64,000 nt of DNA, taken from contig NZ_LT607413.1 in NCBI RefSeq assembly GCF_900091495.1, forward strand, positions 7,509,501 through 7,573,500, given 5' to 3'. Below are positions 1 to 64,000 of this stretch, piece by piece; position 1 is the first letter of the stretch; every line of letters begins with the position of its first letter. The DNA is from Micromonospora echinospora (GTDB lineage: Bacteria > Actinomycetota > Actinomycetes > Mycobacteriales > Micromonosporaceae). The position numbers and the translations under genes were made by a program. The notes below the pieces were generated by a model that had not been told where the DNA came from, did no database searches, and saw nothing but the letters and a program-made list of their open reading frames with translations.

Positions 1-15
1 GACCCGCGTCCACGC

Positions 16-1194
16 TCACCGGATCACCAGGGCGTCGAGGTAGCCGGCCAGGTTACGGCGGATCTCGGCCACCGAGTCACCGCCGAACTTCTCCGTGGTG
101 GCCTCGGCGAGCACCAGGGCGACCATCGCCTCGGCGACCACCGCCGCGGCCGGCACGGCGCAGACGTCCGACCGCTGGTTGATCGCGGTGGCCGGCTCGC
201 CGGTGGTCACGTCGACCGTGGCGAGCGCCCGGTTCAGCGACGAGATCGGCTTCATCGCGGCCCGCACCCGCAGCGGCTCACCGGTGGTGATGCCGCCCTC
301 CAGGCCACCGGCCCGGTCGGTCACCCGGCGCACCCCGGTCGGGGTCGGCACCATCTCGTCGTGCGCCTCGGAACCCCGGGACCGCGCCTGCTGCCAACCG
401 TCGCCGATCTCGACCCCCTTGATCGCCTGGATCGACATCAGCGCGGTGGCCAGCCGGGCGTCGAGCTTGCGGTCCCACTGCACGTGGCTGCCGAGGCCCG
501 GCGGCACCCCGTACGCGAGCACCTCGACCACGCCACCGAGGGTGTCGGCGGCCTTCTTCGCGGCGTCGACCTCGGCGACCATCCGGGCGCTCGCCTCGGG
601 GTCGAGGCAGCGCAGCGGGTCGGCGTCGATCCGCGCGGCGTCCTCCGGACGGGCCCGCAGCCCCGGGTCGACCGCGATCGGACCCAGCTCCACCACGTGC
701 GAGACGATCTCGATGCCCAGGGTCTGCCGCACCAGCGCCTTGGCGACGGTCCCGACGGCGACCCGGGCGGCGGTCTCCCGTGCACTGGCCCGTTCCAGGA
801 TCGGCCGGGCGTCGGTGTGTCCGTACTTCTGCATGCCGGCCAGGTCGGCGTGGCCGGGACGGGGGCGGGTCAGCGGGGCGTTACGCGCCTGCTTGGCCAA
901 CTCGTCCGCGTCCACCGGGTCGGCCGCCATCACCGTGCGCCACTTGGGCCACTCCGAGTTGCCGACCCGGATCGCCACCGGGCTGCCGATGGTCACACCG
1001 TGCCGGAGCCCACCGATGACCTCGATCTCGTCCTGCTCGAACGACATCCGCGCGCCCCGGCCGTAGCCGAGTCGACGGCGGGCCAGTTCGGCGGAGATCT
1101 CCCCGGTGGTGACCTCGACCCCGGCGGGAACGCCCTCCAGGAGCGCGACCAGGGCGGGACCGTGCGATTCACCTGCAGTCAACCAGCGCAACAC
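16..1194 (-). CDS. aroC: chorismate synthase AroC
   Basis: Catalyses the last shikimate-pathway step, 5-enolpyruvylshikimate-3-phosphate to chorismate, using reduced FMN. The 392-residue product begins [12 protein letters not shown], the family N-terminus with its catalytic His. It carries the central [17 protein letters not shown] and [17 protein letters not shown] segments and the C-terminal [17 protein letters not shown] segment. The frame stays open upstream to 1488, but the GTG at 1194 is chosen because conservation starts exactly there and 392 residues matches the family. It diverges from metK. aroE of the same pathway lies about 1.5 kb away on the same strand with metK in between, so the two aro genes are not in one simple operon here. 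Confidence 0.96.
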
Positions 1195-1435
1195 CGGATC
1201 AGTCTGGCACGCCCCGCATCCGGTGCGGCGCACCGGCCACCGCGTCCCGCCCTGCGGACCGTCGACGACACGGACTCGTCCCGGCGGGACCGGTCCCGCC
1301 GCAGGCCCGTCGTCGGGAGCACGGCTCGAGTCAACCTGGAGAGGCGCTCGTACCCGCTCCCCTAGCGTCGGGGGCGCGACCCGTCGTCCCGCCCCCGTTC
1401 CGGCAATCGTCTGAACCGAACCCGAGAGGAACACT

Positions 1436-2629
1436 GTGGCACGTCGTCTGTTCACGTCCGAGTCGGTCACGGAGGGCCACCCGGACAAGATCGCTGATCA
1501 GATCAGTGATGGGATTCTGGATGCGTTGTTGAGTCAGGATCCGCGTTCGCGGGTCGCGGTGGAGACGTTGATCACGACGGGGCAGGTGCACGTCGCGGGT
1601 GAGGTGACCACGAAGGCGTACGCGGACATTCCGGCGATCGTGCGGGAGACGATCCTGGGGATCGGCTATGACTCGTCGCGGAAGGGGTTCGACGGGGCGT
1701 CGTGTGGGGTGAGTGTGTCGATCGGGGCGCAGTCGCCGGATATCGCGCAGGGTGTGGACAACGCGTTCGAGTTGCGGACGGGTTCGTCGGAGTCGGCGTT
1801 GGATGCGCAGGGCGCCGGGGATCAGGGCATGATGTTCGGGTTCGCGTGTGCGGAGACCCCGGAGTTGATGCCCCTGCCGATCGCTCTCGCGCATCGGTTG
1901 GCGCGGCGGTTGTCGGCGGTGCGGAAGGACGGGACGATTCCGTATCTGCGTCCGGACGGTAAGACGCAGGTGACCATCGAGTACGAGGGTTTGCGGCCGG
2001 TCCGTCTGAACACGGTGGTCGTCTCCTCGCAGCATGCGGCGGACATCAGTCTGGAGTCGTTGTTGACGCCGGACGTGCGGGACCATGTGATCGCCCCCGA
2101 GGTCGAGGGCCTGGGGTTGGACACTGACGGGTACCGGTTGTTGGTGAACCCGACGGGTCGGTTCGAGATCGGTGGGCCGATGGGTGACGCCGGCCTGACC
2201 GGTCGGAAGATCATCGTGGACACCTACGGTGGGTACGCCCGGCACGGTGGTGGGGCGTTCTCCGGTAAGGACCCCTCGAAGGTCGACCGGTCGGCGGCTT
2301 ATGCGATGCGGTGGGTGGCGAAGAACGTGGTCGCCGCCGGGTTGGCGGAGCGCTGTGAGACGCAGGTCGCCTACGCGATCGGTAAGGCGCATCCGGTGAG
2401 TTTGTTCATCGAGACGTTCGGCACGGAGAACGTGCCGGTCGAGCGGATCGAGAAGGCCGTGAACGAGGTGTTCGACCTGCGTCCCGCGGCGATCATCCGG
2501 GACCTGGACCTGCTCCGGCCGATCTACCGGCAGACCGCCGCGTACGGCCACTTCGGCCGGGACCTACCCGAACTGACCTGGGAGAACACCGACCGCGCCG
2601 CCGACCTCAAGTCGGCCGCAGGAGCCTGA
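1436..2629 (+). CDS. metK: S-adenosylmethionine synthetase MetK
   Basis: Makes S-adenosylmethionine from methionine and ATP in the cytosol. The 397-residue product has the family signatures: [17 protein letters not shown] near the N-terminus (ATP site), the hexapeptide GAGDQG (about residues 124-129), and [19 protein letters not shown] (P-loop-like, about 270-288). Start is GTG at 1436 with a GAGAGGA ribosome site just upstream. Codon choice is odd: from about 1500 to 2480 it is rich in TTG, GTT, GAT, TAT and GGT, unlike neighbours that use nearly only G/C-ending codons. Actinobacterial metK often sits near coaBC/priA, so a second copy elsewhere is possible. The downstream convergent gene is aroE, with a shared terminator between. 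Confidence 0.97.
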
Positions 2630-2661
2630 CCCCCAGCTCATCCCGCGATCACGAGTTCGCC

Positions 2662-2699
2662 GATACGGGGCTGTCCCGCTCGGGGGATGGCCCCGTATC
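2662..2699. terminator. bidirectional terminator between metK and aroE
   Basis: A perfect 10-bp inverted repeat, GATACGGGGC at 2662-2671 and GCCCCGTATC at 2690-2699, lies between two convergent genes. A smaller TCCC/GGGA pairing inside the loop can lengthen the hairpin. It has no long T-run, as is usual for actinobacterial terminators. Confidence 0.75.
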
Positions 2700-2735
2700 A
2701 CCGAACCGGAGTCGATCGTGCCGGGGCGGGGAGGG

Positions 2736-3554
2736 TCAGCGGGCGGCGGCGAGGGCCGCGCGCATCGCCTCGACCGGCGCGGAGACACCGGTGAAGTGCT
2801 CGAACTGACCGACGGCCTGGGCGAGCAGCAGGTCCAGCCCAGAGACCACCGGGCAGCCGGCCACCTGCGCGGACGCGGCGAGCGGGGTCGGCCACGGATC
2901 GTAGAGCGCGTCGAAGCACACCGTCCCGGGCCGCCAGGCGGCCAGATCGGCGAACGGGTCGGCGGCCCCCTTCGGCAGGGTGGAGACCACCACGTCGGCG
3001 TCGAGGTGCGCGGCGGCCTCGGCCCACGGGGCGGCGGCCATCGGCACGCCGAGCGCCCCGGCCACCGGACGCAGCTCCGCGACCGCCTCCGGGCGGCGGG
3101 CCAGCACGGTCACCGACTTCGCGGCCAGCCGCGCCGCCGCCGCGACCGCCGCCCGGGCGGTGCCCCCGGCACCGAGCACGGTGACCGTGGCTCCCGGGGA
3201 CACCCCGGCGGCGGTCAGCACCTCGACCATGCCCACCACGTCGGTGTTGTCCGCGTACCAGGTGCCGTCCGGGCGGTGGACCAGCGTGTTGGCGGCCCCG
3301 ACGGCGGCGGCGACCGGCGACACCTCGGCGGCCACGGTGAGCGCGGCCTCCTTGCCCGGCATGGTCACCGACAGGCCGGCCCACTCGGGGGCGAGCCCGG
3401 CGACCAGGCCGGGCAGTCCGGCCGCGTCGCACTCGATCCGGGTGTACGACCACCCGGTCAGCCCGGCCGCCGCGTACCCGGCGTTGTGGATCGCCGGCGA
3501 GAGGGAGTGCGCGATCGGCGTACCGACCACCGCCGCCCGGCGGGCCTGCGTCAC
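2736..3554 (-). CDS. aroE: shikimate dehydrogenase AroE
   Basis: Reduces 3-dehydroshikimate to shikimate with NADPH. The 272-residue product has the substrate-binding SLSPAIHN motif at 18-25, the catalytic Lys in SVTMPGK (62-68) and the NTD motif of the substrate pocket. The Rossmann glycine loop LGAGGTARA is near residue 128, and a C-terminal GLDLLLAQAVGQFEHFTG helix is typical of the family. ATG start at 3554. It converges on metK. The next gene upstream on this strand is mltG, with the small secreted-protein gene between them on the other strand. Length and motifs are standard. Confidence 0.95.
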   Translation of the reverse strand: MTQARRAAVVGTPIAHSLSPAIHNAGYAAAGLTGWSYTRIECDAAGLPGLVAGLAPEWAGLSVTMPGKEAALTVAAEVSPVAAAVGAANTLVHRPDGTWYADNTDVVGMVEVLTAAGVSPGATVTVLGAGGTARAAVAAAARLAAKSVTVLARRPEAVAELRPVAGALGVPMAAAPWAEAAAHLDADVVVSTLPKGAADPFADLAAWRPGTVCFDALYDPWPTPLAASAQVAGCPVVSGLDLLLAQAVGQFEHFTGVSAPVEAMRAALAAAR

Positions 3555-3717
3555 CTCCGCCTCACCACCCCTCCCAGGATCGGCAGCAGGGTAGCAAGTC
3601 GGGAACCGTCAGTACGAGCATCAAGCCAATGAACCTCCCCACTTATCTAACCCCTTGAACATATCCCACTACCGATGGTTACATGATCTCTCCCGAGATT
3701 AGCTAGGAGTGATCGCT

Positions 3718-4101
3718 ATGCTACGAAGGGTAGCAACTGCTGCTGCCATCGGCGCACTGGCCACCTTGACGCTGGCTGTTCCCGGAGCGAACGCCGGCAC
3801 CTTGGACGCTGGCGCGACTCCCAAGTCAGGCAGTACCGCCGTGAAGATCCGTACGGGGCCGGGGACGGGATACACCGCGGTGGCCCAGGTGGGCGCCGGG
3901 CAATGGGTTGGCTGCTGGTATCCGGCAACCACCGACTGCAACAAAACCAGCACTGGCGTGGCCACGGGCGACTCCTACACCTGTAACGGCGTAACGAGTA
4001 ACAAGTGGCTGAAGGTGGGCTACAACCTGACGCTGAAGTATGTGGCGTTGGGCTGTGTCAACACCGCCCACATCCCGCCCGGGGCGGTAGTGATCGGCTA
4101 G
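3718..4101 (+). CDS. small secreted SH3-like protein
   Basis: A 127-residue protein with a clear signal peptide: Arg-containing N-terminus, hydrophobic run of about 18 residues, and cleavage near PGANA. The mature part starts as a bacterial SH3-type domain (VKIRTGPGTGYTAVAQV is the usual first strand) and ends in a Cys/Trp-containing half with four cysteines (in VGCWY, TTDCN, YTCNG, LGCVN), likely two disulfides. Start ATG 3718 is preferred over GTG 3709 because AGGAG at 3705-3709 is correctly spaced for the ATG. The gene and about 100 bp upstream are clearly less GC-rich than the flanks, suggesting recent arrival. Function unknown; cell-wall binding or an extracellular signal/toxin role are possible. 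Confidence 0.8.
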   Translation: MLRRVATAAAIGALATLTLAVPGANAGTLDAGATPKSGSTAVKIRTGPGTGYTAVAQVGAGQWVGCWYPATTDCNKTSTGVATGDSYTCNGVTSNKWLKVGYNLTLKYVALGCVNTAHIPPGAVVIG

Positions 4102-4111
4102 CCGAAGACTG

Positions 4112-4142
4112 GTGGGGGTGAAGGAAGTTCCTTCACCCCCAC
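4112..4142. terminator. strong hairpin terminator, convergent genes
   Basis: Arms TGGGGGTGAAGGA (4113-4125) and TCCTTCACCCCCA (4129-4141) pair perfectly with a three-base loop. It follows the secreted-protein stop by 10 bp and the mltG stop from the other side by 26 bp, so it can serve both genes. Confidence 0.85.
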
Positions 4143-4167
4143 GGGTAGGACGACGAGCCGGGTGGGA

Positions 4168-5364
4168 TCAGATGATGCCGGCCTCTCGCGCCTTGTCCTT
4201 GTTGCGCTCGTGCTGTTCCACCGTCTCGGCGAACTCGGAGTTGCCCTCCTTGTCGACCGCCACGAAGAAGAACCACTTCCCCTCCGGCGGGTCCATCGCC
4301 CCTTCCAGCGCGTCCTTGCCCGGGTTGTTGATCGGGGTCGGTACCAGGCCGCGCAGCTTGCGGCTGTATGGGCTCTTGGTGTCGACGAGTTCGGACTGGC
4401 TCATCTCAGCGGATGTCTTGGTCTTCTGGCCGGTCAACTCGAGGTGGTAGTTGACCGTGACGTCCATCTCCAGACAGTTGCAGGGAAAGTCCCCGTAGGC
4501 GCGGTTGTAGGCGACCCGGGCGACCTTGCCGAGGTCCGCCTTGGTGCCCGCCTCGGCCTGGGCGAGCGAGGCCACGATCAGGGCCTCGTACGGGCTGATC
4601 CCGCCGCGTTCCTTCTGCACCCGCTCGGCGAACTGCATCTTGCCGGTGACGGTGAGGAAGTTCGACACCATCTGCTTGAGGATGACCTCGGCGGTCGCCT
4701 TCGGCGGGACCTCGTAGGTGTCCGGGTAGAGGAAGCCCTCGATCGACTTGACGACCTCCTTGCCGTCGTTGCGCTTGAACCACCAGTCCGGGACACCGAG
4801 CGCCTCCGGGTCCTTCGCCGCCGCCTCGAAGTCCTCCACCGGGATCTGGGTCTTCTCCGACAGGAGCTTGTACGTCCGCTTGGCGGTCGTCCCCTCGGGG
4901 ATGGTGATCCCGTTGACGATCTTGTTCTTGAGGTCGAGGAGCATGCCGAGGGCGCTCTCGCCGCTCATCTGCTTGCGCACCTTGTAGGTGCCGGGCTGGA
5001 TGTTCTTGCTGCGCGCGTTCTCCTCGGCGGCGTCGATGAACGCCTGGGCGCTCTTGACCACGCCCGCGCTGTAGAGCACGTTGCCGATGTCGGCGATCAG
5101 CGCGCCCTGCTTGACCTCGATGGTCACCTCACCCGTGCCGGCGCCGTCGTAGTCGGGAGTAACGAAGTAGCTCTGCACCCGGTCGAAGCCGTAGAAGGCG
5201 CCACCACCGATCGCGCCGAGCAGGACGAAGGCCAGCAGGAGGGCGAGGACCGTACGGCCCCCACCACCGGACTTGCCCTTGCGCTTGCGCATGGCACTGC
5301 GCCGGTGCTTGCCCTTCTCGCCTCGGTCCCGTTCGTCGAAACCGAGATCCAGGTCGTCGATCAT
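4168..5364 (-). CDS. mltG: endolytic murein transglycosylase MltG (YceG)
   Basis: Cleaves nascent peptidoglycan glycan strands in the membrane, setting chain length. The 398-residue product has a charged cytoplasmic N-terminus, one membrane span at about 37-59, and an extracellular YceG domain. The signature EGFLYPDTY is at 209-217 and the presumed catalytic Glu is E271 in ASLAQAEAG, aligned with the usual ASIVEKE block. The ATG overlaps the ruvX stop by one base (TAATG), so translation is probably coupled. The order alaS-ruvX-mltG with shikimate genes downstream is the common actinobacterial arrangement. Confidence 0.93.
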   Translation of the reverse strand: MIDDLDLGFDERDRGEKGKHRRSAMRKRKGKSGGGGRTVLALLLAFVLLGAIGGGAFYGFDRVQSYFVTPDYDGAGTGEVTIEVKQGALIADIGNVLYSAGVVKSAQAFIDAAEENARSKNIQPGTYKVRKQMSGESALGMLLDLKNKIVNGITIPEGTTAKRTYKLLSEKTQIPVEDFEAAAKDPEALGVPDWWFKRNDGKEVVKSIEGFLYPDTYEVPPKATAEVILKQMVSNFLTVTGKMQFAERVQKERGGISPYEALIVASLAQAEAGTKADLGKVARVAYNRAYGDFPCNCLEMDVTVNYHLELTGQKTKTSAEMSQSELVDTKSPYSRKLRGLVPTPINNPGKDALEGAMDPPEGKWFFFVAVDKEGNSEFAETVEQHERNKDKAREAGII

Positions 5365-5822
5365 TACGTCCGCCTCCGCTGCGCCTCTAGCCAGCTCTGC
5401 AGAATCTCCACCGCGGCGGCCTGGTCGACCACCGCCCGTTGCCGTTTACCTCGGACGCCCCGCTCGGCCAGCCTACGACTAGCCACCACGGTCGACATCC
5501 TCTCGTCGGTGAGCGTCACCGGAACAGGCGCTATTACATCAGCCAAACGGTCCGCGTACGACCTGGCGTGTACGGCGGCCGGCCCGTGCTTCCCGGCCAG
5601 GTTCACCGGAAGCCCCACCACCACCTCGACCACCGCGTGCTCGGCGACCAGCCGGCGCAGCTCGGCCACGTCGCCGGGAACGGTGTCGTCCGCGCTGGTC
5701 AGGTCGCGGGCGAGGGTGACCAGCGGGGTGGCCAGGATGCCGTCCGGATCGCAGATCGACACGCCGACCCGGACCTGGCCGACGTCCACCCCGAGGCGGA
5801 CGCCCCGCGCGAATTCACTCAA
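5364..5822 (-). CDS. ruvX: putative pre-16S rRNA / Holliday junction nuclease RuvX (YqgF)
   Basis: YqgF-family RNase H-fold nuclease, 152 residues, linked in other bacteria to 16S rRNA 5' processing. It has the first acidic strand GVDVGQVRVGVS, the VVVGLP strand, DERMST (conserved Glu) and the C-terminal DQAAAVEILQSWL segment. The start is a TTG at 5822: an in-frame TGA lies two codons further upstream, there is no ATG or GTG before the conserved core, and GGGAG sits about 10 bases upstream. It is the gene between alaS and mltG, overlapping mltG by one base. Confidence 0.9.
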   Translation of the reverse strand: MSEFARGVRLGVDVGQVRVGVSICDPDGILATPLVTLARDLTSADDTVPGDVAELRRLVAEHAVVEVVVGLPVNLAGKHGPAAVHARSYADRLADVIAPVPVTLTDERMSTVVASRRLAERGVRGKRQRAVVDQAAAVEILQSWLEAQRRRT

Positions 5823-5903
5823 TCGGGTTCACTCCCTGCGACTGCCCGCACCGGCTGACTGCACACCGCCGGAAAACGTACCCCGGGCTCCCGGCGGCAG
5901 AAC

Positions 5904-5937
5904 GCACCAGGGCGGACCATGCGGCCCGCCCTGGTGC
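5904..5937 (-). terminator. hairpin downstream of alaS
   Basis: A perfect 12-bp stem, GCACCAGGGCGG (5904-5915) with CCGCCCTGGTGC (5926-5937), and a 10-base loop lie just past the alaS stop and before ruvX. It likely ends or attenuates alaS transcription, implying ruvX-mltG also have their own promoter. Confidence 0.7.
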
Positions 5938-5952
5938 ACCTCGTCGGAGGAT

Positions 5953-8631
5953 CTACGCCTCGCTGATCGCCTTCTCCACGGTGAGCAGCAGGTTCGGCGC
6001 CTCGGCCGCCGGCAGACCGCCGCCCTGGGCCAGGTCGGGACTTCCCCCGCCCCGCCCGGAGAAGGCCGCCTTGACCAGGTCGTTCGCGGCCAAGCCCCGG
6101 CTACGCGCCGCGCCGTTCACCGCCACCACCAGGGACGCCTTGCCGTTGGCACGCGCCGCCACCGCGACCACCGCCGGCCGCGCCGCGTCGATCCGGCCCC
6201 GGATCTCCTGGGCGAGGGTCCGCACGTCGTTGCCGGCCGCGCCCTCCGGCGCCTCGGTGCCGACGTACGCGACGCCGCGCACGTCCTTCGCCTGCGCGGC
6301 GAGCGCCGCCGCCCCGCCGAGCACCAACTGGGCCCGGAGCTTCTCCAGCTCCCGCTCGGCGTCGCGGAGCTGGCTGACGGTCTGCTCCACCCGGTCGGCC
6401 ACCTGGTCGCTGGGCACCCGGTACAGCTCCGCCAGCCGGGCGACGAGCAGGTGCTCCTTGGCCAGGAAGCGGAACGCGTCCATGCCGACCAGCGCCTCGA
6501 CCCGGCGCACCCCGGACCCGATCGACGCCTCGGAGAGGATCTTCACCAGGCCGAGCTGCCCGGACCGGTCGACGTGCGTGCCGCCGCACAGCTCGCGGGC
6601 GTAGTCGCCGACCTCGACGACCCGCACCTCGTCGCCGTACTTCTCGCCGAAGAGCGCCATCGCGCCGATCCGGCGGGCCTCCTCCAGCGAGGTGACGAAG
6701 GCGTGCACCTCCAGGTCGGCCAGGAGCACCTCGTTGACCTGCTGCTCCACGTCGTGCAGCACGCTCGGCGCGACCCCGGTCGGGGTGTTGAAGTCGAACC
6801 GCAGCCGCCCCGGGGCGTTCAGCGAACCGGCCTGCGTCGCCGACTCGCCGAGGAAGTTGCGCATGGTCTGGTGCACCAGGTGGGTGGCGGTGTGCGAGCG
6901 GGAAATCGCCCGCCGCCGGGTCACGTCGATCTCGGCGAAGCCGGTCTCGCCGGACCGCACCTCGCCCCGGCGCACCCGCGCCCGGTGCACCACCAGGCCG
7001 GGCACCGGCTGCTGGACGTCGAAGATCTCGACCTCGCCGCCGCCGACGGTGATCAGCCCCTGGTCGGGCTGCTGCCCGCCGCCCTCGGCGTAGAACGGGG
7101 TCGCGTCGAGCACCAGCTCGATGGTGTCCCCCTCGACGGCCGCGGCGACCGGGGCACCGCCGGAGAGCAGCGCCCGGACCCTCGCCTCACGCGACGTCTC
7201 GGTGTACCCGGTGAAGGTCACCGGGCCGCCGCTGTCCAGCACCGACCGGTACGCCGACAGGTCGGTGTGCCCGGTCTTGCGCGCCTTCGCGTCGGCCTTG
7301 GCCCGGGACCGCTGGTCGGCCATCAGCCGGCGGAAGCCCTCGGCGTCGACGGTCAGCCCCTGCTCGGCGGCGATCTCCAGGGTCAGGTCGATCGGGAAGC
7401 CGTACGTGTCGTGCAGCTGGAACGCCTTGTCCCCGGAGAGCGCCGGCTTCCCGGCCCGCTTCGTCTCGCTGATCGCCGTGTCCAGGATCGTGGTGCCGGC
7501 GCGCAGGGTGGAGAGGAAGGCGTCCTCCTCCGCGTACGCGTACTGCGAGATCCGGTCGAACTCGGTGGCCAGTTCCGGGTACGACGGGGACATGCAGTCC
7601 CGGGCCACCGGCAGCAGCTCCGGCATCGCCCGGTCCTGGTAGCCCAGCAGCCGCATCGCCCGGATCGCCCGGCGCATGATCCGGCGCAGCACGTAGCCGC
7701 GCCCCTCGTTGCTCGGGGTCACCCCGTCGCCGATGAGCATCAGCGCGGTCCGCACGTGGTCGGCGACCACCCGCAGGCGGACGTCGTCCGGGTGCGACTC
7801 GGCGGCCACCTGGCCGGAACTCGTGCCGTACCGCTTGCCGGACAGCTCGCTGGCCCGGTCGAGGATCGGCCGGACCTCGTCGATCTCGTAGAGGTTGTCG
7901 ACGCCCTGGAGGATGGAGGCGATCCGCTCCAGCCCCATGCCGGTGTCGATGTTCTTCTTCGGCAGGTCACCGACGATCCGGAAGTGCTCCTTGCTGGTCA
8001 CGTCCGCGATCTCGTACTGCATGAAGACGAGGTTCCAGAACTCCAGGTAGCGGTCCTCGTCGACCTCCGGACCACCCTCGCGTCCGTAGGCGGGGCCCCG
8101 GTCGTAGAAGAGCTCGGAGCAGGGGCCGGCCGGGCCGGGGATGCCCATCGACCAGTAGTTGTCCTTCTTGCCCCGCCGGACGATCCGCTCCGCCGGCACG
8201 CCGACCGACCGCCAGATGTCGTACGCCTCGTCGTCGTCCAGGTAGACGGTGGGCCAGACCCGCTCCGGGTCGAGCCCGAAGCCGCCCTCGGCGACCGGCT
8301 TGGTGGACAACTCCCAGGCGAGCGGGATCGCCCCGGCCTTGAAGTAGTCACCGAAGGAGAAGTTGCCGTTCATCTGGAAGAACGTGCCGTGCCGGCTGGT
8401 CTTGCCGACCTCGTCGATGTCCGGCGTCCGGATGCACTTCTGGACGCTGACCGCGCGCGGGTACGGCGGGGTCTGCTGACCCAGGAAGTACGGGACGAAC
8501 TGCACCATGCCGGCGTTGACGAACAGCAGGTTCGGATCGCTGATGGCGGGCAGCGGAGCGGACGGCACCACGGCATGGCCGTTCGCCTCGAAGTGGGCGA
8601 GATACCGCCGCTTGATCTCCGCCGTCTTCAT
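5953..8631 (-). CDS. alaS: alanyl-tRNA synthetase
   Basis: Charges tRNA-Ala. The 892-residue product has the class II catalytic domain at the N-terminus ([12 protein letters not shown] and [18 protein letters not shown]), then the tRNA-recognition region. The editing domain carries the zinc-binding HTATH near residue 579 and CGGTH near 679. A C-Ala domain rich in small residues closes the protein. ATG start at 8631 overlaps the stop of the upstream DUF6167-type gene by ATGA. Full length with all catalytic and editing motifs. Confidence 0.97.
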
Positions 8632-8933
8632 CGCTGGGGTTCCTCCGGAAAGATCTCTCGGTCGCCGATGCGCGGATCCTCCCGCAGCTCGGCGAACTGG
8701 TCGTCGAACGCCTCGCCCCGGGCGAACGCCTCGTGGATCTCCTGCTCGCGTTCGGCCATCCCGATCCGGACGTCCTCCACGAAGCTACGCATCGACTCCA
8801 GCAGTCCGCCAGCGGATTCGGTCAGCGAACCGGCGATGCCCTGCGGCGTGTACGCGTGCGCGGTCCGGGTGGCCTTGCGGACCACCACCACGCCGACGGC
8901 GAGCCCGATGCCGAGCCAGAACAGACGCCTCAT
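8628..8933 (-). CDS. DUF6167-like small membrane protein
   Basis: A 101-residue protein with one N-terminal membrane segment (residues about 3-18, [15 protein letters not shown]) followed by a charged helical tail with many Glu and Arg. It resembles the DUF6167 proteins found directly before alaS in actinobacteria; that assignment rests on size, layout and position. Its stop overlaps the alaS start (ATGA), so the two are probably co-translated. Function unknown. Confidence 0.8.
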
Positions 8934-8956
8934 GTCTCTTCCTCCCCGCTACCGGC

Positions 8957-9418
8957 TCAGCGGTCGCCACGCTTGGCGGCGCGACGCTGCTGCTTGATGG
9001 TGTCGCGCACCTCGCGCTCGGTCTCGGCGTGCCGGCGGGCGGAGGCGGCCTTGCGCACGCCGTACCCGAAGGCGGCGACCTTGACCAGCGGGTTCGCGGC
9101 GGCGGCGGAGACCACGGTGGCCAGGTTCGCCACGTTGGCGGTGACGTTCTGCGCGTGGCTGGTCATGGTGTCGACCTTGGCGAGCTGGAGGTTCACCCCG
9201 TCCAGCGAGGTCTGCACCTGGGTCAGGGCCGTGTTGACGTTCTCCACCGTGGTGTTGACGTTGCCCAGCAACGGCCTGGTCTGCTCGTTGAGGTCGTTGA
9301 TCATGCGGGTCGTGGCGTCCACGGTGTGCCGCAGGCGCAGGATGGGCAGCGTCAGGATCAGCACCAGCATCGCGAACGCGATCGCCGCCACCAGCGCCGC
9401 GACCTCTCCAAGCTCCAC
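8957..9418 (-). CDS. DUF948-type membrane protein
   Basis: A 153-residue protein with one N-terminal transmembrane segment, then a long coiled-coil-like region with repeated LLxNVNTTVENVN pattern, and a basic tail ending RRAAKRGDR. This is the layout of DUF948 proteins that precede alaS in actinomycetes. The frame is open to 9502, but GTG 9418 is chosen because AGGGAGG lies just upstream and the hydrophobic core begins a few residues later. Expected on the cytoplasmic membrane; role unknown, possibly scaffold-like. Confidence 0.85.
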   Translation of the reverse strand: MELGEVAALVAAIAFAMLVLILTLPILRLRHTVDATTRMINDLNEQTRPLLGNVNTTVENVNTALTQVQTSLDGVNLQLAKVDTMTSHAQNVTANVANLATVVSAAAANPLVKVAAFGYGVRKAASARRHAETEREVRDTIKQQRRAAKRGDR

Positions 9419-9599
9419 GCGTGTCCTCCCTAAGCAGTGTTCCGCCGACCCGTCGTCGGCGGAACGTGCGACCGTCGTACCCGGCACCGGTGTGCCGGAC
9501 ACCGCCCTGGTCGCGCACCAGCGGCGAGTACGGCCACCAGCAGCATGACCGGCAGCGGTCCGCCAGCCCCAGACCCTACCGTCAGTGATGGACGGCGGC

Positions 9600-12224
9600 T
9601 CAGGACGGTGAGGGTGTCAGATCGTCGAGCGGGTCGTCGGTGAAGGTGGGGAACGGATCCTCACCGGTGAGCGACGGGTCCGTACTCGGCTGCGGCCGGG
9701 TGCGGTCGTCGTCGATGGCGTTGCGGACCTTCAACGACACCAACGATCCGGTGCAGTCACCGGCTGCGGTCGGCGACGGCAGCGGTGACGGCGGAACCGC
9801 CGGTTGGCCGTCGATCGGCGGTGGCACACACGTCGGCGGACGAACCCAGAGGTCGAGGGTCAGCTCGTCCCGTCGCCAGCAGGTGTACCGCCCCGGGGCG
9901 GGCTGCTCCGGGCAGCGGGTCACCTGCCACGGCTGCCAGCCGGCGGCCGACAACGCCCGTTCGTACTCCGGTGCGGTCTCCTCCGGCGAACGGTCCGAGG
10001 ACGCGCTGCGTTCCCGCAGCCGGCAGTCCTGGAGGCACCAGCGGCTGCCACTGACGTTGTCGACGGTGTCCATCGCGGCCCAGGCCGGCACCTCCAGCTC
10101 GTCGAGGGAGCCGAAGACCGGGTCACGGCTCAGCGCCCGGACGGCGAAGAAGGTCGGTACCGCGCCGAGCAGGAGCACGCTCACCGCGACCAGGACGCCG
10201 AGGCGGAGCCGTCGGCGCTCCCGCATCTGCCGTCGCAGTTCGGAACGGGCGACGCGGAGCGGCCCACCGGTCCGGGCACCGTCGTCGTCGGACGGTTCGT
10301 CCCCGACGGCACTGCGCAACGGCGGTGAGTTCTCCGGCGGTGCCACGGCGGCCCGGGCCGTCGGGTGTCCGCCCGTCCGGCCGCCCGGCTCGCCGGGCCG
10401 GTCGTGTACGGACGGGACGGCAGTGGTCCCGGGACGCTCCGGATCACGGACGGGCGGTACGCCGCCGGGGCGTTCGGGCTCTCCACCAGGCGGGGTGGCC
10501 CGACCGGACACGGGTCGGGCGACCGGTGCGGCGGCCCGGGCCACGGTCGGCGGGCCGGACGGCGGCGCGACCGGGGCACGGCCCGGGCCGGTCGGCGGAC
10601 GGCCCGGACCGGCGGACGGGTCGACGGCCGGCGCACCGGACGGGTCGGCGGACGGTCCTCCGACGGCGGGGCCAGCCGGACCGGCCCCGGGACGGGTCAC
10701 GTCCCGCGGGTCCGGATCGACCGGGGCCGGGGGGCGGGCCGCGCCGCGCACCGGGCCGGCGGCGGGCGGCTCGCCGGGCATCACCCGTGGTCCGGCTACC
10801 GAGGCACCCGGTGCCGGACGGACGGAGGCGCCGGGCCCGTGCGGCGGCACGGCAACAGGCCCGTGCGGCGGTGCGACACCGGGTCCGTGCGGCGGCGCGA
10901 CGCCCGAGGCGGCCGGCGGCACGGCACCCGGCCCATGCGGCACGGCACCCGGTCCGGCCGGCCGGACCGGGCCGGGGGCGGGAGCGGGGGGAACGGGACC
11001 GGGACGCGCCGCGCCGCGCGCCGGGGCGGCCGGCTCCGGTCCGGGACGCGGCGGCTGCGCCACCGGACCGGGACGGGCGGCACCCCGGGCCGGCGGAGCG
11101 GTACGCGGATCCGGGGCCGGTCCAGCCGGACCGGGCACCGGCGGACGGGCCGACCCGGTTGCCGGTCGGCCGGGCTCGGACGGGTCGGCGGCCCGACGTC
11201 GCCCCACCGAGCGGTCGTCGTCCGGTCCGGCAGGACGACGACCGGCCGCACGATCGTCGTCGTGGTCGGCGGCGGCCCGTCGCCGACCGGCGGCGGGCGG
11301 CGGGTCGCGCCGCTCGCCCGGCCCGGCGGCCAGGGGCCCCGGGGCCACCGGCCCGGACACGGCCGACGCCGGAACGGGCGGAGCGTTACCCGACGCCGGA
11401 ACAGGCGGGGCGTTGCCCGTCAACGGAACGGGCGGAGCGTTACCCGACACCGGAACCGGCGGAGCGTTACCCGACAACGGAACGGGCGGAGCGTTACCCG
11501 ACGCCGGAACCGGCGCGCTCCCCTGCTCCGGCGCGCGTCGCCGGGCCGTCGGGCGCTCGGGGACGGGAGGACGCGCCACGCCGGCCGCCCCCTCGACGGG
11601 AACCCGGCCGGCGGGACGCGGCGGGAAGCCGGGCACCGCCCGCGGAGCCGGTTCGGGCGCACCCGGCGGGCGGCTCGTCCGGTCGGCCGTCGGAGGCACC
11701 GCGTGTCCCGGGCGGACCGGCGGCTGGGCCTCCGGACCGGGACGGACCGGCGACGGAACCTCGTGGCCGGGACGGACGGGCGGCGGGACTTCATGGCCGG
11801 GACGGACCGGAGGTGCCATCTCGGGGCCGGGACGCGGCGCGGGGCCGGCGGCGCCCGGCCAGGGACCCTCCGGACGCCCGGGCCGCCGGGTGGGAGCGCC
11901 GGGCGGGGGGGCCGCCGTCAGGTCACCGGGGCGGGGCCCCGCCGGACCGGGCACCGAGCCTGCCGGCGGGGGCGGCGCGACGGGTGGCCGGGCACCGGTG
12001 GGTGGCGCCGGCTCGGCTGCCTCCCGGCCCCCGGTTTCCGGGCCGAGTTCACTGCGCTGCCGCTTGGCGGTACGCAGGTCGTCGATCCAGCCCAGTTCCT
12101 CGCCGCCGACCGGCTCCTCCGGCTCCGCGTCGGACCGGCTGCGTCCCCAGCGGCGTCCCCTGGCCTTGGGGTCCCGCCGCTCGTCGGGGCCGTCCTCCGG
12201 CCGATCCGCACCACGAGGTCTCAC
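9600..12224 (-). CDS. very long Pro/Ala-rich single-span membrane protein
   Basis: 874 residues in three parts. Residues 1 to about 640 are cytoplasmic low-complexity sequence dominated by Pro, Ala, Gly and Arg, with tandem repeats of SGNAPPVPx and a looser PPVRPGHEV repeat. One membrane span sits at about 664-690 ([19 protein letters not shown]). The roughly 185-residue extracytoplasmic C-terminus has six Cys (in WCLQDC, TRCPE, YTCW, PTCVP, GDCTG) and a Ser/Thr/Pro/Asp tail. The first 60 residues are less repetitive and contain [24 protein letters not shown] overlaps the rarA stop (ATGA). The opposite strand is also open here, a by-product of the composition; the minus strand fits the operon and the membrane layout. 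Function unknown. Confidence 0.75.
11365..11513 (-). repeat. 27-bp coding tandem repeat in the Pro-rich protein
   Basis: Five near-identical 27-bp units, each encoding S/T-GNAPPVP-x (core GGAGCGTTACCCGA on the plus strand), stand head to tail. The units differ mainly at one or two variable codons (Leu, Val, Ala), pointing to recent slippage or unequal exchange. Confidence 0.85.
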
Positions 12225-13720
12225 TGGTGACCCTTCCTGGCGGCGTCCGCGCCGCCCTCATCCGCCGGGACGCCGGTCGCGTCCGTCGTGCCCCGTCCGG
12301 CTCCCACCGGCGGGTCGGCGACCGGGGTGGCCCGGCCCCGCACGATGCGGCGCAGCAGGGGCAGCCGGGCGGCCACCGCACGCTCCGCGCCGTGTTCGGT
12401 GGGCCGGTAGTAGTCGGTGCCGACCAGGTCGTCCGGAACGTACTGCTGGGTGACCACGCCCCGCTGGTCGTCGTGCGGGTAGCGGTAGCCCGTGCCGTGC
12501 CCCAGCCCCCGGGCCCCGGAGTAGTGGGCGTCGCGCAGGGCACGGGGCACCGGCCCGCCCCGGCCGGCCCGGACGTCCCCGATCGCCGCTCCGATCGCGG
12601 TGGTCGTCGAGTTGGACTTCGGCGCGGTGGCCAGGTGGATGACCGCCTGGGCGAGGTTGAGCTGGGCCTCGGGAAGTCCGACGTACTCCACGGCGTGCGC
12701 GGCGGCGGTGGCCACGCTCAGCGCGGACGGATCGGCCATGCCCACGTCCTCGCTGGCGAAGATGACCAGCCGGCGCGCGACGAACCGGGCGTCCTCCCCG
12801 GCGACCAGCATCCGGGCCAGCCAGTGCAGCGCCGCGTCGACGTCGGAGCCGCGCATGCTCTTGATGAAGGCGCTGGTGACGTCGTAGTGGGCGTCACCGG
12901 CCCGGTCGTAGCGGACCGCCGCCACGTCGACCGCCTGCTCGGCGGTGGCCAGGTCGATCCGGTCGACCCCGAGGGCCGTGGCGGAGGCGGCGGCCGCCTC
13001 CAGGGCGGTGAGCGCCTTGCGGACGTCACCACCGGCGAGGCGGACCAGGTGGTCCTCGGCCTCGGGGGCGAGGGTGGGCGCACCGCCCAGGCCCCGCTCG
13101 TCGGTGACCGCGCGACGCAGCAGGCCCCGGACCGCGTCCTCGGTGAGTGGTTGCAGGGTCAGCAGCACACAGCGGGACAGCAGCGGCGAGATGACCGAGA
13201 AGTACGGGTTCTCGGTGGTCGCCGCGAGCAGGGTGACCGTCCGGTCCTCGACCGCGGCGAGCAGCGAGTCCTGCTGGGTCTTGCTGAACCGGTGCACCTC
13301 GTCGATGAAGAGCACGGTGGGCGGGCCGCCGGAGCGGCGTTGCCGGCGGGCGGTCTCGATGACCGCGCGGACGTCCTTGACCCCGGCGGTGAGCGCGGAC
13401 ATCGCGACGAACCGGCGGTCGGTGGCCCGGGCCACCAGGTGGGCGATGGTGGTCTTGCCGCAGCCGGGCGGTCCCCACAGGATCACCGACATCGGGGTCG
13501 CGCCGCCGACCAGTTGCCGCAGCGGCGAGCCGGGGGCGAGCAGGTGCTCCTGACCGACCAGTTCGTCGAGGTTCGCCGGACGCATCCGCACCGGCAGGGG
13601 CGCGTCGGCCCCGACGGTGTCGAAGCCGTCGACCCCGGCGGACGCGCCGCCGAACCCGGCGGGCGCGCGCGGCGCGGCGGCGGGGTCACCGAGAGTGAAC
13701 AGGGCGTCGGACTCCATCAC
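12221..13720 (-). CDS. rarA: replication-associated recombination protein RarA (MgsA-type AAA+ ATPase)
   Basis: Clamp-loader-like ATPase acting at stalled replication forks. The 499-residue product has an N-terminal leader, [15 protein letters not shown] at 47-61, Walker [10 protein letters not shown] at 83-91 and Walker [11 protein letters not shown] at about 136-145. Sensor/arginine-finger regions follow, then the C-terminal MgsA domain ([20 protein letters not shown]). Start ATG at 13720 or the adjacent ATG at 13717. It is translationally coupled to the Pro-rich gene by ATGA. It sits at the left edge of the accessory region whose right edge is aspS. Confidence 0.93.
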
Positions 13721-13729
13721 GAAGACAGT

Positions 13730-13777
13730 ACCGGCCCGGTCCCGCGACGCCGGAATCGCGGCGCGGGACGGGCCGGT
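13730..13777 (-). terminator. hairpin between small membrane gene and rarA
   Basis: ACCGGCCCGGTCCCGCG (13730-13746) pairs with CGCGGGACGGGCCGGT (13762-13777) with one extra G. It begins 15 bp past the small membrane-protein stop and ends 9 bp before the rarA start, so it is either a terminator or a leader structure of rarA. Confidence 0.6.
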
Positions 13778-13792
13778 GATGATCGGAAGCGG

Positions 13793-14014
13793 TCAGCCGC
13801 GCCCCGGTCGGCGGCCCCGGTACCACCGGCCACCGCCTCCGCCGCCCGCACCGCGCGGACCTCGGCCGACGCCGGCCAGGTAGAGCGAGAGCAGGAGCAG
13901 GCCGATCAGGACCAGGGTGTTCCAGTTGAACAGGTCGGGCGCGCCGAAGTTGTTGTTGAGCAGGTCGATGAGCAGGGCGAAACCGAAAACGATGGCCGCG
14001 GCGATGGCGAGCAT
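13793..14014 (-). CDS. small two-span membrane protein
   Basis: A 73-residue protein with two predicted membrane segments (about 1-20 and 33-49) separated by a loop with NNNFGAPDLFNWN, then a cytoplasmic Gly/Arg-rich tail (GRGPRGAGGGGGGRWYRGRRPGRG). ATG at 14014. Similar small proteins with a FNWNTLVLIGLLLLSLYLAG-like second helix are common in actinomycetes, without known function. It stands alone between rarA and the divergent GNAT gene and is followed by a hairpin. Confidence 0.7.
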   Translation of the reverse strand: MLAIAAAIVFGFALLIDLLNNNFGAPDLFNWNTLVLIGLLLLSLYLAGVGRGPRGAGGGGGGRWYRGRRPGRG

Positions 14015-14087
14015 GTCGGTCCTCCGGTCAGGGGTCGGGTACGTCGGCCGTGATGTACCCGATCGGTCCGATCGCCAATCTCCAGGA

Positions 14088-14115
14088 TGGACGGCATCCG
14101 CGCCCTGGCTAGGCT
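14088..14115 (+). promoter_or_regulatory. predicted leaderless promoter for the GNAT gene
   Basis: TGGACG (14088-14093) and TAGGCT (14110-14115) are spaced 16 bp apart; the -10 box ends 6 bp before the ATG at 14122 and no ribosome site is visible. This is the usual layout of leaderless actinobacterial genes. Confidence 0.4.
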
Positions 14116-14121
14116 GGCGGC

Positions 14122-14862
14122 ATGATCGGGTCAGCGCGGGCGGTACACGGGCGGGCGGCGGTCCTGGCGGCCACCGGTCACCACCCGTACGCCCGGCACG
14201 TTCTCGGTCGGGACGACGAGCCGCGGGCGTGGCTGCTCGACGGCACCACGGCGTGGCTGCTCCCGGCCGAGCGGGGCCCGGCCGGCGGGGCGTTCGGCGC
14301 TCCCGGGCCGGCGGTCGACATCTTCGGGACGCTGCTGGCGCAGGGGGTCGTCCGGTCCGGACAGTGGCTGCACCTGCCGCGACTCGGCGCGGCCGAGCTG
14401 ACCGGAGCGCTGCCGGTCGCCCGGCACGACGACTGGGACTTCCTCTGGAGCACCGCCGCGCCGCCCCGGCAGGCCGGTGAGGAAGAGGTGGTACGCCTCA
14501 CCGAGGCCGACCTGCCGGCGCTCACCGCGCTGGTCGACGAGGCCTTCCCGAGCACCACCTCACGCCCGGGTGACCCCAGGGTGGTCGACTGGTACGGCAT
14601 CCGCCGCGGCGACCGGCTGGTGGCCGCCGGGGCGGACCGCAGCCGGGGCGAGATCGGTTTTCTCGCCGGCCTGACCGTCGCGCCGGCCGAGCGTGGTCGA
14701 GGGCTCGGCGCGGCGCTGACCGCCGGCATGACCCGTGCCCTCTTCGCCCGGTACGACCACGTGGCGCTAGGCGTCTACACCCATAACGTCGGCGCGATCC
14801 GGTTGTACCGCCGGCTCGGCTTCACCGGAACCCTCGGACGTACCTCCCTGCATCTCGCCTGA
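14122..14862 (+). CDS. GNAT-family N-acetyltransferase
   Basis: A 246-residue protein whose C-terminal half is a GNAT fold. Acetyl-CoA motif A is LTVAPAERGRGLGAALTAGM (from about residue 184), followed by YDHVALGVYTHNVGAIRLYRR, the Asn/Tyr segment of motif B. The N-terminal ~115 residues form a separate region as in two-domain GNATs, and the conserved half begins around EEEVVRLTEADLPALTALVD. Substrate cannot be deduced. It is a single-gene unit, probably leaderless, and converges on the MFS gene with two palindromic repeats between. Confidence 0.85.
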   Translation: MIGSARAVHGRAAVLAATGHHPYARHVLGRDDEPRAWLLDGTTAWLLPAERGPAGGAFGAPGPAVDIFGTLLAQGVVRSGQWLHLPRLGAAELTGALPVARHDDWDFLWSTAAPPRQAGEEEVVRLTEADLPALTALVDEAFPSTTSRPGDPRVVDWYGIRRGDRLVAAGADRSRGEIGFLAGLTVAPAERGRGLGAALTAGMTRALFARYDHVALGVYTHNVGAIRLYRRLGFTGTLGRTSLHLA

Positions 14863-14888
14863 CCCGGCTGAGGTGGTGGGGCTGAGGT

Positions 14889-14942
14889 GGTAGCAGGGGT
14901 CCCCTGTTACCGCTTTTTGCCGAGCAGGGGTCCCCTGCAACC
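14889..14942. repeat. two copies of a GCAGGGGTCCCCTG palindromic element
   Basis: Near-identical palindromes with core GCAGGGGTCCCCTG lie at 14893-14906 and 14924-14937, flanked by GGTA...TTACC in the first copy and GA...CAACC in the second. They are separated by CGCTTTTTGC. They fill the space between two convergent genes and can fold into hairpins, so they may also terminate transcription. They look like a dispersed intergenic repeat family. Confidence 0.7.
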
Positions 14943-14969
14943 ACGTGACGAGGGCCCCGCGGGACGGCG

Positions 14970-16250
14970 TCAGCCGTTGGAGGCGGAGACGGGTGCCGCG
15001 GTGACCGGGGTCCGGCGGCCGGCCCGCCAGGCGGGCAGGTAGAGCGGGGCCGCGACGGCCAGCACCACCGCGCCGACCAGCATCGCGGTGCTCACGCTGG
15101 TGGCGTCCGCCAAGGCGGTGAGGACGACACCGCCGAGCGCGCCAGCGGGCATGGCCACCATCGAGTTCAGCGAGATCACGCTGGTCCGGTACGGACCGTC
15201 GACCTGCCGGTGCAGCAGTCCCATGTGCAGCGGGTTCGACGCGCCGTGCACGGTGTAGCAGGCCAGGTACGCGAGAAGCACACCGACCGGCCCGGCGAGC
15301 AGTCCCATGCCGGCGACGGTCAGCCCTTGCACGACCCGCAGCAGCGCGGCGGCGGGAGCCGCACCCCACCAGCGCGCCAGCAGCGGGGTCAGTGCGGCGC
15401 CGGCCGCCGAGGCGAGCCAGGCCACCGAGCCGGCCGGGCCGAGCAGCACCGCCGCGCGGTCCGCGCCGCCGGTCACCTCGGCGAGGCGCACCGGGAGCAG
15501 GGTCTCGAAGGTGGTCATGCCGAAGCCCCAGAAGAGTTCCACCGCGACCAGGGCGAGCAGCACCCGGGACCGGCGCAGCAGCCCGAACGCCTGCCCGACC
15601 ATGCCCGGCGCGGCAGCGAGCGACGACCGCAACGCGCCCCGGCCCCGGCCCCGGACCGGGCCCGGCTCGACCAGGAGCGTCGCGAGCGCCACCAGGACGA
15701 CCAGTTGCAGCACGACAGCCAACAGCAGCGGTGTCGTCAGCGCGCTCACCGGGCCGACCGGACCCAGGGTGACCAGGCCGCCGCCGATCAGCGCGCCGGC
15801 GCTGATCGAGATGCCGAGGACGGTTCCGCCCTGACCGAGCCCCTTCTCGTACGCCGCGTCGGGGTCGGCGGCCAGGCTGGCGTCGACGTACCAGGACTCC
15901 AACGGGCCGCTGTCGAGCGCCCGGTACACGCCTTGCAGCAGCCAGACCACGACGAAGGCGGAGAAGGCGTCGGCGACGACGAAGAGCGCCAACGAGGCGA
16001 GATTGACGGCGGCGGCCGTGAGGAGCACCGGCCGCCGCCCAAGGGCGTCGGCGAGGCCGCCGGTGGGGAGTTCCAGCAGGAGCACGACGAGCCCCTGGGC
16101 GGCGGTGGCCGCTCCGATCTGGGCGATGGTGAGGCCGCGCTCCTGCATCAGCAGGACGAAGACCGGGATGAGCAGGCCGACCGGGAGCCACCGGAGCCCG
16201 TGCAGGAGCAGGAAGCGGCGTCGGACCTGGCGGACGGTGAGTGCGTTCAC
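14970..16250 (-). CDS. MFS transporter paired with ArsR-type regulator
   Basis: A 426-residue, roughly 12-span major facilitator protein. The first cytoplasmic loop has the A-motif form LPTGGLADALGRRPVLL, and PESWYVDA-like sequence appears as GPLESWYVDASLAADPDAAYEKG near residues 113-135, as in sugar/drug MFS_1 proteins of the same type. The start ATG overlaps the stop of the upstream ArsR-family gene (ATGA), so the pump is expressed with its presumed repressor. This arrangement suggests inducible export of a toxic or signalling compound; the substrate is unknown. Confidence 0.85.
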   Translation of the reverse strand: MNALTVRQVRRRFLLLHGLRWLPVGLLIPVFVLLMQERGLTIAQIGAATAAQGLVVLLLELPTGGLADALGRRPVLLTAAAVNLASLALFVVADAFSAFVVVWLLQGVYRALDSGPLESWYVDASLAADPDAAYEKGLGQGGTVLGISISAGALIGGGLVTLGPVGPVSALTTPLLLAVVLQLVVLVALATLLVEPGPVRGRGRGALRSSLAAAPGMVGQAFGLLRRSRVLLALVAVELFWGFGMTTFETLLPVRLAEVTGGADRAAVLLGPAGSVAWLASAAGAALTPLLARWWGAAPAAALLRVVQGLTVAGMGLLAGPVGVLLAYLACYTVHGASNPLHMGLLHRQVDGPYRTSVISLNSMVAMPAGALGGVVLTALADATSVSTAMLVGAVVLAVAAPLYLPAWRAGRRTPVTAAPVSASNG

Positions 16251-16837
16251 CGGTCACGCTCCTCGGCCGGGAAGGCGGCGTGAACGAGGTGGACCGGTCT
16301 CGCATCGGCCTCGTCGGGCGCCGACGCCTCGCGGTAGCGCCGGACGAGTTCCGAGATCTCCTGGTTGAGCGCCGTCAACCGTTCGGGACCGATGACCAGG
16401 AACGCGTCGCTCAATCCGGCCGCGTCCCGCCACTGCGGCGAGTACGTCACCCGCTCGGTCAGCCACCGGTCGGCCTGCTCGGTCATCCACTTCACGTGCT
16501 CGACCTGCACCCACTCCAGGGCCGCCCGGGCGTCCGGGTCGTCGTCGTAGTCGCTCGGGTACCAACTGCTCGTGTCGTGCACCGCGCGCCACCAGCGCTG
16601 CCGGGCGGTGCCCCGACCGGCTTCCTCGGCGACCAGCCCGACCTCGGCGAGTTGCCGCAGGTGGTAGCTGGTGGCTCCGGTGTTGGTGTCGAGGGCCACA
16701 GCGAGCGAGGTGGCCGTCGCCGGGCCGTCGGCACGCAGCGCGCCCAGCAGACGTATCCGCAGCGGATGCGCGAGAACGCGGATCTGCCGATGGTCGAGCC
16801 TGACCGAGCGGGCCTCCCCGCTCTGTTCCTCCGTCAT
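16247..16837 (-). CDS. ArsR-family winged-helix transcriptional regulator
   Basis: A 196-residue regulator. The winged helix spans about residues 13-85, with the ArsR-like HPLRIRLLGALRADGPATATSLA and recognition helix ATSYHLRQLAEVGLVAE. No metal-binding Cys pair is present, so the ligand is probably organic. The C-terminal half is Trp-rich and helical. ATG 16837 is chosen because a matching pair of inverted repeats and a -10 box lie directly upstream; a start at 16873 would place the operators inside the gene. Co-translated with the MFS gene. Confidence 0.88.
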   Translation of the reverse strand: MTEEQSGEARSVRLDHRQIRVLAHPLRIRLLGALRADGPATATSLAVALDTNTGATSYHLRQLAEVGLVAEEAGRGTARQRWWRAVHDTSSWYPSDYDDDPDARAALEWVQVEHVKWMTEQADRWLTERVTYSPQWRDAAGLSDAFLVIGPERLTALNQEISELVRRYREASAPDEADARPVHLVHAAFPAEERDR

Positions 16838-16839
16838 GG

Positions 16840-16884
16840 TTGCACAATAACTATGCAAAGGTTCCATGCACAATAGTTGTGCAT
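16840..16884 (-). promoter_or_regulatory. double operator and leaderless promoter of the ArsR-MFS operon
   Basis: Site 1 (16866-16884) is ATGCACAATAGTTGTGCAT, two 8-bp arms pairing perfectly around TAG. Site 2 (16840-16858) is TTGCACAATAACTATGCAA with 7 of 9 pairs matching; both share TGCACAATA. Centres are 26 bp apart. On the minus strand a -35-like TTGTGC lies in site 1 and a -10-like TATTGT in site 2, 18 bp apart, with the ATG 6 bp after the -10. A protein bound here would block the promoter, which fits autorepression. Confidence 0.7.
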
Positions 16885-16964
16885 TGTCGGCGCGGCGACA
16901 CCCGCCCGCGCCCGGAGCGTGCCGCGCGGGCGACAGGACCGTCCGGGGTCAGGTCGTCCCGGGG

Positions 16965-17639
16965 TCAGGCCGTCCGGGAGCGAGGAACTCGCGTACGCAG
17001 GCGCTTCGTGAGCAGGCGGGACGCCGTCCGCTCGACGATCCGCGCGCGGGCCGGCAGGGTCGCCGGGGTGACCAGGGCCGCCGCCGCCACATACCCGGGC
17101 CCCGGGCGCAGGTCCCAGAGCCGGGCCCGCAGGCCGGGTCGCCCGGGGTAGGCGAGCAGCCGGGGCGGGCCGGAGGGCGGACCGATCCGGACGTCCCGGA
17201 TCCGCACCCGCAGCCCGTCGCCGGTCGCCTTGACCACCGACTCCTGTCGACACCACTGCGCCAGGTCGGTCGGGGAACGGTCGTCCGCACCGTCGTGCCG
17301 TTCCACGTCCACGCCGATCTCCCCCCGAGCGGCGACCGCCACCACCACCCGTCGCCCGGAGTGGGAAACCGAGACCGAGAGCCGGTGCCCGGGCAGTCGG
17401 GGCCGGCCGTGCGCCCCGGCGCAGCTCGGACACTCCCGCACCACCCGGAGCCGGTCCGCCGGCACGCCGACGTGGTGGGCGACCGCCAGTCGCAGCAGCA
17501 CCGCGCCCAGGGTGGACTGCCGCCGGTGGCGGGGGTGGACGATCGCGGCGAGCCGTCGCCGCTCGGTGTCGTCCAGCACCCCGTGGTGCCACCGGCGCAG
17601 CAGACCCAGGTCGGCCCACCAGACGGTGGCCACCACCAC
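16965..17639 (-). CDS. Sfp-type 4'-phosphopantetheinyl transferase
   Basis: Transfers the phosphopantetheine arm from CoA to carrier proteins. About 224 residues. Family motifs are VSVSHSG, then the magnesium-binding GVDVE and the catalytic WCRQESVVKATG (a W-x-x-Q/K-E-S/A-x-x-K block). The C-terminus is basic. The frame is open to an ATG at 17702 inside the upstream dehydrogenase gene; the GTG cluster at 17633-17639 gives a normal family length and less overlap, so the exact start is uncertain. It may activate the ACP encoded about 11 kb away, but that is inference. Confidence 0.82.
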   Translation of the reverse strand: MVVATVWWADLGLLRRWHHGVLDDTERRRLAAIVHPRHRRQSTLGAVLLRLAVAHHVGVPADRLRVVRECPSCAGAHGRPRLPGHRLSVSVSHSGRRVVVAVAARGEIGVDVERHDGADDRSPTDLAQWCRQESVVKATGDGLRVRIRDVRIGPPSGPPRLLAYPGRPGLRARLWDLRPGPGYVAAAALVTPATLPARARIVERTASRLLTKRLRTRVPRSRTA

Positions 17640-17662
17640 CGGCCGGGTGGTCCGGCGGTGGA

Positions 17663-19504
17663 TCAGAACGCCTCCTCGGGGACGTCCATCAGGTCGAGGC
17701 ACGCGGCCTGGATGATCTTCCGGTCGGCGGTGAGCCGGGGCAGCACCTCCCGGGCGAAGAACCGGGCCACCGCCACCTTGCCGGTGTAGAAGGCCCGGTC
17801 GGCGGCGGAGAGGTCGGCCCGGTCCAGGGCCCCTGCGGCGACCTCGGCCCGGCGGAGCAGCAGCCAGCCGACGAGCAGGTCACCGAGGGCCAGCAGCAGC
17901 CGCCGGCTATGCAGCCCGACCAGGTAGAGCTGACGGGGTTCGCCGCCCTGGGCGGCGCCCAGCCACTCCAGCATGGTGCCGAGGCAGCCCTGCACGTCGG
18001 TGACCGCCCGGCCCAGCGCGATCCGCTCGGCGGCGAACGAGTCGTCGGCCTCGGCGCCGACGAACGCGCCGATCTCGCCGGCCAGGGCCATCAGCGCCAC
18101 CCCCTGGTCCTTGGCGATCTTGCGGAACACCAGGTCGAGGCTCTGGATCGCGGTGGTTCCCTCGTACAGGGTGTCGATCTTGGCGTCCCGGACGTACTGC
18201 TCCAGCGGGTAGTCGGTCAGGTAGCCGGAGCCGCCGAGGGTCTGCAACGACTCGTGGCCGAGCATCTCGTACGCCCGCTCCGAGCCGAACCCCTTGACCA
18301 GGGGCAGGAGCAGGTCGTTGACCCGGGCGGCCAGGTCGGCGTCCGGCCCGTGGACCATCCGGTCCTGCCAGCGGCCGGTGTAGACGAGCAGGGCGCGCAG
18401 TCCCTCGGCGTACGCCTTCTGGAGCATCAGCGACCGGCGTACGTCGGGGTGGGCGACGATCCGTACCCGGGGGGCGGTCTTGTCGGCCGCCCGGGTCAGG
18501 TCCGCGCCCTGCACCCGCTCCCGGGCGTACGCCAACGCGTTGCGGTAGCCGGTGGAGAGCGTGGCAATGGCCTTCGTGCCGACCATCGTCCGGGCGTACT
18601 CGATGATCCGGAACATCTGCCGGATGCCGTCGTGCCGCTCCCCCACCAGCCAGCCGACCGCCGGCACGCCGTGCTGGCCGAAGGTCAGCTCGCAGGTGTT
18701 GGAGACCTTCAGGCCCATCTTCTGCTCGACGCCGGTGGCGAAGACACCGTTGCGCGCGCCCAGCTCACCGGTGGCCGGGTCGAAGTGGTACTTCGGCACC
18801 ACGAAGAGGCTGAGGCCCTTGGTGCCCGGCCCGCCGACGCCCTCGACCCCCACCGGCCGGGCCAGCACGTAATGCACGATGTTCTCGGTGAGGTCGTGCT
18901 CGCCGGAGGTGATGAAGCGCTTGACGCCGTCGAGGTGCCACGAGCCGTCCGGCTGCGGCACCGCCCGGGTGCGGCCCGCGCCGACGTCCGAGCCGGCGTC
19001 CGCCTCGGTCAGCGCCATGGTGGAACCCCACTGGCGGTCCACGAAGATCCGGGCCCACCGCTTCTGCTCCGCCGTCCCCTCGTGCCAGAGCACGTTGGCC
19101 AGGGGCGGGCCGGAGGCGTAGATCCAGACCGCCGGGTTGGCGCCCATCACCAGCTCGCCGATCGCCCGCCAGAGCATCCGGGGCGCGGGCGTGCCACCCA
19201 ACTCCGGGGCCAGGTCGCCGAGCCGCCAGAACCCGGCGTCGAGGAACGCCCGGTACGCCTTGCCGAACGCCGGGGGCAGCGGCGCGGTGTGCGTGGCCGG
19301 GTCGAACACCGGCGGATGCCGGTCGCCCTCGGTGAACGCGTCCGCCAGCTCCTCGCGGGCGGAGCGGTCCACCTCGGCGAGGATCTGCCGGACGGTGTCG
19401 GCGTCCAGGTCGGGGTAGCCGCCGGGACCGAGGAACTCCTCGATCCCGAAGACCTCGAAGAGGTCGAACTCCAGGTCCCGCAGGTCGCTGCGGTAGTGGC
19501 CCAT
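17663..19504 (-). CDS. acyl-CoA dehydrogenase (long, FadE type)
   Basis: FAD-dependent alpha,beta-oxidation of an acyl-CoA. At 613 residues it is longer than the 380-residue classic forms, matching the extended subgroup with an extra C-terminal helical domain. Visible are [13 protein letters not shown] (FAD/substrate loop), [19 protein letters not shown], the helix [20 protein letters not shown], and the catalytic-base region [11 protein letters not shown]. Its 3' end overlaps the frame of the phosphopantetheinyl transferase, so the two are probably co-transcribed. It could supply unsaturated acyl chains or take part in ordinary fatty-acid breakdown. Confidence 0.9.
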
Positions 19505-19529
19505 CTGCGTGTGCTCCTGTCTACACCGG

Positions 19530-19567
19530 CGGCGGGCCGCACCGGGGGTTCCCGGTCCGGCCCGCCG
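19530..19567 (-). terminator. terminator downstream of the DHA2 exporter
   Basis: CGGCGGGCC plus CACCGGG (19530-19546) pair with CCCGGT plus GGCCCGCCG (19551-19567), a long G/C hairpin with a small mismatch. It lies 22 bp after the exporter stop and before the dehydrogenase start. Confidence 0.7.
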
Positions 19568-19589
19568 CGTCGGGTCCGTGAGTGGTGGT

Positions 19590-21059
19590 TCAGCCGCCGT
19601 GGATCGCCGCCATGTCGACCTTGGCGCGGGTGCTGGGCAGCACGAAGGTGGCCAGCACGGCGACCGCGGTCAGGATCGCCGCCACCAGGAAGGCCGCGTG
19701 CAGGCCGTCGAGCAGCACGGACGGGTTCTGGGCGCCCTCCCCGATCCGGCCGGAGAGCCGTTCGTTGGCGACGGTGACCAGGACCGCGAGGCCGACCGCG
19801 CCACCCACCTGCTGGGCGGTGTTCATCAGGCCGGAGGCGATGCCGCTCTCCTCCCGGGCGACGCCGCTGACCGCCGCGACCACCAGGGGCACCAGGGCCA
19901 GGCCGAAGCCCGCGCCGGAGAGGATCAGGGTGGGGAGGAGTTCGCTGACGTACGAGCCGTCGACGGTGCTGCGCAGCAGCAGAAGCTGGCCGACGCCGAC
20001 CAGCGCCAGACCTACCATGATCAGGTTCCGGGTGCCCAGCTTCGGGGTGAGCTGCATGGCCGCCCCGGCGAAGACCGCCATGGTGAGGCCGAGTGGGGCC
20101 CAGGACAGGCCGGCCCGGATCGGCGACCAGCCGTTGATCACCTGCATGTAGAGGCTGAGGAAGAAGAAGGTGCCGTAGAGCGCCGAGGCGGCCAGCACGG
20201 TGAGGATGTTGGCCACCGCGATCTGCCGGTTGGCCAGGATGCCGAGGCGCAGCAGCGGCTCCGGAGCGCGCTTCTCCCACCACACGAAGATCGCGATCAG
20301 CACCACCGCGCCGGCCAGGCCACCGATGGTCAGCGGGTCGCTCCACGCCCGGTGCGAGGTGTTGAGCATGGTGTAGACGAGCAGCAGCAGACCACCGGTG
20401 ATGGTGGCCGCGCCGAAGCCGTCCAGCCGGCGCGGACCGGTCGCCGCGTCCAGGTCGACACCGCCCCGCAGGCCGGTCAGGGCGAGCGCGAGCAGCACCG
20501 CGCCGACCGGGACGTTGATGAAGAAGACCCAGCGCCAGCCGATGGTGTCGGTGATCAGACCGCCGAGGAGCACGCCGGTGGTGCCGGCGATGCCGGAGAG
20601 GCCACCCCAGACGCCGAGCGCCTTGCCCCGCTGGTCGGCGTTGGTGAAGGCGCTGACCAGGATGCTCAGCGCCGCCGGACTGAGCAGCGCCGCACCGAAG
20701 CCCTGCACGCCCCGGGCGACGATCAGCGCGGTGTCGGACTGGGCGAGCCCACCGGCCAGCGACGCGCCGACGAAGACGACCAGCCCGACGAGGAACATCC
20801 GCTGCCGGCCGAACAGGTCCGCGCCCCGGCCGCCGAGCAGCAGGAAGCCACCGAAGAGCAGCATGTACGCGTCGACCACCCAGGCCAGCGAGGAGGTGCT
20901 GAACTCCAGGTCGGTCCGGATCGACGGCAGGGCCAGGTTGACCACCGTCTCGTCGAAGATGACGAGCAGTTGGGCGCCGCAGGTGATGGCGAGCAGGAGC
21001 GCGACCCGCCCCCGGCTCAACGTCTGGTCCCGTTCGGGCACGGCGGCTTGCACCATCAC
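19590..21059 (-). CDS. DHA2-family (EmrB/QacA-like) drug exporter
   Basis: A 489-residue, about 14-span MFS antiporter. Diagnostic segments are [13 protein letters not shown] in helix 1 (DHA2 motif D1 with the membrane Asp), [20 protein letters not shown] (motif A) and the motif C glycine helix [21 protein letters not shown]. The first ~15 residues are cytoplasmic. It stands about 1.3 kb from the fatty-acyl gene cluster and could export its product or an intermediate; that link is inference from position. Single transcription unit with its own terminator. Confidence 0.88.
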
Positions 21060-21238
21060 GACTCCTCAGCAGTGCTCAGTGGGTGGTGGGGGTCCCGCCC
21101 GTTGCCCGGGCGGTCGGGACGGCACCGGCCGGAGCCGGGGTGGTGGGGCGCGGATGGCCGTCGGATTGGCCGGCGGTGGCCGACCGGACGGTCGCTCGGA
21201 GCTGCCCGGTCGGCTCGCGGGGTCTTCTCCGGCGCGGG

Positions 21239-21880
21239 TCAGTCACCGAAGGCGCGCTGCTGGCGGCGGCGCAGCGAGCCGGCCATGAGCTTGGCCACCG
21301 GGCGGGCCGGCACACCCGCCCGCTCGTCCGGTTCGGCCACCGAGTCCAGCCAGGGCGGCATGAAGCCGAGCGTCCACTTCGGCGCGGTCTTGAGCATGTT
21401 GCGCTCGAAGCGGCTCCACGCGGAGGCGTCCAGGGCCGGGGCCAGCCGGTCGGTCAACTCGTGCTCCTCGTCGGCGCAGTGCGCGGCGAGCGAGTCGCGC
21501 AGCCGCTGCACCGCCGCGCCGAACTCGGCCCAGGCGGAGGTGGGGGCGCGGTCGAGGGCGACCAGCCGCCCCCGGACGTCCTTAAGGTGGCCGAGCAGCT
21601 CGGCGTGTTCCTCGGTCATCAGGGTGAGCACGTCCTCGCCGGCCCCGCGTTCCCGCAGCATCGGCCAGAAGAACTCGTCCTCGCCCTCGTGGTGGTGCTC
21701 GATGATCTGGAGGATCCGGTCGGCGTAGTCGGTCAGGGCCGCCGCGCGCGCCGGATCGGGCGCGCGGGACAGGCCCGTGGCCGTAGCCGAGATACGACCC
21801 AGGTCACGCAACATCGCCCGGTGCGCGAGCCGCATCGTGAGGTGACCGGAGGGAAGTCCGACGGCTGGCTGACTGGACAT
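21239..21880 (-). CDS. hemerythrin-domain protein
   Basis: A 213-residue all-helical protein with HHE-type diiron ligands. LAHRAML carries an early His, IIEHHHEGEDEFFWPML supplies the HxxxE motif, EEHAELLGHL a further His/Glu pair, and CADEEHELTDRLAPAL the last His/Glu. Such proteins bind non-haem diiron and sense or bind oxygen or nitric oxide. The C-terminal ~70 residues (PKWTLGFMPPWLDSVAEP and a basic tail) form the extra region seen in actinobacterial versions. It lies next to the lipid cluster and may protect oxygen-dependent enzymes, but no direct link is visible. Confidence 0.85.
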   Translation of the reverse strand: MSSQPAVGLPSGHLTMRLAHRAMLRDLGRISATATGLSRAPDPARAAALTDYADRILQIIEHHHEGEDEFFWPMLRERGAGEDVLTLMTEEHAELLGHLKDVRGRLVALDRAPTSAWAEFGAAVQRLRDSLAAHCADEEHELTDRLAPALDASAWSRFERNMLKTAPKWTLGFMPPWLDSVAEPDERAGVPARPVAKLMAGSLRRRQQRAFGD

Positions 21881-22393
21881 GTTCGTCTCCTTGCTGCGAC
21901 GGCACCGAACGCATGCCGACCGTATCAGCTATTGACCCTTGCCGGCGTCACAATCCCCTTTGCCCTGACTCGTGTGTCGCCAGTGGACCGGGTCCGCCTG
22001 ATTGCGTCGTAGGTCTACGTTTCTGGCAGCACATATTCAATCGGACGGATCAGACGTGGATTGGCAGGTCCAGAGTGGACCGATTACTCCGCAAGCCATG
22101 GTATATACGATCCACTTTCGATAAAGTGCGGTACCTGTTTGCCGCGCGAGCCGTGTCGGGGGGCCGTCGGATGACAGCGCGCATGACACTCCGTAGTCCG
22201 GTCGACACTTATGGTCGTCCGGAGTGGCGATCCGCCACGCCCGGCGGTCACATTTCCGCCCCGGTTCCGTCCGTTCCACCGCGCCGTCGGCGAGAGGCCG
22301 GCACCGGCACTCGCCCGCCATCCGGCCGAGTCGGCGGAACGCCGGACGCGCCGTGATCACACCGCTCGAACCCATAGACCAAGAGGTAGGTAC
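21881..22393. other. AT-richer intergenic control region before the lipid cluster
   Basis: 513 bp without a convincing gene. The middle (about 21910-22140) is clearly less GC-rich than the surroundings. Palindromes GGACCGGGTCC (21985-21995) and GGTCCAGAGTGGACC (22067-22081) share GGWCC-type half-sites. The part from 22190 to 22390 is GC-rich leader. The open frame from 21913 lacks codon bias and similarity to anything I recognise. It probably carries the promoter and regulator sites for the desaturase-FAAL unit and the hemerythrin gene. Confidence 0.5.
22061..22089 (+). promoter_or_regulatory. candidate promoter with palindrome in the spacer
   Basis: TTGGCA (22061-22066) and TTACTC (22084-22089) are separated by 17 bp. 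The spacer begins with the 15-bp palindrome GGTCCAGAGTGGACC (22067-22081). The start codon of the desaturase is about 300 bp further on, so the leader would be long. Confidence 0.3.
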
Positions 22394-23416
22394 ATGGACG
22401 GCAGAGAGCACCGCTGGTTCATCCTGACCGCCTCCGTGGCGCCGCTGATCGGCGTCATGGTGGCGATGGTCCTGCTCTGGAACAGGCTGTTCGGCTGGTC
22501 GGATCTCGTGGCCCTGGTGGTCATGTACACGATCTGCGCCTTCGGCATCTCCACCGGCTACCACCGGCTGCTGACGCACCGGGCGTTCCGGACCACCCGG
22601 CCGATCTACCTCGCCCTGGCCACGGCCGGGGCGATGGCCGGACAGGGCCCGCCGATCATCTGGGCCGCGCACCACCGGCGGCACCACCGGGTCGCCGACC
22701 GCGAGGGCGACCCGCACAGCCCGCACCTGGGCTTCGAGCCCGGCGTCAAGGGCATCCTCCGGGGGCTGTGGCACGCCCACCTGGGCTGGCTGTTCGACGT
22801 CGACCTGCGCTCGGAGCCGATGCGCTACTGCCCGGACCTGGTCCGCGACAAGGCCCTGCGCTGGATCAGCGAGAAGTTCGTGCTGGTCGTAACCGCCGGC
22901 ATCGTGCTGCCCGGCCTGATCGGGCTCGCCCTCACCGGCACGCTGACCGGCGCGCTGACCGGCGCGCTCTGGGGTGGTCTGGTCCGGCTGTTCCTGGTCA
23001 ACCACATGACCTACGCGGTCAACTCGGTCGGGCACTACTTCGGCCGGCGCCGGTTCGGCACCCTGGACCACTCCCGCAACGTGGCCTGGCTGGCCATCCC
23101 CTCGTTCGGCGAGGCGTGGCACAACAACCACCACGCCTTCCCCCGCTCGGCCCGGCACGGCATGAAGTGGTGGGAGGTGGACATCAGCGCCGTCTTCATC
23201 TGGTCGCTGGAGAAGGTCGGCCTGGCCACCCACGTGATCCGGATCGACCCGGAGCGACTGGCCATGCGCGAGGGCGGGGTGAGCCTGGTCGCCAACGTCA
23301 AGGCGGACCGGACCCCGGCCACCACGGCCGAGGAGCTGCTGACCGCACCGGCGGCCCCGCCGCTGTCCGAGCGTCGGTCCGCGGCCGACCTGGTCTCGGT
23401 CACCGACGTCGAATGA
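22394..23416 (+). CDS. membrane fatty-acyl desaturase (three-His-box type)
   Basis: An integral-membrane diiron desaturase, 340 residues. Histidine boxes are HRLLTH (57-62), HRRHH (94-98) and HNNHH (243-247), the delta-9 acyl-CoA/acyl-lipid pattern, with hydrophobic pairs before box 1 and between boxes 2 and 3. No fused cytochrome b5 or rubredoxin domain. ATG 22394 has AGGTAGG-type ribosome site; frames further upstream lack the family pattern. It opens a two-gene unit with the fatty acyl-AMP ligase 37 bp downstream, so it probably acts on that pathway's acyl chain, possibly while ACP-bound. Whether it makes an alkene or an alkyne cannot be told from sequence. Confidence 0.92.
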   Translation: MDGREHRWFILTASVAPLIGVMVAMVLLWNRLFGWSDLVALVVMYTICAFGISTGYHRLLTHRAFRTTRPIYLALATAGAMAGQGPPIIWAAHHRRHHRVADREGDPHSPHLGFEPGVKGILRGLWHAHLGWLFDVDLRSEPMRYCPDLVRDKALRWISEKFVLVVTAGIVLPGLIGLALTGTLTGALTGALWGGLVRLFLVNHMTYAVNSVGHYFGRRRFGTLDHSRNVAWLAIPSFGEAWHNNHHAFPRSARHGMKWWEVDISAVFIWSLEKVGLATHVIRIDPERLAMREGGVSLVANVKADRTPATTAEELLTAPAAPPLSERRSAADLVSVTDVE

Positions 23417-23453
23417 GGACACCGACCGCCGAGCCGACCCGGAGGGGGACGCC

Positions 23454-25079
23454 GTGCAGCTGTGGGAGCGACTGACCGGAACCGGGGGCCGGGGCCGGTT
23501 GCACGCCTGGGCCGGCAACGGATTCACCGCGACACCGTGGCCGGAGGTGGTCGCCGACGCCCGGGGCGCGGCGGCCACCCTCCGCCGCGCCGGGGTGCGG
23601 CCCGGCCGGCAGGTGGCCGCCATCCTGGACAATTCCCCGGAGGCGGTCCGTGGCCTGCTCGGGGTCTGGTTGGCCGGCGGGGCCGTCGCGTCGCTGCCGG
23701 TGCCCACTCGGGGCATGGACCGGCAGGAGTACGCCGGGCACCTGGAGACCCTGGTCGCCAACCTCGACGCGCCGGTGCTGCTGGCCGACGAGAAGCTGGC
23801 CCCGCTGCTGCCCGAGTCGTTGCACCGTCGACTGGCGGTGCGGTCCTGGCAGTCGCTGGCCGGTGACGGCCGGATCGACGAGACCCCGCCGGAGGCCGAC
23901 GGGCTGGCGTTCGTGCAGTACTCCTCGGGCAGCACCAGCGTCCCCAAGGGGTGCGCGCTGACCACCCGGGCCATCGGCCGGCAGCTGGAGATGATCCTGG
24001 CCATGGCCGGCGGGGTGCCCGGCGAGGAGACGGTCGCCTCCTGGCTGCCGCTCTCCCACGACATGGGCATGTTCGGCTGCCTGCTCTACGCCTGGGCGCA
24101 CGACTTCGGGCTGGTGCTGTCCACCCCGGAGCGGTTCATGATGTCGCCCCGGACCTGGTTCCGGGACATGGCCGAGTACGGCGCGACCATGACCGCCGGC
24201 ACCAGCACCGCGCTGCACCTGGCCGCCCGGGGGCAGGGCAGCGGCGCGCTGGCCGCCCCGCTGCGGCTGCGGGTCTGCGTGGTCGGGGCGGAGCGGGTGG
24301 AGTGGGAGGCGCTGCGGCGCACGGTGGCCGCGTTCGGTCCGCACGGGCTCCGGGAGGAGGCGCTGATGCCGGCGTACGGGCTGGCCGAGGCGACTCTGGC
24401 GGTCACGGCCTGCCCGCACGACGAGGCTCCGCGCTTCCTCGACGTCGACGGCAACCGGCTCGCCGACGGCGAGGTGGTGGTGTGCGCGGCGGACGACCCG
24501 GCGGCGACCCGCGTGGTCTCCACCGGCCGGCCGTGTGACGGGGTCGAGGTGGACGTCGCCGAACCGGGTCGCCTCTCCGAGATCCGCATCGCCTCGCCGA
24601 GCCTGGCCGGTGGCTACTTCGCCGACCCGGAGCGCACCGCGGCGCGGTTCGTCGACGGCCGGCTGCGCACCGGCGACCTGGGCTTCCTGCACGACGGGGA
24701 GCTGTACGTGGTGGGTCGCTCCGACGACCTGCTCCAGGTCGGCGGGCGCAACGTCTACGCGCGGGAGATCGAGAGCACGATCGACGGGCTGGAGACGGTC
24801 CGCAAGGGCTGCGCGGTGATCGTCGACGTCGCCGAGGACGGCCGGAGCGAGTTGGTGCTGCTCGTGGAGCTGAAGAGCCGCAGCAACGACTACCGGGCCT
24901 TCGCCGACGAGGCGGCGGCGATCGCGATGACCAAGGCCGGGGTGCCGCTGGCCGAGTGCGTCTTCCTGGAGAAGGGCACCCTGCCGAAGACGCCCAGCGG
25001 CAAGATCCAGCGGTTCCGGTGCCGGGCGCTGCTGGCGTCCGACGCGTGGCGTCCGCTGGCCCGGGTCGCCGTCCGCTGA
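23454..25079 (+). CDS. fatty acyl-AMP ligase (FAAL-type ANL enzyme)
   Basis: Adenylates a free fatty acid and, if a true FAAL, hands it to a carrier protein rather than CoA. The 541-residue protein has P-loop YSSGSTSVPKG (156-166), VVGAERVEWEALRRTVAAF followed by ALMPAYGLAEATLAV (FAAL-like A5 region), RTGDLGF (A7/A8) and C-terminal LPKTPSGKIQRFR with the catalytic Lys. FAAL over acyl-CoA ligase is favoured by the A5 region and by the ACP gene in the same locus, but the FAAL-specific insertion was not aligned. GTG 23454 start. Confidence 0.88.
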   Translation: MQLWERLTGTGGRGRLHAWAGNGFTATPWPEVVADARGAAATLRRAGVRPGRQVAAILDNSPEAVRGLLGVWLAGGAVASLPVPTRGMDRQEYAGHLETLVANLDAPVLLADEKLAPLLPESLHRRLAVRSWQSLAGDGRIDETPPEADGLAFVQYSSGSTSVPKGCALTTRAIGRQLEMILAMAGGVPGEETVASWLPLSHDMGMFGCLLYAWAHDFGLVLSTPERFMMSPRTWFRDMAEYGATMTAGTSTALHLAARGQGSGALAAPLRLRVCVVGAERVEWEALRRTVAAFGPHGLREEALMPAYGLAEATLAVTACPHDEAPRFLDVDGNRLADGEVVVCAADDPAATRVVSTGRPCDGVEVDVAEPGRLSEIRIASPSLAGGYFADPERTAARFVDGRLRTGDLGFLHDGELYVVGRSDDLLQVGGRNVYAREIESTIDGLETVRKGCAVIVDVAEDGRSELVLLVELKSRSNDYRAFADEAAAIAMTKAGVPLAECVFLEKGTLPKTPSGKIQRFRCRALLASDAWRPLARVAVR

Positions 25080-25097
25080 GGCCGGTGCCCGGAGACC

Positions 25098-25140
25098 GAC
25101 GAAGCCGGGGTGGGGATCGTCTCCCCACCCCGGCTTCGTC
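25098..25140. terminator. bidirectional terminator between FAAL and KAS III genes
   Basis: Arms GACGAAGCCGGGGTGGGGA (25098-25116) and TCCCCACCCCGGCTTCGTC (25122-25140) pair perfectly over 19 bp. It lies between the stops of convergent genes, 18 bp from each. Confidence 0.9.
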
Positions 25141-25158
25141 GTCGGAGCCGGCCGGCGG

Positions 25159-26169
25159 TCAGCCGCCGGCCCGCCAGCGGATGGCGGCGGCGCCGGCCAT
25201 GTCCCCGGCGTGCGCGAAGCCGGCGAGGACCAGCAGGTCGCCCGGGCCCACCCGACCGTCCCGGACGGCCTCGGTCAGCGTGATCGGCACGGCGGCGCCG
25301 AACAGGTTGCCGTACTCGTCGAAGGTGTCCAGGTGCCGCTCCGGCTTGAGCTGCAACGCCTCCCGCCAGTTACGCAGGAACATCCGGTTCGGCTGGTTGG
25401 TGACCAGCACGTCGATGTCCGGCGTACGGACACCGATCCGGTCGCAGAGCGCGGTGACCACCTCGGGGACGAGCTGGTTGCCCCGGCCGATGATCTTCGC
25501 GACCTTGGACTCGGTGAAGCTGACGTCCATCTCGCTCTGTCCGGGCTGCCAGTACTTCCGGTCGTCGTCGAAGGCCAGGCCGACGTCGGTGGCGTACTCG
25601 ACGTACTGGCGGATCTCCACGTCGATGATCGGGGACTCGTCCCCGATCCGCAGGTAGCCGACCCCGCAACCGTCGCCCGGCACCGGCGCGTGCGACTTGG
25701 TGCGGATGGTCGGCTGGGTGAAGACCTGGCCGGCGCTGTTCTGCACGTTGCACAGCAGCGCGGTCTTCGCCCCGCCGGACTGCATGATCTGCTTGGCGAG
25801 CTTCAGCATGTAGACGAAGGAGACGCAGCCGCCGTTGTGCACGTCGAGCACCCAGTCCGGGCGCTCGCCGAGCCGGTGGGCCACCTCCGCTCCGGCGCCG
25901 GTGAACGGCAGGTCGGGCAGGAGCACGTTGGTGATGAGCAGGTCCACCGGCCCGTCACCGCGCGCCTTCGCCCGGTCCAGCACCGGCCGGGCGGCCTTGA
26001 CGATCAGGTCGGCCGCGGTCTCGTCCGGCCCCATGTGCCGGCGGTACTTCGGCGACTTGAACATCACGCTGTCGTCGAGCGCGGCGTCCGCGCCGCGGTA
26101 GAAGTCGGTGCCGACCCGGTTCTCCGGCAGGGCGCTGTTGACCTCGACCAGGCTGACCGGGACGGTCAT
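25159..26169 (-). CDS. KAS III (FabH-like) condensing enzyme homologue with altered triad
   Basis: A 336-residue thiolase-fold protein of the 3-oxoacyl-ACP synthase III family. The acyl-accepting Cys is C115 in VHNGGCVSFVYML. The Asn of the triad is N288 in DEYGNLFGAAVP. The expected His motif (usually HQAN) reads TNQPN, with N258 in place of His. The closing GFAHAGDMAGAAAIRW loop is family-like. Without the His, classic decarboxylative condensation should be weak, so it may transfer acyl groups or condense with a non-malonyl partner. It overlaps the SRPBCC gene stop by ATGA and is the last gene of a three-gene operon. Confidence 0.85.
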   Translation of the reverse strand: MTVPVSLVEVNSALPENRVGTDFYRGADAALDDSVMFKSPKYRRHMGPDETAADLIVKAARPVLDRAKARGDGPVDLLITNVLLPDLPFTGAGAEVAHRLGERPDWVLDVHNGGCVSFVYMLKLAKQIMQSGGAKTALLCNVQNSAGQVFTQPTIRTKSHAPVPGDGCGVGYLRIGDESPIIDVEIRQYVEYATDVGLAFDDDRKYWQPGQSEMDVSFTESKVAKIIGRGNQLVPEVVTALCDRIGVRTPDIDVLVTNQPNRMFLRNWREALQLKPERHLDTFDEYGNLFGAAVPITLTEAVRDGRVGPGDLLVLAGFAHAGDMAGAAAIRWRAGG

Positions 26170-26828
26170 GCCGAGACTCCCTCACGCACCACGTGGCCGG
26201 TCACCGGGATGCCCCGGCTGTGCCGGTACTCCAGGATCGCCTTGAGGTTGTCCAGCTCGGCGCGGTGCCCGGCGTAGAACAGCGGCCACATGTCCCCCAC
26301 CCAGACCCGGTTCGGGTCGGCGACCAGGTGCTTGTTCGGGTTGTCGTCGTAGTACGGGTGGCGGCAGTTGGTCCAGACCAGCACCGAGCCGGGCTTCTTC
26401 AGCACCAGCTCGGCGGGGATGATCCGGTTGATGTAGATCATCCACAGTTCATCGCCCTGGTCCCAGGCGCAGTGGTAGTCGACGGTCAGCGACTCCCGGT
26501 TGGCGACCACCTTGGCGTAGATGCGGGTGTCGTCGGCCAGGGTGTCCCAGCCGACGTGCAGCCCGTCGGTGGCGCCGGGAACCGGCTCGAAGTGCCGGGT
26601 GCTGTACGTCCACTCGTCAAGGTTGCGCAGGTCCGAGAGGTAGTCGAAGACGTCCTCCGGCGGGCAGTCGATGTAGTCCTGCACGGTGCAGAACTGCCCG
26701 TACACCGCGTCGTGCGGGTAGACCGCGTGGGTCATCTCCGCGGCCTTGGCCAGAGCCGCCTCCCGCGGGGTGGTCTCGCAGCGCAGCAGGTTCGGGATGT
26801 CAGCCAACGGCGACGACGGGCTGGTCAT
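26166..26828 (-). CDS. SRPBCC/START-fold protein (polyketide cyclase-like)
   Basis: A 220-residue protein. Core pattern FCTVQDYIDCPPEDVFDYLSD, then NLDEWTYSTRHFEPVP, is the start of an SRPBCC ligand-binding fold (Bet v 1-like helix-grip), found in cyclases, aromatases and lipid-binding proteins. It is larger than minimal cyclases and has an extra C-terminal segment (NKHLVADPNRVWVGDMWPLFYAG). ATG 26828 lies 29 bp inside the ThDP gene's 3' end, with AAGGAGC upstream, and its stop overlaps the KAS III start. It presumably binds an acyl or beta-keto intermediate; no catalytic residues can be assigned. Confidence 0.82.
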   Translation of the reverse strand: MTSPSSPLADIPNLLRCETTPREAALAKAAEMTHAVYPHDAVYGQFCTVQDYIDCPPEDVFDYLSDLRNLDEWTYSTRHFEPVPGATDGLHVGWDTLADDTRIYAKVVANRESLTVDYHCAWDQGDELWMIYINRIIPAELVLKKPGSVLVWTNCRHPYYDDNPNKHLVADPNRVWVGDMWPLFYAGHRAELDNLKAILEYRHSRGIPVTGHVVREGVSA

Positions 26829-28521
26829 GGGGTGCTCCTTGGGGACTGACGGTGTCGAGATGGTTGAGGAACGGTACGAACGGTGGGATCTCCCGCGGAC
26901 TCACGTCGACGCAGACCACGGCCGGCGACCGGGTGGACCCGTGCGCGACCAGGGCCTGCCGCAGCTCGTCCGGCGTACGGGCGTGGGTGACCGGCAGGGT
27001 CGGGAACATGCCCCGGATCCCGCCGGCCAGGTCGGTCGGTCGGAACTCGTTGAACGTGTACGCGTCGTCGTAGTAGAGCTGCTCGCGGGTGACGCACATG
27101 CCGTGCGCGTTGTTGTTGACGACCACGAACGTCACCGGCAGGTCGTGTTCGACCGCGGTGTGGATCTCCATGCCGTGCATGAGGAACCCGCCGTCGCCGA
27201 TCACCACGTAACTGCGCGCGCCGGTGCCGAGGGCGGCCCCGATGCCCGCGCCGAGGCTGTGCCCCATGCCGCCCATGCCCAGCGCGACGACGAACCGCCC
27301 GTCCCGTGGGGTGGCCACCCAGTGGATGACGCCGGCGGCGGCGTTGCCCGCGTCGGCGATCACGGTCGCGCCCTCCGGCACGGCCGCGCCGATCGCCTCG
27401 ACCGCGTCGCGCAGCCGCATGCCCTCCCCCTCGAACGGCGGCACGGTGAGGAAGCGCAGGTCGGCGCGGGCGGGGGACGGTGGAGCCGGCCGGGCGGCGC
27501 GCAGCCGCGCGGTGACCGCCCGCAGCTCGGCGCGCAGGTCGCCGTCCACGTGCAGCGTGTCCGGGTCGGAAAAGGCCGGCTCGGCCCCGAAGCAGACCAG
27601 CTCGGTGCCGGCGAGCAGGGCGTCCAGCCCGCCCCGGGCCATCACCGGCAGCCGGGTGCCGACCAGCACGCAGAGCCGGGCCCGGCGCAGCGCGTCGGTG
27701 ACGCTCGGATGCCCGATCACGCCGGCCACCCCGACGAAGCGGGGGTCGTGGTTGTCGAAGACGTCCTTGCCGTCCGGCACGACGGCGACCCGGGCGTCCA
27801 GCGCGGCGACGAACTCGGCCAGCTCGGCGCGGGCGCCCCGGCGGGCCACCTCGTCTCCGGCGATCACCAACACCGGCTCGCCGGCCAGCTCCGCCAGCCG
27901 GTCGGCGGCGCGCTCGCGGGCCGCCGAGGCGGCCACCGGCGTGCGCCGGGCGGTCAGCAGTTCGTCGATCGGGGGCGGGTCGGCGAGGACGGCCTGCTGC
28001 ACGTCCTTCGGCAGCAGCAGCACCGCCGGCCCGCCGGGCAGCGCCCGGGTGGCGGTGAGCGCGTCGGCCAGCGCCGCGGCGAGGTCCGCCGGGTCGTCGA
28101 CCCGTGCGCAGTACCGGCTGATCGTCGAGAACAGCCGGTACGCGTCGAACGAGCCGGCCAGACCACTGGTGTCCTGGAAGGCCCCCCGACCCTCCAGTGA
28201 CCGGGGCGGCTGCCCCACCACGGCCAGCAGCGGCACCCGGGAGGCGTACGCCTCGGCCACCCCGGGGACCAGGTTCATCGCCCCCGCGCCGGAGGTGGAG
28301 ACGGCCACCGCGAGCCGGCCGGTGGTGCGGGCGTACCCGTCGGCCATCGCGGCGGCCGAGAACTCGTGCTTCGCCACCACCGCGCGGACCGCCCCGTCGC
28401 AATGGTGCGCCGCGTCGTACAGATCCTCAATGTTGGCGCCACCGACACCGAATATGTGACGCACCCCGACTTGGTGCAACGATCTGATCAGATAATCGAC
28501 TACCCGGTACGGTCTGTCCAT
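26800..28521 (-). CDS. thiamine-diphosphate enzyme, acetolactate-synthase-like
   Basis: A 573-residue three-domain ThDP enzyme. The activating Glu is E53 in VAKHEFSAAAMADGYAR; the cofactor motif runs from GDGG at 442-445 to NNN at 469-471, with the usual spacing. The Pyr domain, central domain and PP domain are all complete. ATG 28521 is chosen: a longer frame to 28566 lacks family similarity. It could decarboxylate a 2-oxo acid and add the resulting carbanion to an aldehyde, a thioester or another 2-oxo acid. It heads the overlapping operon ThDP-SRPBCC-KAS III and diverges from the ACP gene. Real housekeeping acetolactate synthase is unlikely given no small subunit. Confidence 0.9.
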   Translation of the reverse strand: MDRPYRVVDYLIRSLHQVGVRHIFGVGGANIEDLYDAAHHCDGAVRAVVAKHEFSAAAMADGYARTTGRLAVAVSTSGAGAMNLVPGVAEAYASRVPLLAVVGQPPRSLEGRGAFQDTSGLAGSFDAYRLFSTISRYCARVDDPADLAAALADALTATRALPGGPAVLLLPKDVQQAVLADPPPIDELLTARRTPVAASAARERAADRLAELAGEPVLVIAGDEVARRGARAELAEFVAALDARVAVVPDGKDVFDNHDPRFVGVAGVIGHPSVTDALRRARLCVLVGTRLPVMARGGLDALLAGTELVCFGAEPAFSDPDTLHVDGDLRAELRAVTARLRAARPAPPSPARADLRFLTVPPFEGEGMRLRDAVEAIGAAVPEGATVIADAGNAAAGVIHWVATPRDGRFVVALGMGGMGHSLGAGIGAALGTGARSYVVIGDGGFLMHGMEIHTAVEHDLPVTFVVVNNNAHGMCVTREQLYYDDAYTFNEFRPTDLAGGIRGMFPTLPVTHARTPDELRQALVAHGSTRSPAVVCVDVSPREIPPFVPFLNHLDTVSPQGAPHDQPVVAVG

Positions 28522-28758
28522 AATGTATGGCCCCCGCGCGGTACCTCGAAGCCTATGTCCCCCCAAGGGTGCCCATCATGCACGGGCAATCGTCGGCACA
28601 CAAGGCAGCAATGGAGGGTCGCCCGATCTCGTCCACTGTGGCATGATCCAGCGGACCCGACCATCCGAGGGCCGGAGATACGCATTCTCGACGCGGCGGT
28701 CAGTGACACCCCTCGCTGTCGAAAGCGCAATCACACCACGTGCACGAGGAGTTACGCA
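28522..28758. other. divergent control region between the two tailoring operons
   Basis: 237 bp, more AT-rich than the genes, separating the ThDP operon from the ACP operon. It carries one plausible minus-strand promoter, a TGCCC/GGGCA inverted repeat around 28570-28590, and CCACGTGCACG near 28736. No plus-strand promoter was convincing. No regulator gene is encoded next to it, so control must come from elsewhere. Confidence 0.5.
28575..28603 (-). promoter_or_regulatory. candidate promoter of the ThDP-SRPBCC-KAS III operon
   Basis: On the minus strand TTGTGT (28598-28603) and CATGAT (28575-28580) are 17 bp apart, followed by a leader of about 50 bases with GGGGG before the ATG at 28521. The match to consensus is partial. 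Confidence 0.35.
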
Positions 28759-29007
28759 GTGATTACTGTTGAACAGGTCTGCGAAATGGTGCAGAAGAAA
28801 CTGCGTGGAAAGAACGCCGACGAGACCACGCTCGGCGCGCAGACGGCCTTCGACGACCTGGGGTTGTCCAGCCTCCAGGTGGCCGACATCGTCTACGGCA
28901 TCGAGGACCAGCTCGACATCGAGTTCGACCCGTCCCGCGCGGCGGACGTGAAGACCATCGGTGACCTGGTCGACCTGGCCAACTCCACGGCCCAGCTCCG
29001 GGCGTAG
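28759..29007 (+). CDS. acyl carrier protein
   Basis: An 82-residue ACP. The phosphopantetheine Ser is S38 in FDDLGLSSLQVADIVYGIEDQ, where the usual DSL reads SSL. Helix pattern and the C-terminal TIGDLVDLANS match carrier proteins. GTG start at 28759 with GAGGAG at 28746-28751. It opens the plus-strand tailoring operon and sits 2 bp before the methyltransferase. As the only carrier in the locus it is the probable partner of the fatty acyl-AMP ligase and the KAS III homologue. Activation needs a phosphopantetheinyl transferase such as the one at 16965-17639. Confidence 0.92.
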   Translation: MITVEQVCEMVQKKLRGKNADETTLGAQTAFDDLGLSSLQVADIVYGIEDQLDIEFDPSRAADVKTIGDLVDLANSTAQLRA

Positions 29008-29009
29008 CC

Positions 29010-29927
29010 GTGTCCGTCCACGCACCGCTGGCCGACGCCCCGGCGGCCGGGGCCGACACCGCCACCGGCCGCTACGACGGCGCGTCCATGGACGCCATCC
29101 AGCAGCACTACGACCTCTCGAACGACTTCTACGCGCTCTGGCTCGGTCAGTCGATGGCCTACAGCTGCGCCATGTGGTCGGGCCCGGAGGACGACCTCGA
29201 CGCAGCCCAGCTCCGCAAGTTCGACTACCTCATCGAGGGGGCGCGGGCGACCGGCGCGCGCCGGGTGCTCGACGTCGGGTGCGGCTGGGGCGGTCTGATG
29301 GAGCGCCTGGTGGGCGCACACCGGGTGGAGCAGGTCGTCGGGCTGACGCTCAGTGACTCGCAGGCCGAGTGGGTCCGGGCACGCGCGTCGGACGGGATCG
29401 AGGTGCACGTCCAGAACTGGCTGGACCACACCCCGACCGAGCCGTACGACGCGATCATCTCGATCGGCGCGTTCGAGCACTTCGCCCGGGAGGGACTCAC
29501 CCGGACGGCCCGCGTCGCCGCGTACCGCGAGTTCTTCACCCGCGCCCGGGGCTGGCTGCGCCCGGGTGGGCGGATCGCCATCCAGACCAACATCAAGGGC
29601 AACAACGTCCGGATGGACCGGCAGACCGTCGCCGACCTGCTCTTCATCATCGAGCGGATCTTCACCGAGTCGGAGATCCCGGCGCTGTCCGAGGTCCTCC
29701 AGGCCAGTGAACGGATCTTCGACGTGGTGTCGGTCCGCAACGACCCGGACCACTACGCGCGGACCTGCGCGCAGTGGCTGGCCGGCCTGAAGCGCAACCG
29801 GGAACGGGCCCTGGAACTGGTGGGCGAGGAGCAGGTCGCCGAGTACGAGCGGTACCTCTCCGCCACCGTCGGACACTTCGAACGTCGTCACCTCGGGCTG
29901 GCCCGACTGGTCCTCGAAGCGGTCTGA
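29010..29927 (+). CDS. SAM-dependent methyltransferase, cyclopropane-fatty-acid-synthase family
   Basis: A 305-residue class I methyltransferase. It has the CFA/mycolic-methylase signatures HYDLSNDFYALWLG (33-46) and YSCAMW (51-56), the SAM glycine loop VLDVGCGWGG (86-95) and the SIGAFEHFARE segment (active-site Glu region). Family members methylate double bonds, or transfer methyl to N, O or C in natural-product pathways. GTG 29010 follows the ACP stop by 2 bp. With an acyl desaturase in the locus, methylation or cyclopropanation of an ACP-bound alkene is one option; methylation of a head group is another. Confidence 0.9.
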   Translation: MSVHAPLADAPAAGADTATGRYDGASMDAIQQHYDLSNDFYALWLGQSMAYSCAMWSGPEDDLDAAQLRKFDYLIEGARATGARRVLDVGCGWGGLMERLVGAHRVEQVVGLTLSDSQAEWVRARASDGIEVHVQNWLDHTPTEPYDAIISIGAFEHFAREGLTRTARVAAYREFFTRARGWLRPGGRIAIQTNIKGNNVRMDRQTVADLLFIIERIFTESEIPALSEVLQASERIFDVVSVRNDPDHYARTCAQWLAGLKRNRERALELVGEEQVAEYERYLSATVGHFERRHLGLARLVLEAV

Positions 29928-29964
29928 GGCGTCGTCGGCGCGACGGGTCAGCGATTGGAGTGCT

Positions 29965-31284
29965 GTGCCGAACTATCGACATGAGGTCTACTGGCAGACC
30001 ACCGAGGCCGCCGAACCACAGGACGCCCTGACCGGCGACGTCGACTGCGACGTCGCCGTCGTCGGTGCCGGGTTCACCGGCATGTGGACCGCGTACTCAC
30101 TGAAGAAGGCCCGCCCGGAGCTCTCCGTGCACCTGCTCGACGCGGGACTTGCCGGGGGCGCGGCCTCCGGCACCGCCGACGGTTTCGTCACCCCCACCCT
30201 CGGCAAGGACCTGGACCAGCTCATCCGGATCTACGGGGCGGAGGCGGCCGGCAAGGCGTCGGCGATCGTCGGCCGGTCCATCCTGGAGATCGGTCGGTTC
30301 TGCCGCCGGGAGAAGGTCGACGCCGAGTACGAGGCGAACGACTACCTGATGGTGGCGCTCAACGACGGGCAGCTCGCCCGCCTGGAGCACGACCGGCAGC
30401 TCGCCCTCAAGCTGGGCAGCGACACCAAGATCATGGACGCGGCGGAGGCCCGCGCCTACGTCGACTCCCCCGAGATCAAGGGGGCGGTCCGGGTCGGCGG
30501 GGCGCTGGTCAACCCGTACAAGCTGGCGCGGGGCCTGGCCCGGACGCTGCGCGCGGCGGGCGTGGCCATCCACGAGCGTACGCCGGTCCAGCGGGTCGAG
30601 CCGGCGGCGACCGCCGGTGCGCCGCACACGGTGGTGACCGCCGCCGGGCGGGTCCGGGCGCCGCAGGTGGTGCTGGCGACCAGCGCGTCGCAGTACACCT
30701 TCGCCGGGTTCCAGCGGCGGGTGCTGCCGATGTGGAGCTACGTGCTGATCAGCGAACCGCTCACCGAGGAGCAGCTCGGCCGGGTGCACTGGCCCGGCCG
30801 GGAGGGCCTCGTCGAGGCCAAGACCTTCCTGCACTGCGGCCGGTTCACCGCCGACAACCGGGTCATGTGGGCCGGCGGGCGGGCGTACTACTACCCGTGC
30901 AGCCCGTTCGACCGGGCACACATGCAGAACCCGGCGATCTACCGGGAGCTGACCGCGTCGTTCGCCCGGTTCTTCCCGGCCTGGCGGGACGTGCGGTTCG
31001 AGTTCGCCTACGGCGGGGTCATCGACATCACCCGCGACATGATGCCGCACTTCGGCACGCTCCGGCCCGGCCTGCACTACGGGTACGGCTACTGCGGCAA
31101 CGGCATCGCCGCGACCCACACCGGTGGGCGGATCCTGCGCGACCTGGTCCTCGGCGAGAAGACCGACTACTCGACGCTGGCCCTGGTCGACGCGCCCCGG
31201 CCGACCTTCCCGCCGGAGCCGATCAGCTTCGCCGGTTACCAGGTGCTCTCCCGGGTCTACGAGTGGAAGGACCGGCGCGGATGA
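29965..31284 (+). CDS. FAD-dependent oxidoreductase (D-amino-acid/glycine oxidase fold)
   Basis: A 439-residue DAO-superfamily flavoenzyme. The dinucleotide motif VVGAGFTGMWTAYSL is at 32-46; the C-terminal YGYCGNGIAATHTGGRILRDL is the second FAD-contact segment. Family members oxidise amines, amino acids or N-methyl groups, with GGVID-type sequence in the C-terminal part as here (YGGVIDITRDMMPHFG). GTG 29965 start; the 3' end overlaps the next gene (ATGA). In this operon it may oxidise an amino-acid-derived head group, or dehydrogenate an intermediate. It is not the GlcD-type flavoprotein used in tuberculostearate formation. Confidence 0.85.
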   Translation: MPNYRHEVYWQTTEAAEPQDALTGDVDCDVAVVGAGFTGMWTAYSLKKARPELSVHLLDAGLAGGAASGTADGFVTPTLGKDLDQLIRIYGAEAAGKASAIVGRSILEIGRFCRREKVDAEYEANDYLMVALNDGQLARLEHDRQLALKLGSDTKIMDAAEARAYVDSPEIKGAVRVGGALVNPYKLARGLARTLRAAGVAIHERTPVQRVEPAATAGAPHTVVTAAGRVRAPQVVLATSASQYTFAGFQRRVLPMWSYVLISEPLTEEQLGRVHWPGREGLVEAKTFLHCGRFTADNRVMWAGGRAYYYPCSPFDRAHMQNPAIYRELTASFARFFPAWRDVRFEFAYGGVIDITRDMMPHFGTLRPGLHYGYGYCGNGIAATHTGGRILRDLVLGEKTDYSTLALVDAPRPTFPPEPISFAGYQVLSRVYEWKDRRG

Positions 31285-32285
31285 GCCGGCGCAAGACGAT
31301 CGTCCTCACCGGCGCGTCCGGTGTGGTCGGGCAATCCATCATCCGCGAGCTGGGCGGTCGGCCGGTCCTGTGCCTGGTCAACTCCGGCACCGTGGCCGGT
31401 CCCGGGGTGGAGATGCTGCGGGTCGACCTGTCCCGACCGCGCCTCGGCCTCGACGACGACGGCTACGCCGACCTGGTCGCCCGCACCGGCGCGATCATCC
31501 ACTCCGGCGGACTGACCGACTGGGGGCAGCCGGCCGAGCGGTACCAGCGAACCAACGTGGACGGCACCCGCGAGGTGATCGAGCTGGCGCGTCGGGCCGA
31601 CGCCCCGATCTACCACCAGAGCACCTCGTTCGTGCACGCGCTGGCCGACTCCGCCCCGTTGCCGCTGCGCGAGACGAACGTGGTCACCGCGTACGTCCGC
31701 TCGAAGCTCGCCGCCGAGGAGCTGCTGCGCACCTCCGGCGTGCCGTACGTCATCTTCCGGCCGACGAACCTGATCGGCGACGCGGCGACCGGGCTGACCT
31801 CGCGCGGGCAGATCGTGCAGCTCATGTCGGACTGGATCTGCCGGGGCCGGGCGAAGGTGTTCCCGGCGCACCCGGGCAACCTGGTGGACATCGTCCCGCA
31901 GGACACCCTCTCCCGGGCCACGATCGCCGCGATGGACGCGGGCGACCACGGCCGGGAGTACTGGGTGACCTACGGCAAGGAGGCGATGACCGTCGACGAG
32001 GCGGTGGAGATCTGCGTCGCGCACGCCGCACGCCGGGGCCGGACCATCACCCCGCCCCGGGTGGTGCACCCCGACGAGCTGACCCCGGCGGAGCTGGACG
32101 CCCTGCCGCCGATGTCCCGCCGGTACGTGGAGGTCCTCGCCGACGTCAGCGAGGTGACCGCGTGCGCGGGCGGGGCCCTTCCGTCCTCCCTGGACGAGCT
32201 GCGCAGCCGGTACGGCCTGCCGCACGTCTCCGACCGGGACGCCTACCGTCGAAGCCTCGAGTACTGGAGCGAGCAGGGTGCCTGA
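31281..32285 (+). CDS. extended SDR / thioester-reductase-like NAD(P) enzyme
   Basis: A 334-residue extended short-chain dehydrogenase. The nucleotide loop VLTGASGVVGQSI is at 8-20 and the catalytic pair lies in AYVRSKLAAEELL. GGLTDWGQPAERYQRTNVDGT resembles the carrier-protein thioester-reductase domains that end NRPS/PKS lines (male-sterility type). If so, it would release an ACP-bound acyl chain as aldehyde or alcohol. Epimerase/dehydratase activity is the alternative. ATG 31281 overlaps the FAD gene stop by ATGA, and the next SDR starts 8 bp before its end, so the operon is tightly coupled. Confidence 0.82.
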   Translation: MSRRKTIVLTGASGVVGQSIIRELGGRPVLCLVNSGTVAGPGVEMLRVDLSRPRLGLDDDGYADLVARTGAIIHSGGLTDWGQPAERYQRTNVDGTREVIELARRADAPIYHQSTSFVHALADSAPLPLRETNVVTAYVRSKLAAEELLRTSGVPYVIFRPTNLIGDAATGLTSRGQIVQLMSDWICRGRAKVFPAHPGNLVDIVPQDTLSRATIAAMDAGDHGREYWVTYGKEAMTVDEAVEICVAHAARRGRTITPPRVVHPDELTPAELDALPPMSRRYVEVLADVSEVTACAGGALPSSLDELRSRYGLPHVSDRDAYRRSLEYWSEQGA

Positions 32286-33231
32286 AGCAACCGAGCAGAC
32301 GACCGGCGACGGCCGGTGGGAACCGCCGGCCCTGGCCGGCAGCGTCGCGGTGGTCACCGGCGGCAGCCGGGGGGTGGGCCGGGGCGTCGCCCTGGCCCTC
32401 GGCGACGCCGGGGCGACGGTCTACGTCACCGGGCGCAGCACCCGGACCGCCGGGAGCACCGAGGGGCTGCCCGGCACGGTCGACGACACCGCCGACGAGG
32501 TGACCAAGCGGGGCGGGCAGGGCATCGCGGTGCGCTGCGACCACCACGACGACGCGCAGGTCGCCGCGCTGTTCGAGCGGATCGCCACCGAGCAGGACGG
32601 CCGGCTCGACCTGCTGGTCAACAACGCCTGGAGCGGCTACGAGCGTTCCGACGAGGCCCGCTTCGACGCCCCGTTCTGGCAGCAGCCGATGTGGCGGTAC
32701 GACGCGTACGCCGCCTCGGTGCGGGCGCAGTTCACCGCCAGCCGGCACGCGGTGGGGCTGATGCTCCCCCGGGACGCCGGCCTGCTGGTCACCATCAGCT
32801 ACACCGACGGGGACACCTACCTCGGGCAGGCGGCGTACGACATGTTCAAGGCCGCCTCCGACCGGCTCAGCCGGGCGATGGCCGGTGACCTGCGCAAGAC
32901 GAAGATCACGTCGGTCGGACTGCACCCCGGGTTCGTCCGGACCGAGCGGGTCGAGGCGGCCTGGTCGGCGCTGGGCAGCGGCCCGGCGGCGGTGGTCCAC
33001 TCCGCCGAGTACGTCGGCCGGGCGATCGCCCACCTGCTGGCCGACCCGTCGGTGCGCCAGGAATCCGGGCAGGTCCTCGCCTGCGGCGACCTCGCCGAGC
33101 GGTACGGCTTCTCCGACGTCGACGGTCGTCGCCCGCCGGCGTTCCGGCTGGAGGGGATGATGAGCCTGGCCACCCGGATGGAACGGCTGAACAAGGTCAT
33201 CGCCGCCCAGAAGCGATCCGCCGAGGGCTGA
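32278..33231 (+). CDS. classical short-chain dehydrogenase/reductase
   Basis: A 317-residue classical SDR. The Rossmann loop VVTGGSRGVGRGVAL is at 25-39, the active-site region is LVTISYTDGDTYLGQAAYDMFK (catalytic Tyr and Lys in YDMFK), and LLVNNAW replaces the common NNAG. Long N- and C-terminal extensions flank the fold. GTG 32278 start overlaps the preceding gene by 8 bp. It probably reduces a keto group (or oxidises an alcohol) of the pathway product. Last gene of the operon; a strong terminator follows. Confidence 0.88.
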   Translation: MPEATEQTTGDGRWEPPALAGSVAVVTGGSRGVGRGVALALGDAGATVYVTGRSTRTAGSTEGLPGTVDDTADEVTKRGGQGIAVRCDHHDDAQVAALFERIATEQDGRLDLLVNNAWSGYERSDEARFDAPFWQQPMWRYDAYAASVRAQFTASRHAVGLMLPRDAGLLVTISYTDGDTYLGQAAYDMFKAASDRLSRAMAGDLRKTKITSVGLHPGFVRTERVEAAWSALGSGPAAVVHSAEYVGRAIAHLLADPSVRQESGQVLACGDLAERYGFSDVDGRRPPAFRLEGMMSLATRMERLNKVIAAQKRSAEG

Positions 33232-33247
33232 CCGTCGGCGGACCCGG

Positions 33248-33282
33248 AAGAGCCGGGGTGGACGAGGTCCACCCCGGCTCTT
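33248..33282. terminator. bidirectional terminator between SDR and aspS
   Basis: AAGAGCCGGGGTGGA (33248-33262) pairs perfectly with TCCACCCCGGCTCTT (33268-33282) around a 5-base loop. It marks the right border of the accessory lipid cluster. Confidence 0.9.
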
Positions 33283-33307
33283 CTCGTGTCGACGCCTCGG
33301 CGACGGA

Positions 33308-35113
33308 TCAGGTCGGGTCGGCCACCGGGGCGGCCGGGCCGGCGGTGCCGGTGTGCGCGACGGCCGCAGCCTTCGGCTTGGCGTCGATGCCGGCCTCGGC
33401 GCGCTGCTGCCCGGTGATCGGCGTCGGCGCGCCGGTCAGCGGGTCGAACCCGCCCCGGGTCTTCGGGAAGGCGATCACCTCACGGATCGAGTCCGCCCCG
33501 GCGAGCAGCATGCAGACCCGGTCCCAGCCGAACGCGATGCCGCCGTGCGGCGGCGGGCCGTACTTGAACGCCTCCAGCAGGAAGCCGAACTTGTCCTGGG
33601 CCTCCTCGGGGGTGATGCCGAGAAGGTCGAAGACCCGCCGCTGCACGTCGCCCCGGTGGATACGGACCGAGCCGCCACCGATCTCGTTGCCGTTGCAGAC
33701 GATGTCGTACGCGTACGCCAGGGCCCGGTCGGGGGCCTCCTCGAACCGGTCCATCCACTCGGCGTTCGGCGAGGTGAACGGGTGGTGCACGGCCGTCCAG
33801 CCGCCCTCGTCCGTGCGCTCGAACATCGGCGCGTCGACCACCCAGCAGAACGCCCAGGCGCTCTCGTCGACCAGGTTGGACCGCTTGGCGATCTCCACCC
33901 GGGCGGCACCCAGCAGTTCCTGCGCCTCCCGGGTGTTCGGGCTGGCGGCGAAGAAGATCGCGTCACCGGGCTTCGCGCCGACCGCGTCGGCCAGCCCGGC
34001 CAGGTGCTCGGCGGAGAGGTTCTTCGCCACCGGGCCGCGCGGCTCGCCGGTCTCGGCGTCGAGCACCACGTACGCCAGGCCCTTCGCGCCGCGCGCCTTG
34101 GCCCAGTCCTGCCAGCCGTCCAGCTCCTTGCGGCTCTGCGCCGCGCCCCCCGGCATGACCACCGCGCCGACGTACCCGCCCGCGTCGATCGCGCCGGCGA
34201 AGACCCGGAACGCGGTGCCGCGCAGGTACTCGGTCAGCTCGGTCAGCTCGACGCCGTAGCGCAGGTCCGGCTTGTCGGAGCCGTACCGGGCCATCGCGTC
34301 GTGCCAGGTGATCCGGGGGATCGGCCGGGAGATCTCGTGCCCGGCGAGGTCCCGCCACAGCTCCGCGACGATCGCCTCGCCGAGGTCGATCACGTCGTCC
34401 TCGGTGACGAAGGACATCTCGATGTCGAGCTGGGTGAACTCCGGCTGCCGGTCGGCGCGGAAGTCCTCGTCCCGGTAGCAGCGGGCGATCTGGTAGTACC
34501 GCTCCATGCCGCCGACCATCAACAGCTGCTTGAACAGCTGCGGCGACTGCGGCAGGGCGTACCAGCTGCCCGGCTGGAGCCGGACCGGCACCAGGAAGTC
34601 CCGCGCGCCCTCGGGCGTCGACCGGGTCAGCGTCGGCGTCTCGATCTCCAGGAAGTCCCGCTCGTGCAGCACCTTCCGGGCGAGCTGGTTGGCCCGGGAG
34701 CGCAGCCGCATCGCGTTCGCCGGGCCGCTGCGCCGCAGGTCCAGGTAGCGGTAGCGGAGCCGGACGTCGTCGCCCGCCTCGACCTGGTCGTCCACCGGCA
34801 GTGGCAGCGGCGCGGCCTCGGAGAGAACCTCCAACGCGCTGGCGGTCACCTCGATCTCGCCGGTCGGCAGCTCCGGGTTCTCGTTGCCCTCGGGGCGGCG
34901 GGTCACCTCGCCGGTGACCTTCACGCAGAACTCGTTGCGCAGCGCGTGCGCGTCCTCCTCGCGGAAGACCACCTGGACCACACCGGAACCGTCGCGCAGG
35001 TCGACGAAGATGACACCGCCGTGGTCGCGCCGGCGGGCGACCCACCCGGCGAGCGTCACCGTGGTGCCGGCGTCCGCCGCGCGCAGGCCGCCGGCGTCAT
35101 GGGTACGGATCAC
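33308..35113 (-). CDS. aspS: aspartyl-tRNA synthetase (bacterial type)
   Basis: Charges tRNA-Asp (or Asx). The 601-residue protein has the N-terminal OB fold ([24 protein letters not shown]), class II motif 1-2 regions ([37 protein letters not shown]), the bacterial GAD insertion and motif 3 ([16 protein letters not shown]). ATG at 35113. It is the first core gene after the accessory region; in actinobacteria aspS and rarA are often neighbours, which suggests the accessory genes came between them. A tail of about 30 residues rich in Ala/Pro extends past motif 3. Confidence 0.96.
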
Positions 35114-35317
35114 GACTTGCGTCTCCTCATCTGCGGTCCAGCTTTACCCCTCGCATTGTGTCAGGGGCACCCGGCGCGGACCGGCACCGGGCGGCTTCCG
35201 GCCGGAACGGGACGGGCGACCCGGTCGACCGTGGACCGCTGCCGCGGGACCGCCCGGCGCCGACGACGACCCGTTCCACCTCGGGAACTGTCCGAGGGGC
35301 AGGCTACTGTCCAGCCC

Positions 35318-35893
35318 ATGACCATCGTCTTCGCCGACCGCGGCCTGCACCTGGGCGTCCTGAACGCCCTCCTCGACAACGACGTCGTCACCGAGGAGGA
35401 CCTCACCGCGATCATCGAGTCGACCGGCCCGGACGGCCCGGACGACGGCTACCCGGGCCCGGGCCCGCGCCTGGCGGCGTCGCTGGACCTCCTGCACGCC
35501 GTCCCGGTGCCGTCCGCCGCCGCCGCGGGCATCACCGAGCTGGACTTCGACGGCGGCAACGACATCTACATGCTGGTCGAGCAGGCCCTGGACATCGACA
35601 CGGGCGGTGAGTCCGACGACTACAACGTGTCGTCCCTGGAGGGCATCCAGGCGCTGTCCGGCCTTGAGTCCCTGGACCTGGACGGCCACGGCTACCACCC
35701 GGCCCCGTTGGACCTGACCCCGCTGACCGGTCACCCGAACCTGTCGAAGCTGTTCCTGACCGGCGACTGCACCGGGGCGGAGGCGTTGGAGTCGCTGCCG
35801 GCGCTGCGCGACCTGGACGTCTCCCTGGCGCAGCTCGACGACCCCGACGTCCTGGACCGCCTGGAGGCCCGGGGAGTGAAGGTCCACCGCTGA
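35318..35893 (+). CDS. LRR-like small protein, function unknown
   Basis: A 191-residue acidic protein. The N-terminal half (LGVLNALLDNDVVTEEDL, then DGGNDIYMLVEQALDIDTG) is helical. The C-terminal half has leucine-rich-repeat-like strands: SLEGIQALSGLESLDLDG, LTPLTGHPNLSKLFLTG, ALESLPALRDLDVS. ATG 35318 is preceded by TACTGT seven bases upstream, suggesting a leaderless transcript. Such proteins occur as orphan or immunity-type genes next to secretion/toxin loci, but no toxin is seen here. The closest family I can suggest is DUF6892-like, with low certainty. Confidence 0.65.
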   Translation: MTIVFADRGLHLGVLNALLDNDVVTEEDLTAIIESTGPDGPDDGYPGPGPRLAASLDLLHAVPVPSAAAAGITELDFDGGNDIYMLVEQALDIDTGGESDDYNVSSLEGIQALSGLESLDLDGHGYHPAPLDLTPLTGHPNLSKLFLTGDCTGAEALESLPALRDLDVSLAQLDDPDVLDRLEARGVKVHR

Positions 35894-35989
35894 CCGCACC
35901 GCAGCAGGGCCGTCCGGGCACGGAGGCGCGGTGGTACGGATCGGCCCTGCGGAGGTAGCCGGCCGCTCGGGTCCGGTACGGTCCGGCAG

Positions 35990-36580
35990 GTGCGCGTCGT
36001 ACGCCGCTGGGTCCTGCTCTCCGCCACCGCCGCTCCGGTTCTCCTGGTCGGCGGCTGGACCCTCGGCGCGGCCCGCCAGCCGGGCGGTTTCGACCAGGTG
36101 GCCGGCACGATCAGCGCCCTCGCGGCGCTCGACGCCACCGACCGGTGGATCATGACCGTCGCTCTGCTGGGGCTCGGGGCCTGCCACTGCGTGACCGCGG
36201 CCGGGCTGCGTCCGCTGCGCGCCGCCGGCCGCCTGATGCTCGCGCTCGGCGGCGTCGCCACGGTCGCCGTGGCCGCCTTCCCGTTGCCGGCCGAGCACGG
36301 TTCCTCCACCGCGCACGGACTCGCCGCCGCCGTCGCCTTCGGCGCGCTGGCCCTCTGGCCGGCCCTGGCCGCCCCGGGCCGGTGGGGAACGGGCACGGCC
36401 GGGGTGCTCCTGGTGCTCGTCGGGTGGTTCGTGGTGGAGCTGGTCACCGGCGGCCCCCGGATCGGGCTGGCCGAGCGGGTGGCCGCGGGCGCGGAGGCGC
36501 TCGTTCCGCTGCTGGTCGCGCTGACCCTGCGGTACGGCGACTCCCCGGTCAGTCCGGGGCGGCCGGGAGCAGGTGGGTGA
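35990..36580 (+). CDS. DUF998 membrane protein
   Basis: A 196-residue integral membrane protein with about six hydrophobic segments. The pattern DQVAGTISALAALDATDRWIMT and the following hydrophobic helices match DUF998 proteins of actinomycetes. GTG 35990 start. Function unknown. Its last 32 bp overlap, tail to tail, the end of the MFS gene on the other strand, so the two cannot both be extended without overlapping transcription. Confidence 0.8.
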   Translation: MRVVRRWVLLSATAAPVLLVGGWTLGAARQPGGFDQVAGTISALAALDATDRWIMTVALLGLGACHCVTAAGLRPLRAAGRLMLALGGVATVAVAAFPLPAEHGSSTAHGLAAAVAFGALALWPALAAPGRWGTGTAGVLLVLVGWFVVELVTGGPRIGLAERVAAGAEALVPLLVALTLRYGDSPVSPGRPGAGG

Positions 36581-38147
36581 TCTCGGGGTCACCGTCGACG
36601 AGGGCCCGGGCGCGTTCCTCGGCCGCCCGGTCGGCCCCGGTGAGTCGTCCGGCGTGCTGGCGCAGGTGCTCCTCCCAGGACGGAACCTGGTAGACCTCGA
36701 CGAACCGGTGCTCCCGCTCGCCGGCCCGGAACAGTCCCCAGCGGATCGCCCCGGTACGCCGCCGCGACCGCCCCACCGCCCGCATCGCCTCGACGAACGC
36801 CTCCTGCCGCTCCGGCGGCACGGTGTACGCGACCGTCACCACCACCGGGCCGGTGCGCGGGTGCGCGGCCAGCGTCAGGTGCGGCTCCGGCCAGTAGACC
36901 GCCGGTTCACGGTTCACGCCCCGCGTGTCCCGCAACGGCCAGAGCAGCACACTCGACGCGCACACCGCCATCGCCACGCCGGCCGTCACCAGGGCGGCCT
37001 CCAGTCCGGCCAGCGCACCGAGGGCGCCCCAGGCGAGCGCGCCGAGCGCCTGCCCACCGGCGAAGACCATCTGGTAGACGGACAGCCCCCGGGCGCGCAC
37101 CCACCCGGGCAGGAAGAGCTGCATCGCCGCGTTGACGCTGGACATCACGGTCATCCAGGCCAGCCCGGCGGGGACCAGCGCCACGGTGACCGGCAGCGCC
37201 CGGGGCACCAGGGCGAGCACGAGCAGCGTGCCACCGAAGATCAGCCCGGCGGCGAGCAGGAGCTGGCTGTCGGAGAGCAGGCGTCGCAGCCGGGGCAGGA
37301 CGACCGCGCCGGCCACCGCGCCCAGGCCGAGGGCGGCGAGCAGGACGCCGTACCCGCTGGAGCCCAGGGCGAGCCGGCGGCTGGCGACCAGCGGCAGCAG
37401 CGCCCACAGCGCGCTTCCCGGCACCACGAAGAGGGCGGCGCGCAGCAGGATCCGACGGACAACCGGGGAGTGCCGGACGTAACGGCCACCGGCGCGCAGC
37501 GCGGCGGTGAACCGCTCCGGCATCGGGTCGCCCCCGGGGTGTTCCGGTCGCCACCGCAGCAGGGCCACCGCGAAGACCGCGAAGGAGAGGGCGTTCAGCC
37601 CGAAGACCACCGCGACGCCGGCCTGCGCGACCAGCACCCCGGCGACCGCGGGTCCGACGGCACGGGCCAGGTTGATGCTGATCGAGCCGAGCGCGGAGGC
37701 CGAGACGAGCTGTTCCCGGGGCACCAGTTCGGGGATGACCGCCTGCCAGGCCGGCAGGGTCAGCGCCTGTCCGACGCCGATGGCGAAGGTGAGGGTGAGC
37801 AGCAGCGCCGGGGGCATCCGGCCGGCGGCGGTCAGCCCGGCGAGCAGGATACCCGTCGCGGCGAGGAAGCACTGGACGGCGATGAGCAGTCGGCGGCGGT
37901 CGAAGGTGTCGGCCAGCGCGCCGGCCGGCAGGGCGAGCAGGAGCACCGGCAGCATGCTCGCGGTCTGTACCAGGGCCACCAGGGTGGCCGCCCCGGGCTG
38001 GTCGACCAGGAGCCACTGCGCCCCGACGGTCTGCATCCAGGTGCCGATGTTGCTGGCCAGCACGGCGAGCCAGAGGCTGCGGAAGGCGGCCAGCCGCAGC
38101 GGGGCCCAGGCCGACGTGCTCGGTGCGGAGACGCTCACCGGGCGCAC
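36549..38147 (-). CDS. MFS_3-type transporter with C-terminal ABM-like domain
   Basis: 532 residues. Positions about 12-405 form an EntS/MFS_3 transporter (ALADTFDRRRLLIAVQ in motif A; GTWMQTVGAQWLL in helix 1). After a short linker the C-terminal ~100 residues (VTVAYTVPPERQEAFVEAM, then WGLFRAGEREHRFVEVYQV and WEEHLRQHAGR) look like an antibiotic-biosynthesis-monooxygenase (dimeric alpha/beta barrel) fold. Such fusions recur in actinomycetes. Start GTG 38147. The soluble domain may sense or modify the transported compound. Confidence 0.83.
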   Translation of the reverse strand: MRPVSVSAPSTSAWAPLRLAAFRSLWLAVLASNIGTWMQTVGAQWLLVDQPGAATLVALVQTASMLPVLLLALPAGALADTFDRRRLLIAVQCFLAATGILLAGLTAAGRMPPALLLTLTFAIGVGQALTLPAWQAVIPELVPREQLVSASALGSISINLARAVGPAVAGVLVAQAGVAVVFGLNALSFAVFAVALLRWRPEHPGGDPMPERFTAALRAGGRYVRHSPVVRRILLRAALFVVPGSALWALLPLVASRRLALGSSGYGVLLAALGLGAVAGAVVLPRLRRLLSDSQLLLAAGLIFGGTLLVLALVPRALPVTVALVPAGLAWMTVMSSVNAAMQLFLPGWVRARGLSVYQMVFAGGQALGALAWGALGALAGLEAALVTAGVAMAVCASSVLLWPLRDTRGVNREPAVYWPEPHLTLAAHPRTGPVVVTVAYTVPPERQEAFVEAMRAVGRSRRRTGAIRWGLFRAGEREHRFVEVYQVPSWEEHLRQHAGRLTGADRAAEERARALVDGDPEITHLLPAAPD

Positions 38148-38188
38148 GGTACCCCGTGTGTGACCGGGTACGCCGGGTCGTGCGCACG

Positions 38189-38223
38189 GAAACGGGCCGT
38201 CGGCGTGCCGACGGCCCGTTTTC
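38189..38223 (-). terminator. terminator downstream of the S1 protease gene
   Basis: GAAACGGGCCGTCGGC (38189-38204) pairs with GCCGACGGCCCGTTTTC (38207-38223), a long hairpin with a tiny loop and flanking T/A runs. It lies 33 bp past the protease stop. Confidence 0.85.
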
Positions 38224-38256
38224 GGAGTCCGTTACCGGATCATCCCACAGGCGGGA

Positions 38257-39309
38257 TCAGAAGACGGCGACCCCGTAGCGGCTGAGCGCCTCGGTCACCG
38301 GCTGGAAGTAGGTGGTGCCACCGAGACGGCAGTTGCCGTTGCCGCCGGAGGTCAGGCCCAGGGCGGTGCCGCCGCTGAACAGCGAGCCGCCACTGTCGCC
38401 CGGCTCGGCGCAGATGTTGGTGCGGATCAGGCCGGACACCGAACCCTCGGCGTAGTTGACCGTGGCGTTGAGCGCGGTCACCGAGCCGCTGCGCAGACCG
38501 GTGGTGCTGCCGGAACGCTGCGCCGACTGGCCGACGACGGCGTTGCCGGAGCCGGTGATGTCGCGGAAGGTGCCGTTGTAGAGGGAGACGTTGCCCGTCG
38601 CGTTGGCCGAGTTGTTGTGCTGGACGATGCCGTAGTCGTTGCCCGGGAAGCTGGTGCCGGTCCGGCTGCCCAGCAGGTTGGTCTGGGCCGAGTTGCTGTA
38701 CCAGCTCGCGGAGATGTTGGTGCAGTGGCCGGCGGTCAGGAAGGAGTAGGTGGTGCCGCTGCGGACGTTGAAGCCCAGCGAGCAACGACCGCCACCACCG
38801 GCGTAGATGGCCTGGCCGCCGGAGATCCGGGTGCTCAGCACGCCGGCCTCCCGCTCGATGCGGACCGTGCCGTTGAACTTGGCGGCGACGGTCTGCACCT
38901 TCTCCAGCTTGGCACCGGTGATCGTGCTGTCGACGGACACCACGACCTGGTTGCTGACCGGGTCGGTCCACCAGGCGGTGCCCGGGATCTTGGCGAAGCG
39001 GTCCAGCTCGGCGGTGGCGCGGGCCAGCTCGGCGGCGCCACGCTTGACGATCTTCGGGGTGGCGCCGGCGGCGGTGACCTGGCGGGCGGCCGAGGCGTCG
39101 GTGACGGTGACGACCATCTTGCCGGCAGCGTCGAGGTAGGCACCGGCGGAACGGTCACCGAGGCGCTCGGCCAGGCTGGTGGCGGCCTCGGGGGAGGCAG
39201 GCGAGACGGGGGCGGCCTGGGCGGGCGCGCCGAGGAGCGAGCCGGCGACCATGGTGCCGGCCACGGCGACGGTGGCGGCGCGGCGGAGCGTTGACCTCGT
39301 GGGTCGCAT
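38257..39309 (-). CDS. secreted S1 (streptogrisin-like) serine protease
   Basis: A 350-residue pre-pro-enzyme. Signal peptide is residues 1-32 (cleavage after AQA); a pro-region of about 130 residues follows; the mature part begins near [11 protein letters not shown] (162). The triad is H195 (TAGHC), D225 (NDYGIVQ) and S306 (GDSGGSL). Four or more Cys form family disulfides. ATG 39309 is preferred because GGAGG sits six bases upstream, and the ATG at 39315 would touch it. It is secreted and probably folds with its own pro-domain. It is followed by a terminator. Confidence 0.93.
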
Positions 39310-39521
39310 GAACATCCTCCAAAGAGAGGCGGGGGCACGCCGTTCGGCGTTGCCCGGGAGCACCGGACCGACCTGGGGGGAGCCGATCGGATGAGGTGAA
39401 GTATTCACATATCTAAGTTCATCTGCAAGAGCCCGCCCACCGATCAGCTGGGTCATAGCACGGCAACGTTGTTCACAGGGAAGAGCGTCTATACACTCTG
39501 GTCACACCCACGACCCGCCCC

Positions 39522-39998
39522 TCAGTCGACCCGGCGGCATGCTCCCGGACCAGGCCTCGGCACCAGGTCGCGCGGCTCGGTCACCTCGTGCCCGGCCGCG
39601 CACCGCAGCGCCACCCGCACGGGCTCCTCGCAGTCGCGGTGCCGGACGCTCAACGGGGCGCCCTCCGGATCGGCCAGGTAGCGGTCCCCCCAGGCGAGCA
39701 CCGCCACCAGCACCGGCCACAGGTCGAAGCCCATCGGGGTCAGGCGGTACTCGTGCCGCACCCGAGCGCCGGGCTCCCGGTACGGCTCACGGCGCAGCAC
39801 CCCCTGCTCCACCAGGGCCGCCAGCCGATTGGTGAGCACCTGCCGGGGAATGCCGGTGCGCACCCGCATGTCGTCGAAGCGGCGCACGCCGTTGAACACC
39901 TCGCGGAGGACCACCACGGTCCACCGTTCGCCCAGGATCGCCATCGCCCGACCGATGGTGCAGTTCTCCACCGACCAGTCCAGTGCCTCGGGTTTCAT
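39522..39998 (-). CDS. HxlR-family transcriptional regulator
   Basis: A 158-residue winged-helix regulator. The family signature is CTIGRAMAILGERWTVVVLREVFNGVRRFDD, with the conserved N-terminal Cys. The C-terminal third carries CEEPVRVALRCAAGHEV, with extra Cys residues. ATG 39998 is preceded by a -10-like TAGCCT seven bases away, so the transcript is probably leaderless. It diverges from the hotdog thioesterase gene and the two promoters overlap, which suggests it controls that gene and itself. Confidence 0.88.
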   Translation of the reverse strand: MKPEALDWSVENCTIGRAMAILGERWTVVVLREVFNGVRRFDDMRVRTGIPRQVLTNRLAALVEQGVLRREPYREPGARVRHEYRLTPMGFDLWPVLVAVLAWGDRYLADPEGAPLSVRHRDCEEPVRVALRCAAGHEVTEPRDLVPRPGPGACRRVD

Positions 39999-40005
39999 GC
40001 CGACC

Positions 40006-40048
40006 AGGCTAGGTCTCGTTGACAGACGCAGCAACGCGCTGCGAGGCT
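40006..40048. promoter_or_regulatory. overlapping divergent leaderless promoters (HxlR / thioesterase)
   Basis: Plus strand: TTGACA (40019-40024), then GAGGCT (40043-40048) 18 bp later, ending 6 bp before GTG 40055. Minus strand: TTGCTG (40029-40034) and TAGCCT (40006-40011), 17 bp apart, ending 7 bp before ATG 39998. The two promoters interleave. A GCAGC/GCTGC repeat (about 40027-40041) lies inside and could be a regulator site. Confidence 0.5.
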
Positions 40049-40054
40049 GGGTCC

Positions 40055-40588
40055 GTGACACAGACCCAGGAATCGACACGCAGCCGCACCTTCTCCTGGT
40101 CGGACCCGACCGTCGGCGTCGACCACCTCGGACGACGCGGCGGGCTGGAGCTGATCCGGGCGATGATCGGCGGTGAGCTGGCCCCGCCGCCGGTGATGCA
40201 GCTGATGGACATGGCCCGGATGGAGGCCGAGGAGGGGTGGGTGGCCGTCGAGCTGGTCCCCCAGGAGTTCCACTACAACCCGCTCGGCACCGTGCACGGC
40301 GGGGTCATCTCGACCATCCTCGACACCGCCGCCGCGTGCGCCGTGCACACCACCCTGCCGGCCGGGGTCGGCTACACCTCACTCGACCTGAACGCGAGGT
40401 TCCTCCGCCCGGCCACGGTCGACTCCGGCCTGCTGCGCTGTGAGGGCACCGTGCTGCAACGCGGCCGGCGCACCGCCCTGGCCGAGGCCCGCCTGACCGA
40501 CACGCTGGGACGCCTGGTCGCCCACGCCACCTCCACCTGCCTCCTGTTCGACCTGCCCGGCGCGCCGGCCGTCCCGTCGCCGGCCTGA
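40055..40588 (+). CDS. PaaI-type hotdog thioesterase
   Basis: A 177-residue hotdog protein. The core FHYNPLGTVHGGVISTILDTAAACAV carries the typical HGG catalytic segment and the long helix; LDLNARFLRPAT is the following strand. Such enzymes hydrolyse small or aromatic acyl-CoA esters. The frame is open from a TTG at 40019, but GTG 40055 is preferred because a promoter ends just before it. It is probably regulated by the divergent HxlR protein and is convergent with the acyl-ACP desaturase gene. Confidence 0.85.
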   Translation: MTQTQESTRSRTFSWSDPTVGVDHLGRRGGLELIRAMIGGELAPPPVMQLMDMARMEAEEGWVAVELVPQEFHYNPLGTVHGGVISTILDTAAACAVHTTLPAGVGYTSLDLNARFLRPATVDSGLLRCEGTVLQRGRRTALAEARLTDTLGRLVAHATSTCLLFDLPGAPAVPSPA

Positions 40589-40614
40589 CCGGCCACCACC
40601 GTGCCGCCGCCCGT

Positions 40615-40639
40615 TCCCGGCCACCCGAGGGGGCCGGGA
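40615..40639. terminator. hairpin between convergent thioesterase and acyl-ACP desaturase
   Basis: TCCCGGCC (40615-40622) pairs with GGCCGGGA (40632-40639) around a 9-base loop, between convergent stops. Confidence 0.55.
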
Positions 40640-40685
40640 CGAGCGGTGGCGAGCAGCGGCACCCGGCGGGGCGGGAGACGGCGGG

Positions 40686-41630
40686 TCAGGAGGTGGCGGC
40701 GATCCGGGCGGCGCGGGCCGCGCGGCGCTCCTCGAACCGGGACGCCTGCCGCTCCAGCGTGTCCAGTTGGGCGGCGACCTCCTCGCGGGCGGCCTCGCCG
40801 TCGGCGTCGAGCCCGGAGAGGTTGAACACGTCCCACTGTCGCAGCACCGGGACCACCACGTCGTCGCGGTGCTGGCGCAGGTCGTAGATGCCGGCCAGGG
40901 CGATCGCCACCGACTTGCGGGCGAAGCCCTCGATGCCGGCGCCGGGCATCTGGAAGTCGGCCAGCACGTCGGCCACCGCGCGCATCGCCTGCCCCGGGGC
41001 CAGCTCGAACGCCGCGCCGAGCAGGTTGCGGTAGAAGACCATGTGCAGGTTCTCGTCGGCGGCGACCTTGGCCAGCAGCGCCTCGCACCTCGGGTCGCCG
41101 GTCACCCGGCCGGTGTTGCGGTGCGAGATCCGGGTCGCCAACTCCTGGAACGACACGTACGCCAGCGTGTGCAGCACCTCGTCGTCGTGGTTGTTGGAGT
41201 AGCCCTCCGTCATGTGCGTCATCCGGGCCCGCTCCAGCGCCACCGGGTCGACCGCCCGGGTCACCGTCAGGTAGTCCCGGATGGCGGTGCCGTGCCGGCC
41301 CTCCTCCGCCGTCCAGCGCCCCACCCAGGTGCCCCAGGCCCCGTCCGGGCCGAACAGGGTGGCGATCTGGTGGTGGTACGAGGGGAGGTTGTCCTCGGTG
41401 AGCAGGTTGACGATCAGCGCGGTCCGCGCCACCTCGGGCAGCTTCGAGTCCGACTCTGACCAGGCGTCCCCGCCCAGCGGTCCGTCGAAGGTGCGGCCCT
41501 CGCTCCACGGCACGTACTCGTGCGGGAACCACTCCTTCGCCACGCTCAGGTGGCGGTTGAGGTTCTTCTCGACGACGGGCTCGAGTTCCATGAGCAGGGC
41601 GGTCTGGCTGAGAGCAGTGCGAGCGGTCAC
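40686..41630 (-). CDS. acyl-[ACP] desaturase (soluble ferritin-like, DesA type)
   Basis: A soluble diiron desaturase that puts a double bond into ACP-bound saturated acyl chains. 314 residues. Ferritin-like ligands are TEDNLPSYH, WTAEEGRHGTAI and AADENLHMVFYR (the paired ExxH sites), as in mycobacterial DesA1/A2 and plant stearoyl-ACP desaturases. GTG 41630 has GGGAGAA upstream. A near-perfect 33-bp palindrome precedes it, probably an operator. It differs in type from the membrane desaturase at 22394 and is likely the housekeeping enzyme for membrane lipid fluidity. Confidence 0.92.
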   Translation of the reverse strand: MTARTALSQTALLMELEPVVEKNLNRHLSVAKEWFPHEYVPWSEGRTFDGPLGGDAWSESDSKLPEVARTALIVNLLTEDNLPSYHHQIATLFGPDGAWGTWVGRWTAEEGRHGTAIRDYLTVTRAVDPVALERARMTHMTEGYSNNHDDEVLHTLAYVSFQELATRISHRNTGRVTGDPRCEALLAKVAADENLHMVFYRNLLGAAFELAPGQAMRAVADVLADFQMPGAGIEGFARKSVAIALAGIYDLRQHRDDVVVPVLRQWDVFNLSGLDADGEAAREEVAAQLDTLERQASRFEERRAARAARIAATS

Positions 41631-41637
41631 AAGTTCT

Positions 41638-41670
41638 CCCTACGGTGGCGTAACCTACGCCACCGTAGGG
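41638..41670 (-). promoter_or_regulatory. 33-bp perfect palindrome, operator-like, before acyl-ACP desaturase
   Basis: Two 15-bp arms, CCCTACGGTGGCGTA (41638-41652) and TACGCCACCGTAGGG (41656-41670), pair perfectly around ACC. A minus-strand -10-like TAGAGT (41671-41676) lies next to it, so the site covers the expected transcription start and leader. A TetR-type fatty-acid regulator is a natural guess; none is encoded in this window. Confidence 0.75.
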
Positions 41671-41698
41671 ACTCTATCGCGTACGCGCCAGTAACGTC

Positions 41699-43030
41699 CT
41701 AGCTGACCAGCGGCTTCAGGTCGGCCCGAGGCGGGTTCCACTCCCCCGCGGCGGCGGTCACCTGCTCGCCCGAGCGGATGTCCTTGACCTCGTCCGGCGC
41801 CCCGTCGACCCCCGGGAACCAGACGTACGGGATACCGCGTCGCTCGGCGTACCGGATCTGCTTGCCGAACTTCGCGGCGGTCGGCGACACCTCGCACGGG
41901 ATGCCCCGACCCCGCAGCGCCTGCGCGATCCGGTCGGTCTCCGTCCGCCGCTCCTCGGTCGGCACCGCCACCAGCACGCAGGTCGGCACGCTCCGCGAGA
42001 CGGTCAGCCGGTCCGCGCCGAAGAGCAGGCCGAGCAGGCGGCTCACCCCGATCGAGATGCCCACCCCGGGGAACCGGCTCGCGCCGGAGGCGGCCAGGTT
42101 GTCGTACCGCCCGCCGGAGCAGATCGAGCCGAACCGCTCGAACCCCTGCAACTGGGTCTCGTAGACGGTGCCGGTGTAGTAGTCCAGCCCCCGGGCGATC
42201 CGCAGGTCGGCCACGCAGAGACCGGGCGCGTGGGCCGCCGCGGTCTCCACCACCCGGGTCAGCTCCTCGATCCCGGAGTCGAGCAGCGGGTGGGACACCC
42301 CGAGGGCGCGCACCTCGGCGGCGAACGCGGCGTCCGGCGCGGAGATCTGCGCCAGGGCCAGACACGCCTTGGCCTGTGCCTCGTTCGCCCCGGCGCTGGC
42401 GACCAGCAGCTCGGCCACCTTGTCCGGGCCGATCTTGTCGAGCTTGTCCACCGCGCGCAGCGCCGCCTCCGGGTCGGTCAGGCCCAGGCCGAGGTAGAAG
42501 CCCTCGCAGACCTTGCGGTTGTTGACCTGGATCCGCACCGGCGGGATCGGCAGGCCGCGCAGCGCGTCCCCGATGACCAGCGGCATCTCCGCCTCGTGGT
42601 GCGCGGCGAGGTCGTCCCGGTCGACGATGTCGATGTCGGCCTGGAGGAACTCCCGGTACCGCCCCTCCTGCGGACGTTCGCCCCGCCACACCTTCTGGAT
42701 CTGGTAACGGCGGAACGGAAACTGGAGCTTGCCGGCGTTCTCCAGCACGTACCGGGCGAACGGCACGGTCAGGTCGAAGTGCAGGCCGAGGGTGTCCTCG
42801 GCGGTGGGGGCGGCGCCCTCCTCCTCGTGCAGCCGCCGGATCACGTAGACCTCCTTGGAGGTCTCCCCCTTGCGTAGCAATTGGTCCAGCGGCTCGACCG
42901 CGCGGGTCTCCAGCGGGGCGAAGCCGTACAGCTCGAAGGTGTCGCGGAGCCGGTCGAGGACGTACTGCTCGATCATGCGCTGCGACGGCGTCCACTCCGG
43001 GAAGCCGGAGATGGGCGTGGGCTTGCTCAT
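41699..43030 (-). CDS. hisS: histidyl-tRNA synthetase
   Basis: Charges tRNA-His. The 443-residue class II enzyme has the N-terminal PISGFPEWTPSQRMIEQYVLD region, motif 2 (PFRRYQIQKVWRGERPQEGRYREFLQ), the histidine-specific RGLDYYTGTVYE segment and motif 3 (GISIGVSRLLGLL). The C-terminal anticodon domain follows (RYAERRGIPYVWFPG). ATG 43030 with AAGGAGC upstream. Standard length for the actinobacterial form. Confidence 0.96.
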   Translation of the reverse strand: MSKPTPISGFPEWTPSQRMIEQYVLDRLRDTFELYGFAPLETRAVEPLDQLLRKGETSKEVYVIRRLHEEEGAAPTAEDTLGLHFDLTVPFARYVLENAGKLQFPFRRYQIQKVWRGERPQEGRYREFLQADIDIVDRDDLAAHHEAEMPLVIGDALRGLPIPPVRIQVNNRKVCEGFYLGLGLTDPEAALRAVDKLDKIGPDKVAELLVASAGANEAQAKACLALAQISAPDAAFAAEVRALGVSHPLLDSGIEELTRVVETAAAHAPGLCVADLRIARGLDYYTGTVYETQLQGFERFGSICSGGRYDNLAASGASRFPGVGISIGVSRLLGLLFGADRLTVSRSVPTCVLVAVPTEERRTETDRIAQALRGRGIPCEVSPTAAKFGKQIRYAERRGIPYVWFPGVDGAPDEVKDIRSGEQVTAAAGEWNPPRADLKPLVS

Positions 43031-43101
43031 GGATGCTCCTTGAACTCCCGCGCGTCGGGCGGGATGACGTGGATCGCCCGCGCGCCGCGCGGGTGCGGGG
43101 A

Positions 43102-43812
43102 CTACCAGCCCCGGGTGGGGGCGGCCGGGCTCGCGCCGCCGGCCTCGACGAGGTACGGGTTGCTCACACGCTCGCGACCGATGGTGGTCGCGGGGCCGTG
43201 GCCGGGCAGGACGACGGTGTCGTCGGCCAACGGGAGGATCTTCTCCCGGAGGCTGGTCACCATCGCGGGCATGCTGCCGCCCGGCAGGTCGGTGCGGCCG
43301 ATCGAGCCGGCGAAGAGCACGTCACCGGAGAGGCAGATCTGTTCGGCCTCCCAGGGCGAGCCGGCGCCGGGCATCCGGAACAGCACCGACCCGCCGGTAT
43401 GGCCCGGGGCATGGTCGACGGTGATCTCCAACCCGGCGAGGGCGAGGGTCGCGCCGTCGGTCAGCTCGGCGACGTCCTCCGGCTCGGTGTACGGCAGGCG
43501 ACCGCCGAAGAGCTGGCGCATGTCCATCGAGAGGCCCTTGGCGGGGTCGGCGAGCAGTTCCCGGTCGTCAGGGTGGACGTATGCGGTGATGCCGCGGGCC
43601 CCGCAGACCGGGGCGACCGAGAAGGTGTGGTCGAGGTGGCCGTGGGTCAGCAGCACGGCGGCCGGGTGCAGGCGGTGCTCGGCGAGCAGCGCGTCGAGGC
43701 GGTCGAGCACGCCGATGCCCGGGTCGACCACCACGCACTGCTCCCCCGGAGCGGTGGCGACCACGTAGCAGTTGGTGCCGAAGGCGTCCGCGGGAAAGCC
43801 GGCCACGAGCAC
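43102..43812 (-). CDS. MBL-fold metallohydrolase (glyoxalase II-like)
   Basis: A 236-residue metallo-beta-lactamase-fold hydrolase. The zinc motif HGHLDH is at 57-62, with the following HAPGHTGGSVLF His and a C-terminal GHGPATT His. The pattern resembles glyoxalase II and related thioester hydrolases. GTG or ATG start near 43812 in an otherwise standard position upstream of hisS, 71 bp away on the same strand, so the two may be co-transcribed. The substrate is not evident. Confidence 0.87.
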   Translation of the reverse strand: MLVAGFPADAFGTNCYVVATAPGEQCVVVDPGIGVLDRLDALLAEHRLHPAAVLLTHGHLDHTFSVAPVCGARGITAYVHPDDRELLADPAKGLSMDMRQLFGGRLPYTEPEDVAELTDGATLALAGLEITVDHAPGHTGGSVLFRMPGAGSPWEAEQICLSGDVLFAGSIGRTDLPGGSMPAMVTSLREKILPLADDTVVLPGHGPATTIGRERVSNPYLVEAGGASPAAPTRGW

Positions 43813-44061
43813 GTCCGCTCCCCTTCCTCGTCGATGCCTACCCGGTCAGCAGCCTAGCCGGGCGGGTCGCCGCGGCCACCCCGGGTGGGCATGGCCGTAC
43901 GGCCAGTGAAAGTTGACGATAGAACCCTTGGCCGACCTGGTACACCACATTCCCAGCCGCTACCCGTACACTCTGGCGGGCGTGTGGCGTGGCGCACTTG
44001 CGCCCGGCGGCGCCCGGCGCCCGTCCGCCATGACGACCAGGGTAGAGGAAGGGGAGCGCGG

Positions 44062-44952
44062 GTGGCTTCCAGCAGGGACCGGCAGCGCAAGCTCGCACGG
44101 GAGAAGCTCGACCGGCAGATGGCCCGGCGGGCCGCCCGCGCCAAGCGCCGCCGCCAGATCCAGGCGGGTGTCGGCGCCGGGGTGGTGCTCGCCCTCGTCG
44201 TGGTCGGTTCGGTCTGGGCGCTCGGCGGCTTCGACCGGGATCCGGAGGAGAACCTGGCCGAGCCGGACGTCTGTGCCTGGACGCCGCAGAACGCCGAGGG
44301 CAACGCCGACCTCAAGGACGTCGGCACCCCGCCCACCAAGGGCCTGCCCACCTCCGGCACCCGCCCGATGACGGTCACCACCAACCAGGGCGCCCCGATC
44401 ACCGTCGAGCTGGACCTGGCCGGCGCGCCGTGCGCCGCCGCGAGCATCACCCACCTGGCGGGCCGCTCGTTCTACGACAACACCACGTGCCACGAGATCA
44501 CCACCGAAGGGGCGCTGCGCTGCGGCGACCCGAGCGGCAGCGGCCTCGGCGGGCCGACCTACTCGTTCTACGACGAGAACGTCCCCGCCGCGCCGTCGCC
44601 GAGCCCGGCCGCGGACGACCAGCCCCCGGCGTACCCGAAGGGCACCGTGGCGATGCTCGCCAGCCCGCCCGGCGCCAACAGCAGCCAGTTCCTGATCTTC
44701 TTCAAGGACTTCAACCCGGCGGAGCCGGCGTACTCGGTGATCGGGAAGGTCACCGGTGGACTCGACGTGGTGGAGAAGGTCGGCGCCCTGGAGACCGTGG
44801 ACAATGGGTCAGGGGCGAAGGTCAAGCCGAAGACCGACGTGGTGATCCAGAGCCTGACCGTCGGTGAGCCGGCAACGACGCCGGCGGCGTCGCCGGCCCC
44901 CGCTCCGAGCAGCCCGGCGGCAGCGCCGTCGGCGACTCCGAGCGCCGGCTGA
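44062..44952 (+). CDS. membrane-anchored cyclophilin-type peptidyl-prolyl isomerase, copy 1
   Basis: 296 residues: a basic cytoplasmic N-terminus, one membrane span (34-53), then an extracytoplasmic cyclophilin domain, and a Pro/Ala/Ser tail. The site where cyclophilins have FHR reads C143-H144-E145: the catalytic Arg is replaced by Glu. The QFxI motif reads SQFLIFF. It may bind proline peptides without full isomerase activity. GTG 44062 is chosen by the ribosome site GAGGAAGGGG and by homology to the next gene. It is the first of two tandem paralogues. Confidence 0.85.
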   Translation: MASSRDRQRKLAREKLDRQMARRAARAKRRRQIQAGVGAGVVLALVVVGSVWALGGFDRDPEENLAEPDVCAWTPQNAEGNADLKDVGTPPTKGLPTSGTRPMTVTTNQGAPITVELDLAGAPCAAASITHLAGRSFYDNTTCHEITTEGALRCGDPSGSGLGGPTYSFYDENVPAAPSPSPAADDQPPAYPKGTVAMLASPPGANSSQFLIFFKDFNPAEPAYSVIGKVTGGLDVVEKVGALETVDNGSGAKVKPKTDVVIQSLTVGEPATTPAASPAPAPSSPAAAPSATPSAG

Positions 44953-45010
44953 CCGCCAGCCCACACCACATCCGCGGCAACTGACCGCCGAGACACGACG
45001 AGGAGTGACC

Positions 45011-45844
45011 GTGACGTCCACCAGAGAGCGGCAGCGCGCGGCGGCGCGGGCCCGACTCGAGCGGGAGATGGCCGAGCGTGCGGCCAAGGCCCGTAAGCGC
45101 CGGCAGATGCAGGCGATCGTCGGGGCGGGGGCGGCCCTGCTGCTCGTGGTCGCCGGCACGGTGTGGCTCGTGGCGAGCCTGGGCGACGACGAGACGGACA
45201 CGACGGCCACGCCCGCCGGCACCGCTCTCTGCGTCTGGAACGAGGCGCCGGCCGACCAGCGCACGCCGCAGACCAAGGACGTCGGCCTGCCCGGCACGCA
45301 GCAGCCGAACGTCGGCACCCAGACCATGACGATCGACACCAACCTGGGGCCGATCACCGCCAAGGTCAACCTTGCCGACACGCCCTGCACGGCGGCCAGC
45401 TTCACCCACCTGGCCAGCAAGAACTTCTTCGACAACAGCAAGTGCCACCGGCTGGTGACCGAGGGGCTGAAGGTGCTCCAGTGCGGTGACCCGAGCGCCA
45501 CCGGCAAGGGCTGGCGGGAGACCGACGGCACCGGCGGCCCGCAGTACCGGTTCGCCGAGGAGAACCTGCCCACCGACGAGCGTCCGCCGTACCCGGAGGG
45601 CGTCATCGCGATGGCCAAGTCCGCCGAGCCGGGAAGCACGGGCAGCCAGTTCTTCATCGTGTACGGCGACTCGCAGCTCAGCCCGGACTACACCGTCCTC
45701 GGCACGATCACGCAGGGAATGGACATCGTCAAGCAGGTCGGCGCGGCCGGGCACGACAACGCCTTCGGCCAGCAGGCCGGTGGCGGCCACCCCAAGAAGG
45801 AGGTCGTCATCAACAAGCTGACCATGAGCGAGATCCAGAGCTGA
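45011..45844 (+). CDS. membrane-anchored cyclophilin-type peptidyl-prolyl isomerase, copy 2
   Basis: 277 residues, same layout as the preceding gene: basic N-terminus, membrane span 35-55, extracytoplasmic cyclophilin fold. Here the catalytic site is C145-H146-R147, so the Arg is kept, and SQFFIVYGD matches the canonical SQFFI. GTG 45011 has AGGAG 8 bases upstream. A 57-bp gap after copy 1 suggests an operon arising by duplication; this copy is probably the active isomerase. Followed by a strong terminator. Confidence 0.88.
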   Translation: MTSTRERQRAAARARLEREMAERAAKARKRRQMQAIVGAGAALLLVVAGTVWLVASLGDDETDTTATPAGTALCVWNEAPADQRTPQTKDVGLPGTQQPNVGTQTMTIDTNLGPITAKVNLADTPCTAASFTHLASKNFFDNSKCHRLVTEGLKVLQCGDPSATGKGWRETDGTGGPQYRFAEENLPTDERPPYPEGVIAMAKSAEPGSTGSQFFIVYGDSQLSPDYTVLGTITQGMDIVKQVGAAGHDNAFGQQAGGGHPKKEVVINKLTMSEIQS

Positions 45845-45860
45845 CGCACCCGCTCCACCG

Positions 45861-45890
45861 AACGCCCGCCGGCCCGTCCGGCGGGCGTTT
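45861..45890 (+). terminator. terminator after the cyclophilin pair
   Basis: AACGCCCGCCGG (45861-45872) and CCGGCGGGCGTTT (45878-45890) form a 12-bp stem with a 5-base loop and a short T-run. Confidence 0.88.
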
Positions 45891-46255
45891 CGCATCCGGG
45901 CACCTGCCCGTGCGCGCGGCACGGGGCGACAGCCGAACCCGTCGGACCGGCCCTTCACTCACCGTGATCCACGCCTGACCCGGCACCCACCGTCCTCCCG
46001 CCCCTTGTTCTGCATCCGAAACCGCGCCAGCCACCTTCCGTAACCACGGGTGTCGGCTTGCCGGGTATAGCGCCAGCTCAGCGTGATGGTGCGTCAAGGG
46101 GTGCAGAGCAAAGGGCCAAGACGGGACGCGGGGGTCGTCACGGCACGTCACCCTGCGTGACCCGTCCTCAGCCATTGCGCAGGGTGACGCCGCGTCAGCG
46201 CGTGGACCCTCCGGGCGCGGTGCCCTGGGACCGGGAAGGGAGGAAGGGACGTGGG
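45891..46255. other. intergenic space between cyclophilin terminator and rel
   Basis: 365 bp with no convincing gene; open frames here lack codon bias and similarity. Only the hairpin at 46146-46189 stands out. Both neighbouring genes end here, so no promoter is expected. Confidence 0.5.
46146..46189 (-). terminator. candidate rel terminator
   Basis: CGTCACCCTGC (46146-46156) and GCAGGGTGACG (46179-46189) pair perfectly over 11 bp with a 22-base loop, 66 bp past the rel stop. Confidence 0.5.
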
Positions 46256-48754
46256 TCAGGCGCCCGAGGTCACCCGGTACGCGTCGAAGACGCCGTCGAC
46301 CTTACGGACGGCGGCCAGCAGGTGACCGAGGTGCTTCGGGTCGGCCATCTCGAAGCTGAACCGGCTCACCGCCACCCGGTCGCGGGTGGTGGTGACGGTG
46401 GCGGAGAGGATGTTGACCCGCTCCTCGGAGAGCACCCGGGTCACGTCGGCGAGGAGCTTGTGCCGGTCGAGGGCCTCCACCTGGATGGCGACCAGGAACG
46501 TGGAGGCCGAGGTGAGCTTCCAGCTCACCTCCACCACGCGTTCCACCTGCTCCTTGAGGTCCTCGGCGTTGGCGCAGTCGTCCCGGTGGACGCTCACGCC
46601 GCCGGAGCGGGTGACGAAACCGAAGACCGCGTCCGGCGGGACCGGCGTGCAGCAGCGGGCCAGCTTGATCCAGACGTCGCTGACGCCCCGGACCACCACA
46701 CCCGGGTCGTGGCTGGACGCGCGGCTGCGGGGCGGACGGGTCGCCACCGCCGTCTCGGCGATGTCCTCGACCGCGCCCTCCTCGCCGCCGTACGTGGCCA
46801 TCAGCTTCTGCACCACGGACTGCGCGGAGACCTGGCTGTCCCCCACTGCGGCGTAGAGCGAGGCCACGTCGGCCAGGTGCAGGTCCCGGGCGATGGTCAT
46901 CAGCGCGTCCGAGGTGAGCATCCGCTGCAACGGCATGCCCTGCTTGCGCATCGCCTTGACGATCGCGTCCTTGCCGGCCTCGATCGCCTCCTCGCGCCGC
47001 TCCTTGTTGAAGTACTGCCGGATCTTCGTCCGCGCCCGGGGGCTCTTGACGAAGCCGAGCCAGTCCTGCGTCGGGCCGGCCGTGTCGGACTTCGACGTGA
47101 AGATCTCGATGACGTCGCCGTTGGAGAGCGTCGACTCCAGCGGCACCAGCTTGCCGTTGACCCGTGCCCCGATGCACTTGTGCCCCACCACGGTGTGCAC
47201 CGCGTACGCGAAGTCCACCGGCGTCGAGCCGGTCGGCAGCGGGATGACGTCGCCCTTCGGGGTGAAGACGTACACCTCCTGGCTGGACAGGTCGAACCGC
47301 AGCGCGTCCAGGAACTCGCTCGGGTCCGCCGCCTCCCGCTGCCAGTCCAGCAGCTGCCGCAGCCAGGTCATCTCGTCGATGTGCGCCGGTGGGCCGACGA
47401 TCTGGGTGCCCTTGTGCTCCTTGTACTTCCAGTGCGCCGCGATACCGAACTCGGCGGTGCGGTGCATGGCGTACGTGCGGATCTGCATCTCGACCGGCTT
47501 GCCGGTCGGCCCGATGACCGTCGTGTGCAACGACTGGTACATGTTGAACTTGGGCATCGCGATGTAGTCCTTGAACCGGCCCGGCACCGGCTGCCAGTTC
47601 GCGTGGATCACGCCCAGCGCGGCGTAGCAGTCCCGCACCGTGTCGACCAGGATCCGCACCCCGACCAGGTCGTAGATGTCGTTGAAGTCCCGACCCCGCA
47701 CGATCATCTTCTGGTAGATCGAGTAGAGGTGCTTCGGCCGGCCGGTGACCTCGGCCTTGATCTTCGCGACCTTCAGGTCGGTCTGCACCTTCTGGGTCAC
47801 CTGGCGCAGCAGCGCCTCGCGCTGCGGCTGGTGCTCCCCGATCAGGCGGTTGATCTCCTCGAACCGCTTCGGGAAGAGCGTGCCGAAGGCCAGGTCCTCC
47901 AGCTCCCACTTGATGGTGTTCATACCCAGCCGGTGGGCCAGCGGGGCCAGGATCTCCAGCGTCTCCTTGGCCTTCTGCTCCTGCTTGGGGCGGGGCAGGA
48001 AGGTGAGGGTACGCATGTTGTGCAGCCGGTCGGCGAGCTTGATGACCAGCACCCGCGGGTCCTTCGCCATGGCGACCACCATCTTGCGGATGGTCTCCGC
48101 CTTGGCGGCGTCGCCCAGCTTGACCTTGTCGAGCTTCGTCACCCCGTCGACCAGGAGCGCGACCTCGCCGCCGAAGTCGGCCCGCATCTGGTCGAGGGTG
48201 TACTCGGTGTCCTCGATGGTGTCATGCAGCAGCGCCGCCACCAGGGTGGTGGTGTCCATGCCGAGGTTGGCCAGGATGGTGGCGACCGCGAGCGGGTGGG
48301 TGATGTACGGGTCGCCGGACTTGCGGTACTGCCCGGAGTGCCAGCGGGCGGCCATGTCGAAGGCGCGCTGGAGCAGCCGGGCGTCGGCCTTGGGGTGGTT
48401 CTCCCGGTGGGTGGAGATCAGCGGCTCCAGCACCTCGCTGACCTGGGAGGTCTGCCAGGGCGCGTTGAACCGGGCCAGCCGGGCCCGGACCCGCCGGCCG
48501 GTGGGCGCGTTGGCCAGGGCGAACCCGCCGCCCGACGTGAGGTCGGACGGGTCGTCGGCCACGAGCGAACCGGCCACGGGGGCCGTTCCGTCGCCGCCCA
48601 GCGGCACCGGCAGCCCGGCCCCGCCGGTGCCGGCCGGGGGACTGCCGTCGGGAAGCCGCGTCAGGCCAATCCCGGTCTGGTCGGTCGCCGAGCTGTCCGC
48701 GTCGCCTGTCGGATGCACCGTGCCCTCCACCGGAGGAACGACATCGTAGGACAC
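46256..48754 (-). CDS. rel: bifunctional (p)ppGpp synthetase/hydrolase Rel
   Basis: Makes and degrades the stringent-response alarmone. 832 residues: a variable N-terminus of about 85 residues, the HD hydrolase domain ([16 protein letters not shown] near residue 176), the RelA/SpoT synthetase domain ([24 protein letters not shown]), TGS domain ([25 protein letters not shown]), a helical/CC region and a C-terminal ACT domain ([23 protein letters not shown]). GTG 48754 is chosen over GTG 48766 because GAGGAGG sits just before it. It follows apt on the same strand; the yajC-secD-secF-apt-rel order is typical of actinobacteria. Confidence 0.95.
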
Positions 48755-48918
48755 CGGCCTCCTCACCCTTCGCCGGAAAGAGCCGACCGTAGCCGGTCGC
48801 CCGAGTACGCCGCCCGGCGGGTAACCCTCCGGTCAGCAAAGGGCAATGCTACCCGCCGGGGACCTGGTGTGCCGCTCCGCCGGACGGCCCGCGCCGGGTC
48901 CGTCCGACGGCCGTCGGA

Positions 48919-49482
48919 TCAAACAGTCAGCAGGGCATGGACCGGACGCGGCGCCAATCGTTGCCGGCCGCCGAGGAAGGCCAGTTCCATCAGGACGGTG
49001 AACCCGGACACCGTGCCACCGGCCCGCTCCACCAGGTCGAGGGTGGCCCCGGCGGTGCCCCCGGTGGCGAGGACGTCGTCGACCACCAGGACGCGGTGTC
49101 CGGCGGTGAACGCGTCCTGGTGCACCTCCAGGGTCGCCTCGCCGTACTCCAGCGCGTACGAGGCCGAATGGGTGGCCCGGGGCAGCTTCCCGGCCTTGCG
49201 TACCGGCACGACCCCGACGCCGGTGGCGTACGCGATGGCGGCGGCGACCACGAACCCGCGTGCCTCGATGCCGGCCACCACGTCGAAGGAGTCCCGCCCG
49301 TGGTGGGCCACGATCCCGTCGACGACCTCCCGGAACACCGCACCGTCGGCGAAGAGCGGCATCAGGTCCTTGAACACGATCCCGGGCTTCGGGAAGTCCG
49401 GTACGTCGAGTACCCGGCCGGCCACCAGTTCGGCGACGGCGGGACCGCTGTCCCCGCGTACCCCGGTGTGGGTCTGCGTCAC
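48919..49482 (-). CDS. apt: adenine phosphoribosyltransferase
   Basis: Salvages adenine to AMP using PRPP. 187 residues with the PRPP-binding motif VVDDVLATGGTA (133-144), FPKPGIVFKDLMPLFAD (30-46), the conserved stretch for this enzyme, and GIEARGF (71-77). The frame is open to 49527, but GTG 49482 with AAGGGGG just upstream and the typical family length is preferred. It lies between secF and rel, and a hairpin separates it from secF. Confidence 0.93.
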   Translation of the reverse strand: MTQTHTGVRGDSGPAVAELVAGRVLDVPDFPKPGIVFKDLMPLFADGAVFREVVDGIVAHHGRDSFDVVAGIEARGFVVAAAIAYATGVGVVPVRKAGKLPRATHSASYALEYGEATLEVHQDAFTAGHRVLVVDDVLATGGTAGATLDLVERAGGTVSGFTVLMELAFLGGRQRLAPRPVHALLTV

Positions 49483-49501
49483 GTTTGCCCCCTTCAACGA
49501 C

Positions 49502-49544
49502 ACGGCGTCCTTCAATGCTGCCCGCACAGCATGAAGGACGCCGT
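49502..49544 (-). terminator. hairpin between secF and apt
   Basis: ACGGCGTCCTTCAATGCTG (49502-49520) pairs with CAGCATGAAGGACGCCGT (49527-49544) with one bulged base, a stem of about 18 bp. It lies 48 bp past the secF stop and 20 bp before the apt start, so it may end secDF transcription or act as an apt leader structure. Confidence 0.75.
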
Positions 49545-49591
49545 AACGTCGCCAGTCGGCGGGTGGGGCGCGTCACGCCCCACCCGGTGGA

Positions 49592-50779
49592 TCAGCGGCG
49601 CTTGCCGCCGGGTCGGTTGCCCCCGCCGCCCGCGGGACGGCCGCCCCGCGCGCCGGTGGGCCGCTTGCCGGTCGGACGGGCGCCGACCTTCGGCGCCGCG
49701 CCGGCCAGCGCCGCGGCCTCCGGGTCGATCGGCTCGTCGCCGCCCTCGGTGGACTTCGGGGTCCCCTTCGGGGTGACCTCGCCCCGGGCGATCGCACCGC
49801 GCCGGGCCAGGATCCGCTTGTTGTGCGCCTGGATGCGGGGCTCCTGGTTCTTCAGCACCACCAGCAGCGGGGTGGCCACCAGGATCGAGGTCAGGAAGGC
49901 CACCGCCATACCGACGAAGAGCACCAGGCCGAGGTCCTTCAGGGTGCCCGCGCCGAGCAGGCCGGCACCGATGAAGAGCAGACCGCCGACGGGCAGCAGC
50001 GCGACCACCGAGGTGTTCAGCGACCGCATCAGGCTCTGGTTGACCGCCAGGTTGGCGGCCTCGCCGTACGTCTGGTTGTTGTTGGCGGTGATCCCCCGGA
50101 CGTTCTCCTGCACCTTGTCGAAGACGACCACGACGTCGTACAGCGCGAAGCCGAGGATGGTGAGGAAGCCGATCACCGTCGAGGGGGTCACCTCGAAGCC
50201 GATCGCCGAGTAGATACCGGAGGTGAGCACCAGGTTGAGGAAGAGCGAGCCGACCGCGGCGGCGGCCATCCGCCACTCGAAGCGCAGGACCAGGTAGACC
50301 GTCACCAGCGCGACGAAGATGACCAGACCGAGGACGGCCCGCGAGGTGACCTGGCTGCCCCAGGCCGAGCTGACCCGGTTGGCGCTGATCTGGTCGGCGT
50401 TGAGGCCGAACTCCTCGGCCAACGCGACCTTGACCGCCTCGGCCTCCTGGGCGTCCAGCTCCGAGGTGCGCATCTCGTAGAAGTTGCCGCTCGGGCCCCC
50501 GACCTCCTGCGCGGTGACCAGCTCGGCGCCGCCGCCGGCGCTGGCGAGCGCCTCCTCGGTGACCGTCTCGGTCCGCTCCAGGGTGCCGACGCTCGCCGGC
50601 ACCTGGAACGAGTTGCCGCCGCTGAACTCGATGCCGAGCTTGAAGCCGCTCACCAGGAAGCTGAGGATCGCGAGCAGGACGAGCGCCCCGGCCACGCCGA
50701 ACCAGAGCTTGCGGCGACCGACGACGTCGAGACCGGCCTCGCCCCGGTACAGCCGGGTCGCCAGACCACTACGAGCCAT
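49592..50779 (-). CDS. secF: protein translocase subunit SecF
   Basis: Membrane partner of SecD that uses the proton gradient to drive secretion. 395 residues, six membrane spans; the first span and periplasmic loop start with LVSGFKLGIEFSGGNSFQV, and the membrane part includes the DVVVVFDKVQENVRG signature of SecF (VVxFDRxRE-like). The start ATG 50779 follows the secD stop by 1 bp. The C-terminus is an extended basic Gly/Arg/Pro tail (about 60 residues, ending GNRPGGKRR), common in actinomycetes. Confidence 0.94.
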   Translation of the reverse strand: MARSGLATRLYRGEAGLDVVGRRKLWFGVAGALVLLAILSFLVSGFKLGIEFSGGNSFQVPASVGTLERTETVTEEALASAGGGAELVTAQEVGGPSGNFYEMRTSELDAQEAEAVKVALAEEFGLNADQISANRVSSAWGSQVTSRAVLGLVIFVALVTVYLVLRFEWRMAAAAVGSLFLNLVLTSGIYSAIGFEVTPSTVIGFLTILGFALYDVVVVFDKVQENVRGITANNNQTYGEAANLAVNQSLMRSLNTSVVALLPVGGLLFIGAGLLGAGTLKDLGLVLFVGMAVAFLTSILVATPLLVVLKNQEPRIQAHNKRILARRGAIARGEVTPKGTPKSTEGGDEPIDPEAAALAGAAPKVGARPTGKRPTGARGGRPAGGGGNRPGGKRR

Positions 50780-50780
50780 C

Positions 50781-52685
50781 TCAGGCCTCCTTGACGCGCG
50801 GGTTGCGGGTGGTCGGCTGCTCGTCACCCTTGGCCGGGAGCACCCGGCCGAGGCCGCTCACCCGGGGCGACAGGAAGGCCCGGGTGCGGGCGAACATCGC
50901 CATGATCGGGTGCCGGAAGAGGAAGACCACCACCAGGTCGAGGACGGTGGCCAGACCCAGGGCGAAGGCGAAGCCCTTCACCGCGCCGACCGAGACGATG
51001 TAGAGCACCACGGCGGACAGGATGGTGATCGCGTTCGCCGAGATGATCGTCCGGCGGGCCCTGGTCCAGGCGCGGGGCACCGCGCTGCGTGGGCTGCGCC
51101 CCTCGCGGATCTCGTCCTTGAGCCGCTCGAAGTAGATGACGAAGGAGTCCGCCGCCACACCGAGCGAGACGATCATGCCGGCGATGCCGGCGAGGGTCAG
51201 CGTGAAGCCGATCTGCCGGCCGAGGAAGACCAGCGCGCCGAAGACCAGCAGCGCCGACAGCACCAGGCTCAGGAAGATCACCGAGCCGAGCAGGCGGTAG
51301 TAGAAGAACGCGTAGACGATGACCAGCAGCATGCCGATGCCGGCGGCGAGCAGACCGGCCCGCAGGTGGCTCTCGCCCAGGGTGGCGGAGACGTTCTGCT
51401 GCTCCTGCGGCTCGAAGGTCACCGGCAGGGCGCCGTAGCGGAGCTGGCTGGCCAGGTCGCTGGCGGTGCGGTTGTTGAAGCTGCCGGTGATCTGCGAGTC
51501 ACCGGTGAGCACGCCCTGGATCTCCGGGGAGGAGATCACCTTGTTGTCGAGCACCACGGCCACCCGGCACTTGCCGTCCTGGCCGAGCGCGGTGGCGTCG
51601 CAGGCCTGGCCCTCGTTGTTGAAGGCCTCCCGGGTCAGCGCGGTCCACTTCCCCTGGCCGTCGCCAGAGAAGTTGAGGCTGACCACCCACTGGCCGGTCT
51701 GGTCGAGAGCCGGGTCGGCGTCCTCGACGTCGGTGCCCTGCACCTTGGCGATGTCGAGGAGGTACTTGGCGCCGCTCTCACAGGCCACCGCCGGCTGCTT
51801 CGGGTCGCTGATCGAGCCGGCCGGCCGCTTGTCGAGCTGCTCGCAGGTGATCGTCGGCACGTTGAACTGCACGGTCGCCGGGAGCACCGCGACCTCGCGC
51901 GGGGTCAGGGTGCCGAACGGCTTGAGCCGCTCGGCGAGCGTCGGGTCGGCGCTGACGTTGGCCGGGGCCTGGAGGCCGTTGGCGGCCTGCCACGCGGCGG
52001 CCCCGACCTTCTGCTCGACGGCCTTGCGCTGCTCCTCGACGCCCTGCGGCACCGGCTCGGCGCTGGCGCTCGGCGCGGGGGCGCTGGCCGACGCGCTCGG
52101 AGCCGGGCTGGCGCTGGCCGACGGGGCCGGTGCGCCGCCGCCCTGACCGCCGGCGCTCGGCGAGGCGGAGACCTGCGGCGCGGCGCTGCCCGACGGGGCG
52201 GGAGCGGCACTACCGGAGGGAGCCGGGGCAGGGCTGCCCGACGGGGCCGGGGTGGCCGGCGGCGGGGTGGCGGCGGCGCCGCTGCCGTCGGCGACCTTGA
52301 GCACCTTGCGGAACCGCAGCTCGGCCGCGCTGCCCACCTCGGTCAGGTCCCGGTTCTCACCGGGCAGCGAGATGACGATGTTCCGGTCGCCCTCGGTGAC
52401 CACCTCGGCCTCGGCGACACCGAGCGCGTTGACCCGGTTGTCGATGATGGTCCGGGCCTCCTCGAGGCTCTCCGCGCTCGGCGGACGGCCGTCGACGGTG
52501 TTGGTCGCCTCCAGCGTGAGCCGGGTGCCGCCGACCAGGTCCAGCCCGAGCTTGGGCTCGAGCCGGTCCTTCCAGCCACCGCTGGCACCGCCCGCGAAGA
52601 ACACCAAAAGATAGAGGACGACGAAGATGACGCCGAGCACGGCGAGCTGCCGTCCCGGCCGCATCTGTCCCTGAGGTGGTGCCAC
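50781..52685 (-). CDS. secD: protein translocase subunit SecD with long Ala/Pro/Ser linker
   Basis: 634 residues; first membrane span about 15-30, then GLDLVGGTRLTLEA (48-60), the SecD motif, the large periplasmic P1 region, and the C-terminal bundle with VSLGVAADSFVIYFERLKDE (the SecD/SecF D5-type motif). Between residues about 134 and 215 there is an insertion of almost only Pro, Ala, Ser and Gly (PAPSGSAAPAPSG type), not present in most SecD. GTG 52685 start by ribosome site and fold start. It is followed by secF at 1 bp. Confidence 0.92.
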   Translation of the reverse strand: MAPPQGQMRPGRQLAVLGVIFVVLYLLVFFAGGASGGWKDRLEPKLGLDLVGGTRLTLEATNTVDGRPPSAESLEEARTIIDNRVNALGVAEAEVVTEGDRNIVISLPGENRDLTEVGSAAELRFRKVLKVADGSGAAATPPPATPAPSGSPAPAPSGSAAPAPSGSAAPQVSASPSAGGQGGGAPAPSASASPAPSASASAPAPSASAEPVPQGVEEQRKAVEQKVGAAAWQAANGLQAPANVSADPTLAERLKPFGTLTPREVAVLPATVQFNVPTITCEQLDKRPAGSISDPKQPAVACESGAKYLLDIAKVQGTDVEDADPALDQTGQWVVSLNFSGDGQGKWTALTREAFNNEGQACDATALGQDGKCRVAVVLDNKVISSPEIQGVLTGDSQITGSFNNRTASDLASQLRYGALPVTFEPQEQQNVSATLGESHLRAGLLAAGIGMLLVIVYAFFYYRLLGSVIFLSLVLSALLVFGALVFLGRQIGFTLTLAGIAGMIVSLGVAADSFVIYFERLKDEIREGRSPRSAVPRAWTRARRTIISANAITILSAVVLYIVSVGAVKGFAFALGLATVLDLVVVFLFRHPIMAMFARTRAFLSPRVSGLGRVLPAKGDEQPTTRNPRVKEA

Positions 52686-52896
52686 GGTTGTCCTGTCTCC
52701 CTGCTGCGGTCGCGCCGCTGGTGGTCGGCGGCGGGGGTCAGGCCGGTGTTCCGGCCACACGTGTCGAGGGTGTACGTCGGCGCCGGCCCGGACGGGCACG
52801 AAACCGGCCCGGGGCCGTCGTACGTCCGGGTCGACACCGACGTCGACCTACTATCCACTTATTTCGATCCACGCGCTGCCCCGTGGGGCCCGCGGG

Positions 52897-53241
52897 TCAC
52901 TCCTTGACGTCGGCGTCCTCGACGACCTGGTCGGTCGACTCGCTCCGGTCGGCCTGGCTGACCACCCGGGCGATGGCCGGGCGGGCGTACCGGGTCTGGA
53001 CACCCGGGGCGACCTCGAGCAGGACGGTGTCGTCGGCGACGCCGGTGACCGTGCCGTAGAGCCCGCCGATGGTGACCACCTCGTCACCGGGACCGAGGGC
53101 GGACTGCATCGCCTCGGCCTCCTTGCGGCGCTTCTGCTGGGGGCGGATCATCATGAAGTACATGACGCCGAAGAGCAGAGCGATCATCAGGATCGGCGTC
53201 AGACCGCCGGCTCCCCCACCGCCCTCTGCTGCGTAAAGCAC
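52897..53241 (-). CDS. yajC: preprotein translocase subunit YajC
   Basis: A 114-residue single-span protein: membrane segment LTPILMIALLFGVMYFMMI at about 14-32, then the RPQQKRRKE motif and the conserved LGPGDEVVTIGGLYGTV stretch typical of YajC. GTG 53241. It belongs to the Sec holotranslocon with SecDF. The C-terminal acidic tail (about 18 residues) is normal for actinobacteria. Confidence 0.93.
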   Translation of the reverse strand: MLYAAEGGGGAGGLTPILMIALLFGVMYFMMIRPQQKRRKEAEAMQSALGPGDEVVTIGGLYGTVTGVADDTVLLEVAPGVQTRYARPAIARVVSQADRSESTDQVVEDADVKE

Positions 53242-53377
53242 GGTAAAGACCTTCCCATTGGCCCCCGGCCCGACGGGGGGCGCCGGAGCGGAGGCATGTT
53301 CTCACGTCCTGTACAGACCGCGGCGAGTCTAATCCCTGCACCTGAGAACGCCGAACGCCGCACGGATCACGTTCACA

Positions 53378-54442
53378 TCACGGCTGATCGGGCTCGGCGG
53401 AGAAGAGATCGGGCACCGGAGGGGCCGCGCTGCCAAATGTACCATTCGGTGGAGTTCGCCCCAGATGATGCCAGGCGGCCTCCGTCGCCACCCGACCCCG
53501 GGGCGTCCGGGCCAGCAGACCGGCCCGGACCAGGAACGGCTCGCAGACCTCCTCGACCGTGTCCGGCTGCTCGCCGACCGCCACCGCCAGGGTGGAGAGC
53601 CCGACCGGCCCGCCCCGGAACGAGTCGACCAGGGCGGTCAGCACCGCCCGGTCCAGCCGGTCCAGACCCAGCGCGTCCACGTCGTACACGGTCAGGGCGG
53701 CCCGGGCGGTCTCCACGGTGACCACGCCGTCGGCCCGCACCTCGGCGAAGTCCCGTACCCGGCGCAGCAGCCGGTTGGCGATCCGGGGCGTGCCCCGGGA
53801 GCGCCCGGCGATCTCGGCCGCGCCGTCGTCGGTGATCGGCACCCCGAGGATGCGCGCCGAGCGGTGCAGCAGGGTCTCCAGATCCGCCGGGGAGTAGAAG
53901 TCGAGGTGGGCGACGAACCCGAAGCGGTCCCGCATCGGCCCGGTGAGCAGGCCGGACCGGGTAGTGGCGCCGACCAAGGTGAACGGCTCCACGTCCAGCG
54001 GGATGGCGGTCGCGCCGGGACCCTTGCCGACCACCACGTCGACCCGGAAGTCCTCCATGGCGCTGTAGAGCAGTTCCTCGGCCGGCCGGGCAATCCGGTG
54101 GATCTCGTCGATGAAGAGGACGTCGCCCTCGGCGAGGCTGGTCACGATCGCCGCCAGGTCCCCGGAGCGCTCGATCGCCGGACCGCTGGTCACCCGGATG
54201 CCCGAGCCCAGCTCGGCGGCGACGATGTTGGCCAGGCTGGTCTTGCCCAGCCCGGGCGGCCCGGAGAGCAGGATGTGGTCGGGCGGGGAGCCGCGCCGCA
54301 TCGCCCCCTTGAGCAGCAGGTCGAGCTGGTCGCGGACGCGGTCCTGGGCGATGAACTCGTCGAGCCGCTTCGGCCGGACGCTCACCTCCAGGTCCCGTTC
54401 CGCGTCCTGCGCGTACGCCGAGACGAGACCGCCGTCGGTCAT
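53378..54442 (-). CDS. ruvB: Holliday junction helicase motor RuvB
   Basis: Drives branch migration with RuvA. 354 residues: an N-terminal AAA+ core with Walker [10 protein letters not shown] (61-69), Walker [10 protein letters not shown], and the sensor/arginine-finger segments, then a C-terminal winged-helix domain ([23 protein letters not shown]). ATG 54442; ruvA lies 37 bp upstream. A stretch rich in Pro/Ala closes the protein. Confidence 0.96.
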
Positions 54443-54479
54443 GGCGTCCCCTCCCCCGGGGCGTCCGCGCGCACGCCGG

Positions 54480-55082
54480 TCACCTGGTCCGGCCCAGCAG
54501 TCGGATCGCCTGCTTGAGCAGGACCGGCACGGGCGGGGTCGGACCGTCCACGGTCTCCGCCACGGCGGCCACCGCCTGGTCGGCCTGACCGGCCGTCCAG
54601 CCCAGCCCGACCAGCGCCTGACGGACCTGTTCGGGCCAGGCGCCGCTGGTCACCCCGGCCGCCCCGTCGGGGCCGACGGCGACCGGGCCGATCCGGTCCC
54701 GCAGTTCCAGCACCAGGCGCTCGGCGCCCTTCTTGCCGATGCCCGGCACCCGGGTCAGCGCGGCGGTGTCGCCGTTGGCGATGGCCTTGCGCACCGCGTC
54801 CGGGGTGTGCACGGCCAGCACCGCTTGGGCCAGCCGGGGACCGACGCCGCTGGCGGTCTGGAGCAGCTCGAACAGCGCCTTGGCGTCGTCGTCGGCGAAG
54901 CCGTAGAGGGTCAGCGAGTCCTCCCGGACCACCAGGCTGGTGGCGAGCCGGGTCTCCTGGCCGACCCGCAGCTCGGCGAGGGTGCCGGGGGCGCACTGCA
55001 CGGCCAGGCCGACCCCGCCGACCTCCACCACCGCGTGGTCCGGGCCGGTCGCGGTCACCGTGCCGCGCACGCTGGCGATCAT
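54480..55082 (-). CDS. ruvA: Holliday junction-binding protein RuvA
   Basis: Binds four-way junctions and loads RuvB. 200 residues: an N-terminal OB fold ([23 protein letters not shown]), HhH motifs ([13 protein letters not shown] and [16 protein letters not shown]), and a C-terminal domain III that contacts RuvB ([15 protein letters not shown]). ATG 55082 overlaps the ruvC stop (ATGA). The frame is open far upstream, but the fold begins exactly at this ATG. Confidence 0.95.
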
Positions 55083-55606
55083 CGTGCTCCTCCTCGTCGT
55101 ACCCGGTCGGCGGCGGCGGCCAGCTTCGAGCGGGTGCCGCCGCGCCAGATGTGGCAGATGGCCAGGGCGAGCGCGTCGGCGGCGTCGGCCGGCTTCGGTG
55201 GCTCGGCCAGCCGCAGCAGGCGGGTCACCATGGCGGTCATCTGGGCCTTGTCCGCCGTTCCGGACCCGGTGATCGCGGCCTTCACCTCGCTCGGGGTGTA
55301 CGTCTGCACGGGCAGGCCGGCACGTGCGCCGGCGAGCACCGCGATCCCGCTGGCCTGGGCGGTGCCCATCACGGTCCGGACGTTGTGCTGGCTGAACACC
55401 CGCTCCACGGCGACGCTCTCCGGCCGGTGCTCGGCGACCAGGTCGGTGAGCGCCCGGTCGAGCAGCAGCAGCCGGTGCGGCAGTTCGTCGTCCGGGTCGG
55501 TGCGCACGACGTGGTACGCCACCAGCGTGCAGGGCCGCCCCGGCACCCCCTCGACCACGCCGACCCCGCACCGGGTCAGCCCCGGGTCGACGCCCAGCAC
55601 CCGCAC
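55079..55606 (-). CDS. ruvC: Holliday junction resolvase RuvC
   Basis: Cuts four-way DNA junctions. 175 residues, RNase H-like fold; catalytic acids D7 (VRVLGVDPG), E68 (AVERVF), D141 and D144 (KPADAADAL) are all present. GTG 55606 has GGGAGGAGG upstream. First gene of ruvC-ruvA-ruvB, with ATGA coupling to ruvA. Length and motifs are normal. Confidence 0.95.
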
Positions 55607-55764
55607 GCCGCCTCCTCCCCGACCCACCGGCAGTACGTGTGTTCGACACCCTACTGCTCGGCTCCGACACCCGCCGCCGGGGACACGCCGGACACCTCCC
55701 GGGCCACATAGTCCGCCGCTGGAGTATGTGCGGGCCAACCATGTGCCACCGGCCACGTAACTCG

Positions 55765-55770
55765 TAACTT
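55765..55770 (+). promoter_or_regulatory. -10 box of a leaderless hydroxybutyrate dehydrogenase transcript
   Basis: TAACTT lies 7 bp before the ATG at 55778 and no ribosome site is visible; the -35 is weak. Confidence 0.35.
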
Positions 55771-55777
55771 CTGCGCC

Positions 55778-56560
55778 ATGACGGCTGAACCCGTGGTCTT
55801 CCCCCACGTAGTCCAGGTCGACCTGACCGGTCGTACCGCCCTGGTTACCGGTGGTGGCAGTGGTATCGGCCGGGCATGTGCCGTACGGCTCGCCGCGGCC
55901 GGGGCGACGGTCACGGTGGTGGACCGCAACATCGAGACGGCCAAGGCGGTCGCCGCCGAGACGGGCGGCCGGGCCGAGGGCGTCGACCTGGCCGACCCGG
56001 AGGCGGTGGCCCGGCTGGACGCCGAGGTCGACATCGTGGTCAACAACGCCGGCCTCCAGTACGTGGCGCCGGTGGCCGAGTTCCCGGTGGAGCGCTTCTC
56101 CCATCTGCACCGGGTGATGGTGGAGGCCCCCTTCGTCATCGTGCGGCGCGCCCTGCCGCACATGTACGCCCGGGGCTGGGGGCGCGTCGTCAACATCTCC
56201 TCGGTGCACGGGCTGCGCGCCTCGCCGTACAAGTCGGCGTACGTCTCGGCCAAGCACGCCCTGGAGGGACTATCCAAGGTCGTCGCGTTGGAGGGGGCGG
56301 CGCACGGGGTCACCGCCAACTGCGTCAACCCGGCGTACGTGCGCACTCCGCTGGTGGAGAACCAGATCGCCGAGCAGGCGGCCCAGCACGGCATCGGGGA
56401 GGACGAGGTGATCGACAAGATCATGCTGGCCCGGGCGGCGATCAAGCGACTGATCGAGCCGGAGGAGGTCGCCGAACTGGTCGCCTACCTCTGCTCCCCA
56501 CCGGCGGCGTTCATCACCGGATCCTCGATCGCCCTCGACGGGGGCTGGACGGCGAACTAG
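55778..56560 (+). CDS. 3-hydroxybutyrate dehydrogenase
   Basis: A 260-residue classical SDR that interconverts 3-hydroxybutyrate and acetoacetate with NAD. The glycine loop [11 protein letters not shown] is at 23-33, the catalytic residues S142, Y155 and K159 lie in [21 protein letters not shown], and the substrate helix [14 protein letters not shown] matches the HBDH subgroup. The downstream GAF/PucR regulator starts 14 bp after its stop, so the pair is probably one unit for use of ketone bodies or polyhydroxybutyrate. Confidence 0.88.
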
Positions 56561-56574
56561 GGGTGACCAGCACA

Positions 56575-58494
56575 ATGGCGCTCATGTCGTCGCCGATCGA
56601 GTTCCTGGAACTGCTCGCCCGCGAGGCCGCGGCCGTCGAGTTCGAGGGACCGCTGGTCGCCGCGCGCTCGGCCGGCCTGCCCGCCGACAAGATCGCCGAA
56701 CTGGAGCAGGCAAAGGTGGTGGCGCTGCGGGTCCGCGCGCTGCTGGAACGCCGCCGCCGCCGGGAGACCGAGCTCTCCGGGCTCTACGACACCGCCAGTG
56801 ACCTGGCCGGGCTGCGCGACTCCGACGACGTGCTGCGGGCCATCGTGCACCGGGCCCGGACCCTGCTCGGCGCGGACGTCGCCTACATGACCCTCAACGA
56901 CGACGACCGGGGCGACACGTACATGCGGGTCACCGACGGGTCGGTCTCCGCCCGGTTCCAGCGGCTGCGGCTGCCGATCGGCGCCGGCCTCGGTGGGCTG
57001 GTGGCCCAGTCCGGCACCCCCTACGTCACCGCCAACTACTCCGAGGACGAGCGCTTCCACCACACCGGCGAGATCGACGCCGGGGTCCGCGAGGAGGGCC
57101 TGGTGGCGATCCTCGGCGTGCCGCTGCGCCTCGGGTCGACCTCGATCGGGGTGCTCTACGCGGCGAACCGTTCCGCCCGACCGTTCGCCCGGGAGGAGGT
57201 GGCGCTGCTGGTCTCGCTCGCCGCGCACGCCGCGGTGGCCATCGACACCGCCCGCCTGCTCGCCGAGACCCGGGCGGCGTTGGCCGAACTGTCGGCGGCG
57301 AACACCACCATCCGGGCGCACAGCGCCTCGGTGGAGCGGGCGGCGGCGGCGCACGACCGGATGACCGCGCTGGTGCTGCGCGGCGGTGGGGTGGAGGACG
57401 TCGCGGCGGCGGTCACCGACGTGCTCGACGGGGCGCTGCTGGCGATGGACGCCGAGGGACGCCTGCTGACCCGGGTCGGTGAGATCGACGAACCGGACCG
57501 CGCGGACATGGTGGAGGCGGTGGCCGCGTCCCGCACCGAGGGGCGCAGTGTGCGGCGGGGCCGACTCTGGTACGCGGCGGTGGTCGCCGGGGCGGAGAAC
57601 CTCGGCGTGCTGGTGCTGCGCCCCGAGGACGAGCTGGTCGACGCCGACCAGCGCATCCTCGAACGGGCCGCCCTGGTCACCGCGCTGCTGCTGCTGTTCA
57701 GCCGGACCGTCGCCGAGGCGGAGGGCCGGGTCCGGGGCGAGCTGCTCGACGACCTGATCGCCCGACCGCTGGCCGACGCCGAGGCGCTGCGCAGCCGGGG
57801 CCGGCGACTCGGCGTCGACCTGGACGCCCCGCACGTGCTGGTGGCGGTCGGCGACGACGTGATCGCGTCCACCGGATCGGCGCGGCAGCGGGTGGTCTCC
57901 TGGGCCACCACGTACGCCTCGACCCGGGGCGGGCTGGCCGCCGCACGCGACGGCCGGGTGGTGCTGATGCTGCCCGGCCAGGACGCCGGCGCCGCCGCCC
58001 GGGCGGTGGCCCGGGACCTGTCCCGGGTGACCGGCCGGCCGGTGACCGCCGGGGCCAGCGGTCCGGCACGCGGTCCGGCGTCGCTGGCGGTGACGTTCCG
58101 CGAGGCGGACCGCTGCCTGACCGCCCTCGGCGCGCTGGGCCGGACCGGTCAGGGGGCGAGCACCGCGGAGCTGGGCTTCGTCGGGCTGCTCCTCGGCGCG
58201 GTCGGGGACCAGGGCGACCGGGACGTGGCCCGGTTCCTCACCGATACCGTCGGCCCGGTGGTCGACTACGACGCACGCCGGGGCACGGCGCTGGTGAAGA
58301 CGCTGGAGGCGTACTTCGGGGTCGGCGGCAGTCTGGCCCGGGCGGCGGAGCAGCTGCACGTGCACGTCAACACGGTCACCCAACGGCTGGAGCGGGTCGG
58401 GCAGCTGCTCGGCGCGGAGTGGCAGAAGCCGGACCGGGCGCTGGAGGTGCAGCTCGCGCTCCGCCTGCACCGGCTGCGCGACCCGGACCGCTGA
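56575..58494 (+). CDS. GAF-domain PucR/CdaR-type transcriptional regulator
   Basis: A 639-residue activator. N-terminal helical part, then a GAF sensor domain (about 60-215, including RAIVHRARTLLGADVAYMTLND and RLPIGAGLGGLVAQSG), a second sensor-like middle, and the C-terminal PucR-type helix-turn-helix (GVGGSLARAAEQLHVHVNTVTQRLERVGQLL). ATG 56575 is chosen because GGGG lies about 10 bases upstream; GTG 56563 would also be in frame. It follows the hydroxybutyrate dehydrogenase gene and probably regulates it in response to a small acid. Confidence 0.87.
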   Translation: MALMSSPIEFLELLAREAAAVEFEGPLVAARSAGLPADKIAELEQAKVVALRVRALLERRRRRETELSGLYDTASDLAGLRDSDDVLRAIVHRARTLLGADVAYMTLNDDDRGDTYMRVTDGSVSARFQRLRLPIGAGLGGLVAQSGTPYVTANYSEDERFHHTGEIDAGVREEGLVAILGVPLRLGSTSIGVLYAANRSARPFAREEVALLVSLAAHAAVAIDTARLLAETRAALAELSAANTTIRAHSASVERAAAAHDRMTALVLRGGGVEDVAAAVTDVLDGALLAMDAEGRLLTRVGEIDEPDRADMVEAVAASRTEGRSVRRGRLWYAAVVAGAENLGVLVLRPEDELVDADQRILERAALVTALLLLFSRTVAEAEGRVRGELLDDLIARPLADAEALRSRGRRLGVDLDAPHVLVAVGDDVIASTGSARQRVVSWATTYASTRGGLAAARDGRVVLMLPGQDAGAAARAVARDLSRVTGRPVTAGASGPARGPASLAVTFREADRCLTALGALGRTGQGASTAELGFVGLLLGAVGDQGDRDVARFLTDTVGPVVDYDARRGTALVKTLEAYFGVGGSLARAAEQLHVHVNTVTQRLERVGQLLGAEWQKPDRALEVQLALRLHRLRDPDR

Positions 58495-58537
58495 GGCCGG
58501 CCAGTTCCGTCGGCGTCGGAAACGCCGGCTCCGGCGT

Positions 58538-59404
58538 TCAGCCGGCCCGCTCGCGCAGGGTGGTGAGGATGTCGCCGGCCCGGGTCCACAGGATCGACCC
58601 GCCCTCGTCGTCGAGGAGGTGGTGCCGGGCGTCGGGGAACCGGCGGGCCAGGGCGGCCCCGAAGTCCGGTGAGTGGACCCCACTGGCGTCACGTCGCCCG
58701 TACCAGAGGTCGACCGGTACGGCGACCCGCTCCGGCGGGTGGGGCCAGGGGCCGAGGCAGATCCGCAGGTCCCGGGCGTAGCCGGCGGCGCCCTGCCGGA
58801 AGCCCTCGGCCAGGCAACGCCGGTAGGCGGTGGCGAAGTCGTGCCGCTGGTAGAGCGCCCGGTCGTGCGGCGCGCTCATCCCGATCACCAGCTCCCACAT
58901 GCCGTCGGCGGTGGCGAGGCCGGCGAAGCGGCGTTCCACGGCGTCCGGGTCCCGCTCCACGTCGCCCACCAGCGCGGCGACCTCGGGCGCGAGCAGGTCC
59001 CGCTGCGCGGCGAGGTCGTCCTGACCGGCGACGACGGCCAGCGCCCGCACCAGGCCGGCCCCGGCGAGCGCGACCGCGAACGGCGCGCCCTGCGAGAAGC
59101 CGACGGCGACGGGGGCGGTCAGCCCTCGCCGGTCGACGAGGTGGGCGCAGTCGTCGACCCACGAGGTGAGGGTCCGGCCGGGATGGGCGGTGGATCCACC
59201 GAGACCGGGCCGGTCGACGCCGAGCAGCCGCATCCCCAGCCGGGGCAGCAGGTCGACGCCGAAGCCCAGCGATCCGCTCATGGCCGCGCCGGTGCACAGG
59301 AGCACCGGCCGTCCGTCGGGCGGGCCCCACTCCGACCAGGCCAGCCGCCGGCCGTCCGGCAGGTCCAGCCACTCCGTCCGTTCCGGTCGGGACACGTCGA
59401 TCAC
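58538..59404 (-). CDS. alpha/beta hydrolase
   Basis: 288 residues. The nucleophile is S104 in GFSQGAPFA; the oxyanion region is LCTGAAMSG; and HHLLDDEGG near the C-terminus supplies the catalytic His, with the Asp in WYGRRD. The fold is typical of small-molecule hydrolases and some lactonases. ATG 59404 overlaps the stop of the upstream exporter gene (ATGA), so the two are co-translated; it may act on the exported compound. Substrate not evident. Confidence 0.87.
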   Translation of the reverse strand: MIDVSRPERTEWLDLPDGRRLAWSEWGPPDGRPVLLCTGAAMSGSLGFGVDLLPRLGMRLLGVDRPGLGGSTAHPGRTLTSWVDDCAHLVDRRGLTAPVAVGFSQGAPFAVALAGAGLVRALAVVAGQDDLAAQRDLLAPEVAALVGDVERDPDAVERRFAGLATADGMWELVIGMSAPHDRALYQRHDFATAYRRCLAEGFRQGAAGYARDLRICLGPWPHPPERVAVPVDLWYGRRDASGVHSPDFGAALARRFPDARHHLLDDEGGSILWTRAGDILTTLRERAG

Positions 59405-61062
59405 GTCTCGACGGTACGGACGCCGGCAACCGGATTACCGGATCCCGCCGGGTCGGGGGACGCCGGGTCGGGAGACGCCGGGTCGGGAGACGCCGGGTCG
59501 GGAGACGCCGGGTCGAGGTGCCCCGGTTCGGAGTACGCCGGCCCGGGGGCGACAGCGGGGCGGCCGGGCATCCAGCGCAGCACCGCCAGCAGCCCGACAC
59601 CGGTCACGGCAGCGGCGATCAGCGCCACCACGTGCAGGGCGGCGACGAAGGCGCGGTCCGCCGTGGCCAGCAGGGCGGCGGCGTCGCCGAGCCGGGGCGC
59701 GACGCCGTACGCGCCGGCGAGGGAGCCCTCGGCCGTCTCCCGGAGCCCGTCGGGCAGCGCCGTGGTGGCCGGCGCGACCCGGACCCGGTAGACCGCGGCG
59801 AGCACCGCGCCGAGCACCGAGACCCCGAGGGCGGCCCCCACCTGCCGTACCGTGTTGCTGACCGCCGAACCGACACCGGCCTTCTCCCGGGGCAGCGCGG
59901 CCAAGACCGACTCGGTGGCCGGGGCGGTGATGTGCGCCATCCCGACGCCCTGGACCCCGAGCAGCACGGCGACCACCCAGGTCGGCGTGGTCGCGTCGAC
60001 CAGGGCCCAGCCGGCCAGCGCGACCCCGACCAGGCCCAGCCCGCCGCCGCAGACCACCCGGGCGCCGTGGCGGCGGACCAGGGTGGCGCTGCGCGGGGCG
60101 AGGACGAGCTGGGTCAGGGCCAGCGGCAGGAAGAGCAGTCCGGTGTGCAGGGGTGAGTGGCCCCGGACCAGTTGCAGGTGGAACGCGCTGACGAACATCA
60201 CCCCGGCCCCGGCGAAGAAGACCAGGCCGACCAGGACCACCGGGACGGCGAACCGGGGCACCCGGAACAGCCGGACGTCCAGCGCGGGATGGTCGGTGCG
60301 CCGCTCGTGCCAGCCGAAGACGGCCAGCACGGCCAGTCCGGTGAGCACCGCCGCCCAGACCACCGGTCGGTCGAAGCCGTGCTCGCCGCCGTCGATCACC
60401 CCCCAGGTGAGGGCGACCAGGCCGACCACGGAGAGCGCGACCCCGGGCAGGTCCATCCGCCCGGGGCGGGGATCCCGCGACTCGGGCACCAGCAGCGCCC
60501 CGGCGACCAGCCCGGCGAACGCCACCGGCACGTTGACCAGGAAGACCGACCCCCACCAGAAGTGCGTCAGCAGGATCCCGCCGAGGACCGGTCCGACCGC
60601 GACGGCGAGCCCGACCGAGGCGGACCAGTACCCGATCGCCCGGGGCCGTTCCCGGGGGTCGAAGACGCTGGCGATGACCGACAGGGTCGCCGGCATGATC
60701 GCCGCGCCACCGAGTCCCATCACCGCCCGCGCCAGGACCAGGTGCACCGGGTCGCGGGCGTACGCCGACAGCAGCGAACCCAGCCCGAAGACGGCGAGTC
60801 CGGCCAGCAGGAAGCGCCGTCGGCCGTAGCGGTCGCCGAGCACGCCGAGGCTGAACAGCAGCCCGGCGAAGACCAGGGTGTACGAGTTGATCGCCCACTC
60901 CAGCTCGGCCTGGCTCGCGCCGAGGCCGTGCACCGGATCGGCCAGGGTGCGCAGGGCGACGTTGAGGATGGTGGTGTCCATGACCACCAGGAGCAGGCTG
61001 ACCACGGTCACCCCGAGGATCGGCCACCGCCTCGGGTGCCCGGTGTTCGCGTACGCCGGCAC
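59401..61062 (-). CDS. DHA2-family drug exporter
   Basis: A 553-residue, about 14-span MFS antiporter. VVMDTTILNVALRTL (helix 1) is the DHA2 motif D1, GDRYGRRRFLLAGLAVFGLG is motif A, and the motif C helix is ASVGLAVAVGPVLGG. The C-terminal cytoplasmic tail ends in five-residue repeats DPASP encoded by 15-bp units. GTG 61062 is chosen by the GGGGAGG ribosome site; longer frames to 61134 lack it. It is followed by the alpha/beta hydrolase. Confidence 0.85.
   Translation of the reverse strand: MPAYANTGHPRRWPILGVTVVSLLLVVMDTTILNVALRTLADPVHGLGASQAELEWAINSYTLVFAGLLFSLGVLGDRYGRRRFLLAGLAVFGLGSLLSAYARDPVHLVLARAVMGLGGAAIMPATLSVIASVFDPRERPRAIGYWSASVGLAVAVGPVLGGILLTHFWWGSVFLVNVPVAFAGLVAGALLVPESRDPRPGRMDLPGVALSVVGLVALTWGVIDGGEHGFDRPVVWAAVLTGLAVLAVFGWHERRTDHPALDVRLFRVPRFAVPVVLVGLVFFAGAGVMFVSAFHLQLVRGHSPLHTGLLFLPLALTQLVLAPRSATLVRRHGARVVCGGGLGLVGVALAGWALVDATTPTWVVAVLLGVQGVGMAHITAPATESVLAALPREKAGVGSAVSNTVRQVGAALGVSVLGAVLAAVYRVRVAPATTALPDGLRETAEGSLAGAYGVAPRLGDAAALLATADRAFVAALHVVALIAAAVTGVGLLAVLRWMPGRPAVAPGPAYSEPGHLDPASPDPASPDPASPDPASPDPAGSGNPVAGVRTVET
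59446..59520 (-). repeat. 15-bp tandem repeat in the exporter tail
   Basis: Five units of CGCCGGGTCGGGAGA type (59446-59460 and four more to 59520), the middle three identical, encode DPASP repeats at the C-terminus. Probably variable in copy number between strains. Confidence 0.85.
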
Positions 61063-61203
61063 GGCACGCCTCCCCTGCGATCCTGCCGGGGGTGGCGCGT
61101 CGGATCCCGCGTCCAGCCTAGGGCGACCGACCACCGGTCCGGAACCGCCTCAGACCAGGTTTTTCCTGGTCAGAGGCGGTTCCTCCGGCAAGTCGGGGCA
61201 CCC

Positions 61204-62214
61204 TCACTCGCGACGCCCGGGGCGCCAGCGGGCGGCCAGCGCCGCCACGCTGCCCCAGATGCCGCGCCGGAACAGCAGCACGACCAGCACGAAGATGGTC
61301 CCGGTGACCAGGTTGATCGCCTCGAACCCGGAGAAGGAGAGCCAGTCCTCCAGCCGGACCAGGATGGCCGCGCCGAGCACCCCACCCCAGAGGGTGCCGA
61401 TGCCGCCGAGCACCACGACGATCACCGCCTTGCCGGAGGTGGTCCAGTGCAGGGCGTCCAGTGAGACGAACCGGTGCCCGATGGCGAACAGGCCGCCGCC
61501 CAGCCCGGCGATGAAGCCGGAGAGGACGAAGACGGTCAGCTTGTACTGACGGACCGGGTAGCCGAGCGCGCGGGCCCGGGCCGGGTTGTCCCGGATGCCG
61601 ATCAGTACCCGACCGAAGGGCGAGTTCACGATCCGCCAGGCGGCGGCGAGCCCGAGCAGCACGATGGGCAGCGCAGCGTAGTAATAGTAGTAGTCGTCGG
61701 TGAGGTCGAGGCCGAACAGTTCCCGGGGCACCCCCTGGAGGCCGTTCTCGCCCCGGGTCACCGAGCGCCACTCGTTGGCGATGAAGTAGACCATCTGCGC
61801 GAACGCCAACGTCACCATGGCGAAGTAGATGCCGGTACGGCTCACCGCCAGGTAGCCGATCGGCACCGCGAGCACCGCGGCGGCGAGCGCGCCGAGCAGC
61901 ACCGCCACCGGGAACGGCAGGCCGGCGTTGATGGCGACCAGCCCGGTGACGTACGCCGAGGTGCCCCAGAAGGCGGCGTGCCCGAACGACATCAGCCCGG
62001 TGTAGCCGAGCAGCAGGTCCACCGAGACGGCGAAGAGCGCCCAGCAGAGGATGTCCACCGCGACCGGCGGGTAGAGGACGTTGGGCAGCAGGAACGCCAC
62101 GGCCAGCCCGACGGCGAGCAGCGCGTACCGCAGCCAACGGGGGGAACGGGCGACGGCGGCCAGCGCGGAGGGTGTGCGCTTCGCGCTGGGCTCGGTGTCG
62201 GCCACGGTGGTCAT
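61204..62214 (-). CDS. livM: branched-chain amino acid-type ABC permease LivM
   Basis: 336 residues, about ten membrane spans, LivM subfamily: LLGYTGLMSFGHAAFWGTSAY (73-93), GYLAVSRTGIYFAMVTLAFAQM, and the EAA-like loop RVLIGIRDNPARARALGYPV. A run of five Tyr (DDYYYYYA) is odd. ATG 62214 overlaps the livH stop (ATGA). The downstream ATPase genes (livG, livF) are not next on this strand within the window: about 70 bp later the drug exporter begins. They may lie elsewhere. Confidence 0.92.
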   Translation of the reverse strand: MTTVADTEPSAKRTPSALAAVARSPRWLRYALLAVGLAVAFLLPNVLYPPVAVDILCWALFAVSVDLLLGYTGLMSFGHAAFWGTSAYVTGLVAINAGLPFPVAVLLGALAAAVLAVPIGYLAVSRTGIYFAMVTLAFAQMVYFIANEWRSVTRGENGLQGVPRELFGLDLTDDYYYYYAALPIVLLGLAAAWRIVNSPFGRVLIGIRDNPARARALGYPVRQYKLTVFVLSGFIAGLGGGLFAIGHRFVSLDALHWTTSGKAVIVVVLGGIGTLWGGVLGAAILVRLEDWLSFSGFEAINLVTGTIFVLVVLLFRRGIWGSVAALAARWRPGRRE

Positions 62215-63092
62215 GCCGGGGCCTCCTCTCGACCGAACAGGCCGGACGGACGCCAGAGCAGCACCACGGCCATCACGATGAACACGGTCGTCTGGGCGAC
62301 GATCGGCCACTCCGACAGGTACGCCTCGCCCCACGCCTGGACCAGCCCGATACCGAAGCCGGCGGCGACCGAGCCGAAGATCGAGCCGAGACCGCCGATC
62401 ACCACCACCGCGAAGACCACGATGATCAGGTCGGCGCCCATCAACGGGTTGACCGCCCGCATCGGCGCGGCGAGCACCCCGGCCAGCCCGGCCAGGGCGA
62501 TGCCGAAGCCGAAGACCGGGGTGATCCACTTGCCGACGTCGATGCCGAACGCCCGGGTCAGCTCGGGGCGCTCGGTGGCCGCCCGGACGACCATGCCGAT
62601 CCGGGTGTGGCCGAGCAGCCACCAGACGGCCACGCAGACCGCGACGGCGAAGCCGAGGATGAACACCCGGTAGGTGGGGAAGTCGAACAGTCCGAAGTCG
62701 ACGGACCCGTCCAGTTCGGCCGGGGTGGCGTACGGACTGGACATCGCGCCGTACCGGAGTTTGACCAGGTCCTGGAGGATCAGCGTCAGGCCGAAGGTGA
62801 GCAGGAAGTTGTAGAGCGGGTCGAGCCGGGTGAGCCGGTGGATGAAGGCCCGCTCCAGCAGCATGCCGAACAGGCCCAGCCCGATCGGCATGATCACCAG
62901 GGCCGCCCAGAACGGCACTCCGGCCTCGCTGAGCAGCACGTACGCCCCGAACGCGCCGAGCATGTAGAACGCGCCGTGGGCGAAGTTGACCACCCGCAGC
63001 ATGCCGAAGATGACCGCGAGCCCGAGGGCGAGCAGGGCGTAGAACGCCCCGCTCACCAACCCGTTGAACGTGTTGAGAAGGAAGCCGGTCAC
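62211..63092 (-). CDS. livH: branched-chain amino acid-type ABC permease LivH
   Basis: 293 residues, about eight spans, LivH subfamily: VVNFAHGAFYMLGAFGAYVLL near the N-terminus, the EAA-like loop VRAATERPELTRAFGIDVG, and FAVVVIGGLGSIFGSVAAGFGIG near the C-terminus. GTG 63092. Overlaps livM by ATGA. It follows the substrate-binding gene by 7 bp. Confidence 0.93.
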   Translation of the reverse strand: MTGFLLNTFNGLVSGAFYALLALGLAVIFGMLRVVNFAHGAFYMLGAFGAYVLLSEAGVPFWAALVIMPIGLGLFGMLLERAFIHRLTRLDPLYNFLLTFGLTLILQDLVKLRYGAMSSPYATPAELDGSVDFGLFDFPTYRVFILGFAVAVCVAVWWLLGHTRIGMVVRAATERPELTRAFGIDVGKWITPVFGFGIALAGLAGVLAAPMRAVNPLMGADLIIVVFAVVVIGGLGSIFGSVAAGFGIGLVQAWGEAYLSEWPIVAQTTVFIVMAVVLLWRPSGLFGREEAPA

Positions 63093-63099
63093 GGCGACG

Positions 63100-64000
63100 T
63101 CACATCCGGCAGTCCGGAGACGGGGCCGCGAACGCCTCCGCCGCCGGGATGGTCTTGAGGATCTTCACGTAGTCCCACTCCTCGGTGACCTCGGCTGCCG
63201 GCTTGACCTGGGCGAGGTAGGCGTCGTGCACGACCCGGTGGTCCTCGGCCCGGATCTTGCCGTTCCGGAGGAAGACGTCGTCGATGGTCTTGCCCTCCAG
63301 CGCCTTGACGATGGTGTCCGCGTCGTCGGTGCCGGCGGCCTGCACCGCCTCCAGGTACTGGGTGGCGGCGGAGTAGTTGGCCGCGTGGGCGAAGGTGGGC
63401 CGGGTGCCGGTCTCGGCCTTGAACCGGTCGGCGAACTCCCGGTTGCGCTGGTCGAAGTTCCAGTACCAGGCGTCGGTGTAGGTGGTGCCGGCCAGGGCGT
63501 CCGGGGTGAGCGAGTGGATGTCGGTGAGGAACATCAGCCCGACCGCCAGGCCGACGCCCTTCTCCCGGAGCTTGAACTCGTTGTACTGCTTGACCACGTT
63601 GACCAGCTCGGCGCCGGCCTGCATGGTGCCGAGCACGTCCGGCTTCGGGTTCAGGCCAGGGGCCTTGAGCAGGTACGTCGAGTAGTCGCCGCTGGTGTTC
63701 GGGAACGGCGCGGCGTCCTTCGCCAGCACCTTCCCGCCGGCCGCGGTGATCGCGTTGGAGAAGCTGCGCTCCATGTCCTGCCCGAACTGGTAATTCGGGT
63801 AGAGCACGTACCAGTTCTTCGCGCCCTGCTCGGTGGTGTTCCGGCCGGTGCCGTTGGCGAGCATGTACGTGTCGTACGCGTAGTGGAAGGTGTACTTGTT
63901 GCACTTCGCGCCGGTGAGCGTGGTGGTGGCCGCGCCGATGTTGAAGTAGAGCTTCTTCTTCTCCTTCGCCACGTCGGCCACCTTCTCCGCCGCCGACGAG
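63100..64000 (-). CDS. ABC transporter substrate-binding protein, LivK-like (5' end outside window)
   Basis: The C-terminal ~300 residues of a type I periplasmic-binding-like protein (Peripla_BP_6). Segments LYFNIGAATTTLTGAKCNKYTFHYAYDTY, NWYVLYPNYQFGQDM and DIHSLTPDALAGTTYTDAWYWNFDQ are LivK-like; the frame continues past 64000 (SSAAEKVADVAKEK), so signal peptide and start lie outside. It is the first gene of the importer, ahead of livH and livM. Confidence 0.88.
   Translation of the reverse strand, partial: SSAAEKVADVAKEKKKLYFNIGAATTTLTGAKCNKYTFHYAYDTYMLANGTGRNTTEQGAKNWYVLYPNYQFGQDMERSFSNAITAAGGKVLAKDAAPFPNTSGDYSTYLLKAPGLNPKPDVLGTMQAGAELVNVVKQYNEFKLREKGVGLAVGLMFLTDIHSLTPDALAGTTYTDAWYWNFDQRNREFADRFKAETGTRPTFAHAANYSAATQYLEAVQAAGTDDADTIVKALEGKTIDDVFLRNGKIRAEDHRVVHDAYLAQVKPAAEVTEEWDYVKILKTIPAAEAFAAPSPDCRM

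What the first reader, a model, noticed from the sequence alone, without database searches (positions are those of the whole stretch)
22394..33231. Ten-gene fatty-acyl pathway without PKS or NRPS modules
Seen: a membrane desaturase, a fatty acyl-AMP ligase and a free ACP, joined by a ThDP enzyme, an SRPBCC protein, a KAS III variant, a CFA-type methyltransferase, a DAO-type flavoenzyme, an extended SDR and a classical SDR, in three units with gene overlaps. Known: FAAL+ACP pairs load fatty acids in alkyne, lipopeptide and polyketide pathways, normally followed by PKS or NRPS modules. Inferred: a free-standing, ACP-based assembly of a modified lipid, possibly an acyloin, amino-ketone or methyl-branched/cyclopropyl product. 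I do not recognise a described cluster with this set.
Basis: partly seen in the sequence, partly recalled or inferred. Interest (0 to 1): 0.85.

Follow-up and report, generated by a model that had tools for sequence, protein, structure and literature searches.

The report
Lipid-loading carbazole alkaloid gene cluster
The ten genes combine the known bacterial toolkit for building carbazole alkaloids from tryptophan with a second, uncharacterised gene set that activates and remodels a fatty acid, so the likely product is a carbazole with a modified lipid tail rather than a plain lipid.

Summary
In detail: ten intact genes lie at 22394-33231 in three units, with the stated families. The interpretation needs changing. 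The minus-strand genes are the carbazole-forming trio CqsB1-CqsB2-CqsB3: the SRPBCC protein matches carbazole synthase CqsB2 (PDB 6ipv, E 1e-46) and keeps its five proposed catalytic positions, one as Glu-to-Asp. The other seven genes (DES, FAAL, ACP, CMAS, DAO, TR, SDR) form an acyl module that also occurs without the trio, beside type I PKS, FabH or beta-oxidation-like genes. Both modules together occur in 5 of 160 Micromonospora and 6 of 392 Streptomyces genomes searched; the paired loci are not one clade for either module. Four upstream genes (hemerythrin-like, MFS, ACAD-like, PPTase) belong too. Most likely product: a 1-alkyl-2-methyl-carbazole catechol or quinone whose tail is a FAAL-loaded, desaturated, C-methylated acyl chain. 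The trio assignment is well supported; use of the FAAL chain is inferred; DAO, TR, SDR and hemerythrin roles are open. My paper searches found no such combination.

The parts
16965..17639 (-). Sfp-like PPTase (probable ACP activation)
   Evidence: Pfam ACPS and AASDHPPT_N, both below cut-off; conserved in 5 of 5 Micromonospora clusters; a different PPTase sits in 5 of 6 Streptomyces A+B loci
17663..19504 (-). acyl-CoA-dehydrogenase-like protein (ACAD), possible alpha,beta-desaturase
   Evidence: Pfam; 5 of 5 Micromonospora clusters (in G049 as two pieces), 3 of 6 Streptomyces A+B loci, and the module-B-only locus G623
19590..21056 (-). DHA2-type MFS exporter
   Evidence: TIGR00711 over its cut-off; 5 of 5 Micromonospora and 5 of 6 Streptomyces A+B loci
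21239..21835 (-). hemerythrin-like (HHE) protein, possible di-iron partner of the carbazole trio
   Evidence: PF01814; in 10 of 10 A+B clusters with enough sequence, and beside the trio in three loci without a working module B (R. opacus; Nocardia; L058)
22394..23416 (+). membrane fatty acid desaturase (DES), module B
   Evidence: PF00487; nearest PDB acyl-CoA desaturase 4ymk; His boxes HRLLTH, HHRRHH, HNNHH visible in the sequence
23454..25079 (+). fatty acyl-AMP ligase (FAAL), module B
   Evidence: PF00501; top PDB matches include chains named fatty-acid--AMP ligase or fatty acyl-adenylate ligase (FadD23 159.3 bits, 3pbk 158.3), the best chain named a CoA ligase is 74.6 bits
25159..26169 (-). 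CqsB1/NzsJ-type KAS III variant, module A; Cys115 and Asn288 kept, the His of FabH's HQAN is Asn (NQPN)
   Evidence: assigned to CqsB1 by its place beside the CqsB2-type gene, no CqsB1 sequence was compared
26166..26828 (-). CqsB2/NzsI-type carbazole synthase (SRPBCC), module A
   Evidence: PDB 6ipv CqsB2 E 1e-46, profile 2.5e-67; five proposed catalytic positions kept, one Glu-to-Asp; predicted fold best matches 6ipv
26800..28521 (-). [quoted passage not shown]
   Evidence: TPP_enzyme N/M/C; best PDB BbmA and CsmA; [quoted passage not shown] no CqsB3 sequence was compared
28759..29007 (+). free-standing ACP, module B
   Evidence: PF00550
29010..29927 (+). CMAS/CFA-family C-methyltransferase, module B
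   Evidence: PF02353; nearest PDB chains UmaA, cyclopropane synthases 1 and 2, MmaA4
29965..31284 (+). DAO-family flavoenzyme, module B
   Evidence: PF01266; TIGR03329 243 bits, far below its cut-off of 632.8; weak PDB similarity to glycine oxidase
31281..32285 (+). extended SDR of thioester-reductase type (TR), module B
   Evidence: PF07993, TIGR01746 below cut-off; profile best PDB MxaA 4u7w, matched over positions 4-216 of 336; YxxxK kept
32278..33231 (+). classical SDR, module B
   Evidence: PF00106

Best explanation
A carbazole-alkaloid cluster with its own acyl-supply module. [quoted passage not shown] Step 2: FAAL adenylates a fatty acid and loads it on the free ACP (activated by the PPTase); the desaturase, the ACAD-like enzyme and the CMAS-type methyltransferase modify the chain on ACP. 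Step 3: the KAS III variant decarboxylatively condenses the indole beta-keto acid with this acyl-ACP. Step 4: the SRPBCC carbazole synthase closes ring A, giving a 1-alkyl-2-methyl-carbazole-3,4-diol/quinone with a modified lipid tail, exported by the MFS protein. The families, and for step 4 the catalytic residues, are shown by sequence; the chemistry of steps 1, 3 and 4 is taken from the cqs/nzs pathways; use of the FAAL-ACP chain as acyl donor is inferred; the tail structure and the roles of DAO, TR, SDR and hemerythrin are open.
For: SRPBCC is of the CqsB2 family with five proposed catalytic positions kept. ThDP nearest to BbmA and CsmA. ThDP and SRPBCC genes lie in the fetched flanks of 73 of 80 KAS III loci, 54 of the 73 with an aminotransferase; trpB-like genes lie near the trio on a Nocardia and a Tsukamurella plasmid, which fits a tryptophan-derived substrate. 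PMC7466098: order of steps CqsB7-B3-B1-B2; CqsB1/B2 accept 3-hydroxymyristyl-CoA, and carbazoquinocin enzymes likely accept plain acyl-ACP. The module A + module B pairing is found in two genera, 11 genomes, and the paired loci are not one clade for either module. The methyltransferase is nearest to mycolic acid methyltransferases.
Against: No aminotransferase among the 20 proteins scanned, although 6 of 6 Streptomyces A+B loci have one. Module B also occurs without the trio, so it cannot be only a carbazole tail maker. A thioester reductase, if active on this ACP, would compete with the KAS III for the acyl group. CqsB1/B2 are reported to accept only beta-hydroxyacyl donors, and only ACAD hints at a route to one here. 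No CqsB1 or CqsB3 sequence was at hand for comparison. The trees are unrooted, so the pairing may have one origin.
Confidence: 0.66

Rival explanations
1. Two-piece product: the trio makes a carbazole with a short acyl group (3-hydroxybutyryl type), while the FAAL module makes a separate modified fatty aldehyde or alcohol, released by TR/SDR and attached to the carbazole later.
For: TR and SDR are present in 17 of 17 module B loci tabulated (10 of these rows were found with a TR search, so TR there is by construction); the S. harbinensis locus also carries a classical KAS III, the kind of enzyme that makes the short acyl chain in nzs; module B occurs without the trio.
Against: Only one free ACP and no classical KAS III were found in the window cluster; no obvious enzyme for joining an aldehyde to a carbazole. 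KAS III B, a relative of the trio's KAS III, accompanies module B in four loci without the trio (L050, L086, G603, G841b), which fits direct use of the acyl-ACP.
Confidence: 0.2
2. The trio here has drifted to another alpha-keto acid and makes an acyloin-derived lipid without an indole.
For: No aminotransferase found in the window cluster; the related ScyA-type enzymes couple other keto acids (PMC9822442 passage; NCBIfam TPP_ScyA_rel matches at 146 bits against a cut-off of 1000).
Against: Carbazole synthase catalytic positions are kept and the SRPBCC gene has dN/dS 0.13-0.16.
Confidence: 0.09
3. One reading: one free-standing ACP pathway to a modified lipid, no aromatic core.
For: All families are present as described; module B alone may be just that (G623).
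Against: The trio is the described carbazole machinery.
Confidence: 0.05

Closest known systems
Carquinostatin (cqs) and neocarazostatin (nzs) carbazole clusters, Streptomyces
   Same: KAS III variant, SRPBCC carbazole synthase and ThDP enzyme, plus a free ACP (PMC7466098)
   Different: No prenyltransferase, P450 or aminotransferase among the 20 proteins scanned; instead FAAL, desaturase, CMAS methyltransferase, DAO, TR, SDR
Lipocarbazoles, carbazoquinocins, carazostatin (1-alkyl-2-methyl carbazoles)
   Same: Predicted product class: 1-alkyl-2-methyl carbazole (PMC11350554 passages)
   Different: My searches found no gene cluster for lipocarbazoles; a FAAL-loaded, C-methylated tail is not described in what I read
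FAAL-desaturase-ACP triads (JamABC type and polyyne clusters; recalled, a polyyne paper seen in a search listing only)
   Same: FAAL, membrane desaturase and free ACP as a unit
   Different: Adds CMAS, DAO, TR and SDR and sits with a carbazole trio rather than PKS/NRPS
Mycolic acid methyltransferases (UmaA, MmaA4, cyclopropane synthases 1 and 2)
   Same: Nearest solved relatives of the methyltransferase
   Different: Not in a mycolate context; substrate unknown

Membership tests
Bacterial carbazole (cqs/nzs-type) clusters | SRPBCC carbazole synthase with Glu105, Tyr144, Tyr172, His206, Glu209 | tested here: met
   Map to Asp95, Tyr132, Tyr160, His188, Glu191; all five invariant in the 20-row alignment; Glu105 is conservatively replaced by Asp
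Bacterial carbazole (cqs/nzs-type) clusters | KAS III variant, SRPBCC and ThDP genes adjacent | tested here: met
   Overlapping minus-strand genes 25159-28521
Bacterial carbazole (cqs/nzs-type) clusters | ThDP enzyme uses indole-3-pyruvate and pyruvate | not testable with these tools
   Nearest solved relatives BbmA/CsmA only
Bacterial carbazole (cqs/nzs-type) clusters | Aminotransferase (CqsB7 type) for indole-3-pyruvate in the cluster | tested here: not met
   None in the 20 proteins scanned at 14122-38147; present in 6 of 6 Streptomyces A+B loci. It could be supplied in trans
Bacterial carbazole (cqs/nzs-type) clusters | Produces a carbazole | not testable with these tools
   No chemistry available
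FAAL | Closer to fatty acyl-AMP ligases than to acyl-CoA ligases | tested here: met
   FadD23 and 3pbk (named AMP/adenylate ligases) 159.3 and 158.3 bits; the best chain named a CoA ligase, oxalate--CoA ligase, 74.6
FAAL | FAAL-specific insertion motif | not tested
   Alignment not inspected
Thioester reductase | NADP-binding Rossmann fold with YxxxK and a C-terminal carrier-binding part | tested here: inconclusive
   Rossmann part and YxxxK met; the last third is unmatched to MxaA, and TIGR01746 is below its cut-off

The most novel reading that the evidence does not exclude
DES-FAAL-ACP-CMAS-DAO-TR-SDR is an undescribed portable acyl-remodelling cassette that has been recruited more than once by unrelated core builders (carbazole trio, type I PKS, FabH). 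With the carbazole trio it makes a new class of carbazoles with a cyclopropane or methyl-branched lipid tail. A hemerythrin-like protein that recurs beside the trio even without the cassette is an unrecognised carbazole-pathway oxidase.
Probability: 0.3. Interest if true: 0.72.

Novelty: new variant of a known kind. Interest (0 to 1): 0.55.

Why it matters
It turns an unexplained lipid-looking cluster into a testable alkaloid pathway. It suggests that the carbazole machinery can be paired with a FAAL-based route that activates free fatty acids, a possible handle for making carbazoles with chosen tails. It defines a seven-gene acyl cassette found beside several different core builders, and it points to a hemerythrin-like protein as a candidate missing redox partner. 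Bacterial carbazoles of this kind are reported as potential antioxidants (PMC7466098), so a lipid-anchored variant would be of practical interest.

Tried and rejected
DAO as an L-tryptophan oxidase replacing the aminotransferase: tempting, because an L-amino acid oxidase can feed NzsH in vitro (PMC9822442 passages), but DAO sits in loci without ThDP/SRPBCC and coexists with an aminotransferase in the Streptomyces A+B loci, so I do not favour it.

DAO as a cluster marker: the genus search at E 1e-60 hits 112 of 160 genomes. Only five genomes carry the cluster type (four at 737-776 bits; G049 split in two pieces). Fifteen more genomes have a relative at 505-532 bits; I looked at three of them (G025, G144, G085) and saw no module B. 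A phylum search (396 genomes) gave no further cluster-type DAO outside the genus: the next matches were at 414 bits or less, and their 4-kb loci showed only DAO among the window's genes.

The plasmid collection gave the trio in five actinobacterial records by KAS III match; I opened three. Paper searches found no FAAL-carbazole cluster; subscription papers and MIBiG are not held.

Limits of the survey: the Streptomyces count rests on one TR profile that was built from rows including S. pacificus, S. harbinensis and JJ66, so G902, G888 and G745 match by construction, and a trio with a partial module B lacking TR would be missed. The genome-contig scan kept 80 of 405 relatives. The hemerythrin profile was built from proteins that include L058 and R. 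opacus, so those two hits are by construction; their independent evidence is tblastn and annotation.

Trees: the KAS III tree used 24 of the 80 genome-contig loci at their match plus L050 and L086. The module A tree has 29 rows; L012, L067 and L063 were dropped because not all three proteins were called, and G745 (ThDP not called whole) and G049 (broken KAS III) were left out. The module B tree has 16 rows; G049 was left out. Both trees are unrooted, so one ancestral pairing with later losses is not excluded. L058 fits such a loss: it keeps a diverged ACP and a desaturase fragment.
Full report
What is there. The window lies in a Micromonospora-type chromosome (G000, 7.78 Mb in one contig; genus inferred from the names of the nearest proteins). 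They form three units: DES-FAAL (+), KAS III-SRPBCC-ThDP (-), and ACP-CMAS-DAO-TR-SDR (+). Starts called in relatives place the ThDP start at 28521.

The minus-strand unit is the carbazole trio. The SRPBCC protein finds one relevant solved relative, the carbazole synthase CqsB2 of Streptomyces exfoliatus (6ipv/6ipw; E 1e-46 for the single protein; 2.5e-67 for a 20-row profile; the other hits are weak partial matches to designed proteins). The residues proposed for CqsB2 catalysis in the review PMC7466098 (Glu105, Tyr144, Tyr172, His206, Glu209) map to Asp95, Tyr132, Tyr160, His188 and Glu191, and all five are invariant in the 20-row alignment. A predicted model (mean pLDDT 85.2) matches 6ipv best, E 1.8e-19 against 2.1e-6 for the next chain; the overall rmsd is poor, 15.2 over 204 alignment columns, TM 0.69. 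The ThDP enzyme is nearest to BbmA and CsmA; [quoted passage not shown] The KAS III variant keeps Cys115 and Asn288, but the His of FabH's HQAN is Asn (NQPN) in all 30 rows; that Cys-His-Asn is the FabH triad is recalled. No CqsB1 or CqsB3 sequence was at hand, so those two assignments rest on family and neighbourhood.

Known chemistry. According to PMC7466098 (outline, parts 1-2 of 5 of the text, sections 3.3 and 4, the legends and passages seen), CqsB7 makes indole-3-pyruvate, CqsB3 joins it to pyruvate, CqsB1 condenses the product with (R)-3-hydroxybutyryl-ACP, and CqsB2 closes ring A. CqsB1/B2 accept only beta-hydroxyacyl donors but of different length, including 3-hydroxymyristyl-CoA; carbazoquinocin-type enzymes probably accept plain acyl-ACP. 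So long acyl donors are possible for this machinery.

Distribution of the trio. One scan of genome contigs with the KAS III profile gave 405 relatives, of which the best 80 were kept. In 73 of these 80 both ThDP and SRPBCC lie in the fetched flanks, in 54 of the 73 with an aminotransferase, and in 69 of the 73 without the DAO set. FAAL is seen within the fetched flanks of three of the 80 loci (L020, L056, L086), all DAO-set loci. On a Nocardia and a Tsukamurella plasmid the trio lies near trpB-like genes.

Module B. DES-FAAL-ACP-CMAS-DAO-TR-SDR recurs as a set. Six loci are A+B (G902, G888, G745, G897, G841a, G659). Four are B only: G603 and G841b with KAS III B and type I PKS genes (the PKS of G603 by likeness to its near twin L050 and by eye), G619 with FabH, G623 with ACAD, enoyl-CoA hydratase and thioesterase. 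Actinophytocola (L086) and S. huiliensis (L050) also have module B genes with KAS III B and no ThDP/SRPBCC match; L086 showed no ACP and only the end of DES, and L050's fetched stretch showed no DES or FAAL. In Micromonospora 5 of 160 genomes carry A+B; in G013, G071 and G128 the ten genes are 81.6-96.8% identical to the window, and in G049 several genes have broken frames.

Were the modules paired once? In the module A tree the window's group stands with trio-only loci (G123, G056, L009, L011, L021), apart from the Streptomyces A+B loci; holding all A+B rows together is rejected (log-likelihood 318 lower, p-AU 5e-95). The module B tree likewise rejects one A+B clade (86 lower, p-AU 1e-120). 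The trees are unrooted: repeated pairing remains possible, and so does one pairing with two losses of B (module A tree) and a loss of A (module B tree). Either way the two modules keep being found together, which I take as evidence that they act on one product.

Wider cluster. The MFS exporter, ACAD-like protein, PPTase and hemerythrin-like protein upstream are conserved in all five Micromonospora clusters. The hemerythrin-like gene is in 10 of 10 A+B clusters with enough sequence (G659's contig ends too early; in G745 it was found after extending). It also lies beside the trio without a working module B in R. opacus (annotation; 28% match), Nocardia (49%) and L058 (52%). A profile search of the genes called in 86 fetched loci found it in only those two of them, L058 and R. 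opacus, and not in the other 84 (Nocardia was fetched later). Of these 84, four are A+B loci with short flanks (L010, L020, L056, L078), three of which do have it in longer stretches. So it is rare beside ordinary trios and regular in A+B clusters, a candidate pathway enzyme. Its conserved His/Glu pattern fits a di-iron site (sequence; the motif is recalled).

Mechanism and gaps. FAAL's best matches are AMP ligases, DES keeps three His boxes (sequence) and resembles acyl-CoA desaturases, and CMAS is nearest to mycolic acid methyltransferases, so a desaturated and C-methylated acyl-ACP is plausible. That this chain is the KAS III donor is inference. TR resembles the MxaA thioester reductase over its first two thirds and could compete with the KAS III; this is the weakest point and the basis of the two-piece rival. 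DAO, SDR and hemerythrin roles are open. No aminotransferase was found in the window cluster, unlike the Streptomyces A+B loci. dN/dS is 0.12-0.42 for the ten genes in three comparisons, and 0.37-0.44 for the PPTase.

Prior work. Searches returned the carbazole review, the chlocarbazomycin paper (PMC10100901, passages) and the NzsH paper (PMC9822442, passages); in what I saw of them no FAAL-carbazole cluster is described. Conclusion: a new variant of a known kind.

Noticed in passing
G000:C1:1679673-1680671 (L143, L144): A second, orphan KAS III variant (69% identical to the cluster copy) near DNA-repair-type genes (Ku/LigD, recognised by eye). Copies in the same gene order occur in all 5 cluster-bearing Micromonospora genomes; the 4 other genomes with any match (of 155) have trio-type copies instead.
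   Followed up: partly
L164 (G123) and L165 (G056): Trio without module B next to what look by eye like several glycosyltransferases and a P450; possibly a glycosylated carbazole.
   Followed up: no
L018 and L061: KAS III B next to type I PKS genes (domains scanned in L018, by eye in L061) with FAD-monooxygenase and AfsA-like genes; L018 also has an amine oxidase, a DES and an ACAD homologue.
   Followed up: no
L058: Trio with hemerythrin and an aminotransferase-DUF6875 fusion, plus a desaturase fragment and a diverged ACP: looks like a locus that lost module B.
   Followed up: partly
L197, L198: Carbazole trio on Tsukamurella and Nocardia plasmids near trpB-like genes; the Tsukamurella one also near a styrene/indole monooxygenase gene. 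Tsukamurella is the genus of the lipocarbazole producer (reference list of PMC7466098).
   Followed up: partly
L139, L140, L141 (G025, G144, G085): A related DAO (about 46% identical) in NRPS-like loci (by eye) in Micromonospora, with CMAS-like genes in two of the three; 15 genomes have this class.
   Followed up: no
L192 (G603), 7351-8652: Isocitrate lyase family gene inside the module B plus KAS III B locus.
   Followed up: no
G841: One genome holds two module B loci: one with the carbazole trio (G841a) and one with KAS III B and a type I PKS gene (G841b).
   Followed up: no
window 10001-12000: GC content 82%, well above the rest of the window.
   Followed up: no
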